From IMG/VR virus record IMGVR_UViG_3300027821_000018, positions 1-33,940 of that record: a stretch of DNA of 33,940 bases; one strand, written 5' to 3'. The position numbers were made by a program, and so were the translations under genes. The notes under the pieces were generated by a model that did not search any database, was not told where the DNA came from, and saw only the letters and a list, made by a program, of their open reading frames with translations. Of this stretch, positions 1-33,940 are shown one piece after another (the stretch's first letter is position 1; each line of letters starts with the position of its first letter). Origin of the DNA: a virus.

Positions 1-6
1 AGTATA

Positions 7-23
7 TTTTTTTTTTTTTTTTT
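7..23. repeat. 17-T homopolymer at the left edge
   Basis: Seventeen consecutive T residues start seven bases into the window. Nothing else in the window is comparable. It could be a real AT-rich element of the control region or an assembly edge artefact. There is not enough sequence to its left to see whether a hairpin precedes it. Confidence 0.7.
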
Positions 24-38
24 CAAGGGGCGGGCCTG

Positions 39-50
39 TTTATACTGAGG
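39..50 (-). promoter_or_regulatory. Leftward promoter-like box, degenerate copy
   Basis: On the minus strand this reads CCTCAGTATAAAC, matching the TATAAA core of the stronger copies at 222, 385 and 424. Upstream on the minus strand, TGCATCCACC resembles GCATATCCACG ahead of the copy at 385. It points off the left edge. No -35 hexamer is evident and it lacks the TG of an extended -10, so this is the weakest member of the family. Confidence 0.3.
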
Positions 51-114
51 TGGATGCACAGAGTATAGAGGCTTATGCCCTGGCTTAAAACGGCGGAGAT
101 CGATAGGCGCATGG

Positions 115-147
115 CTAGATGGGAATAGCATAAAGCGTGCCATCTAG
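115..147. repeat. Inverted repeat, 8-bp arms
   Basis: CTAGATGG at 115-122 is exactly complementary to CCATCTAG at 140-147, with a 17-base loop. An outer G-C pair exists beyond one mismatch. It could be an operator or a small RNA hairpin. No T-run follows it on either strand, so a terminator is unlikely. Confidence 0.4.
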
Positions 148-197
148 GCTGTCAACAAAAAACTTTCCAATAATGCGCTCGCATAGAACGAGGCCGC

Positions 198-229
198 ATA
201 TGCCCGAGTAGAGTGAAATGTTTTATACC
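198..229. repeat. 32-bp direct repeat, copy 1
   Basis: Starts ATATGCCCGAGTA and ends AATGTTTTATACC, with six variable bases (GAGTGA) between. The second copy is at 400-431, with the same ends and TGGCGT in the middle: 26 fixed positions around a fixed-length variable centre, typical of two conserved protein contacts. The right end contains the promoter-like TATAAA on the minus strand. A third AATGTTTTATACC without the left half is at 380-392. Confidence 0.7.
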
Positions 230-243
230 AGGGAAATTGCAAA
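222..243 (-). promoter_or_regulatory. Leftward promoter-like box, best copy
   Basis: On the minus strand this 22-base element starts TTTGCAAT and ends CCTGGTATAAA. It matches the plus-strand element at 1661-1682 at 20 of 22 positions, so the same box occurs once facing left and once facing right. TGGTATAAA fits an extended -10 (TGnTATAAT with one difference). No good -35 lies 17 bases upstream. Start point and polymerase are unknown. Phage-specific recognition is equally possible. Confidence 0.5.
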
Positions 244-292
244 AAGAGAATTGGCCAGGGCTACTCGGTATAGAGCATTTCTTGAGGCTGAA

Positions 293-314
293 AAATGTTC
301 CACGTGGAACATTT
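293..314. promoter_or_regulatory. 22-bp perfect palindrome with parS core
   Basis: A perfect palindrome with AAA and TTT ends around the 16-base core TGTTCCACGTGGAACA (296-311). The core is a symmetrical form of the well-known chromosomal parS site (consensus TGTTNCACGTGNAACA) bound by ParB CTPase clamps. It lies between the two 32-bp repeats, about 64 bases from the first and 86 from the second. No parA or parB gene is visible in the window. Binding by host ParB, or by an unseen phage ParB-like protein, is inference. A plain dimeric repressor operator is the alternative. Confidence 0.6.
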
Positions 315-384
315 GCTATTGCGCTTTGCAATAATGAAACCGCAGCGGTCTCGGGCGACTTGTGCCGCAGGTTTGAGGGAATGT

Positions 385-394
385 TTTATACCAA
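385..394 (-). promoter_or_regulatory. Leftward promoter-like box, third copy
   Basis: The minus strand reads GTTGGTATAAAACATT here, including the extended -10-like TGGTATAAA. It shares the 13-mer AATGTTTTATACC (plus sense) with 217 and 419 but lacks the full 32-bp repeat. Its upstream flank (GCATATCCAC) matches the degenerate box near 39 better than the copy at 222. Confidence 0.4.
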
Positions 395-399
395 CGTGG

Positions 400-431
400 A
401 TATGCCCGAGTATGGCGTAATGTTTTATACC
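400..431. repeat. 32-bp direct repeat, copy 2
   Basis: Second copy of the repeat at 198-229, identical in the first 13 and last 13 bases and different in the central six (TGGCGT). On the minus strand its end reads CTCGGTATAAAACATT, another member of the promoter-like family (TATAAA complement at 424-429). It lies just beyond the terminator at 452-487 for leftward reading, so initiation here would not be cut off by it. Confidence 0.7.
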
Positions 432-451
432 GAGGAGGAAGGAAAAAAACT

Positions 452-487
452 GGAGAGATTGCATCTCTGCAATCTCCCCGTGTTTTT
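452..487. terminator. Bidirectional intrinsic terminator
   Basis: GAGATTGC (455-462) pairs with GCAATCTC (469-476) around a six-base loop, with two more G-C pairs outside an A/C mismatch. Rightward it is followed by GTGTTTTT. Leftward, the minus strand continues AGTTTTTTTCC. Both sides therefore have a T tract. It begins right after the stop codon of the leftward gene 491-679, so its main job is probably to end the 1327-to-491 transcript. It would also end any rightward transcript arising in 1-450. Confidence 0.75.
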
Positions 488-490
488 CCA

Positions 491-679
491 CTATCGGTTG
501 TGCTTATCGTAGGCATCAATCATTCTTTGGTCTGCTTCCATCATTTGTATCTGCTGTTGCGGACTAATACCTATATGCTCCCAAGCTCGTGGAGCGGGAA
601 CGTGATTGTATGCGCGATTTTCGCAAATACAAAGTGCAAGTAGGCCTAAAACTAGTAATGTGAGTAGGATGTATTTCAT
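491..679 (-). CDS. Small membrane-anchored or exported protein, unknown
   Basis: 62 residues. The N-terminus has a lysine followed by a leucine-rich hydrophobic stretch (about residues 4-19), so it is probably a signal anchor or cleaved signal peptide. The remaining 40 residues are polar with Q/M-rich text (PQQQIQMMEADQRMIDAYDK). A cysteine pair lies at the end of the hydrophobic stretch (LALCIC), but the residue before the first cysteine is leucine, which does not fit a lipobox. It is the last gene before the terminator at 452-487 and follows 752-1327 across a 72-base gap with a strong hairpin. A spanin-like or superinfection role is possible but unsupported. No clear ribosome-binding site is seen. 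Confidence 0.5.
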   Translation of the reverse strand: MKYILLTLLVLGLLALCICENRAYNHVPAPRAWEHIGISPQQQIQMMEADQRMIDAYDKHNR

Positions 680-715
680 GGTTGTATAGAATCAATGTGC
701 GATCTAGACCGCATT

Positions 716-742
716 CTGTAGGGGAGCAAAGCTCCCCTACAG
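716..742. repeat. Perfect 12-bp hairpin with AAA loop
   Basis: CTGTAGGGGAGC (716-727) pairs fully with its complement (731-742) around AAA. It sits ten bases after the stop codon of the leftward gene 752-1327. Neither side has a T tract, so it is not a classic intrinsic terminator. It could stabilise the 3' end of the transcript or attenuate the downstream gene. It belongs to the small-loop GC-rich hairpins found in most gaps between here and 4.9 kb. Confidence 0.7.
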
Positions 743-751
743 GGTTGCGAT

Positions 752-1327
752 TTAGCTTACGAACATCTTGGCAAGCTGAGCCTGCCGTGCGGCTTCGATA
801 GCCTGCAAAAACTCGACGTTTTCCACTGTCAAGTTCGAGCCGGTGTAATTGGCGTTTTTCGCGAGGCTCGCCACTGCTGCTTTGCCCATCTTGGCGGCAG
901 CCTTGACTAACTTTTTGGCCTCGGCGTATGCTGGCTCCCTTTCGGTGACCTCATAACGCTCTGCGGTGACGCTGCTCACTTTGACGTGAGCAACCTTCGC
1001 GATCTCCTTGGCGAGTTCGATCTCAAACGTGCGAGCTAGCTCATCACTGTAGGCGATCTGGTCGCGAGTCCAACCGTCTGGCATATCACTACGCTTGTCG
1101 TATCCCGCGAGGATCTTCTCGACCCTACTGGCGGGGGCGCGTTGCGCTATGTGGAGCACGCCCTCCGCAAGTATCTCTTCGACTTGCGCGGGGGTAAGCT
1201 CCAGCGTGACGCCGTAGCCAAACTGTCCAAAGTTGGACGCCTTGCTACGCACGAGACGCGTGCCGTTACTGTTCGTTGTTTCGACTGCCTTAGAGGCAGT
1301 CCCTGCTTCTGTCTTTCTTGTTGACAT
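752..1327 (-). CDS. Hypothetical protein, leftward
   Basis: 191 residues, not recognised. The first 30 residues are low-complexity, Ser/Thr-rich and positively charged. The middle (about 45-125) looks globular, with GVTLELTPAQVEEILAEGV and an E/K-rich helix. Residues 125-160 are alanine/lysine-rich helix (KKLVKAAAKMGKAAVASLAK), suggesting coiled-coil or nucleic-acid contact. A role cannot be assigned. It is the first gene of a two-gene leftward unit that runs opposite to the late genes and lies between the two gene-free control regions, a place where phages often put early regulatory or DNA-binding proteins. The start is ATG at 1327. No good ribosome-binding site precedes it. Confidence 0.65.
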   Translation of the reverse strand: MSTRKTEAGTASKAVETTNSNGTRLVRSKASNFGQFGYGVTLELTPAQVEEILAEGVLHIAQRAPASRVEKILAGYDKRSDMPDGWTRDQIAYSDELARTFEIELAKEIAKVAHVKVSSVTAERYEVTEREPAYAEAKKLVKAAAKMGKAAVASLAKNANYTGSNLTVENVEFLQAIEAARQAQLAKMFVS

Positions 1328-1541
1328 AAGGGAAGCGATTAAGCCTCGCTCATGTCAACCTAGGCTCGCGTGATACTCGACGCACAGGCGGCCCCTGTTC
1401 TATTCCCTCATTTGTCCCTATATACTATTCGCACGGGTCTACTGAAATTGCAATCAATCTTGAACGATTGTTGCCTAAGTGCGATTGCTTTCTACTACCA
1501 TATACGCGCGAGGCTATCGGACTTGCACGGCGGTGAGCGGT

Positions 1542-1628
1542 GGTTGCAACGAAGCAACCCACAGGCGCACGGCGTCAGCCGTGACGCCTGAAGGGTACCC
1601 TTGCCCTTAGGCCCGCCTACGGGCGGGC
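1542..1628. repeat. Cluster of three GC-rich hairpins
   Basis: GGTTGC/GCAACC (1542-1559, loop AACGAA), GGCGTCA/TGACGCC (1571-1588, loop GCCG) and GCCCGCC/GGCGGGC (1611-1628, loop TACG) lie one after another. Each has perfect arms. None has a T run. They sit upstream of the rightward promoter-like box and would be outside the late transcript if it starts near 1690. Confidence 0.6.
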
Positions 1629-1653
1629 GGGACACAGTTAGCTCCCCAACCAA

Positions 1654-1682
1654 TTAACCATTTGCAATCTTCCTGGTATAAA
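1654..1682 (+). promoter_or_regulatory. Rightward promoter-like box for the late genes
   Basis: TTAACC (1654-1659), a 17-base spacer and TATAAA (1677-1682) give a usable sigma-70-like pair with an extended -10 (TGG before TATAAA). Positions 1661-1682 match the leftward box at 222-243 at 20 of 22 bases, and this conservation in opposite orientation is the main reason to believe it. Expected start near 1690, about 60 bases before the gene at 1748. Confidence 0.5.
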
Positions 1683-1747
1683 CTCATGCAAACATTGATA
1701 AGTTTTTATTTGACCTCAAGCTAGGCGCGGCTTAGCCTGTACGAAGG

Positions 1748-1996
1748 ATGACGCAATCCCCTCAGTCCGGGGCTACGCCCCGACAAAACCCGCGCGGCTA
1801 CATCCAACGAGGGCGCGAAACTTTTAGTCCGGAGGCGCGCCAAATGCTGTTCAGGTTCATGGTTGATTCTAATGAGGAAATCGCCCAAGACCAGAGCGCG
1901 AATCGCCCCGGTGCAGGCCCCCCTAGGGGGCCGACCTATTGTCCTCCGGTTGTTGAAGATTCAGAGTATCTCGCGGGCTATCACAAACTAGAATAG
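1748..1996 (+). CDS. Hypothetical protein with inserted hairpin element
   Basis: 82 residues, not recognised. Residues 15-45 (YIQRGRETFSPEARQMLFRFMV) form a charged, possibly helical segment. The rest is rich in Pro/Gly and looks disordered. Two GC hairpins lie inside the frame, at 1768-1782 and 1916-1932. The second is followed by GACCTATTGTCCTC, the same text that follows a hairpin in the next gene (2115-2143) but read in a different frame, so part of this protein is encoded by a dispersed DNA element. First gene after the rightward promoter-like box. It ends 13 bases before the next gene. Confidence 0.5.
   Translation: MTQSPQSGATPRQNPRGYIQRGRETFSPEARQMLFRFMVDSNEEIAQDQSANRPGAGPPRGPTYCPPVVEDSEYLAGYHKLE
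1768..1782. repeat. GC hairpin, TAC loop, inside a gene
   Basis: CGGGGC-TAC-GCCCCG, flanked by CAGTC on the left and AC on the right, close to the CAGTCC...CGAC flanks of the hairpins at 2079 and 2115. It encodes SGATPR within the 82-residue protein. Confidence 0.55.
1916..1932. repeat. GC hairpin element, copy A
   Basis: Seven-base arms (GGCCCCC/GGGGGCC) with a three-base loop, preceded by GCA and followed by GACCTATTGTCCTC. The flanks match copies B and C in the next gene, but the arm sequence differs while pairing is kept. Confidence 0.65.
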
Positions 1997-2009
1997 AGCG
2001 CTTCGCATT

Positions 2010-2654
2010 ATGGACCCTGCCGAACCATTTTCAGGTTACATCGAGATTCCAAAAGACGCGAATCCATCACAGTCCGCAGGAGCCCCTAGCTCCGACCTAT
2101 CGTCACAGTCCGCAGGGCCCCCTAGGCCCGACCTATTGTCCTCGCCGCCGGGCGACCGCTTTGAACGCCAGGCGGAACCAGATTTCGTTAGCGCGGCTGG
2201 GTCATCGTTCGAGGGCACACGCCCTCCAATGTGGGAACTAAAACACGAGCGACCGTGGCATAGAATGGCAGCGTTTGCATTTGGATTAGGTGCAACTGCA
2301 AGGGATGTAGCACGGAACTTGTGCAAAAGCGAGCCGGCTGTACAAAATCTTTTACGACAGCCGTGGTTTCAGGCTAAAGTTACGGCTATAATGGCTGAAT
2401 ACGGCGCAAAGGATATCGCGCAGTTGTTCAAAGCAGAACAATTTAATAGTTTGATGACACTCGTAGAGATCCGCGATGACCCCAAAGCGCCGAAGGCGTC
2501 TAGGGTCGTGTGCGCCAGGGATATCCTGGACCGCGCATTAGGTAAGCCCATACAGCGCGTTGAAAATTTAAACTCCGCGGAATCCGCAGATCCCGTGGGA
2601 GAAGTAGAACGTCTGCAACAAGAAGTAAACAGACTGAAAGATGAGGTAATGTAA
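2010..2654 (+). CDS. Probable small terminase-like DNA-binding protein
   Basis: 214 residues. The first 75 are low-complexity and carry a tandem repeat (SQSAG...P..DL twice) encoded by the hairpin units at 2068-2139. From about residue 85 there is a helix-turn-helix-like segment (AFGLGATARDVARNLCKSEPAV), followed by NLLRQPWFQAKV and then ASRVVCARDILDRALGKP. This resembles terminase small subunits and related phage HTH proteins, where ACRDILDR..GKP is common. The C-terminus (VERLQQEVNRLKDEVM) is a short coiled coil suited to oligomerisation. If this is the small terminase, it would bind the packaging site and load the large subunit encoded at 10897, unusually about 8 kb away. Family assignment is from pattern memory. 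A transcription regulator is the alternative. Confidence 0.55.
   Translation: MDPAEPFSGYIEIPKDANPSQSAGAPSSDLSSQSAGPPRPDLLSSPPGDRFERQAEPDFVSAAGSSFEGTRPPMWELKHERPWHRMAAFAFGLGATARDVARNLCKSEPAVQNLLRQPWFQAKVTAIMAEYGAKDIAQLFKAEQFNSLMTLVEIRDDPKAPKASRVVCARDILDRALGKPIQRVENLNSAESADPVGEVERLQQEVNRLKDEVM
2068..2139. repeat. Tandem 36-bp hairpin units, copies B and C
   Basis: Two adjacent 36-base units (2068-2103 and 2104-2139) start CACAGTCCGCAGG and end CCGACCTATYGT. Each contains a hairpin: GGAGC-CCCTA-GCTCC in the first (2079-2093) and GGGCC-CCCTA-GGCCC in the second (2115-2129). The units differ at AG versus GC in the left arm and at CT versus GC in the right arm, so both arms changed together and pairing was kept. 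Only one other base differs. They add two 12-residue repeats to the protein. Confidence 0.75.
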
Positions 2655-2662
2655 TGAGCGCT

Positions 2663-2760
2663 CAGGCGAAGCCTGTGCGCAGCGCGGCGAAGTCGCGGAG
2701 CGACGGAGCACAGACACAAGCTGTAACCTCGTTCGCTCGAGGCAGGCGCGCGTAGCGCGC
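2663..2760. repeat. Hairpin cluster between genes
   Basis: Five small hairpins fill the 143-base gap after 2654: CAGGC-GAA-GCCTG (2663-2675), CGCGGC-GAA-GTCGCG (2683-2697, one G-T pair), an alternative GTCGC-GGA-GCGAC (2692-2704), CCTCG/CGAGG (2727-2742) and GCGCGC-GTA-GCGCGC (2746-2760). Triloops GAA and GTA recur. No T run follows any of them. The gap ends with an AGAAAGGA ribosome-binding site for 2798. Confidence 0.65.
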
Positions 2761-2797
2761 GTGCAACTTTGTTCGCTAGCCAAGAAAGGAAAACAGT

Positions 2798-3163
2798 ATG
2801 CCAACATTTAAGTGGCGCGTGCCAATGCTAAGTGCGGTGCAGTTCGACGGCAAAAACACCGCAGAAATCAAAGAGTTCGTGGGGGACGAGAGCGATGACA
2901 AGGACAAAATTATGGTCAGCGCGGACCCACCGGAGTATGAGGAGAAGAAAATAGAAGACGCGGAGCCGGTCGAAGTGCCGATTGAGCCGCCGCCAAAAGA
3001 TCCCCATGCGCCGAAGACTAAAAAGGTCCAGCCGACAGAGCAGGTTGAGAAAAAGACTGAGTTGAAGGTTAAGAAGGGTGACTGGGTAACGAACGACGTC
3101 GCAACGAATAAGATTGAGGTTAATCCCGAGGGTTTTCCAGACGAGTTCGAGCAAATATCATAA
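2798..3163 (+). CDS. Small phage protein of the 'EIKEFVGD / GDWV' type
   Basis: 121 residues. The N-terminus (VPMLSAVQFDGKNTAEIKEFVGDES) and C-terminus (KGDWVTNDVATNKIEVNPEGFPDEFEQI) look like the two halves of a common small phage protein that reads roughly ...EAVQ..G.N..EIKEFVG... then ...GDWIV.....GEFYPCKPDIFE. In those proteins the halves are close together. Here they are separated by some 55 residues of acidic, proline- and lysine-rich sequence (about residues 42-98) that looks unstructured. Function of the family is not known to me. A good ribosome-binding site (AAGAAAGGA) precedes the ATG. Confidence 0.6.
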   Translation: MPTFKWRVPMLSAVQFDGKNTAEIKEFVGDESDDKDKIMVSADPPEYEEKKIEDAEPVEVPIEPPPKDPHAPKTKKVQPTEQVEKKTELKVKKGDWVTNDVATNKIEVNPEGFPDEFEQIS

Positions 3164-3172
3164 CCGCAGAAC

Positions 3173-3206
3173 GCAGGGCGTAGCCCTGCTTTCGCTTTGA
3201 ACGCCA
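3173..3206. repeat. GTA-loop hairpin plus conserved tail
   Basis: GCAGGGC-GTA-GCCCTGC (3173-3189) begins ten bases after the stop at 3163. It is followed by CGCTTTGAACGCCA (3193-3206), a 14-base string also found at 2157-2170 inside the 214-residue protein gene, and in altered form (CGCTTGGAACGTA) after the GTA hairpin at 4832-4848. Hairpin and tail seem to travel together. Confidence 0.65.
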
Positions 3207-3217
3207 AAAGGAAAGCT

Positions 3218-3358
3218 ATGCCTAGTACGAGCAAAAAACAGCAAAAGTTCATGGGCGCCGAGTATGCACGGGCGAAGGAGGGCAAGAAGACGCAGACCGG
3301 CATGAGCAAAAGTCAGCTGCGCGATTTCGCCAAAGGACCGGTGAAAAAAGGAAAATAA
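3218..3358 (+). CDS. Small basic protein, DUF3008-like
   Basis: 46 residues, below common length cut-offs. It reads MPSTSKKQQKFMGAEYARAK, then a glycine/lysine stretch, then MSKSQLRDFAKGPVKKGK. This two-part pattern (M..SKKQQ+FMG....KG near the start, M...QL+DFAK near the end) is that of the short DUF3008-type proteins frequent in phage genomes. Their function is unknown to me. The composition is strongly basic, fitting nucleic-acid contact. AAAAGGAAAG precedes the ATG at good spacing. It lies in the run of small genes between the terminase-like protein and the proline-rich protein. Confidence 0.75.
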   Translation: MPSTSKKQQKFMGAEYARAKEGKKTQTGMSKSQLRDFAKGPVKKGK

Positions 3359-3371
3359 CGGGTGAAGCCCG
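3359..3371. repeat. GAA-loop hairpin after a stop codon
   Basis: CGGGT-GAA-GCCCG, with one G-T pair, starts directly after the TAA at 3356-3358. Same type as the hairpins at 2663, 2683 and 4495. Confidence 0.5.
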
Positions 3372-3425
3372 GCGAACATTCTCTAAACAATAAACCAAAC
3401 CAAATCCAAACATAGAAAGTTAGTT

Positions 3426-4151
3426 ATGCCATACGTAAGTGTTACTAAGACCTTCAAGGTTCCAAGTGAAAAACCGCCGGGTAAACCACCGACAGGCGAG
3501 CCGCCCGTGGTTGCACCGCCGATTTATATTCCAGTTGTACCGAGTCATCCGATAGTGATTCCGCCGGCGCCGCCAGCTTCTGGCGGTGAGCATCCCGCAC
3601 ATCCGATCTATATCCCAATTGGTGGTGAGAAGCCTGAGGTCAGTCCGCCGATCTATTTCCCGGTATATCCGGCGCATCCAATTGTGATTCCACCGGGAGA
3701 GCCGCCAGCGCCAACGCATCCGATAGTGCTGCCGCCTGAGGAAGTCGTGCCGGTGCCGCCGACAGCGGAACATCCGATCTATTGGCCGGTAGTGCCGGGT
3801 CATCCGATCGTGCTGCCACCGGAAGGCGAGAAACCAAAGCCACCGTCAGGTGGCGTTCCGACGCACCCGATAGTGCTGCCGGAACCGGGCGTGCCAACAC
3901 ATCCGATCTATATACCGATCGAACCGCCGCCGGTTGATGGAGCGAAGCCTGAGCAGCCGATCTACATTCCCGTGTACCCTGCGCATCCGATTGAGTTGCC
4001 GCCGGAGAGTGGGGGTGGGGAAGATGGTCCGTATCCGAGTCATCCGATCAGTGGTTATCCTGGTCAAGAGGGAGGGTCGTTCCCCGGTGATCCGGGGTAT
4101 GCACCACCTCCGGGCGCGAGCGTACCGACGCCGCAGCGTGGGAAGAAGTAA
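3426..4151 (+). CDS. Proline-rich HPIYIP/HPIVLPP repeat protein
   Basis: 241 residues, nearly all built from alternating repeats of the kind xHPIYIPV and xHPIVLPPE, separated by short Gly/Glu/Pro spacers. About ten HPI units are visible, plus variants PPIYIP, PPIYFP and QPIYIP. The N-terminus (MPYVSVTKTFKVP) is the only non-repetitive part and the C-terminus ends basic (PQRGKK). Such a chain would be extended and probably unstructured or polyproline-like. Similar proline-rich HPI proteins occur in environmental podovirus-type genomes, but I know of no proven function. A virion-surface or scaffold-like role is speculation. A 47-base non-hairpin gap with AGAAAG precedes the ATG. Confidence 0.8.
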   Translation: MPYVSVTKTFKVPSEKPPGKPPTGEPPVVAPPIYIPVVPSHPIVIPPAPPASGGEHPAHPIYIPIGGEKPEVSPPIYFPVYPAHPIVIPPGEPPAPTHPIVLPPEEVVPVPPTAEHPIYWPVVPGHPIVLPPEGEKPKPPSGGVPTHPIVLPEPGVPTHPIYIPIEPPPVDGAKPEQPIYIPVYPAHPIELPPESGGGEDGPYPSHPISGYPGQEGGSFPGDPGYAPPPGASVPTPQRGKK

Positions 4152-4166
4152 ATTAAACCAACAGCT

Positions 4167-4193
4167 CGTTAGGGGGCCGCTAGGCCCCCAACG
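4167..4193. repeat. Long GC hairpin after the proline-rich gene
   Basis: CGTT-A-GGGGGCC pairs with GGCCCCC-AACG around GCTA, giving 11 pairs with one bulged A. It lies between 4151 and the gene at 4210. No T run follows. Confidence 0.65.
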
Positions 4194-4209
4194 CGGGCGC
4201 AGCGAGCGT

Positions 4210-4494
4210 ATGCCAAATTTCTACGTTGCAATAAATCGCAATAGCGTGACGGCGATTGACGCCGCGGACGCGATTAATAAGGCGGTGAGTATGCCGATGG
4301 GCGATGGGGATACCGCGTATGCGAAAGAGTTAGATCCGGCGGGGTCGCTGTATACGATACCGGGAATGAGGACTACGGGAATTGTAGGTACGGTTCCGGT
4401 GCCGGATTTGACTGTCATAGGCGGCGCGAAGACGGTGTTGCCTCCGCCGCCACCAATGCCAGAACAAGTGGTGCATGAGATTCCCCCGCCGTAA
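4210..4494 (+). CDS. Small hypothetical protein with proline-rich tail
   Basis: 94 residues from the ATG at 4210. The reading frame is open much further upstream, but that part lies over the proline-rich gene. The first 70 residues look globular: MPNFYVAINRNSVTAIDAADAINKAV and then a D-rich segment. The end is PPPPPMPEQVVHEIPPP. No known family recognised. The proline-rich tail resembles the composition of the preceding gene, so the two may share partners. The ribosome-binding site is weak. Confidence 0.6.
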   Translation: MPNFYVAINRNSVTAIDAADAINKAVSMPMGDGDTAYAKELDPAGSLYTIPGMRTTGIVGTVPVPDLTVIGGAKTVLPPPPPMPEQVVHEIPPP

Positions 4495-4507
4495 TGGCCG
4501 AAGGCCA
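4495..4507. repeat. GAA-loop hairpin directly after a stop codon
   Basis: TGGCC-GAA-GGCCA starts one base after the TAA at 4492-4494. Another member of the triloop hairpin set. Confidence 0.55.
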
Positions 4508-4531
4508 GACGGACTATTTTAACATTTGCCT

Positions 4532-4861
4532 GTGATTAAAGTTTGTTTAGATTTTGATGGCGTACTGACTAGCGATCCGGAGGCCGGACGCGAGTTCATA
4601 CTCGAGTGTCTGGGGAGTGGATACAAGGTGATGGTGAATAGCTGGCGGTGCGAAAATGACTTCGGTGTTGGGGTGATCGAGGCGTGGTTGAGGGAGTGGC
4701 TCGGCCCAGACGATGCAGAACGCGTTAGCGTTCCGACGACGAAGCCTGGCGCAGACATTTACATCGATGATAAGGGCTTCAGGTTTGAGGGCGTGTACCC
4801 TAGCATGGAGGAGATTTATGAACTCGCTGAAGAAAGCCGTAGGCTTTCGCTTGGAACGTAA
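4532..4861 (+). CDS. HAD-superfamily phosphatase
   Basis: 109 residues from GTG at 4532 (a TTG six bases earlier is less likely). Motif I DFDGVL has Asp7 and Asp9, the expected nucleophile and acid/base. VMVNSWR (about 33-39) is the motif II position, Lys71 in TTKPGA could be motif III, and DIYIDDKG (Asp79/Asp80) is motif IV binding magnesium. The protein is short for the superfamily and has little or no cap, as in small phage HAD proteins acting on nucleotides or polynucleotide ends. The substrate cannot be told. The last codons overlap a GTA-loop hairpin (4832-4848). Confidence 0.75.
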   Translation: MIKVCLDFDGVLTSDPEAGREFILECLGSGYKVMVNSWRCENDFGVGVIEAWLREWLGPDDAERVSVPTTKPGADIYIDDKGFRFEGVYPSMEEIYELAEESRRLSLGT

Positions 4862-4889
4862 AAAGGAGGTTCGCAGGGAAAACCTGCGA
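4832..4889. repeat. Two hairpins at the end of the HAD gene
   Basis: GAAAGCC-GTA-GGCTTTC (4832-4848) is inside the HAD gene and encodes ESRRLS. It is followed by CGCTTGGAACGTA, a variant of the tail at 3193-3206. TCGCAGG/CCTGCGA (4871-4889, loop GAAAA) follows the stop. An AAAAGGAGG between them at 4861-4869 is a strong ribosome-binding core, but it lies more than 30 bases before the next start and would be set beside it only if the second hairpin folds. Confidence 0.55.
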
Positions 4890-4901
4890 GCGTAGCGAGC
4901 A

Positions 4902-5114
4902 GTGGCTGGTATTGCGATTTCCTTGTTATGGTTACTAATAGGGGCGATAATACTCGCCGGGGTGATTTGGTTGGTGCTGTATGGCGTGAAAAATTTCATT
5001 ACGCCGATACCAGCGAAGTTGGAGCAGGGGATTTGGTTTATCTTTTTGCTGTTGTTGATTATTTACGCGATTACCGCTTTTGTTAGCGGCGGTATTCCAC
5101 ATCCATTTCGATAA
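4902..5114 (+). CDS. Two-helix membrane protein, possible holin
   Basis: 70 residues starting at GTG. Two strongly hydrophobic helices: about 5-28 (ISLLWLLIGAIILAGVIWLVL) and 43-62 (IWFIFLLLLIIYAITAFV), with ITPIPAKLEQ between. Size and topology match small phage membrane proteins often listed as holin candidates and the Thivi_2564-type family. The spacing-by-hairpin at 4871-4889 may place AAAAGGAGG near the GTG. Followed one base later by the tail fibre. A holin role is plausible because a lytic enzyme candidate lies downstream at 9741, but other membrane proteins in this block compete for that role. Confidence 0.65.
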   Translation: MAGIAISLLWLLIGAIILAGVIWLVLYGVKNFITPIPAKLEQGIWFIFLLLLIIYAITAFVSGGIPHPFR

Positions 5115-5115
5115 A

Positions 5116-7038
5116 GTGCCGGATCCGTATTCGATACCGTTTAGGCAGGCCGATGGCAACGGCCATTATAAGAGCAAGGAACTGCCTGACGATAAGCAGG
5201 ACTTCCTGACGCAGCTTGGGGTGCCGAGTGTGTTCGGCGATGTGTTGACGGGCGAGACTAGTACCGTTAATGGGCAGCTGACGGTGTGGTTTGGTACGGA
5301 TGGCCATACGATTAAGGGTGTGCCGCTGAGTACGAGTGGGATTGTGGTGGCACAGAATGGCGTAGGTACGTTTGAGGCCCATCCCGCGGGTGCAATTGTG
5401 GGCACCGATGCCGTGCAGACGTTGACGAATAAGACGTTTGGCGCGGGTATTACGTTTGGGAGCGGGGTGACGTTCACGGGCGGCGTGACGGGATTAACGA
5501 AGGCGGATGTTGGCCTTAGTAATGTTGATAATACGAGCGATGCGCAGAAAAATGCGGCGGTTGCAACGCTGACGAATAAGACGATTTCGTTGCCGCTGAT
5601 AAATAGCCCGACGTTTAGTGGGACGGTGACTGGGCTGACGAAGACGAGCGTTGGACTGGGGAATGTTGATAATACGAGCGATCTGAATAAGCCGATTTCG
5701 TCGCAGACGCAGAGCGCGCTGGATGGGAAGGAGGCGCTGGCTCGGTATAACGTGGCGAATGGGTATGCACCGCTGGGGCCGGATACGAAGGTGCCGTTGG
5801 CGAATTTGCCAGACGCGGCGTTGGGTGGGAGTAGGTACCAGGGTACGTGGAATGCACTGACAAATATCCCGCCGATACCGCCTGCGGCGCCGAGTAATAA
5901 TGGATGGTATTATGTTGTTAATGCGGCAGGCAATACTAGCGTTGATGGCATAAATATTTGGGCGTTGGGTGATACGATCATTTCGAATGGGACGTACTGG
6001 CAGAAGATCCCGAATACAAATGCAGTTGTCAGTGTTAATGCGAAGACTGGCACGGTCGTACTGAACAAGACTGATATCGGCCTGGCAAACGTTGACAATA
6101 CGAGTGACGCGACGAAGAATAGTGCGGCGGCGACGTTGACGAACAAGACGATCAATGGCGCGAGCAATACGCTGACGGTGAGGTTGGACGCGGATGTGGT
6201 GAATAACCTGCCGGTGAGTAGGTTGAATGGAGGGTCGGGGGCGAGCGCGGCGACGTTTTGGAGGGGTGATGGATTGTGGGTAAGTCCGATTGGCGCGGGT
6301 GATGTGCAAGGCCCATCGACGTCAGTCGATGGGGAGGTGACGGTATTTAGTGGGACGACAGGGAAAGTGCTGCGGGTGTTTGGTGGGGCGGCGGGGTTTG
6401 CAAAGGTGGGGCCGGGAACGGCGTTGGCGACGGTGCCGAGTATTGGGGCGCTGGATGTTAATGCGAGCTTGGTGCATGGACAGGTGCAGAAGGCGAAACC
6501 GGATACGCTGGATGAGCTTCTGGTGTGGGACTCGGTGAGTTCGAGTTTGAAGTCGATGTTGATGAGCAACCGGTTTTTGCCGGGGGAGGTCGTTCAGACC
6601 ATGACGTTGGTGATTGGGAAAACTAGTACGACGTTAGTAATTCCCGCTGACAATACTATCCCGCAAATTGGCGAGGGGTTTGAACTGGGGCGGATTACGA
6701 TTACGCCTAGGTTTCAGAATAGTCAAATGTTAATTACATTGGTGGGGATGTGTGATCACGCACTGGCAAGTCCTTCTGGTATATATTTTGCGGCGTTTAG
6801 GGGGGCTGGACCTGATGCTTTTTGTTCGGCGCAGGTAGCGGCTCCGTCATCTAATCAACCAACGAGTGTGAGTTTTGCCGGTGTTGATCTTCCGAATACT
6901 TTGTCAGCGGTTATATACACTGTACGTTTTGGGACTAATGTAGGCTCCACAGCTGTCGCTTTTAGTGCTAGGGGAGACGTTGATATGTTTGGGGGGACGA
7001 TGAAAGGGCTGATGAAGGTGCAGGAGATTAAGGTGTGA
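5116..7038 (+). CDS. Tail fibre with GL.NVDNTSD repeats
   Basis: 640 residues from GTG at 5116. The open frame extends upstream to 5080, but that part overlaps the membrane protein. Three copies of the phage tail repeat GLTKADVGLSNVDNTSD appear near residues 126, 173 and 317, and three ATLTNKTI motifs accompany them. The segment RYQGTWNALTN...NGWYYVVNAAG..SVDGINIWALGDTIISNGTYW (about 235-300) is a typical fibre domain. The last 120 residues are unlike the repeats and probably carry the receptor-binding tip. Fibres of this type are trimers attached to the tail. The stop overlaps the next start as GTGA. Confidence 0.85.
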   Translation: MPDPYSIPFRQADGNGHYKSKELPDDKQDFLTQLGVPSVFGDVLTGETSTVNGQLTVWFGTDGHTIKGVPLSTSGIVVAQNGVGTFEAHPAGAIVGTDAVQTLTNKTFGAGITFGSGVTFTGGVTGLTKADVGLSNVDNTSDAQKNAAVATLTNKTISLPLINSPTFSGTVTGLTKTSVGLGNVDNTSDLNKPISSQTQSALDGKEALARYNVANGYAPLGPDTKVPLANLPDAALGGSRYQGTWNALTNIPPIPPAAPSNNGWYYVVNAAGNTSVDGINIWALGDTIISNGTYWQKIPNTNAVVSVNAKTGTVVLNKTDIGLANVDNTSDATKNSAAATLTNKTINGASNTLTVRLDADVVNNLPVSRLNGGSGASAATFWRGDGLWVSPIGAGDVQGPSTSVDGEVTVFSGTTGKVLRVFGGAAGFAKVGPGTALATVPSIGALDVNASLVHGQVQKAKPDTLDELLVWDSVSSSLKSMLMSNRFLPGEVVQTMTLVIGKTSTTLVIPADNTIPQIGEGFELGRITITPRFQNSQMLITLVGMCDHALASPSGIYFAAFRGAGPDAFCSAQVAAPSSNQPTSVSFAGVDLPNTLSAVIYTVRFGTNVGSTAVAFSARGDVDMFGGTMKGLMKVQEIKV

Positions 7039-7730
7039 ATGGCGTGTTGGCGATATTGTTGCTGGCGCAGCTTAATGCGTACTGGCCAGCGAAGGAGGGG
7101 AGTTGGATTAGGTATGTGGCATTTAGGGTGCTGACGTATTGGGATAGTGGGAGTAGGCAGCTTTCGGTGTTGCAGAGGTATCCACATAGCGACAATCATT
7201 TTGTGCAGATTAGATGGGTAGATAGTCCAAGTTTGGCTAGGAGTTTTAATGAGAAGTTTGTGAATAAGACTGCAGCGGGAGATGTGAGTGAGTTGGGAGA
7301 GATGCAGTTTGAGGTAAATGGTTTGGGACAGTCGCTGCTTGGGGAGGTGGGACGAGCGGATGCTAAGTTTTTGGTGATACCGCCGGAGCCGAAGTTACCG
7401 GTTGATGCGGCTGTTTGGCATAGATTGCAGCAGTGGGTAATGACTACGTATCACCAGGTGGTGGATTCGAGGAGTGGGACGGCGACGACGTGGCCGATGT
7501 TGACTAAGTTTGCAACTGTTGGACATTATGATAGATGGGGCGTATTTCCAGATGTATGGTGTACTAGTTTGGAGGAGCTGACTGTTGATGGACGGAGTCT
7601 TGCGGTTTATAATTACGCGTTTGAGCGGGGTGTTGGGCTGGTGAATTTCTGGTATGTAAATGAGTGGCCGTTTGACGCGAATCATATGGCGTGGGGCTGG
7701 GAGTATTATGCGATTGCTTGGAGCCAGTGA
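7035..7730 (+). CDS. Predicted exported Trp/Tyr-rich protein, unknown
   Basis: 231 residues from GTG, overlapping the fibre stop (GTGA). The first 15 residues (MNGVLAILLLAQLNA) look like a signal peptide with cleavage before YWPAKEG. The mature part is rich in Trp and Tyr (WSWIRYVAF, VWHRLQQWVMTTYHQVV, EWPFDANHMAWGWEYYAIAW), as in carbohydrate-contacting or extracellular proteins, but I recognise no family. It is translationally coupled to both the fibre and the next membrane protein. It could be exported by the infected cell, or the hydrophobic start could be buried in a virion. The sequence cannot decide. Confidence 0.65.
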   Translation: MNGVLAILLLAQLNAYWPAKEGSWIRYVAFRVLTYWDSGSRQLSVLQRYPHSDNHFVQIRWVDSPSLARSFNEKFVNKTAAGDVSELGEMQFEVNGLGQSLLGEVGRADAKFLVIPPEPKLPVDAAVWHRLQQWVMTTYHQVVDSRSGTATTWPMLTKFATVGHYDRWGVFPDVWCTSLEELTVDGRSLAVYNYAFERGVGLVNFWYVNEWPFDANHMAWGWEYYAIAWSQ

Positions 7731-8206
7731 GTGACGACGTTAAAGCTCCAGTGTTCAAAAGTGAATCCGCTAGTGATGATTGGCGGCTACATTTGTTTAA
7801 TCAAGAGAGGATGATTGAACAGCAGAGAGATTTGCTGGAGCTGCAGAAGCGGGTGATTGACTCGATGGAGAAGGTGGCTAGTCCAGAACGTGTGCGAGGG
7901 GTGGAAGAGGGACAGCGGAAAATGGTTGAGGCGGTGAATGCGCTGAGTGAGGAAATGAAGACGGCGAACGGACAGTTGGAGCTGGCGGTGAGCAAGCTCG
8001 CGAGCGCGTTCTGGGGTTTGATGAAGATTCCGGTGGCCGTAGTGGTGGTAGCGGCAGCGAGTTGGGCGTTTTTGTATGCGGATAAGATTGCCGAAACGAC
8101 TTGGCTGATTATGCTTGGTGTGGCGGTGTTTCCGTGGTTAGGCGATAGTATTTCAGCGATTGGAAAGATTGTGAGAGGATATCAACCAAATGGACAAAAA
8201 CAATGA
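7727..8206 (+). CDS. Coiled-coil membrane protein, possible holin or spanin
   Basis: 159 residues from GTG at 7727, overlapping the previous stop (GTGA). Residues about 22-90 are a long charged coiled coil (RMIEQQRDLLELQKRVIDSM, later VEEGQRKMVEAVNALSEEM). Two hydrophobic helices follow (IPVAVVVVAAASWAFLYA at about 105-122 and TTWLIMLGVAVFPWLGD at about 128-145) and the tail is basic. A coiled coil plus C-terminal membrane hairpin is seen in lysis regulators and in virion membrane proteins. Neither can be confirmed. The stop overlaps the next ATG as ATGA. Confidence 0.65.
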   Translation: MSDDVKAPVFKSESASDDWRLHLFNQERMIEQQRDLLELQKRVIDSMEKVASPERVRGVEEGQRKMVEAVNALSEEMKTANGQLELAVSKLASAFWGLMKIPVAVVVVAAASWAFLYADKIAETTWLIMLGVAVFPWLGDSISAIGKIVRGYQPNGQKQ

Positions 8207-9738
8207 AACAGATTATTTTACTGCTACTATTTTGTACTAGTTCTTGGGGGGCCAATAAGTATATACGGGCTGGGGCTACGGGAAACGGGAGCGGCGCGGA
8301 TTGGACGAATGCATATGCTTCGTTTGGTGCGGCGGGCATTAATGACAATGCGGGAACGGGACCACGTGGGAATACTTATTATGTTGCGGATGGCTCGTAT
8401 GGCAGCTTGACGTTGAGAAATGCGAACTCGGGAACTGCGGTGATTACGATTAAGAAGGCCACGGTAGCAGATCACGGGACGGCGACGGGGTGGAGTGATG
8501 GGTATGGTAATGGACAGGCGACATTTGGGTATACGATCGTGTCCTTGGCTTCTACTAGCTATTACACGTTTGATGGGCAAGTGAGAAATGCAGATTGGCA
8601 GACGGGCGGCACCAACCAGTACGGTTTTGCCTTTACGAACAATATGAGGCTTGATAATGCTACTGAGGCTAGGGGACCGCATGATGTTGTGTTTAGGTAT
8701 TGCGATATTAAGGGTGGTGGGAGGGATACTGGGCGTGGCGATGATGTGGTCTATTCACTTTATGGGGCGGATAATATTACGTTTCAGTTTTGCGCGTTGA
8801 GGGATTGTGATCGTTGCATTTTCTTGTTAAGGGCCAATCCCAAGAATTGGTTGATTGATTCCTGCTACATGGCCAGGAATACCAGCACGCCGGCGATTCA
8901 TTCTGAGTTGATGTCGACTACGGATGGCGCGAATATGGTGTGGAAAAATAATGTTATTGAGGACATTGAGGGGACTGCGGTCTGGGCGTTTTTGAATAAT
9001 GGAACGGCGACGGGGTGGCAGATCTATGGGAATGTGATTTACCATACGGCGGCTTATATCGCGAATGCCGGACGCCCGGCGCACAACTTCGGCATTTCCG
9101 GGGTGATCTATGTCGCCAACGATGCCAGTCAGCGCAATACCCTGAACGACCTGCAGTTTTACAACAATACGATTGCTTTCATTGTGGGGACATATTCTGG
9201 AATCCATGTCGAGGCCGGAACGAACAATCTTGTTAAGAATAATATTTGGTTTTCCTGTGTAAATACGGGTCATGCGGGAATGAGCGGGTCTTATAATTCC
9301 TATTATTCGACGCCTGGAGGGGATACCGGAAGCAATTCCATAAGTGCGACGGCGAATAATAATATGTTTGTGGATGCGGCAGCTAGAAATTTGAGGTTGT
9401 CCGGGACCAATCTTCCCGCTGCCGGAACGAATCTCGGCTCGCCGTGGAATGTGGATATTGATGGAGTGAGCAGGGGTGGTGGTGGAAGTTGGGATCGTGG
9501 GGCTTTTGAGTTTGGTGGGGCACCGGCTCCAACGCCAACGCCGACGCCTACACCAGGTCCAACGGCGACACCAACGGCTACACCGACGCCGGGTCCAACG
9601 GCAACACCAACTCCAGGTCCAACTCCGCCTCCCACTGCGCTTACAATTGGTGATATTCAGGGGTTACAGGAGGCATTGGATCAGAAGGCTGATAAGGGAC
9701 ATGTGCACTCGGTTCCTGAAACGCAGACTAGTCCTTGA
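8203..9738 (+). CDS. Beta-helix spike or depolymerase with signal peptide
   Basis: 511 residues. A clear Sec-type signal (MKQIILLLLFCTSSWG) precedes NKYIRAGATGNGSGADWTNAYASF, the usual opening of right-handed parallel beta-helix proteins of the pectate-lyase fold. Asparagine-rich rungs run to about residue 400 (DNITFQFCALRDC, NMVWKNNVIEDIE, LQFYNNTIAF, NNLVKNNIWF). DIDGVSRGGGGSWDRGAFEFGG closes the helix in the way common in bacterial exported proteins. Then comes a Pro-Thr linker of about 35 residues, and finally DIQGLQEALDQKADKGHVH, a phage tail-fibre attachment-type motif. It probably binds or cleaves a surface polysaccharide. The catalytic residues are not evident. The bacterial-style start and phage-style end suggest a chimera. 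Confidence 0.8.
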   Translation: MKQIILLLLFCTSSWGANKYIRAGATGNGSGADWTNAYASFGAAGINDNAGTGPRGNTYYVADGSYGSLTLRNANSGTAVITIKKATVADHGTATGWSDGYGNGQATFGYTIVSLASTSYYTFDGQVRNADWQTGGTNQYGFAFTNNMRLDNATEARGPHDVVFRYCDIKGGGRDTGRGDDVVYSLYGADNITFQFCALRDCDRCIFLLRANPKNWLIDSCYMARNTSTPAIHSELMSTTDGANMVWKNNVIEDIEGTAVWAFLNNGTATGWQIYGNVIYHTAAYIANAGRPAHNFGISGVIYVANDASQRNTLNDLQFYNNTIAFIVGTYSGIHVEAGTNNLVKNNIWFSCVNTGHAGMSGSYNSYYSTPGGDTGSNSISATANNNMFVDAAARNLRLSGTNLPAAGTNLGSPWNVDIDGVSRGGGGSWDRGAFEFGGAPAPTPTPTPTPGPTATPTATPTPGPTATPTPGPTPPPTALTIGDIQGLQEALDQKADKGHVHSVPETQTSP

Positions 9739-9740
9739 AT

Positions 9741-10349
9741 ATGAGTGAGGTGTTATTAAAAATTGGTGGAGTGCCGGTGTATCAGGACGCTGATGGGAGC
9801 GTGCATTGGATTGGGGAAATGACGATCGATGCCGATGGGTGTTCGAGGGCGTATGGTCCGGAGGGGACCAAGCCGCTGGACTATTTGGCGAACGCGGGAT
9901 ATCCAGGGAATTGGTGGGGCGTGGTGACAGATAATAGCGGCGAACCATATGTACAGAGTGGGTCTGATGGACCGCATAAGGCACCGTGGCCGGGATATTA
10001 TGTTAGCACGACGGCGTATTTGGTGAGTGGATATGATAAGTATGATGTGAGGAGGTATGTTGACAGTGAGAAGGTGCCGTTTGCGGTGGTACCCGGCAGT
10101 GTACGAACCGCGATCCCACCGAAGTTTATGGGGTGCAAGGTGATTGTGACGGATATGAAGACTGGAGTGGAATTGGATTGCGCGTGTTGTGATGTAGGAC
10201 CGAGTAATCACCTTGGCGAAGCCAGTATGGCAGCGGCTAAGTTTTTTGGGTTGAATCCAGATCCGAAAAGTGGGGGGTCGAGTGATCGGACGAGATTTCA
10301 CTATCGTATGTGGCCGGGAGTGCGGTCGATTGATTATCCATTGCAGTGA
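9741..10349 (+). CDS. GH75 chitosanase-like cell-wall hydrolase, endolysin candidate
   Basis: 202 residues from ATG at 9741. MTIDADGCSRAYGPEG, PLDYLANAGYPGNWWG, GYYVSTTAYL, RRYVDSEKVPFAVVPG and DVGPSNHLGEASMAAAKFFG in this order fit the glycoside hydrolase 75 chitosanase type, a beta-barrel fold. The fungal enzymes carry a similar D.......GEAS segment with an Asp/Glu pair, here Asp151 and Glu160. In a phage this enzyme probably cuts peptidoglycan or another aminosugar polymer, either for lysis or as part of the virion, since it follows the spike by two bases. No signal peptide is seen, so it would need a holin for release. Family call from motif memory. Substrate unknown. Confidence 0.65.
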   Translation: MSEVLLKIGGVPVYQDADGSVHWIGEMTIDADGCSRAYGPEGTKPLDYLANAGYPGNWWGVVTDNSGEPYVQSGSDGPHKAPWPGYYVSTTAYLVSGYDKYDVRRYVDSEKVPFAVVPGSVRTAIPPKFMGCKVIVTDMKTGVELDCACCDVGPSNHLGEASMAAAKFFGLNPDPKSGGSSDRTRFHYRMWPGVRSIDYPLQ

Positions 10350-10702
10350 TTGCGATTATTTTGATTTTTATGCTGAATAGGTTTGGCGGGATTGAGATTG
10401 ATACGGATAAGGGCCGGGTGAGGTTTTTTCAGGGGAATAAGGTGGGTGAGGAGACAACGTATGAGTCGAGGTTGATGGTGACTAGAGAACATAGCTTTTT
10501 GACGCCGAGTGGAGTGGAATTTAGGGTACAGCAGTTGCCGATAAAGGTGGTGCATGACGTGGGGAGGCGGATTAATAGTGGAGATTATAGGCTGAAGATT
10601 ATTGATGCTGACGATGCGGTTGTGAAAAGGTTACCGCACGTGGCAGGTTTTGCAAAGAGTGATGAGGAAATGACATTTTATGGAGAAAGGACTGAAAGAT
10701 GA
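10346..10702 (+). CDS. Small protein with hydrophobic N-terminus
   Basis: 118 residues from GTG, overlapping the previous stop (GTGA). A short hydrophobic start (MIAIILIFML) could be a membrane anchor or signal. The rest is a mixed alpha/beta-looking domain: GGIEIDTDKGRVRFFQGNKV, then YESRLMVTREHSFLTPSGVEF. No known family. Its place after the hydrolase and before a coiled-coil membrane protein fits a lysis accessory role, without further support. Confidence 0.6.
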   Translation: MIAIILIFMLNRFGGIEIDTDKGRVRFFQGNKVGEETTYESRLMVTREHSFLTPSGVEFRVQQLPIKVVHDVGRRINSGDYRLKIIDADDAVVKRLPHVAGFAKSDEEMTFYGERTER

Positions 10703-10895
10703 TGTTGAAGAGGAGGGAGTGGTGACGGATGTTTTGCATCTGTACGAGGAAGTGAGTGACCTCAAACAGGAGATTTATGAATTGAAAGCGAGGGTGGAGA
10801 AGATGACGAGAGTATGGGAATGGGTTGGTATGGGAGGTTATTTTGTATTTTCGATTTGGCTGATGTGGACGCTGGGATGGTTGATTGCGTTTTGA
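10680..10895 (+). CDS. Coiled-coil protein with C-terminal membrane helix
   Basis: 71 residues, overlapping the previous gene by 23 bases. An acidic N-terminus leads into a heptad-like helix (VLHLYEEVSDLKQEIYELKARVEKM, about residues 18-43) and a Trp-rich membrane helix at the end (MGGYFVFSIWLMWTLGWLIAF). Holin or inner-membrane spanin are both possible. Ends two bases before the large terminase. Confidence 0.6.
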   Translation: MEKGLKDDVEEEGVVTDVLHLYEEVSDLKQEIYELKARVEKMTRVWEWVGMGGYFVFSIWLMWTLGWLIAF

Positions 10896-10896
10896 T

Positions 10897-12513
10897 ATGG
10901 ACGAAACGAGTGAAGTGAGCATTAGGGTGGCGGGGCTGAAGAATAAACGTGATTCACTCGCGCGGATTAAACTGCTTAAGCAGAGTCATGGGATTGATTT
11001 TTATAGACCGCATTGGAAGCAGGACAAGTTTCATTTGGCGAATGTTACGGGACGATATTGTAGGACGGGGAATAGAGGGGGGAAAACTAAGTGTGGTGCG
11101 GCGGAGGATGTGGCGTGGTTGATTGGAGGGAGGACGTGGTACAAGAATAGCTTTGACGTATTGGATGGGAACGGCGTGACTACACGCAGTCATGTTGGAA
11201 CGGCCTCCCATCCATACGTCACTTTGGGAATTCCTAAGTATCCGGTGAAAGGATTGCTAATTGTTAACGATTGGGATAAGGGAACGGAGATATTTACTAA
11301 TCGTGCGGGGAGCTATGAGAACTGGGGAGAATTGTTTAAGCTTATACCGCGGGAGGCGCTGGGCAAACCACACGTGAGTCGTGGGGGACATATTGATCAG
11401 ATTCCAGTTAAGAGGATGAGTGAGTTTGGGGGAGGGGAGAGTGTGTTGTATATCGATACGGTGGAGAGTTATAAACATGCTAATATGAGTGCGGAGTCTA
11501 GTTATTGGGACTTTATACATATTGATGAACCGTGTCCGCGGAATATGTTTGTGGCACATAAGCGGGGGTTGGTGGACCGGAATGGAAAGTTCTGGATGAA
11601 CTGTACGCCGATTAGCGAAATGTGGATCAACGATGAGTTTGTGCCGCCGAAGAAGACGGTGGTTGAGAGTGCGGAGGACGGAATTACATTTAATAAGTTA
11701 GAGGGAGGCGGCGCCTCCCGGTTTATGATTACGTGGAGCATGTTCGATAACCCATACAATAGCCGGGAGGCGATTGAGGAGTTTGAGGCAGGCTTGACGA
11801 GAGAGGAGCGGGAGTGCAGGTTGCATGGATTGCCGTTGAATCTTGCTGGGCTGGTGTATAAGGAGTTTATTTATGATTTGCACGTTCTTTGCGATGTGCC
11901 GAAAGGTTGGGAGGACTTTGGCAGCCCACCTAAGGGCTATACGATACGGGTGTGGTTCGACTACCACGTACGATTGCCCCAGGCGGTGCTGTTTGTTGCG
12001 ACAGACCCGCAAGGGAGGGTGTTTGTGTATGATGAGCTGTATGACGAGAATTTGATTGAGCCGGTAGCACGGGGGATTAATGAGCGGTTAGAAGGTCGTT
12101 TTGTGGCGGACATGGAGATCGATCCATTTGCGGTGATTGAGCATCCAGTTACGGATGAAAGCATTCTGGATGAGTTGAGTAAGTATGGTTTGTTCTTTGA
12201 GCGGGCGACTAAAGATCGGGCGGTGGGTATTAATAAGGTAAGGGAGAGGTTGGCGGAGCGCGATGCGTTTGGAATGCCGACTATTTATTTTAGTCCGAGG
12301 GTTACGGAGGTGCTGTTTGAGTTCACACATTACGTATTTGATCCAAAGACTAATAAGCCCATTGATATGTTTGATCATCAGATGGAGAACTTGTATCGTG
12401 CGGTGTTAAATGGGTTGCAGTACATTGATCCAAATTGGGAGGCACCTACATATAAACCATTTACTATTAAGATGGACCAGAACCTTTTGAGCTTGAATCC
12501 TAGTTACGAGTAA
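10897..12513 (+). CDS. terL: Terminase large subunit
   Basis: 538 residues from ATG at 10897 (a TTG four codons earlier overlaps the previous gene and is less likely). ATPase part: Walker A GNRGGKT at 58-64 and Walker B FIHIDE at 206-211. Nuclease part: VWFDYHVRLPQAVLF with Asp355, a central acidic segment DMEIDPFAVIEHPV, and DHQMENLYRAV with Asp493. These fit the packaging motor that cuts concatemeric DNA and drives it through the portal. Length is normal. The protein starts with an R/K-rich segment and YRPHWKQDKFH, a typical adenine-contact region before the ATPase. The stop overlaps the next small gene by one base (TAATG). Confidence 0.93.
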   Translation: MDETSEVSIRVAGLKNKRDSLARIKLLKQSHGIDFYRPHWKQDKFHLANVTGRYCRTGNRGGKTKCGAAEDVAWLIGGRTWYKNSFDVLDGNGVTTRSHVGTASHPYVTLGIPKYPVKGLLIVNDWDKGTEIFTNRAGSYENWGELFKLIPREALGKPHVSRGGHIDQIPVKRMSEFGGGESVLYIDTVESYKHANMSAESSYWDFIHIDEPCPRNMFVAHKRGLVDRNGKFWMNCTPISEMWINDEFVPPKKTVVESAEDGITFNKLEGGGASRFMITWSMFDNPYNSREAIEEFEAGLTREERECRLHGLPLNLAGLVYKEFIYDLHVLCDVPKGWEDFGSPPKGYTIRVWFDYHVRLPQAVLFVATDPQGRVFVYDELYDENLIEPVARGINERLEGRFVADMEIDPFAVIEHPVTDESILDELSKYGLFFERATKDRAVGINKVRERLAERDAFGMPTIYFSPRVTEVLFEFTHYVFDPKTNKPIDMFDHQMENLYRAVLNGLQYIDPNWEAPTYKPFTIKMDQNLLSLNPSYE

Positions 12514-12677
12514 TGAATCCAAACGAACTTTTAGCTAAAATGTTTACTCCACAAGGTGGCGCACCGCAAATGCAGGGCCCACCACCAGTACAAGGACCAC
12601 CGGTCCCGCAAGGGCCGCCACCGCCACCGACGAAAAGGAAGAAGGGAAAGTCTAAGCCGCCGAAAGGTAAGAAATGA
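12513..12677 (+). CDS. Small proline/lysine-rich protein
   Basis: 54 residues, below common length cut-offs. It starts at the A of the terminase stop (TAATG) and its stop overlaps the portal start (ATGA), so it fills the gap exactly. MNPNELLAKMFTPQGG could be a short helix. Then comes a PPPVQGPPVPQGPPPPP stretch and a basic tail KRKKGKSKPPKGKK. It may bind DNA or the portal-terminase interface. This is inference from place and charge only. Confidence 0.65.
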   Translation: MNPNELLAKMFTPQGGAPQMQGPPPVQGPPVPQGPPPPPTKRKKGKSKPPKGKK

Positions 12678-14599
12678 CCGAGGACACCATTAAGGAGCTG
12701 ACGCGTGAGGATGGGGAGTTGAGTGACTTCCACGAAAACTTGCTGCGGCACGTGAAGGATCTGGTCAAGATGAGCAGATCCAAAATGTCAAAGTATTATG
12801 ATGATTGGGACAATCAGCAATGCGTGTATAAGGGCGAGCGGATGCCGGACAAGGATGATGTCGAGCAGGACTTGAGGGATAAGCCGGTAAAAATGGTGGT
12901 GCCGAATACGTTTGCGCAGGTGATGACGTTCACGAGCTTTTTGTTCCTACTTTATACCCAAAATCGTACGTTTTATGAGCTGATTCCTACCGGTGATGAG
13001 GATTACGGCACCAAACTTAGGGATTTGGAGAAGGTGCTGGAGCGGGATACGAGGGCAAATGCGTGGAATGCGATGCTGTTTCAGCATCTGTTGGATACGA
13101 GTCGGTTCGGAACGGGTGTGCTGGAGTGTTGTTGGACTAGGAAAATGAGCCGGATATATGTGCCGCAGCAGCCAGTGGTGCAGACGCTGGGCGGGGTTGA
13201 GGTGACGGTGAGGCCGGGTAGCGATTGGCAAGAGTTTGTGAAGTATGAGGGCAATCTGGTGAGGCCAATTAGTCCGTATAGATGGTTTCCAGATACGAGG
13301 TTTCCAATAGTGGATTTTCAAAGGGGGGAGTTCTGCGCGGCGGAGGAGGAGTACAGCAAGGCGGCGCTGGAGGACTTGGAGGAGAGCGGGGAGGTTGCGG
13401 GGATAGAATTTGTGAGGCCGTTGCCGAAGCAGCTGGATAAACATCGGGGAGGGCCGACGAGGTTCAGTGGGGATTTGATACCGAGTGCTAGGGCGGACAA
13501 AAGTAGTGGATTTCCACAAGGGGCGAGTAAGGCTAGTGGGAGCGTGTTGGTTACGAAGGTGCAGGTTTGGATTGTGCCAGCGAAGTTCGAGTTGAGTAGT
13601 GGTAAGAAGCTAGGACCGGAAGAGTTCCCGGTTTTGTACCATATATGGTATGCTAACGATAATCGGGTGATACGAGTTGAGCCTGCGTATTGGTGGCATA
13701 ATGAATTCGGATTTACGCTGGCACAATTCACACCTGACATGAACCAGACGGTGGCTATGGGGCTAGCGGATCTGATTTATCGGTTGCAAGACGTTATTAC
13801 GTGGTTGATTAACGCGCGGGTGACGGACGTGAGGCGGAATTTGAGGGGTCGGAACATTGTAAATCCTGCGTTTATTGATACGAAGAGCCTGGACAGTGAG
13901 GGTGACATTTATATGCGCAAGGGAACTAATCCCACGATGATGGATAAGGCAATTCGTCCGTTGGATGTGAATGATGTTACGCGAGGGCACTTTGCGGATG
14001 CGGATACGCTGGGCAAGATAATGCAGTTGGTGACGGGTGTTAATGATAATGCAATGGGGCAATACAACTCCGGTCGGCGGAGCGCGTCAGAGGCACGAGT
14101 CGTGACTGCTGGCGCGTCCGGCCGTATGAAAATGCACGCGCAGATGATTTGGGAAACGAGTTTGGGACGATTGGGGAGGCTGATGGTGAGCAATCTGAGG
14201 CAGAGCCTTAGTCTGGAAAGCTTTCAGTCGGTGGTTGGTGAGGATCCGATGATACAGATGAGGTATCAGGCGTTTAAGGGGACGCCGGAGGAGGTCATTG
14301 GGGGAGGCGATTACTTTACGTTCGATTCGACGCTGCAGAGCGAGCGGAGTTTTATTGCACAGAGTTTGCAGGAGTTGCTTGTGGCGGTGATTAATAACCC
14401 GCAGGCTGCGCAAATGTTAGACATTGATCCGCGGAGTATGTTGAATGAGATTCAGTATCTGAGGGGAGCGGGGAGTGTGAGTAGGTTTAGTCTGCAAAAA
14501 CAAGTGGCGAGCGGGGCGGCACCGCCGTTGCCGCAGGTTATGCCACAACCGGGCGCGCAGGGCGCTCCACAACCACAACCTCCACAGGCGGCGGCGTGA
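12674..14599 (+). CDS. Portal protein
   Basis: 641 residues. The order after the large terminase and before the scaffold and capsid genes, the length, and stretches such as RSKMSKYYDDWDNQQCVYKG, KMVVPNTFAQVMTFTSFLF, LLDTSRFGTGVLECCW, GLADLIYRLQDVITWLINARVTDVRR and RSASEARVVTAGASGRMK are those of podovirus-type portal proteins. It forms the twelve-subunit ring at the capsid vertex through which DNA passes. The last 35 residues are a Pro/Gln/Ala-rich tail. Starts as ATGA over the small basic protein, ends as GTGA over the next gene. Confidence 0.88.
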   Translation: MTEDTIKELTREDGELSDFHENLLRHVKDLVKMSRSKMSKYYDDWDNQQCVYKGERMPDKDDVEQDLRDKPVKMVVPNTFAQVMTFTSFLFLLYTQNRTFYELIPTGDEDYGTKLRDLEKVLERDTRANAWNAMLFQHLLDTSRFGTGVLECCWTRKMSRIYVPQQPVVQTLGGVEVTVRPGSDWQEFVKYEGNLVRPISPYRWFPDTRFPIVDFQRGEFCAAEEEYSKAALEDLEESGEVAGIEFVRPLPKQLDKHRGGPTRFSGDLIPSARADKSSGFPQGASKASGSVLVTKVQVWIVPAKFELSSGKKLGPEEFPVLYHIWYANDNRVIRVEPAYWWHNEFGFTLAQFTPDMNQTVAMGLADLIYRLQDVITWLINARVTDVRRNLRGRNIVNPAFIDTKSLDSEGDIYMRKGTNPTMMDKAIRPLDVNDVTRGHFADADTLGKIMQLVTGVNDNAMGQYNSGRRSASEARVVTAGASGRMKMHAQMIWETSLGRLGRLMVSNLRQSLSLESFQSVVGEDPMIQMRYQAFKGTPEEVIGGGDYFTFDSTLQSERSFIAQSLQELLVAVINNPQAAQMLDIDPRSMLNEIQYLRGAGSVSRFSLQKQVASGAAPPLPQVMPQPGAQGAPQPQPPQAAA

Positions 14600-14883
14600 C
14601 CGAGGAACTGTTGAGGTTGAAGGCGCACGAGAAGGCGTTGGTGGCGTTTTTGGATGGACCTGCGCACGCTGGGTTTGTCGCGGCGAGGAACGAGGAGCTG
14701 CGGTTGGTTAAGGAGACGATTTTGGCGTTAGATCCGGTGAAACGGGAAGAGGAAATTGAACATTATAAGTTGAGGGGCGAAATGCGGGTGTTGGAGGGAT
14801 TGCTTGAGTGTTTTCCGGATGCATTGGAGGAATTGAGGGATAGAATAAGTGATTTGGAGGACGAAAGTCTTACGGGCAAGTAG
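14596..14883 (+). CDS. Small acidic coiled-coil protein
   Basis: 95 residues from GTG, overlapping the portal stop (GTGA). Almost fully helical in look, with Glu/Leu/Arg heptads (TEELLRLKAHEKALVAFL, then LEGLLECFPDALEELRDRI). Not recognised. Its place between portal and scaffold suggests a head assembly factor. A 74-base gap follows in which no gene or clear signal is seen. Confidence 0.6.
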   Translation: MTEELLRLKAHEKALVAFLDGPAHAGFVAARNEELRLVKETILALDPVKREEEIEHYKLRGEMRVLEGLLECFPDALEELRDRISDLEDESLTGK

Positions 14884-14957
14884 GCGCACGACTTGCAAGA
14901 TGAGACAAGCGGTGTGTGCTTGATCATTAATAGAGTGCGGCAACAATAGAAAATAGA

Positions 14958-15791
14958 ATGAAAATATACAATAAGTTGATGTTCCTTGAGGGGGACATGG
15001 GTGGTGGAGACGGGGGTGGAGGAGACGGCGGTGGTGACGTTAGTCATGGAGCTGCGGTTTTTGAAGGGGATCCAGCGGGTCCGGGGCCAAGTGAACCGCA
15101 AACTCCGACGGCGCCGCGTGAACCGAGTAGTCCAACGGTGGATGCGCGGGCGCTGGCACAGGAGTTTGGGAGTGTTATTGGGCAGCACTTTCAGCCTCAG
15201 GCGCCGCCACAGAGGCAAATTACGCCTGAGGAAGCTAGGAAGCTTCTCAACGTCTGGGAACCGTCGAATGAGTGGCTGGCGAAGTATGATAATCTCGAGA
15301 CGCGGACGAATGCGCTGGCGGAGTTGAGGGATGGGTTGATAAGGCAGGCGGATACGATCGCGCAGTATCGGATGCGCGAGATGATGGACGGGATGCAGCA
15401 GACGTATGCGCCGGTGATGCAGTATATGCAACAACAGGAAGCGAGGGCTGGGGAGTGGCGGTTTAAACAGGCGTTTCCGGATTTGGGGCATGAGAATTTT
15501 AGGCCACTGCTGTTTGCGGTGAGCCAAAATATACTTGCACAGGGAGTGCCGTTTAGGAGTGAGCAAGAGCTTTTCACTGCGATCGCGAACGGGGTCGAAG
15601 CGGTGATTAAGGTGAATAACCCCGATTTTAAACTGGGCAATGGAAGCGGAAATCCTGCGCCCGCACAACGTAAACAAGGTCGCCCCGCGCCGGGTGCCAT
15701 TCCGGTAACCAGTCCAGGAAGTGGCGGCGGAGGCGGGGTACGAGGAGGTCAGGGACCGCCAAGGCCAAGGGGTCTGGCGATCTTTGATTGA
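14958..15791 (+). CDS. Capsid scaffolding protein
   Basis: 277 residues. It starts with a short hydrophobic/basic piece and a Gly/Asp-rich linker (about 10-45). A helical, Glu/Gln-rich middle follows (ITPEEARKLLNVWEPSNEWLAKYDNLETR, MREMMDGMQQTYAPVMQYMQQQEA), and the end is a Gly/Pro/Arg-rich tail. Place directly before the major capsid gene, the charge pattern and length fit a scaffold that directs procapsid assembly and is later lost. The start is uncertain: an internal ATG seven codons on (MFLEGDMGGG) is also possible, and neither has a good ribosome-binding site. Confidence 0.75.
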   Translation: MKIYNKLMFLEGDMGGGDGGGGDGGGDVSHGAAVFEGDPAGPGPSEPQTPTAPREPSSPTVDARALAQEFGSVIGQHFQPQAPPQRQITPEEARKLLNVWEPSNEWLAKYDNLETRTNALAELRDGLIRQADTIAQYRMREMMDGMQQTYAPVMQYMQQQEARAGEWRFKQAFPDLGHENFRPLLFAVSQNILAQGVPFRSEQELFTAIANGVEAVIKVNNPDFKLGNGSGNPAPAQRKQGRPAPGAIPVTSPGSGGGGGVRGGQGPPRPRGLAIFD

Positions 15792-15825
15792 TCCCGACCG
15801 CAATTAAATAGGTGGAGGTAGAGAG

Positions 15826-17217
15826 ATGCCGTTAGGCTTAGTTAGTTCAGAACAGATTGACGACTATTGGAGTCAAAATACGAGGAGAAGGATTTTCTAC
15901 TCGTATCCCAATGGTACAGCACCGCTCACTGGGCTGTTGTCGATGATGGAGAGTGAGGATACACCGCAGCCGGTGTTTGGTTGGAATGAGGAGAGGTGGC
16001 AGGAAACGAGTACGATTACTGCTGCGAATCCCACGGGAGGCACGAACAAAGATGGTGCGTTCACGGCGACAGGAGGCACAACTCCTGCTGGCGATACGAA
16101 CGGTAAGTTTTTGCTGGCACAGTGGGGAACGATGAGGGTGTATGTCGCGAATGCGGCTAACTTCCAGATTGATGATGTTATTAAGATATTTGGAGTTGGG
16201 ACGAGCGCGACAGGGCCGGCAGCTACGGGTACGGCGGATCTGACTGGCAGGGTTACTGCTGTTGGAACGGGGTACTTGGAGTTGATGGCGGTAAGTTCCT
16301 GGAGCAATGTGCTCAATACAGCGGCTGCAAGTAATGGTAAAAGTGCGGTGTTGATTGGCACGGCGTATGCAGAGGCTGCGAGGTCAAGGAGTGGTGGGAT
16401 TGTGTTTCCATACGAAATCAAGAACAATACTCAGATCTTTAAGACGCCCTACGAACTCAGTAGGACGGCGCTGAAGGAGCCGCTGAAGTATGACAAGACT
16501 GGCGCGTATAAGGATATGAGCAAGTCTAATGGCATTAAGCATCTGGCTAGCATTGAACGCGCTGCGTTCTTTGGCGAGAATGCGTATACTACGGAGGTTG
16601 ATCCGGATACGGGTCAGACGGTGCCGCGGAGGTATACGGGAGGACTGAGGTGGTTCTTGGATCAGTGGGAGTTGGGAACCGCGTATGGTCAGCCTAATGT
16701 GAGTGCGGTGGTTGATTGGAGGACGGCGAGCAATAAGCGGGTGATTAAGTGCGGAGGCACGACGATTACAAAGGCGGATTTTAATCTGCTAATGGCGCGG
16801 CTGTTCGAAAGGACAAACAATACGAGCTGGGATAAGCTTGGGTTGTGTGGTCCGGAGTACCTGGCCAAGATCGCGGATATGTTTGAAAGGCAAATCCAGT
16901 TCACATCGTTACGCGATGATGGCTTCGAAGGGTTTAACTTCAAGCTGGTGCGGCACATGAGCAACTCGGGCGAAGTGTTTTATAAACAACATCCGCTGTT
17001 TACGAGTGCTGAGATGCGGAACTCGTGCTTCTATGTGGATCTGGGGTATGTGGGGTATAGGCCGCTGAGTGATAGTGATACGGATATACAGCCGATGATT
17101 CAACTGCCCGACGCGGATAAGAGGAAGGACCAGTGGCTCACTGAGTGTGGTTTCGAGTGGAGATTCCCCGAAGCGAATATGTACGTGGAGAACCTGGGTG
17201 GAGTTACGCTGACGTAA
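15826..17217 (+). CDS. Major capsid protein
   Basis: 463 residues with the best ribosome-binding site in this part (GGTGGAGGTAGAGAG before ATG), as expected for the most abundant virion protein. N-terminal arm MPLGLVSSEQIDDYWSQNTRR, a Gly/Thr/Ala-rich middle (about 70-140), and a C-terminal half with GGLRWFLDQWELGTAYG, FNLLMARLFERTNNTSWDKLGLCGPEYLAKI and FEWRFPEANMYVENLGG. Layout and C-terminal pattern resemble HK97-fold capsid proteins of the DUF5309/SU10-like group. That subgroup is uncertain, but gene position makes the capsid call firm. Confidence 0.85.
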   Translation: MPLGLVSSEQIDDYWSQNTRRRIFYSYPNGTAPLTGLLSMMESEDTPQPVFGWNEERWQETSTITAANPTGGTNKDGAFTATGGTTPAGDTNGKFLLAQWGTMRVYVANAANFQIDDVIKIFGVGTSATGPAATGTADLTGRVTAVGTGYLELMAVSSWSNVLNTAAASNGKSAVLIGTAYAEAARSRSGGIVFPYEIKNNTQIFKTPYELSRTALKEPLKYDKTGAYKDMSKSNGIKHLASIERAAFFGENAYTTEVDPDTGQTVPRRYTGGLRWFLDQWELGTAYGQPNVSAVVDWRTASNKRVIKCGGTTITKADFNLLMARLFERTNNTSWDKLGLCGPEYLAKIADMFERQIQFTSLRDDGFEGFNFKLVRHMSNSGEVFYKQHPLFTSAEMRNSCFYVDLGYVGYRPLSDSDTDIQPMIQLPDADKRKDQWLTECGFEWRFPEANMYVENLGGVTLT

Positions 17218-17221
17218 TGTT

Positions 17222-17560
17222 ATGGCTGCGTTAGCTCCAACTGCGGTAAGCCCTTATCCGACGGACATTCAGATTAGTGAGTGGCCGAGCGGTGGTAAGG
17301 GGAATAGAGCGAGATATACGAAGAGCTGCAAGGTGGTGCTCACGGGGCAGGGAACGGTGGCGAACGCTATCCCGGCGAGCGCGTTTGGCTTGAAAAAGCT
17401 GATGTGGTGTTCGATGTTGTTCGATAAGGCGGCGGGAGCGGCAGTTCCTGCAGTTGTCGATCCAGTGGCGAACACGATTCTGCTGTGTGGTGGGGCGGCA
17501 GGGGTACCAGCGGACGTGACGAGTGCTGAGGCGTATATTAGGGTGGAAGGGTCACCTTAA
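17222..17560 (+). CDS. Probable capsid decoration or stabilising protein
   Basis: 112 residues, five bases after the capsid gene. Beta-strand-like with many Gly/Ala/Val and few charges (KVVLTGQGTVANAIPASAFGLKK, VDPVANTILLCGGAAGVPADV, AEAYIRVEGSP). Proteins of this size and place usually decorate the capsid outside or form a cement layer. Not recognised by motif. Confidence 0.65.
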   Translation: MAALAPTAVSPYPTDIQISEWPSGGKGNRARYTKSCKVVLTGQGTVANAIPASAFGLKKLMWCSMLFDKAAGAAVPAVVDPVANTILLCGGAAGVPADVTSAEAYIRVEGSP

Positions 17561-17591
17561 CAACAAACGATAAAGGAAAGGAGAATGAAGT

Positions 17592-17789
17592 ATGGCTAGC
17601 TATAGTACAAGTAGAGGAGATTGGGTACCGGATGTGCCCAAGAAATCACAGGAGAAGGCAGAACAATTGATGTCGACTACGGCGTCAGATGCAAAGGATA
17701 CCATGACTGGTACGAATGCGCTGAAGCAGTGGATTGGCGGAAGTGGCAAGCCTGATACACCGTACGGTGTCAAGGGCCGCGAGTTCTGA
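17592..17789 (+). CDS. Small structural-region protein
   Basis: 65 residues, preceded by AAAGGAAAGGAG. Polar, low-complexity (SYSTSRGDWVPDVPKKSQEK) and probably flexible. Unknown. A head-completion or virion minor protein is possible from position. Confidence 0.55.
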   Translation: MASYSTSRGDWVPDVPKKSQEKAEQLMSTTASDAKDTMTGTNALKQWIGGSGKPDTPYGVKGREF

Positions 17790-17849
17790 TTGGCTTGCTG
17801 TGGTGGCAACTGCGTCCCGTGGACTTCTGGTGAGTTCGCGGGACGCTAG
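17790..17849 (+). CDS. Possible 19-residue Cys-rich peptide
   Basis: A TTG right after the TGA at 17787-17789 opens a short frame whose product is (M)ACCGGNCVPWTSGEFAGR, ending at TAG 17847. Three cysteines in CCGGNC are striking in so short a frame. The start codon is weak and no ribosome-binding site is evident, so chance is a real possibility. Its second half overlaps an 8-bp inverted repeat. Confidence 0.2.
   Translation: MACCGGNCVPWTSGEFAGR
17812..17846. repeat. Inverted repeat before the adaptor gene
   Basis: GCGTCCCG (17812-17819) is complementary to CGGGACGC (17839-17846) with a 19-base loop. It lies in the 72-base gap before the adaptor gene, one of the few gaps in the structural block. 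No T run follows. It could act as an attenuator between the head and tail parts of the late transcript. Confidence 0.5.
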
Positions 17850-17861
17850 CCCGGTTGTGTT

Positions 17862-18884
17862 ATGACGTTACTTGAGCTGCGGTCTACAATGGCCGCCTAT
17901 TTGCAAAAGACCGTTCCTGATCTGACGGTGAACGGCGTTGATCTGACGATTTTAGCGCTGAATAACGTGCGGCGAAAAGCCGAAATGTTGCACGATTTTG
18001 AGTTTAGCAGACGTCATGTGACCGTGACCGTGGACGGATTGGATGGAGGGACGTTGGACGATGTGATTCAGGAGGGTAGCCCGACGTGTGAGGTGAAGAC
18101 GGTGATAGAATGCGGCGTGTATGATGATGGCTGGAATATACATCCGCTGGAGTGGACGACAGTGGCGGAGAGCTTGGAGAGACAGAGGCAAGTTAAGCCT
18201 GGGTATCCGCCGAGATATCCGACAGATGGTAGTGCGACGGTTGTGGATGGCGGGATGGGGTTGCAGAGGATTGCGTTTTGTGGGAATGATGTGTGGTGCA
18301 TTCCGAGGATGCAGCCGGGACTTTTTGACGTAGAGATTGAGGCGTATACGTTCCAGCAGGATTGGAGCGCGACGAGCGATAGTGTGGTGGTGAGCGGGGT
18401 GCTGGGAGGGGCGGCAATGAACGGCAGTTATTGGCCGTATGGTATTTTTAATCAGCGGGCGTTGTATTTGAATTTCTTGAGTGGCGCGCCGGTTGCGATG
18501 GACGCGATTTGGTATGTGCCGGGCGAGTGGAAAATTACGCCTATTGCGGATGTGGGGAAGGCGACGGGGGCGTTGGCTAATTATCAGGTAATGGTTGCGA
18601 CGACTATGATGCCCAGCGGGACGTATGTAGGGCACGGGACGTTTAGTGGGCAGGGCATTGTGACGGCAGCACCCGGCAGCGATACGAGCGATGTGTGGTT
18701 GAGTAAAGGAAGCCAATATTTGCTGTGGGCGGGGATTGTGGAGGTGAACCATTTGTGTAAGGAATTCGTCTTCCGGCAGGAGGGTAATTTGCCACCGCCA
18801 CAGGATATGGCAGATAGTGCATTAGAAACATTTCGTCAATGGGACAGTTTTAGATACGAACAAGATAGACGCCACGTATACTAA
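17862..18884 (+). CDS. Head-tail adaptor / tail accessory factor
   Basis: 340 residues. The N-terminal helical part MTLLELRSTMAAYLQKTVPDLTVNGVDLTILALNNVRRKAEMLHDFEFSRRHV and the C-terminal LNHLCKEFVFRQEGNLPPP with ALETFRQWDSFRYEQDRRHVY pattern fit the adaptor proteins that bind beneath the portal in short-tailed phages (P22 gp4-like). The middle is beta-rich and probably an inserted domain, so the protein is longer than simple adaptors. Ends as TAATG with the next gene. Confidence 0.65.
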   Translation: MTLLELRSTMAAYLQKTVPDLTVNGVDLTILALNNVRRKAEMLHDFEFSRRHVTVTVDGLDGGTLDDVIQEGSPTCEVKTVIECGVYDDGWNIHPLEWTTVAESLERQRQVKPGYPPRYPTDGSATVVDGGMGLQRIAFCGNDVWCIPRMQPGLFDVEIEAYTFQQDWSATSDSVVVSGVLGGAAMNGSYWPYGIFNQRALYLNFLSGAPVAMDAIWYVPGEWKITPIADVGKATGALANYQVMVATTMMPSGTYVGHGTFSGQGIVTAAPGSDTSDVWLSKGSQYLLWAGIVEVNHLCKEFVFRQEGNLPPPQDMADSALETFRQWDSFRYEQDRRHVY

Positions 18885-20374
18885 TGGCAACCCAACCTCC
18901 ATACCTGAAAAATAAGGGACCGCTGCTGGTCGATAAGGTGCGGGGGTGGTTTGACCAGTTACCGGCGTGGTTCAAGGGTCAGGTGACGATTAGGGCTGAG
19001 AAACAGAAGGTTGACGCGAAGATTGATGACTTGGACCCGGTGGCGTTAGATAGTGAACTTAAACAGGACGTTACGGATGAAAAGCTACGTACAAATAGGT
19101 ATCTGGGTGATGGAGACGCTGGCAGCGGTAATGATATGTCTGTACTTCCTGCTAGTAATGTCAGCGAGATTGTACTGCAGGGTACTGGCCAGGTCGCGAA
19201 TGTAACCGAGACGGTTAGTGCGGATGAGATTGGGTTGGTTGCGGGACCGCCGTTACAGGATGGCGCGAGTGTGCAGGTTGGCGATGTATGGGTGACGAAG
19301 AAGGTTGAGGCGCCAACGTTTGATGATGCGCGGTATCAGGTGCAGATACCAGATTTGCTGCCGGAACAGTTCAGGAGTCAGGTGCCGACGCGGACGGTGA
19401 AGCATACGGTGGATGGCGTTGCGGCGATGCCGACGCTGGCTAGTGGGGAGTTGAGTAGAGCGGAGGAGCAGGCTAAGGTTGGGGTGAAGGGTGTAACGGT
19501 GCAAAGTAGGGATTTGACGACGCCGGCGGTGTTGTTGGGACAGAAGATTGATCCGCAATGGAACGGGGCGTTTCTGGATTTGGAACAGAAGATTGTTCCG
19601 GCGAATACTAATATTAGTCAGGTATTTGGAACGACGGATGTTAACCTGAAGCCGATTGATGGAACGAATGCATTGCAGGAGAAGTGGAAACTTCATGCGG
19701 GTCTGACGGTGTTTCCAGGCGCGTCTCCATTATTTGAGTTCAATACGGATCTACAGACGCCCATTTACACGACTCAAACTATTGTTCCACTTGGTGATAT
19801 TTATACAGTGGGCACGTATGACTTGGAGTTTGAGGAGCGGTATATTGATGCGGTGCATAAGTTGCGGCGAGTTAGTACACTGAATGCTTTCCCTGCATCG
19901 TTCGATGTTTATGTTACGAGGGAGTTTACGTTTCCGGGATTGCTGACGTATTTGAGCTTTGCGTTGGTGGCGTTGGCTGCGGCGAATAGGAAGGATGTGC
20001 AGTATGCAGTGGGCGTACGAGCACCATTTACTGTACCTACGGTGATGATTGATAGGACGGAGTTCTTTTTGAATCCTCCGGCATATAATTCAGTGCCGTT
20101 GTTTACGTGGGCGCCGACGGATATTGTATTTAAAGGTTTGTCGTATACGATTAATATTCCTAATGTGTTGACGAATGCGTTGACGGGGATGGGGGTGCAA
20201 TTTACTGGGGATGCGTATTTTGGGGGCACGACGGATAAATTTAATGTTTCAGCGACGAATCCGTCGGCAACAGATTACATCAATACGATTGGAGGGTGGC
20301 AGCCGGTGTCGATGAACATTGATCGGTATAAGAGACTTTGGGTAAGGAAAACATCATTTGTGATCATAAGATGA
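18884..20374 (+). CDS. Tail or head-associated structural protein, unknown
   Basis: 496 residues, one-base overlap with the adaptor stop. N-terminal half is Asp/Lys/Val-rich with helices (VRGWFDQLPAWFKGQVTIRAEKQKVDAKIDDLDPVALD). The C-terminal half is beta-rich with Tyr/Phe/Thr (FEFNTDLQTPIYTTQTIVPLG, then YDLEFEERYIDAVHKLRRVS). Not recognised. Place after the adaptor suggests tail nozzle or connector work. The stop overlaps the next start as ATGA. Confidence 0.65.
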   Translation: MATQPPYLKNKGPLLVDKVRGWFDQLPAWFKGQVTIRAEKQKVDAKIDDLDPVALDSELKQDVTDEKLRTNRYLGDGDAGSGNDMSVLPASNVSEIVLQGTGQVANVTETVSADEIGLVAGPPLQDGASVQVGDVWVTKKVEAPTFDDARYQVQIPDLLPEQFRSQVPTRTVKHTVDGVAAMPTLASGELSRAEEQAKVGVKGVTVQSRDLTTPAVLLGQKIDPQWNGAFLDLEQKIVPANTNISQVFGTTDVNLKPIDGTNALQEKWKLHAGLTVFPGASPLFEFNTDLQTPIYTTQTIVPLGDIYTVGTYDLEFEERYIDAVHKLRRVSTLNAFPASFDVYVTREFTFPGLLTYLSFALVALAAANRKDVQYAVGVRAPFTVPTVMIDRTEFFLNPPAYNSVPLFTWAPTDIVFKGLSYTINIPNVLTNALTGMGVQFTGDAYFGGTTDKFNVSATNPSATDYINTIGGWQPVSMNIDRYKRLWVRKTSFVIIR

Positions 20375-20544
20375 TTGGTGAAAAACGGAAAGTAGATAAC
20401 GCGGCGATTACAGAGGGTGCGAAGGATAAGTTGCCTACGCCGACAGATTTCAGCAGGTTAGCGCGGATGGATAAGGAGCGTAATACTGTTACAGTAAACT
20501 TAGATCTTGGCGGATCGTCTACGCCGTTGCCGCCGGGGAAATAG
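20371..20544 (+). CDS. Small hypothetical protein
   Basis: 57 residues from ATG at 20371, chosen because it forms an ATGA overlap with the preceding stop. An ATG 33 bases earlier is less likely. Sequence MIGEKRKVDNAAITEGAKDK, later LARMDKERNTVTVNLDLGG. Charged, probably flexible. Unknown. Confidence 0.55.
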   Translation: MIGEKRKVDNAAITEGAKDKLPTPTDFSRLARMDKERNTVTVNLDLGGSSTPLPPGK

Positions 20545-20554
20545 AAAGGACATT

Positions 20555-20755
20555 ATGCCAGACTTCGATATTACAGGAGTGAACCAATTCGGTGGAGCAA
20601 GGTTACCGGAGCCGGTGCCGGTACAGCAGCAACCACAGGTGCAAATGATACCGCAGCAGGGAATTGTGCCACAGCCGGAGGAGCAGGTGGGAATTGATCC
20701 GGCAGTGGCGGCAAAGCTGTTTGCGCCGGTAGAGGAGGTTCCGTATGGCTACTGA
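20555..20755 (+). CDS. Small Gln/Pro-rich protein
   Basis: 66 residues from ATG at 20555, which has AGAAAGGA upstream. The longer frame from 20507 overlaps the previous gene and has no such site. Middle is PVPVQQQPQVQMIPQQGIV, low-complexity. Unknown. Overlaps the next gene by 11 bases. Confidence 0.55.
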   Translation: MPDFDITGVNQFGGARLPEPVPVQQQPQVQMIPQQGIVPQPEEQVGIDPAVAAKLFAPVEEVPYGY

Positions 20756-21266
20756 TTTAACACAGAAGGCGCCTGGTGTAACGTCGCCGACAACGTCGGC
20801 GGCTACACAAAAAGCCGCGCCGTATAAGTATACGGGGCAAGGGTGGAATGATCCGCTGGCTCAGCAAATGTACCAGAAGTATGCTTTTGGTGGAAAGTTG
20901 AGTCCGGATGCTATAAGTCGATTGTCGGGACCGTCTACGCAAGCGTATGTAGGAAGTGGCGGTTACCACAACCCAATGGACCCAAAGGAGTGGGGTGGAA
21001 GTGTGAGGGGCGCGGATGTGGATAAGATGAAGGCTGAGTATTTGGCGGCGGGCGGTCAGGGGACGTATGACCAGCTGGCAGCGACTAATCCGGGCGCGGT
21101 GGGGTGGCCAACGGATGCAAGTGGGAATCCGTTGCCGAAAATGGATATGGCGACGGGGAAACCTTTGCAGCCCAATGCGCAGACAGGAATGTGGGGGCCG
21201 AGTACAGGAGGGGGTGGAAGTTCGTTTGCGTTGGGCGAGGACGTGTTGAGCAAAATGTGGAGGTGA
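20745..21266 (+). CDS. Gly/Pro-rich virion-region protein
   Basis: 173 residues, ATG within the end of the previous gene and preceded by GAGGAGG. Low-complexity at the start (TTSAATQKAAPYK), then a Tyr/Gly-rich part (TGQGWNDPLAQQMYQKYAFGG) and a Gly-rich end. No family recognised. Probably a minor virion protein made for ejection, judged by its place before the giant protein. Confidence 0.55.
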   Translation: MATDLTQKAPGVTSPTTSAATQKAAPYKYTGQGWNDPLAQQMYQKYAFGGKLSPDAISRLSGPSTQAYVGSGGYHNPMDPKEWGGSVRGADVDKMKAEYLAAGGQGTYDQLAATNPGAVGWPTDASGNPLPKMDMATGKPLQPNAQTGMWGPSTGGGGSSFALGEDVLSKMWR

Positions 21267-21270
21267 GGTT

Positions 21271-21930
21271 ATGGCACAGCAATTGTTTTCAGATATTCCG
21301 GCGAGTGCGAAGAGCATACCGGGAATGGTGACGCCAGATATCTCGGCGGATAGACAGCCGAATGTTGATTGGGCGGCGGCATATGCGTTGCAGCGGAAGA
21401 TGAAGGAGGACAGCGCAAATGCTTGGGCACGAGCGGCTGCGATAAATAACGCTAGGGCGGCACAAAGTCAGCCGCAAGGACACGATTTGCCGGGAACGGC
21501 GAGTCAGACGTCGGGGATGGGGTATCAAAATACTTATACTGCAGGTAAGGGTCCGATTTTGTGGGCTCCACGGAGCATGAATCAACAGCAGTTGGGAACG
21601 TGGTCTGACCAGCAGCAGAAGAAGGCTATGGCGGAGAATAGACGACCGCCGATTATTTTAAAGGCGTACGCCGATGATCCTATAATGCCCGGCGAGCAGG
21701 GTGGCGGAATGTCGCAAGCCGAGATTGGCAAAAGTATATTCGGGCCGGGATTGACGAGTCCACTGGGTGGATCTAATCCGTATGCGTTGGCGAAAGGCTT
21801 AACGAGTGGGAGTGTAGGAAGGACTAGGAAAGGTAAGGCCCCTAACATATTTCCTGAAGAATCGTTAGATGAGAGGACGCGAGCGTCGTCTGGACCACAA
21901 TACCAGTACGATACGTTATATAGAGGATAA
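21271..21930 (+). CDS. Hypothetical virion-region protein
   Basis: 219 residues, preceded by GAGGTGAGG. N-terminus MAQQLFSDIPASAKSIPGMV. An Ala/Arg/Gln helix (AYALQRKMKEDSANAWARAAA, about residues 33-53) is followed by Gly/Pro-rich text. No family recognised. Probably disordered over much of its length. Confidence 0.55.
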   Translation: MAQQLFSDIPASAKSIPGMVTPDISADRQPNVDWAAAYALQRKMKEDSANAWARAAAINNARAAQSQPQGHDLPGTASQTSGMGYQNTYTAGKGPILWAPRSMNQQQLGTWSDQQQKKAMAENRRPPIILKAYADDPIMPGEQGGGMSQAEIGKSIFGPGLTSPLGGSNPYALAKGLTSGSVGRTRKGKAPNIFPEESLDERTRASSGPQYQYDTLYRG

Positions 21931-21935
21931 TTGTT

Positions 21936-23033
21936 ATGGCTGCTAGAAGGTTTAGTGGAATTCAGTTTGCAGGACCGCCTAATGTGGGTGGTATGGATAT
22001 TGGCTCGATGCTTAAGCTGGCGGGGTATGGTGACAAGGATGGCGGTTACGTTGACCCTAGCGATCAGATAAAGTGGATGTTGGAGCAGGCCAAAGAGGGG
22101 CGACAAGCGAGACAGTTTGAAACGACTGAAGGTCGTGAAGGGGCGAAGACCACTGCTGACATCACAAAGATTCAGGCTGACATTAACGCAGCACTAGCTA
22201 AGAACGAAATTGACAGAGCAGATTATCTACGTAAGGTTGAGGAAGGGAAACAGACTGGTACAGATGCTCGGATAAATGCGTTGACGGAGTTGGTAGGTAA
22301 ATATCCAACACCAGTTGCTGGCCAGCCAGACCCGGCTGCTTCATATCGTAGATCACTTGAATTGCTGATACCAGAACTCGCACAGGCCAAGGGTGAGGAG
22401 GCGAAGGCCGCACGTGGAAAGCGCGCTGGTGAGATAACCAAGGAAATGATCCCTATATACCAAAAGGGTAATAAGGGAGTGTTGGCGGCGCAGATGGCTA
22501 GGTTGGAGCCGGAATTCCAGCAGGACTCGGAGCTGTTGAAAGCACTTCCTTGGAGTAGGTATAGCGAAATATGGCCGGTTACGGATGCGACGGCGGCGAC
22601 GGCGAAGGGTGGGGGAGCGCAAGCACCAGCACCAACGGCGGAGGGCGAAAACGCGCCGTGGAATTACCTTACGGGAACGCAGCGGATTCCGCAGACGGTG
22701 ACGGCGACTGCGCCGGCGCCTAAGTCGGAGTTTGAATATGCACCTGGTGGGCCTAGCGCAATGCCTGGACAAATTAATATGGATGTTGTACGGCAGGTTT
22801 TGCAGCAACAACAGCCACTGGCAAAGCCAGGTAGCGTACCAACAAATTATCAGTATGGTACAGGAGTTGAAGCACCAAGTTTGCCTTCTGGTTTGAGTTT
22901 TCAAGATTTAATGCAGGCTGCGGGACCGCTACTGGGATCGCGGATACCAGTTGATGTAAGGGATATTTACCGTTATATGAAGAATCCTCAGGCGGTGCAA
23001 GATCCTGAAACCTATAGTCCGTATCAACCTTAG
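21936..23033 (+). CDS. Hypothetical internal virion protein
   Basis: 365 residues. The region about 45-165 is helical and charged (WMLEQAKEGRQARQFETTEG, LAKNEIDRADYLRKVEEGKQ, EEAKAARGKRAGEITKEMI). The rest is Pro/Ala/Gln-rich. Five bases after the previous stop. A long helical part plus disordered end fits the small internal proteins that precede a giant ejection protein in short-tailed phages. This is placement inference. Confidence 0.55.
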   Translation: MAARRFSGIQFAGPPNVGGMDIGSMLKLAGYGDKDGGYVDPSDQIKWMLEQAKEGRQARQFETTEGREGAKTTADITKIQADINAALAKNEIDRADYLRKVEEGKQTGTDARINALTELVGKYPTPVAGQPDPAASYRRSLELLIPELAQAKGEEAKAARGKRAGEITKEMIPIYQKGNKGVLAAQMARLEPEFQQDSELLKALPWSRYSEIWPVTDATAATAKGGGAQAPAPTAEGENAPWNYLTGTQRIPQTVTATAPAPKSEFEYAPGGPSAMPGQINMDVVRQVLQQQQPLAKPGSVPTNYQYGTGVEAPSLPSGLSFQDLMQAAGPLLGSRIPVDVRDIYRYMKNPQAVQDPETYSPYQP

Positions 23034-23047
23034 AAAGGAATAATGTT

Positions 23048-23539
23048 ATGGCAATGATGCAAGAACCACCTCCAGATTGGGGGCAGTTGTTAATACAAAT
23101 ACTTAGACAAAATCAACAGAGGCGACAACAACAGCCGCAAGAGGAACAACAACCACAAGGGCAAGGTCAGCAGCCTTGGCCGCAGTTTCAGCAGCGACAA
23201 CAGTTGCCGGTTGAGGAGTTACAGAAGCTTTTGCAGGGCCAACTGGATTTGGGGAATAGAAGTCTTGATATGTATTCTCCGATGCAGCAGGCGAAAGCGG
23301 CTAGGTATTTGCAAGATCCGGTTGGTGCGGCAATATCGAATCGTGACGCGGAAATGGCTGGTCATAGTGGACTTGACTGGTTTAAGCAGACTAATAAGAT
23401 TCCTGAGCTGACGCCTGAGGCCGCGTTGGGTATGCAGGGGAATAGCGCGGCTAATCAGTGGGCGCAACTGGGAGCGTTTAAGGGCGTTAGTCCCGACGAC
23501 GTGAAGAGGATGACTATTAACCGTAGATTTCCTGCGTAA
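23048..23539 (+). CDS. Gln-rich hypothetical protein
   Basis: 163 residues, preceded by AGAAAGGA. Residues about 18-60 are glutamine-rich (RQNQQRRQQQPQEEQQPQGQ). The rest is helical (LPVEELQKLLQGQLDLGNRS, later MQQAKAARYL). Shares one base with the next start (TAATG). Unknown role. Probably a partner of the giant protein. Confidence 0.55.
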   Translation: MAMMQEPPPDWGQLLIQILRQNQQRRQQQPQEEQQPQGQGQQPWPQFQQRQQLPVEELQKLLQGQLDLGNRSLDMYSPMQQAKAARYLQDPVGAAISNRDAEMAGHSGLDWFKQTNKIPELTPEAALGMQGNSAANQWAQLGAFKGVSPDDVKRMTINRRFPA

Positions 23540-26500
23540 TGCCTGGGTTGCCGTATGGTGATGTACAGGAGCTGTACCAGATCCTGAAGGATAATGGTCA
23601 GGTCACAAACTCGCTGTCCGATTGGAGTCAGGAGCAAAATGCGAGGACGGATTCCGATTTGTTCTCGGAGGGCGTTAATGATAACCTGATAAAGCGAACG
23701 AGTTATGGCATTGACCAGCTGTTGGAGAAGTCGGGGCTGCCGGAGTTGACGGGGCGAGCGGGCGAGTATGTTGGAGGGCTGATTGGCAACCCAGAATATG
23801 GGCGGGCGGTTGGTCATGGATTCCCGCGGATGGTGGTGGATGTGGCGCCTAGTATCGCTGGAGCGGCGCTGGCACCATTGACGGGAGGCTTGAGTGCGTA
23901 TGCGGGAACTGCGGCGACGGCGGGGTTGATGGGTGCGGGAACGTATCAAAGGACGGGTAGTATTCCAGCAGGTTTTCTTGCTGGAGGATTGGGACTTGTG
24001 CTGCCCAAGGTTGGACAACTTGGTACGGAGCTGGGGTGGAGAGCGGCCGGTGTGCCGTTGATTAAAGGCGCGGCGTACGAGGCGACGGAGGCGCCACTTG
24101 CGGCGTTGGCGGCAAGTCAGGGGATTAAACCCGCGGTTGAGATTGCCGAGCGGGTTCCAACGAATCTTTGGCAGGGTGCGGCGGGGCTGACTGGTGCTAA
24201 TGTTGCGATGTACGGCGCGCAGCAGGTGGGTGCGGCGGGCGAGGCCGCGATAACGGGACAGCCGTACCATATTTCCCCCACGAGTGCGCTGCTCGATATA
24301 GCTAGCACGGGTCCGTTCATGGCGCTGCACTTAACCAAGGGCGGTCGAGCAGCGCTCGGGGGGAGAACCAGCAGAGAGCGTGCGGCGGCACTTACGGATT
24401 CGATAGATATTGCGAAGGCGGCGCAGGAGGCGGTTGGACGCACAGAGGAGACACAGAATAAAGCACCTGATGACGTTTATCCTGAAACTGATGACTTGGC
24501 GACAGCAGAGAATGTTACGACCAACGCTACGATTAACGACACGAGGGCGACTCAGGCTGGGTTGAAAGAGGAGGGGACGACGCTGGGCGATGAGCAACGT
24601 GCGAGGGTTGCGGAGAAAGATCAGGAGCTAGGGCAAACGCAAGGTGTGCAGCCGGGAAATGTGTTTGGGGCGCAGATGGACGAAAACACGACTAGGCGCA
24701 ATGTGACTGGGAAATTGCTCGATGAGGCGTCAGGGCATAGATTTTTGCAGGTTGATGATAATCCGGCGAACGGTGACTTGGCTGGGAAGGTCATTGGGTG
24801 GAATAGTGCAATGGATCCAAAGGATTTACCGGAGGGGCAGTTCGCGGTGCCGGAGGGCTATCATGCGGAGTACGGCGTGAGGGATAACGGGACGCTGGAC
24901 GTTGATCGGGCGCTGGACAATGTCAACAAGGCGGTTGATGTCGCGAAGACCGATGGAGATTTGAGTGGTGCGGTATATGCGATTAATGGCGTAAAGGCGA
25001 AGTATAACCAACCGCTGGTTGACGACGTTGAGATTAGTAACCGCATTGAAACGGGTGAAGCCGGCGATCCACGGGCGGCGATTCGCGCGATAGTTAACGA
25101 GACTAGGAATCTGGTTAGGGCGGATAATGAGGCGACGGCCGCGAAAGCCGCGACGCCTCCGGCCGAGCCACCTGTTACTGGGGCCACGACTGCTTCTGTG
25201 CCGGTGATGATTACCAAGCGGATGGAGGCTGACTTGCTGGCGAAGGGATTTAGTCAGGACCAGATCAATAAGATGACTCCAGCGGAGGCGCATGGTAACT
25301 TGGCGCCTGCGCCTACGGAGACTGCGGCGCCTCCTGAAGGTGTTGTCAAGCCTGCGGGGATAACACCGCCTACTGAGCCGACGGGGACTGTAACTGGCGA
25401 TATCATGACGAAGCTGCAAGGCTCGTTTAAAGACCCGGCAGCGGCGAAGATTTTCGCGTTACAGAAGGAGCATCGGAATAGACCAAAGTTTTTCCGTGAT
25501 AGGTTGTTGAATTTGATTGAGACTGATCCGGCGGTGGCGGCTAAACTGGGGCAGTTCGGGGATGTGGAGGCACTGAAGGCGGAGTTACGGACGAAGGTGA
25601 TTCCGGGGTTGGGAGATACTTTCCGTGAAATTGATCAGTTGCCGCGAGGAGACTCGGCGGAGGGCCGACCGATAACGCAAATACTCAAAGAGCAGTTGAT
25701 AAAGATCGCACACGGCACGCCGCATGTAGAGGATGCGGTAAAGTTGATGGATTATGTTACGATGGGCCGGAGTGCGATGCTGAAGAAATATGGCATTACG
25801 AAACGTGACCTGTCCGAGTGGATTAGGGAGCCGCACGTGGCGGATTGGGCGGGACAGTTGAGAGATGTGCTGGGGCAGAAACAGCAGTCTGCGGTAGATT
25901 ATGCATCGAAGCCGTTTGTACCAATTAATACGACTGAGAAAGCACTTGTTAGTTCGGTGGGTAATAATGGGCGAAGTGCGTTGAGGTATTTGCAGACGCA
26001 GTCGTCGGAGAAGTATGCAAATTTGGCGAGGCATTTTGAGAAGTATCTACCGCTGCTCGATAAGGTTAGGGTAAGGTATTCAGATAGTCAAGAACCTGCA
26101 GAGGCGAACCTTTATGGAGCGGGTGATGTTGAAATTGTGATGCCTGGGCATACAATGGAATCAAAGACGGGGTTTGATAATTCATTGATGCATGAGATGC
26201 TACACGCATTGACGTTACGGCAGATACATCAGCCTTGGAACTCGGAATTTAATGATGCGTTGACGAGATTGCGTGAGCATGTGGCTAAGCAGATGCCAGA
26301 GGACATTAGAGGGGTTGCGCAGCGAGCAATTGAGACAAAGTGGCTTGAGAGACGTGCGAGGGGTGAGACTAATTGGAGCGAGCTGTATCCAAGTGGGGAG
26401 GCGCAGTCGGTAAAGGATAAGGTTTATGCGTTGTTGGATAACCATGAGTTTATTACGCAGGCGTTCACTAGCGGATTCATAAATGACTTGACGAAGATTA

Positions 26501-29500
26501 GGGGTATTGGAGGCGGAACTGCACGTGATAGCTTTATAAAGTGGACTGGGAAGTTACTCAATAAGGACTTGAGTAGTTCTGCGCTAAGTGAGTTGTGGAA
26601 TGTTACGGGTAAGACGGTGAAGTTGAATAACTATGTAGCGACGGTACAGAGTTATACGCAAAGGTATTTCGAGAATCAGGGGATGACGCCTGACCAGGCG
26701 AATGCGCTATCGGGACATGTGGCGAAGATCGCGAGGATGGGGGGAAGCAGGCAGTTTGACGCGAATTATGTGGTTAATGAGGTGATGAAGGCGCCGAGTT
26801 TTTCGGCGGAGACTAAAAATGCGGCTAACGAGTTACAGGACTTTTTAGCTAAGGCTGTTGGTGGCGATGACAGTGCATTTGCGAAGTTTTTGGCGGTGAG
26901 TGAGGCCGCGTCTCGAGAGACTGGAATTGGGACTCTTGGTAGTGACAGTTTGCATAAGTATGTGAAGGATGTTTTGACTGGTGACCGGGCGGTTGGCGAT
27001 GAGTTGAAAATACTTGATCCCGCTGTGACGAATTATGTTTATTCGGCTGCGAGGGACGTGAGGAATGTGCTAGGTGCGGTGAATGGGATGCTAGACCCTA
27101 AGGTTGCGCCGTATGTTGAGGGTGCGGAGAAGTTTAATAGAGATCATATTGGAACGTTGCTGGGGCGCGCGGGTAGTATAATGGAGCATGAAGCGGCGTT
27201 TGTGGAGGCTGAGAAGACGTGGAAGGCGATGTCTGCGGTGTCGCCGGAGGGCATGGTTGCGCGGTATGCGGCAGATGTGCCGGCGAATGATGCGAGGGTT
27301 GAGATTGCACAAGCGGCGACGGAGCGGGATCCCACTAAACAACGATTGAATATTTTTGAGCGGTTTCTTGGCAATGGGGCGTTTTTGGCGCGGATTGGAG
27401 GACGTGCGACGAAAGAGCTGGTTACTAAGATCAATCAGCTGGGTCCGAATAAAAAGGAGATGTTGTTGGCAGCGGAGCAGGCGATGGGACTGAATCTTGG
27501 CGATAAGTCCAAATTTGGGCCGGCGAGGTTTACGGCGGAGCAGCTGAAACATTACGAGGATCCAACGATACGCAAGCCTGCGAGCAAGTGGATGTTTGAG
27601 AATATTAGGGTTGCGGGAGAGACTGATGGCGCAGCGGTGAAGTTGGATCGGAGTTCGTCGGAGGTGCAAGCGCTGTTGAGGACGGTGCCACCAAGTAAGT
27701 GGGACGCGATTGAGGGATTGGTTGATAAGGGAATTGCGATGAACAAGGTGCAGGCCGCGTCTATACTTGCAAAGCAGACTAATATTGCGGCGCTGAATGG
27801 TGCGGCTTTGCTTTCGAGGTTTACGGGCAAGAATGCCGAATTCAATTTTCAGACGATGACCGAGCTTTTGCGGTTGGCGGGAGCCGATCCAGCAGACCCG
27901 GCGGTTGCCGCAAGGTTACAGGAGATGCAGGCGCGACTAGGTCCTGAAGCGTATAAAAAGATGGCGGATTACGCGGTGCGGTCGAATCAAATGTTGCAGA
28001 TGCAAGCTGAGTTCAATGAGGCCAATCCCGCATGGGTTACGACTACTAGATATGGCACGTGGGATTTGCACTACGCGAAAGGCGGGCAGGTATTGTTTGA
28101 TCGCGTAAATAGTGAGAAGGAAGGGCGTGTGTTGGCGGCGGAACGGGGCGGACGTGTAGTGTCGCTGGCTAGAAACAATCAAAACGAGGATATCCCGACG
28201 ACCTTTAAAGTGCAGAATTTGGATAGATTACGTGAGCTGGAAGAGGCGCAGTTCAAGACGATGGAGGAGGTGTTGGGGGCGGGCACGGACGAGATGAAGG
28301 AGTTGAGGGCGAGTTCGATCGTAGACGCGATGGAAGCGGATCTGAGGTTGGAGGGCGAGAAACGAGGGTTGACGACAAACATTCCCAAAAAGTTCAAACG
28401 CGGCGAAGAAGAGGTGGATTTTGTACGAAATCAACTGTCGTGGTTGGATCGCGGGTCTAGTTTCTGGACGCGTGAACAGTTGAGGGCGCAAGCGCGGGCG
28501 TGGCTGAAAGATCCAGAGATTGTGGCGAGGCCTGATATACAAGGACGCTTGAAGAAGCTGGTTGAGAATGTAATGCAGAGAGACCCGGGACTGGCGACGG
28601 AGATGCGGAGGTTCGCTGCGTCGTGGTTTATGGGCTTTAGTCCGGCGAGTGCGATGGCAAACGCTACGCAGATCATGACGAGAATTGCGAGTGAGTTTAC
28701 GGCGCGGACGGGCAATCCGTTGAAGTCATGGGGCATGGTCATGGATTCGATCAAGACGTTGGCGCAGGAGACGACTAAGAAGCCGGCGATGGGCAGTGAT
28801 GAAGAGTGGGTTAAGTCACAGATGCTCAAGGATGATACTGGCGCGATCTATTATGAGGAAGATCCAACGAATCGGGGTCTAGAGGATCTGCAGAATGTTA
28901 TGGCGCGGAAGGGTGTGCAGACGTTGGGGCAAAAGCTGAGTCAACTGCACTCTGGGCAAATGGACAAAATTTTGTTCTTTTTCCGTATGGTGGAGAAGAT
29001 GAACAACTTCGTAGCAACGAGGGCGTCGTTCAAGCTGTTCAGGGAGCAAGGTATGGATAGGCAACAGGCGTACGACGAGGCGAAGCTGCTGAATCAGTTT
29101 GTGAATGATTCTGGGGGTAAAGCGGCGAGGTCGATTGGTATGTTTGCTGGCCGCGATGACTTCAGCAAGAACGCGGCGTTGATGAGTTCGACGCTACAGA
29201 CGTATTTTATTGGATCGACACGTCAGATGGCGACCTGGCTGAAGTATGGAAATGATTTTAATCCGAAGGTTACACCGAGCGAGAAGTATTATGGTAAGTT
29301 GGCTTTCGCGCAGTTGATGGCTACGCAGTTTGCGCTGGCTGGGACGATGGGACTGCCGTTCGTGTCGGGAGCGTTGGGCGTGATTAATCAGGTATTCCCA
29401 GAGCTTGAGGTGCACAAGAATATTAAGAAGTGGACCAATAAGCTGTTTACTGGCGACGAGGAGAGCGGGAATGTGCTGTCGGATACCGCGGCGATCGGGA

Positions 29501-30321
29501 TACCGAGCATGTTTGGGTGGGACTCACAGAGCCGGCTGAGTATGGGGAATATACCTGGTGCAAACGAGTATAATGGTTTTGACGCAGGAGGGATTATTGG
29601 ACCTTTGCCGAGTGTTGCAGTTAATGCGGTGAAGGGCGTTAGGAAAATGATGCAGGGCGACTATCTCGATGGCGCGACACAGATTTTGCCGCCGTTCCTT
29701 AAGAAGACGATAAAGATGGTTGCCGACGGTGGGAAGATACGCGATTACAACGATAAACCAATCATTACGCCAACGGGTGGAGAGATGGCGGGTATGGTGC
29801 TGGGATTCAATCCGAAAAGACTTAGGGACTTTAACGATAGTCAGCGTATCTCGTCTCAGGCGAAGAAGATGGAGGACGAACAGACGAAGCGCAAGAACGG
29901 TGAGTTGGCTGATAATATGGCGAATGGAAGATTTGATGTGGTGAATCAGTTTTTGCTGGAACAAAAGAAGAAAGATCCTGCGTTTGATTTGAGGAAGCGC
30001 GCGCAGACTATCGTAGATCAGACGACTGAAATAGTACTTCCTAGAGACTTGAGAAGGGGTGGCGCTGGTGAGGAGTATGCTAAGGCGTTGCGGATAATGC
30101 ATTATAAACCATCTGCCGAGATGCCGACGGAGATGGAGCGGCAACAGTTGAAGATGCGGCTTTTGATGAACTTGGGCGTGAGGCCAGACCCGGCGAGTTC
30201 TAGGACGAGTGTAAATAAGGCCGTGCTGATGGACAGTCTGCGGGAACAGAACCCTGACGCGAGCCGCTATGAGTTGCAGCGGATGGCGGAGCGGTTGCAG
30301 CGGCGGATGCCTGGTGGCTAG
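23539..30321 (+). CDS. Giant 2260-residue virion protein with zincin protease domain
   Basis: By far the largest gene. Features in order: charged N-terminus; a Gly/Ala-rich hydrophobic stretch (about 98-155) that could insert in membranes; a low-complexity Ala/Pro/Thr region with the short motif LLAKGFSQDQINKMTPAEAH (about 560); helical stretches; a metalloprotease-like site HEMLH (His885, Glu886, His889) with a likely third ligand in NHEFITQAF (Glu970); long Ala/Glu/Lys helices; then LSQLHSGQMDKILFFFRMVEKM and a hydrophobic segment near 1925-1955; and a basic helical C-terminus. Size, place at the end of the structural block, and mixture of domains fit the large polyvalent or internal virion proteins injected with DNA by short-tailed phages. 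The protease could process virion proteins or act in the host. No lysozyme domain was recognised. Confidence 0.8.
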   Translation: MPGLPYGDVQELYQILKDNGQVTNSLSDWSQEQNARTDSDLFSEGVNDNLIKRTSYGIDQLLEKSGLPELTGRAGEYVGGLIGNPEYGRAVGHGFPRMVVDVAPSIAGAALAPLTGGLSAYAGTAATAGLMGAGTYQRTGSIPAGFLAGGLGLVLPKVGQLGTELGWRAAGVPLIKGAAYEATEAPLAALAASQGIKPAVEIAERVPTNLWQGAAGLTGANVAMYGAQQVGAAGEAAITGQPYHISPTSALLDIASTGPFMALHLTKGGRAALGGRTSRERAAALTDSIDIAKAAQEAVGRTEETQNKAPDDVYPETDDLATAENVTTNATINDTRATQAGLKEEGTTLGDEQRARVAEKDQELGQTQGVQPGNVFGAQMDENTTRRNVTGKLLDEASGHRFLQVDDNPANGDLAGKVIGWNSAMDPKDLPEGQFAVPEGYHAEYGVRDNGTLDVDRALDNVNKAVDVAKTDGDLSGAVYAINGVKAKYNQPLVDDVEISNRIETGEAGDPRAAIRAIVNETRNLVRADNEATAAKAATPPAEPPVTGATTASVPVMITKRMEADLLAKGFSQDQINKMTPAEAHGNLAPAPTETAAPPEGVVKPAGITPPTEPTGTVTGDIMTKLQGSFKDPAAAKIFALQKEHRNRPKFFRDRLLNLIETDPAVAAKLGQFGDVEALKAELRTKVIPGLGDTFREIDQLPRGDSAEGRPITQILKEQLIKIAHGTPHVEDAVKLMDYVTMGRSAMLKKYGITKRDLSEWIREPHVADWAGQLRDVLGQKQQSAVDYASKPFVPINTTEKALVSSVGNNGRSALRYLQTQSSEKYANLARHFEKYLPLLDKVRVRYSDSQEPAEANLYGAGDVEIVMPGHTMESKTGFDNSLMHEMLHALTLRQIHQPWNSEFNDALTRLREHVAKQMPEDIRGVAQRAIETKWLERRARGETNWSELYPSGEAQSVKDKVYALLDNHEFITQAFTSGFINDLTKIRGIGGGTARDSFIKWTGKLLNKDLSSSALSELWNVTGKTVKLNNYVATVQSYTQRYFENQGMTPDQANALSGHVAKIARMGGSRQFDANYVVNEVMKAPSFSAETKNAANELQDFLAKAVGGDDSAFAKFLAVSEAASRETGIGTLGSDSLHKYVKDVLTGDRAVGDELKILDPAVTNYVYSAARDVRNVLGAVNGMLDPKVAPYVEGAEKFNRDHIGTLLGRAGSIMEHEAAFVEAEKTWKAMSAVSPEGMVARYAADVPANDARVEIAQAATERDPTKQRLNIFERFLGNGAFLARIGGRATKELVTKINQLGPNKKEMLLAAEQAMGLNLGDKSKFGPARFTAEQLKHYEDPTIRKPASKWMFENIRVAGETDGAAVKLDRSSSEVQALLRTVPPSKWDAIEGLVDKGIAMNKVQAASILAKQTNIAALNGAALLSRFTGKNAEFNFQTMTELLRLAGADPADPAVAARLQEMQARLGPEAYKKMADYAVRSNQMLQMQAEFNEANPAWVTTTRYGTWDLHYAKGGQVLFDRVNSEKEGRVLAAERGGRVVSLARNNQNEDIPTTFKVQNLDRLRELEEAQFKTMEEVLGAGTDEMKELRASSIVDAMEADLRLEGEKRGLTTNIPKKFKRGEEEVDFVRNQLSWLDRGSSFWTREQLRAQARAWLKDPEIVARPDIQGRLKKLVENVMQRDPGLATEMRRFAASWFMGFSPASAMANATQIMTRIASEFTARTGNPLKSWGMVMDSIKTLAQETTKKPAMGSDEEWVKSQMLKDDTGAIYYEEDPTNRGLEDLQNVMARKGVQTLGQKLSQLHSGQMDKILFFFRMVEKMNNFVATRASFKLFREQGMDRQQAYDEAKLLNQFVNDSGGKAARSIGMFAGRDDFSKNAALMSSTLQTYFIGSTRQMATWLKYGNDFNPKVTPSEKYYGKLAFAQLMATQFALAGTMGLPFVSGALGVINQVFPELEVHKNIKKWTNKLFTGDEESGNVLSDTAAIGIPSMFGWDSQSRLSMGNIPGANEYNGFDAGGIIGPLPSVAVNAVKGVRKMMQGDYLDGATQILPPFLKKTIKMVADGGKIRDYNDKPIITPTGGEMAGMVLGFNPKRLRDFNDSQRISSQAKKMEDEQTKRKNGELADNMANGRFDVVNQFLLEQKKKDPAFDLRKRAQTIVDQTTEIVLPRDLRRGGAGEEYAKALRIMHYKPSAEMPTEMERQQLKMRLLMNLGVRPDPASSRTSVNKAVLMDSLREQNPDASRYELQRMAERLQRRMPGG

Positions 30322-31568
30322 GACACTACCTTTGCACCGGTGCGGGTAATGAATTCGTGCATTTTCATCTCGGTGGAAACGAGAATGTCGACTTCATCGC
30401 CAATTTTGGTTTGATAGCGTACGATGCGATGGCTGCTGACGAGGTGCTTTATACAGGCGTCGAAATCGAGCGGCGGGCGACAGTCATTCCAGAGGCGGTC
30501 TCGGAGCGTTGACTCTTGGACGGGATCGCGATGCTTTTCGATGATATCGAGGATCTTGACGGTTACGGCGGCGAGTTCGTTGCGACCAAGGCCGCCAAAG
30601 ATTTTGAAGAGGTCTTTCTCCATGACGTCCAGATAGGCGAGCGCTAGGTCGATATGACGTTTTTCTATGACGAGGTCATGGCTCTCGGCAAGTGCGGTGA
30701 GCATACCCAGTTTGATGATTTGCGTGGGTTTGGACGTAGTCCACGAGCGGAGGTGCGTGGGCATCTCTTGGGTTTTTGGCATACTGATTATGTACCAGCG
30801 TTCGTAGGTGGCCTTTGCGTCATTAGTCCAGCGGAACTCGCCCTTGCAGTTGGCGAGCGCCGTGCATTGTTTAATTACGGATTTCTTGACCTCGGCGGTT
30901 GCATCGCTGACTACGGGGATCGGGCAGGGGTTGGCAAAATCGCGAACGCCGTACTGGAAGATTGTGCGCCGGGCGAAGCCAGACGATATAACGCGGGCGT
31001 TTTGTAGATCAGATGAAACTTCAGTGGTCAGGGCTCCGATCAGGCCGACGTAGGGGCCGATCAAGTTATCTGCACCTTGTGTTTTGGTACGGTATGTATA
31101 ATTGTCTTGGTCGTAGACATCGTTGAGGAACGCTATCCAGTTTTCAGGGGCCTTATTGATGAAGTTGACGAATTCGTTGGCGATGATAGTTATGGGATAT
31201 ACGGGAGCGACCATGCCGTCGGGCCACAAGGTATCGAAAGCGACCGGCGAAGGTATTGGTGGGTCTTTGTCTGGTTGGCCGTTCATGTGACGTAGTAGGC
31301 CCTCCGGCGTTTCGACGGAGTTGGAGATGGCTTTGTACTCTACGCCATTGAGAATGCTACGGACGCGGTCGATGGCAATACTTTTGCCGTTGCCTGCATC
31401 GCCGACATACATTATGTAGAGGTTGGGGAAGATGGTGAGGTTTCCCATGCGAAACCACACACGGCGGGAGATACATGAGCTTATGACAGAGTACGCGCCC
31501 CAAACGTGAAACATCTCGGGCACTTCGGTACAGTCTGAGGCGTATTCGAGGTAGTCGCGGAGGATCAC
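30318..31568 (-). CDS. DUF3987-type ATPase, probable replicative helicase
   Basis: 416 residues from GTG at 31568. FHVWGAYSVISSCISRRVWF and LTIFPNLYIMYVGDAGNGKS are typical of the DUF3987/YfjI-like SF3 helicase-type ATPases in phages. Walker A GDAGNGKS is at 56-63. The Walker B position reads ITIIANEF with Asn131-Glu132 where Asp-Glu is usual. No primase domain precedes it. A winged-helix-like end (residues about 330-400) could bind DNA. It probably unwinds DNA for the polymerase encoded in the same operon. Start overlaps the upstream small gene (GTGA). Its TAG stop shares CTAG with that of the giant protein. Confidence 0.75.
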   Translation of the reverse strand: MILRDYLEYASDCTEVPEMFHVWGAYSVISSCISRRVWFRMGNLTIFPNLYIMYVGDAGNGKSIAIDRVRSILNGVEYKAISNSVETPEGLLRHMNGQPDKDPPIPSPVAFDTLWPDGMVAPVYPITIIANEFVNFINKAPENWIAFLNDVYDQDNYTYRTKTQGADNLIGPYVGLIGALTTEVSSDLQNARVISSGFARRTIFQYGVRDFANPCPIPVVSDATAEVKKSVIKQCTALANCKGEFRWTNDAKATYERWYIISMPKTQEMPTHLRSWTTSKPTQIIKLGMLTALAESHDLVIEKRHIDLALAYLDVMEKDLFKIFGGLGRNELAAVTVKILDIIEKHRDPVQESTLRDRLWNDCRPPLDFDACIKHLVSSHRIVRYQTKIGDEVDILVSTEMKMHEFITRTGAKVVS

Positions 31569-31723
31569 ATCTGCTCCTTGGCAAGGTTTATGAAGAGAGC
31601 AACAGCGAAAAAGCGGTCGGGGCTGTGTTGCGCGTCACGTTCAAGTTGTTTGCGGATCTGCGATATTTTTAGTTGGCGGAGGGTTTGAACGATGTCGTCG
31701 ATGTCTTGGTCTTTGTTGTTCAT
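31565..31723 (-). CDS. 52-residue charged protein, hidden small gene
   Basis: Between the ligase and the helicase. Start ATG at 31723 overlaps the ligase stop (ATGA) and its stop overlaps the helicase start (GTGA), so it fits the operon pattern exactly. The product starts MNNKDQDIDDIVQTLRQLKI and ends with FFAVALFINLAKEQM: an acidic/basic helix followed by a hydrophobic helix. Unknown function. A helicase loader or partner is conceivable from position only. Confidence 0.7.
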   Translation of the reverse strand: MNNKDQDIDDIVQTLRQLKISQIRKQLERDAQHSPDRFFAVALFINLAKEQM

Positions 31724-32550
31724 TCTAGTATAGCGAGGGAAACCGGATTAAACGGTATTTTGTTTTCGGTTAAGCAAAGATACTTGACTTTCAGTAATTT
31801 ACCAATGGGCGGGTGTTCTAGGTAATGTGTCGCTTCATTGTCGGAAAGTCCTGTCCCTACCTTGAAGTGGGTGCCGCTGGGCGTTTGACAGACGAAGGCG
31901 CCGACCATGCCGGTGCGTTTGCCTATACCTTCCTCGATGTCGACGATACGGAATTCAGCGTCCTGGTAGTCTTTGCGTTTTAACAAATGCCACGTTCGAT
32001 TATTCTTGTCAGATATGCCGCGGCCCGCAGAAGGTGTAGTATATGGGCAGTCTCCCAGTCGGTACATGAGGCCCTCATAACCCATTTCCACCCACTTAGC
32101 GTAGAAGTAATTAACGCTGTCGGTGTCCGCTACACGGTGAGTTTCTACAACTTTTACTTTGTGGAGGTGCTGTGTATCAGTGAGGATACTGGCGGGGGCG
32201 GTGAAGCGGTTGATGAAGTTACGGCGGTAATCGACGACGTCAAAGACGTGAAATTCAACTAGGTGTGTGTCGTCGCGGAGATCGTGGCGGTTGGTGGCAA
32301 TGGCGCCGTTGATGCGTTGGAGTGGCCATCCGTGGACGTACAGCTCGCCATCGAGGATGACGGAGTCGCTGAAGATCTCACGTAGGGGCTTAGAGATGTG
32401 CGATAGGATGTCCTTACTCCAGGGGATTTCATCGCGAGACTGGAAGTAGCCCGCCTGGTATAGGGCACGGACTCCGTTGAGTTTGGGCTGGACATGACAG
32501 GGGAACGTTATACGCTTGGGCACATATAGGTGCGCGAGCATGGGCTTCAT
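31720..32550 (-). CDS. ATP-dependent DNA ligase
   Basis: 276 residues. Motif I KLNGVR (Lys23, the AMP-carrying lysine; Asn replaces the usual Asp at position 25), LDGEL at 66-70, FHVFDVV at 100-106, YEGLMYR at 158-164, and motif V LLKRKDY (Lys191, Lys193). The OB-fold domain follows (DAEFRIVDIEEGIGKRTGMVGAF). Seals nicks in replication and repair. Short, as in phage ligases. Overlaps both neighbours by ATGA. Confidence 0.9.
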   Translation of the reverse strand: MKPMLAHLYVPKRITFPCHVQPKLNGVRALYQAGYFQSRDEIPWSKDILSHISKPLREIFSDSVILDGELYVHGWPLQRINGAIATNRHDLRDDTHLVEFHVFDVVDYRRNFINRFTAPASILTDTQHLHKVKVVETHRVADTDSVNYFYAKWVEMGYEGLMYRLGDCPYTTPSAGRGISDKNNRTWHLLKRKDYQDAEFRIVDIEEGIGKRTGMVGAFVCQTPSGTHFKVGTGLSDNEATHYLEHPPIGKLLKVKYLCLTENKIPFNPVSLAILE

Positions 32551-32771
32551 AGATTTGTGATTAGTCTTATCGAACCTTCGTCATATGTTCCTATGCCTGT
32601 AAGATCAAAACTTAAGTCCTTGGTTTCATACCAGTAACTTTGATTTGGATCAGGTTGTTCTGGAAGGCGAAGCTGTTTTGCGATTTCGATTAGGGCGGTA
32701 GCGATTTGCTCCCTGGATATTGGTTTGTTTATGTCACCGCTACGGAACTTATAAACGAAAGTTTGTTTCAT
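32547..32771 (-). CDS. Small hypothetical protein
   Basis: 74 residues. MKQTFVYKFRSGDINKPISR then a helix and a beta-like end (LSFDLTGIGTYDEGSIRLITNL). No family recognised. Both ends overlap neighbours by 4 bases (ATGA). A small replication accessory protein is possible. Confidence 0.65.
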   Translation of the reverse strand: MKQTFVYKFRSGDINKPISREQIATALIEIAKQLRLPEQPDPNQSYWYETKDLSFDLTGIGTYDEGSIRLITNL

Positions 32772-32848
32772 AGTGGGAGGTGGGTGAGTAGCCAGTACGT
32801 CATGATGCCGATGAGGAATCCACAGATGAATTCTTGGTTTTGCTTCAC
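32768..32848 (-). CDS. 26-residue membrane microprotein
   Basis: Start GTG at 32848 overlaps the previous stop (GTGA) and its own stop overlaps the next start (ATGA), so the gap of 73 bases is filled exactly. It starts MKQNQEFICGF and continues LIGIMTYWLLTHLPL, one clear membrane helix. The two couplings and the protein-like hydrophobicity argue for a real gene in spite of its size. Role unknown. A membrane-acting early phage peptide is plausible. Confidence 0.6.
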   Translation of the reverse strand: MKQNQEFICGFLIGIMTYWLLTHLPL

Positions 32849-33102
32849 ATGAATGTTACTCCGGCGCGTTCGAGGGCGCGTTCGACGGCTTGCTGGGGTG
32901 TGGCGCCTGAGGCTGTGTGACTGTTGGGGCCGTTCATTAGGATGCGCTTGACGATGGTGGCTTCGTAATAGTGGCCGACGACTAATCCGTCATGTGTGGA
33001 TTCATGCCGATCAACTTTGACTAACTCAAACGGATCATTACGTCCCTCCCGAAGAAGGCGATAAGCGTAACGACTACTTACATTTTGTGGTATTGTTGTC
33101 AT
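32845..33102 (-). CDS. Small hypothetical protein
   Basis: 85 residues, mixed alpha/beta look: RYAYRLLREGRNDPFELVKV, then HYYEATIVKRILMNGPN, then a helix PQQAVERALERAGV at the end. No family recognised. 4-base overlaps at both ends. Confidence 0.65.
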   Translation of the reverse strand: MTTIPQNVSSRYAYRLLREGRNDPFELVKVDRHESTHDGLVVGHYYEATIVKRILMNGPNSHTASGATPQQAVERALERAGVTFM

Positions 33103-33329
33103 GGATTTGGTTTTGGAAGGCGTGAGGCAAACTCGATGTCGCTGCGTTGGCTGTCTGATAGGATAGCTTTTTCTAACTCAGACATGACGTGGAGGGTTTC
33201 GTTGGCTTCGAGGACTAGTGGCATCCGGCAGTAAGCACAGAATATGATGTCGCCTGGAGCCGGTGGATTGTCGTTGTAGCCGATTGCTACGTGAATATCT
33301 AGAGCTTTGTTGCAGTTTGGACATATCAT
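33099..33329 (-). CDS. Zinc-ribbon protein
   Basis: 76 residues. Two CxxC pairs, CPNC (Cys3, Cys6) and CAYC (Cys31, Cys34), form a zinc ribbon. The C-terminal half is a charged helix. Such small ribbons in phage replication operons bind nucleic acid or host polymerase, but no specific role can be given. 4-base overlaps at both ends. Confidence 0.75.
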   Translation of the reverse strand: MICPNCNKALDIHVAIGYNDNPPAPGDIIFCAYCRMPLVLEANETLHVMSELEKAILSDSQRSDIEFASRLPKPNP

Positions 33330-33466
33330 AGTTTTGTAGGGTATGGAATTTTAAATTTGATGCGCCAGTAAATTTCGTTTACCCAATTGTAGATTTGCCA
33401 TTTGGTGAGCGGTACCATAAGTTCGTGGTAGTGGTATAGTCCATCGAATGTTTGTTCTACTTTCAC
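33326..33466 (-). CDS. 46-residue protein, hidden small gene
   Basis: Start GTG at 33466 overlaps the polymerase stop (GTGA). A longer frame from 33586 lies over the polymerase and is not credible. Product starts MKVEQTFDGLYHYHELMVPL and continues TKWQIYNWVNEIYWRIKFKI: Trp/Tyr-rich, beta then helix. Unknown. Stop overlaps the zinc-ribbon start (ATGA). Confidence 0.65.
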   Translation of the reverse strand: MKVEQTFDGLYHYHELMVPLTKWQIYNWVNEIYWRIKFKIPYPTKL

Positions 33467-33940
33467 AGCTTGTATGGAAGCTCGCCCCAACTGGGGCCGT
33501 AGGCGCCGTCGAATGGGATGAGGACTTCTTGGTTTGCGATGGTGAGGGTGTTGTTGAAGTAGGAGCGTATTTTGGCACGAGCCCACTCTGTGTGGTCAAT
33601 TGGGAACTGGCCACACAGAGCGTCGTGAACTTGGTGCAGCGGCTCGATGATTAGACTGCCGTCGCTGCGGCGGTTTTTGGGGTCGTTCCATAGGTTAAGC
33701 ATCGCCATATTCGTGGCCCACGTAGTGTTTGATTGGGGTTCGTGGGCGAGAAATTCCTTTACAGTATCGTGCATATTCGCCCCGAAACGCCGGCCAAAGA
33801 ATAGGCGAGTCTGGCCGGAGGCGGAGGAGAGTTGGCCATCGGCTACTAGTTTGGATTCGGCCCATTTGTGCCAGACTAGGATTCCGGGGTAGCGTGTGAA
33901 GAACAGCTGTTGTAGTTGGCGAGCTACTGATTGTTCCATA
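33463..33940 (-). CDS. Family A DNA polymerase, C-terminal part
   Basis: The last 158 or so residues of a polymerase whose 5' part lies past the right edge. The Met at 33939 is probably internal. RQLQQLFFTRYPGILVWHKW, LSSASGQTRLFFGRR, PQSNTTWATNMAMLNLW and LHQVHDALCGQFP follow the order of the palm and fingers end of PolI/T7-type enzymes. Motif C is His105-Asp106-Ala107 (counting from that Met) where His-Asp-Glu is usual. The metal-binding Asp is kept. This is the replicative polymerase of the leftward operon. Confidence 0.85.
   Translation of the reverse strand, partial: MEQSVARQLQQLFFTRYPGILVWHKWAESKLVADGQLSSASGQTRLFFGRRFGANMHDTVKEFLAHEPQSNTTWATNMAMLNLWNDPKNRRSDGSLIIEPLHQVHDALCGQFPIDHTEWARAKIRSYFNNTLTIANQEVLIPFDGAYGPSWGELPYKL

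Follow-up and report, generated by a model that had tools for sequence, protein, structure and literature searches.

A 2260-residue, probably ejected phage protein with a likely zincin domain related to those of PhiM1, phiKMV-type and N4 ejected proteins

Introduction

The window analysed here, a viral contig of 33,940 nucleotides taken as a whole (IMG/VR record IMGVR_UViG_3300027821_000018), encodes a 2260-residue protein that probably represents a new family of large, in all probability ejected, polyvalent-type phage proteins with a real zincin domain, a kind of protein already known from the polyvalent proteins of Iyer et al. (2017; PMC5512222). Sequence alignment and a predicted structure both indicate that this zincin domain, in which the third ligand is likely to be Glu970, is real and conserved. 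In this way an unclassified giant phage protein is tied to domains that have been solved by cryo-EM in the ejected proteins of PhiM1, phiKMV-type phages and N4.

Genome context and architecture of the giant protein

The contig is regarded as podovirus-like because it carries a terminase gene, an SU10-type portal gene and an SU10_MCP capsid gene, the terminase gene lying in the same module as the other two (Table 1). It is probably incomplete, several related contigs measuring 46-48 kb against its 33.9 kb. The structural module ends with the giant gene, after which the coding strand switches. Its open reading frame is intact and begins with an ATG that overlaps the preceding gene (23048-23539) as TAATG, and the end of the convergent DUF3987 gene overlaps it by 4 bases. 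Like genes for polyvalent proteins, it is encoded next to virion genes (portal, capsid and terminase), and both this position and its homology point to a virion protein. Elsewhere in the window, a tail-fibre-like gene with numerous PHROG tail matches lies at 5080-7038, and the product of the gene at 8203-9738 has a match to a Phage tail repeat-like family (PF12789) below the cut-off at residues 481-505. An ATP-dependent DNA ligase gene is found on the minus strand at 31720-32550; its PHROG match begins at position 221 of 634, and the gene is possibly a short form.

Table 1. Positions in the window of the genes, protein regions and site residues discussed in the text
Feature	Position	Strand	Basis
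Portal gene	12674..14599	+	Pfam SU10_portal, 2.5e-10
Major capsid gene	15826..17217	+	Pfam SU10_MCP, 4.5e-18
Giant gene, predicted internal virion (ejection) protein, 2260 aa	23539..30321	+	Open frame; related contigs encode homologues of 1805-2592 aa
Constant N-terminal part, residues 1-260	23539..24318	+	35-39% identity to five homologues; present too in distant L046 and L048
G/A-rich hydrophobic stretch, residues 94-165	23818..24033	+	Kyte-Doolittle scan
Variable region, residues 531-800	25129..25938	+	15-23% identity with large gaps to every homologue except the closest, L032 (39%); other domains mid-protein in relatives
Zincin domain as modelled, residues 796-1045	25924..26673	+	Alignment A4, AlphaFold model, structural neighbours, profile match to 8vb2
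HEMLH, residues 885-889	26191..26205	+	Both His and the Glu invariant across the family and seven phiKMV-type proteins
Thr892 of the HExxHxxT signature	26212..26214	+	Invariant in family and phiKMV-type sets
Glu970, predicted third zinc ligand	26446..26448	+	Invariant; in second conserved helix of model
Constant C-terminal part, residues about 1541-2253	28159..30297	+	34-41% identity over 1541-2200 in six homologues; about 22-24% in the distant L046 and L048
Hydrophobic, highly conserved stretch, residues 1921-1950	29299..29388	+	Hydropathy maximum 1.71; numerous invariant columns

Pfam and PHROG scans of the 2260-residue protein gave zero matches, including none to an RNA polymerase family, and a T7-like RNA polymerase domain, such as lies upstream of the zincin in N4-type proteins, was not found by these scans. 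A tblastn search with the whole protein against 50,697 phage records found nothing, the zincin stretch alone gave no match among viral contigs, and one scan of genome contigs (GTDB species) yielded no C-terminal relative. The family was opened with portal and capsid queries, which led to related contigs encoding giant homologues (Table 1). The two terminal parts of the protein are constant throughout this family, and its middle varies. The variable part of the L033 homologue contains an ART-PolyVal-like domain (E 0.0048, below the cut-off) and that of L040 a GNAT domain scoring 26.9 against a cut-off of 27. The distant homologues in L046 (2917-10854) and L048 (3361-10908) have mainly the two terminal parts in common with the window protein; mid-protein they carry an LPD23 domain (above the cut-off) together with two different HExxH motifs, one reading HELQH or HEIQH and the other HEIGH or HEVGH. 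In the window protein itself the zincin is the only recognisable domain. Membrane-like stretches had been predicted near both ends, and they do exist, near residues 95-160 and 1921-1950, but are modest and G/A-rich, with Kyte-Doolittle maxima of about 1.3-1.7; the C-terminal one sits where the protein is best conserved.

Several further observations were made among these giant proteins. A linker motif, KGFSQDQINKMTPAEA, encoded at window positions 25216-25308 (residues ~560-590), is also present in L032 and L033, and a loose pattern of it is found at 0.01 occurrences per shuffled protein. A match of L001 and L036 to window residues 534-605 was considered as a sign of a shared giant protein and rejected, as it covers the short linker motif only. 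L036 belongs to another virus, and its 4039-residue protein (2022-14141) matches helicase models (AAA_34, ResIII) and has HEWFH at residue 2167. The 3563-residue protein of L061 (2347-13038) contains two zincin copies, of which the first has a degenerate site and stands beside an intact one, and a 4715-residue open frame in L062 (record G025) has three partial zincin matches.

A conserved zincin domain

The HEMLH at residues 885-889, singled out in the original prediction as metalloprotease-like, is present and is the sole HExxH of the open reading frame, about 0.02 being expected by chance from composition. His885, Glu886, His889, Thr892 and Glu970 are shared without exception by the six zincin-bearing proteins in alignment A4 (the window protein among them), at an identity to the window protein of 24-29% across the domain. 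Only 14 columns of about 250 residues are invariant among the six, and these include the two histidines, the HExxH glutamate, Thr892 and Glu970. A seventh zincin-bearing member, in the record of L042, reads HEMGHGLT...LLDNKEM. The invariance of the five site residues in six of six proteins at such low identity, together with this seventh member, argues that the motif is not a chance occurrence. Glu970, which had been put forward as the third ligand 81 residues after His889, is at the right position and is invariant in the zincin-bearing members of the family.

Structure prediction and comparison with zincins, which had been proposed as the check on this site, were run on residues 796-1045. The AlphaFold model built from the alignment (pLDDT 73, pTM 0.72) follows the order H29-45, E48-53, E60-64, E68-74, H81-101 and then H161-171 and H173-182 (model numbering), and contains the zincin core of an N-terminal helix, a three-stranded sheet and two C-terminal helices as compared with PMC5512222. 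In this zincin-like model the HExxH lies in helix 81-101 and Glu970 in helix 173-182. The top of the VIA-align list consists of zincins, with anthrax lethal factor best (Z 5.6), followed by other metallopeptidases. Each of these Z values is modest, and the weight was therefore placed on the consistency of the list, together with the BFVD search, in which the named matches ranking highest are virion proteins, namely large polyvalent-associated, internal core and internal virion proteins and a virion-encapsulated RNA polymerase. Foldseek of the domain model against the PDB gave no E-value below 0.001. The topology is thus that of a zincin, and the neighbours are zincins and phage ejection or polyvalent proteins. 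His885, His889 and Glu970 are accordingly candidates for zinc binding, and the domain is a putative peptidase.

Relationship to ejected proteins of podoviruses

The domain profile matches the tetrameric ejection protein of PhiM1 (8vb2, E 7e-8) and the internal virion protein 9sfn (E 4e-5). With weak E-values, tblastn of the homologous domains led to internal virion proteins of phiKMV-type phages, in which HExxHxxT and an aligned glutamate were found in seven of the seven proteins inspected. Comparison of the family set with the phiKMV-type set by hhalign gave a probability of 99, and an HMM combining them recovered phiKMV gp37, which had been held out, at 4.7e-23, with a weaker match to N4 gp50 located exactly at HELVHAST. 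Links to N4 were also obtained from the phiKMV-type profile, which matches the N4 virion RNA polymerase (11fw, E 0.009), and from PHROG 2206 (virion RNA polymerase), which matches phiKMV gp37 across the zincin domain at 2.5e-17. The N4 domain has been named a zincin-like MPTase (Iyer et al. 2017; PMC5512222), and the HExxH of the N4 virion RNA polymerase has been noted in the N4 structure paper (PMC12633501). The original prediction of a zincin site with Glu970 as candidate third ligand, in a large short-tailed-phage protein of the polyvalent type, agrees with the fold prediction, with the structural neighbours and with the matches by profile to ejected proteins of PhiM1, phiKMV and N4.

In PhiM1, residues 268-528 have been labelled endolysin/exotransglycosidase-like (PMC11440229), and PHROG 342, the class of phiKMV gp37, bears the name 'internal virion protein with endolysin domain'. 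However, residues 268-528 of 8vb2 contain LHEAAHAKT and the glutamate motif, and the endolysin-like label is therefore probably wrong; the domain is most likely a zincin of the kind described here. A limited literature search found no published statement that the PhiM1 label is wrong, and the solved ejection proteins would gain a re-annotation of this domain as a zincin. The HERLH at residue 559 of T7 gp16 was considered as a further relative, showed no profile similarity and was treated as a chance occurrence. Where the constant parts were compared with T7 gp16, N4 C2 and phiKMV-type C-termini, hhalign of the C-terminal part gave nothing significant, and the C-terminal AlphaFold model was too poor for a structural search.

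Presence and absence of the zincin module

The zincin is cleanly absent from the homologue in L035, which aligns to the window protein at residues 6-530 and 1036-2252 with nothing between. The same is seen in the phiKMV-type lineage, where LKA1 gp48 (L073 14283-17294) aligns to phiKMV gp37 (L070 11567-15580) at residues 108-227 and 597-1335 with 38-44% identity and lacks residues 228-596, which hold the zincin. As LKA1 is a cultured phage, a virion can be viable without the module. All complete copies of the domain, in the family as in the phiKMV-type set, keep the general-base glutamate and the third ligand. This pattern of presence and absence, together with the kept catalytic glutamate, fits a plain scaffold or an obligatory maturation protease less well than it fits an accessory enzyme.

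Proposed function and alternative explanations

The reading that we favour, with moderate confidence, is that of a giant, ejected, polyvalent-type podovirus virion protein whose accessory mid-protein zincin most likely acts on a host protein after ejection. The most likely task of the constant N- and C-terminal parts would be to have the protein packaged in the head and, at infection, carried through the tail into the cell envelope or cytoplasm. In the zincin, His885, His889 and Glu970 would bind zinc and Glu886 would activate water, and once ejected the domain would most likely cut a host protein in the envelope or cytoplasm. We infer the packaging, the ejection, the zinc binding and the proteolysis, as well as the time and target of the cleavage. 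A host target is favoured over cutting of the ejected chain itself, and this choice is left as a preference.

Such self-processing, in the head or after ejection, would free the middle or C-terminal domains, and we regard it as a less likely but serious alternative. The chain is very long and multidomain, self-processing has been proposed for polyvalent proteins by Iyer et al., and DdrB of phage P1 is cleaved before packaging (PMC5512222). However, the N4 virion RNA polymerase, which has a related domain, is packaged unprocessed (PMC5512222), and homologues without the zincin keep the same constant ends. It is rather improbable that the zincin fold is structural or degenerate, serving the ejection complex for packing or as an interface, with its catalysis unused. 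The PhiM1 domain is indeed part of the pre-ejection assembly, where it lines the DNA groove (PMC11440229), and a degenerate copy does occur in L061, though beside an intact one; yet a pure scaffold needs neither the general-base glutamate nor the third ligand, both of which are kept in complete domains.

Some metallopeptidases cut peptidoglycan peptides, and a domain that opens the cell wall would be in keeping with the PHROG 342 name and with the endolysin/exotransglycosidase-like label of the PhiM1 paper. We nevertheless consider peptidoglycan hydrolysis very unlikely: the window protein, PP90 gp48, phiKMV gp37 and KPV811 gp11 have no SLT, lysozyme or endolysin match in Pfam, sequence and fold point to zincins, and T7 gp16, which has a true transglycosylase, lacks such a domain by HMM. 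The original prediction had allowed for either an injected protease or a maturation protease of the virion. A zincin in a polyvalent-type protein was indeed found, but an obligatory role in processing other head proteins during assembly, for which the location of the gene within the structural module would speak, seems barely credible, since L035 and the cultured phage LKA1 keep the rest of the protein with the module cleanly absent.

A broader proposal, put forward tentatively, is that a mobile zincin family occurs in at least three ejected-protein backbones (the window family, phiKMV/PhiM1 and N4), in two of which close relatives lack it, that it would act as an injected protease cutting a host protein such as an envelope or defence factor, and that the PhiM1/phiKMV 'endolysin' label is wrong. 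The role of a protease injected with the DNA becomes testable in this way, as maps have been deposited and the cultured phages phiKMV and LKA1 differ by the module.

Comparison with known systems

The closest likeness is to PhiM1 gp48 (8vb2) and the phiKMV gp37 class (PHROG 342), which share a homologous zincin with HExxHxxT and a downstream glutamate and are internal, ejected podovirus proteins, as is predicted for the window protein, encoded by the largest gene of the ejection set. However, members of the phiKMV gp37 class are shorter (1232-1337 aa in PP90, phiKMV and KPV811, against 2260 aa), and the C-terminal part in both systems has no detectable relation to that of the window protein. 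In the C1 domain of N4 gp50 (PMC5512222, PMC12633501), HELVHAST and LNEFMAWGL fit the signature, the HMM matches at the right place, and the zincin is again followed by a large helical C-terminal part, whereas the window protein has no RNA polymerase match and C2 no detectable relation to it. Caulobacter phage Kuura gp21 and Pseudomonas phage PaP2 gp25 are encoded near the place before the strand switch, in phages with a related portal, and the C-terminus of Kuura gp21 is weakly similar to the family; in contrast, these proteins have 1358 and 1849 aa respectively and no HExxH, and the similarity of PaP2 gp25 is not significant. Kuura gp21 (L054 18477-22553) matches PHROG 16165, whose 1849 positions equal the length of PaP2 gp25, at 2.8e-7, and a chain from PaP2 gp25 through Kuura gp21 to the window family is possible. 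Compared with the polyvalent proteins that carry a zincin-like MPTase (Iyer et al. 2017; PMC5512222), the window protein differs in that the zincin alone is recognisable, without any Pfam match, but it is likewise very large and encoded among virion genes, with its zincin mid-protein, and its relatives carry ART-, GNAT- and LPD23-like domains.
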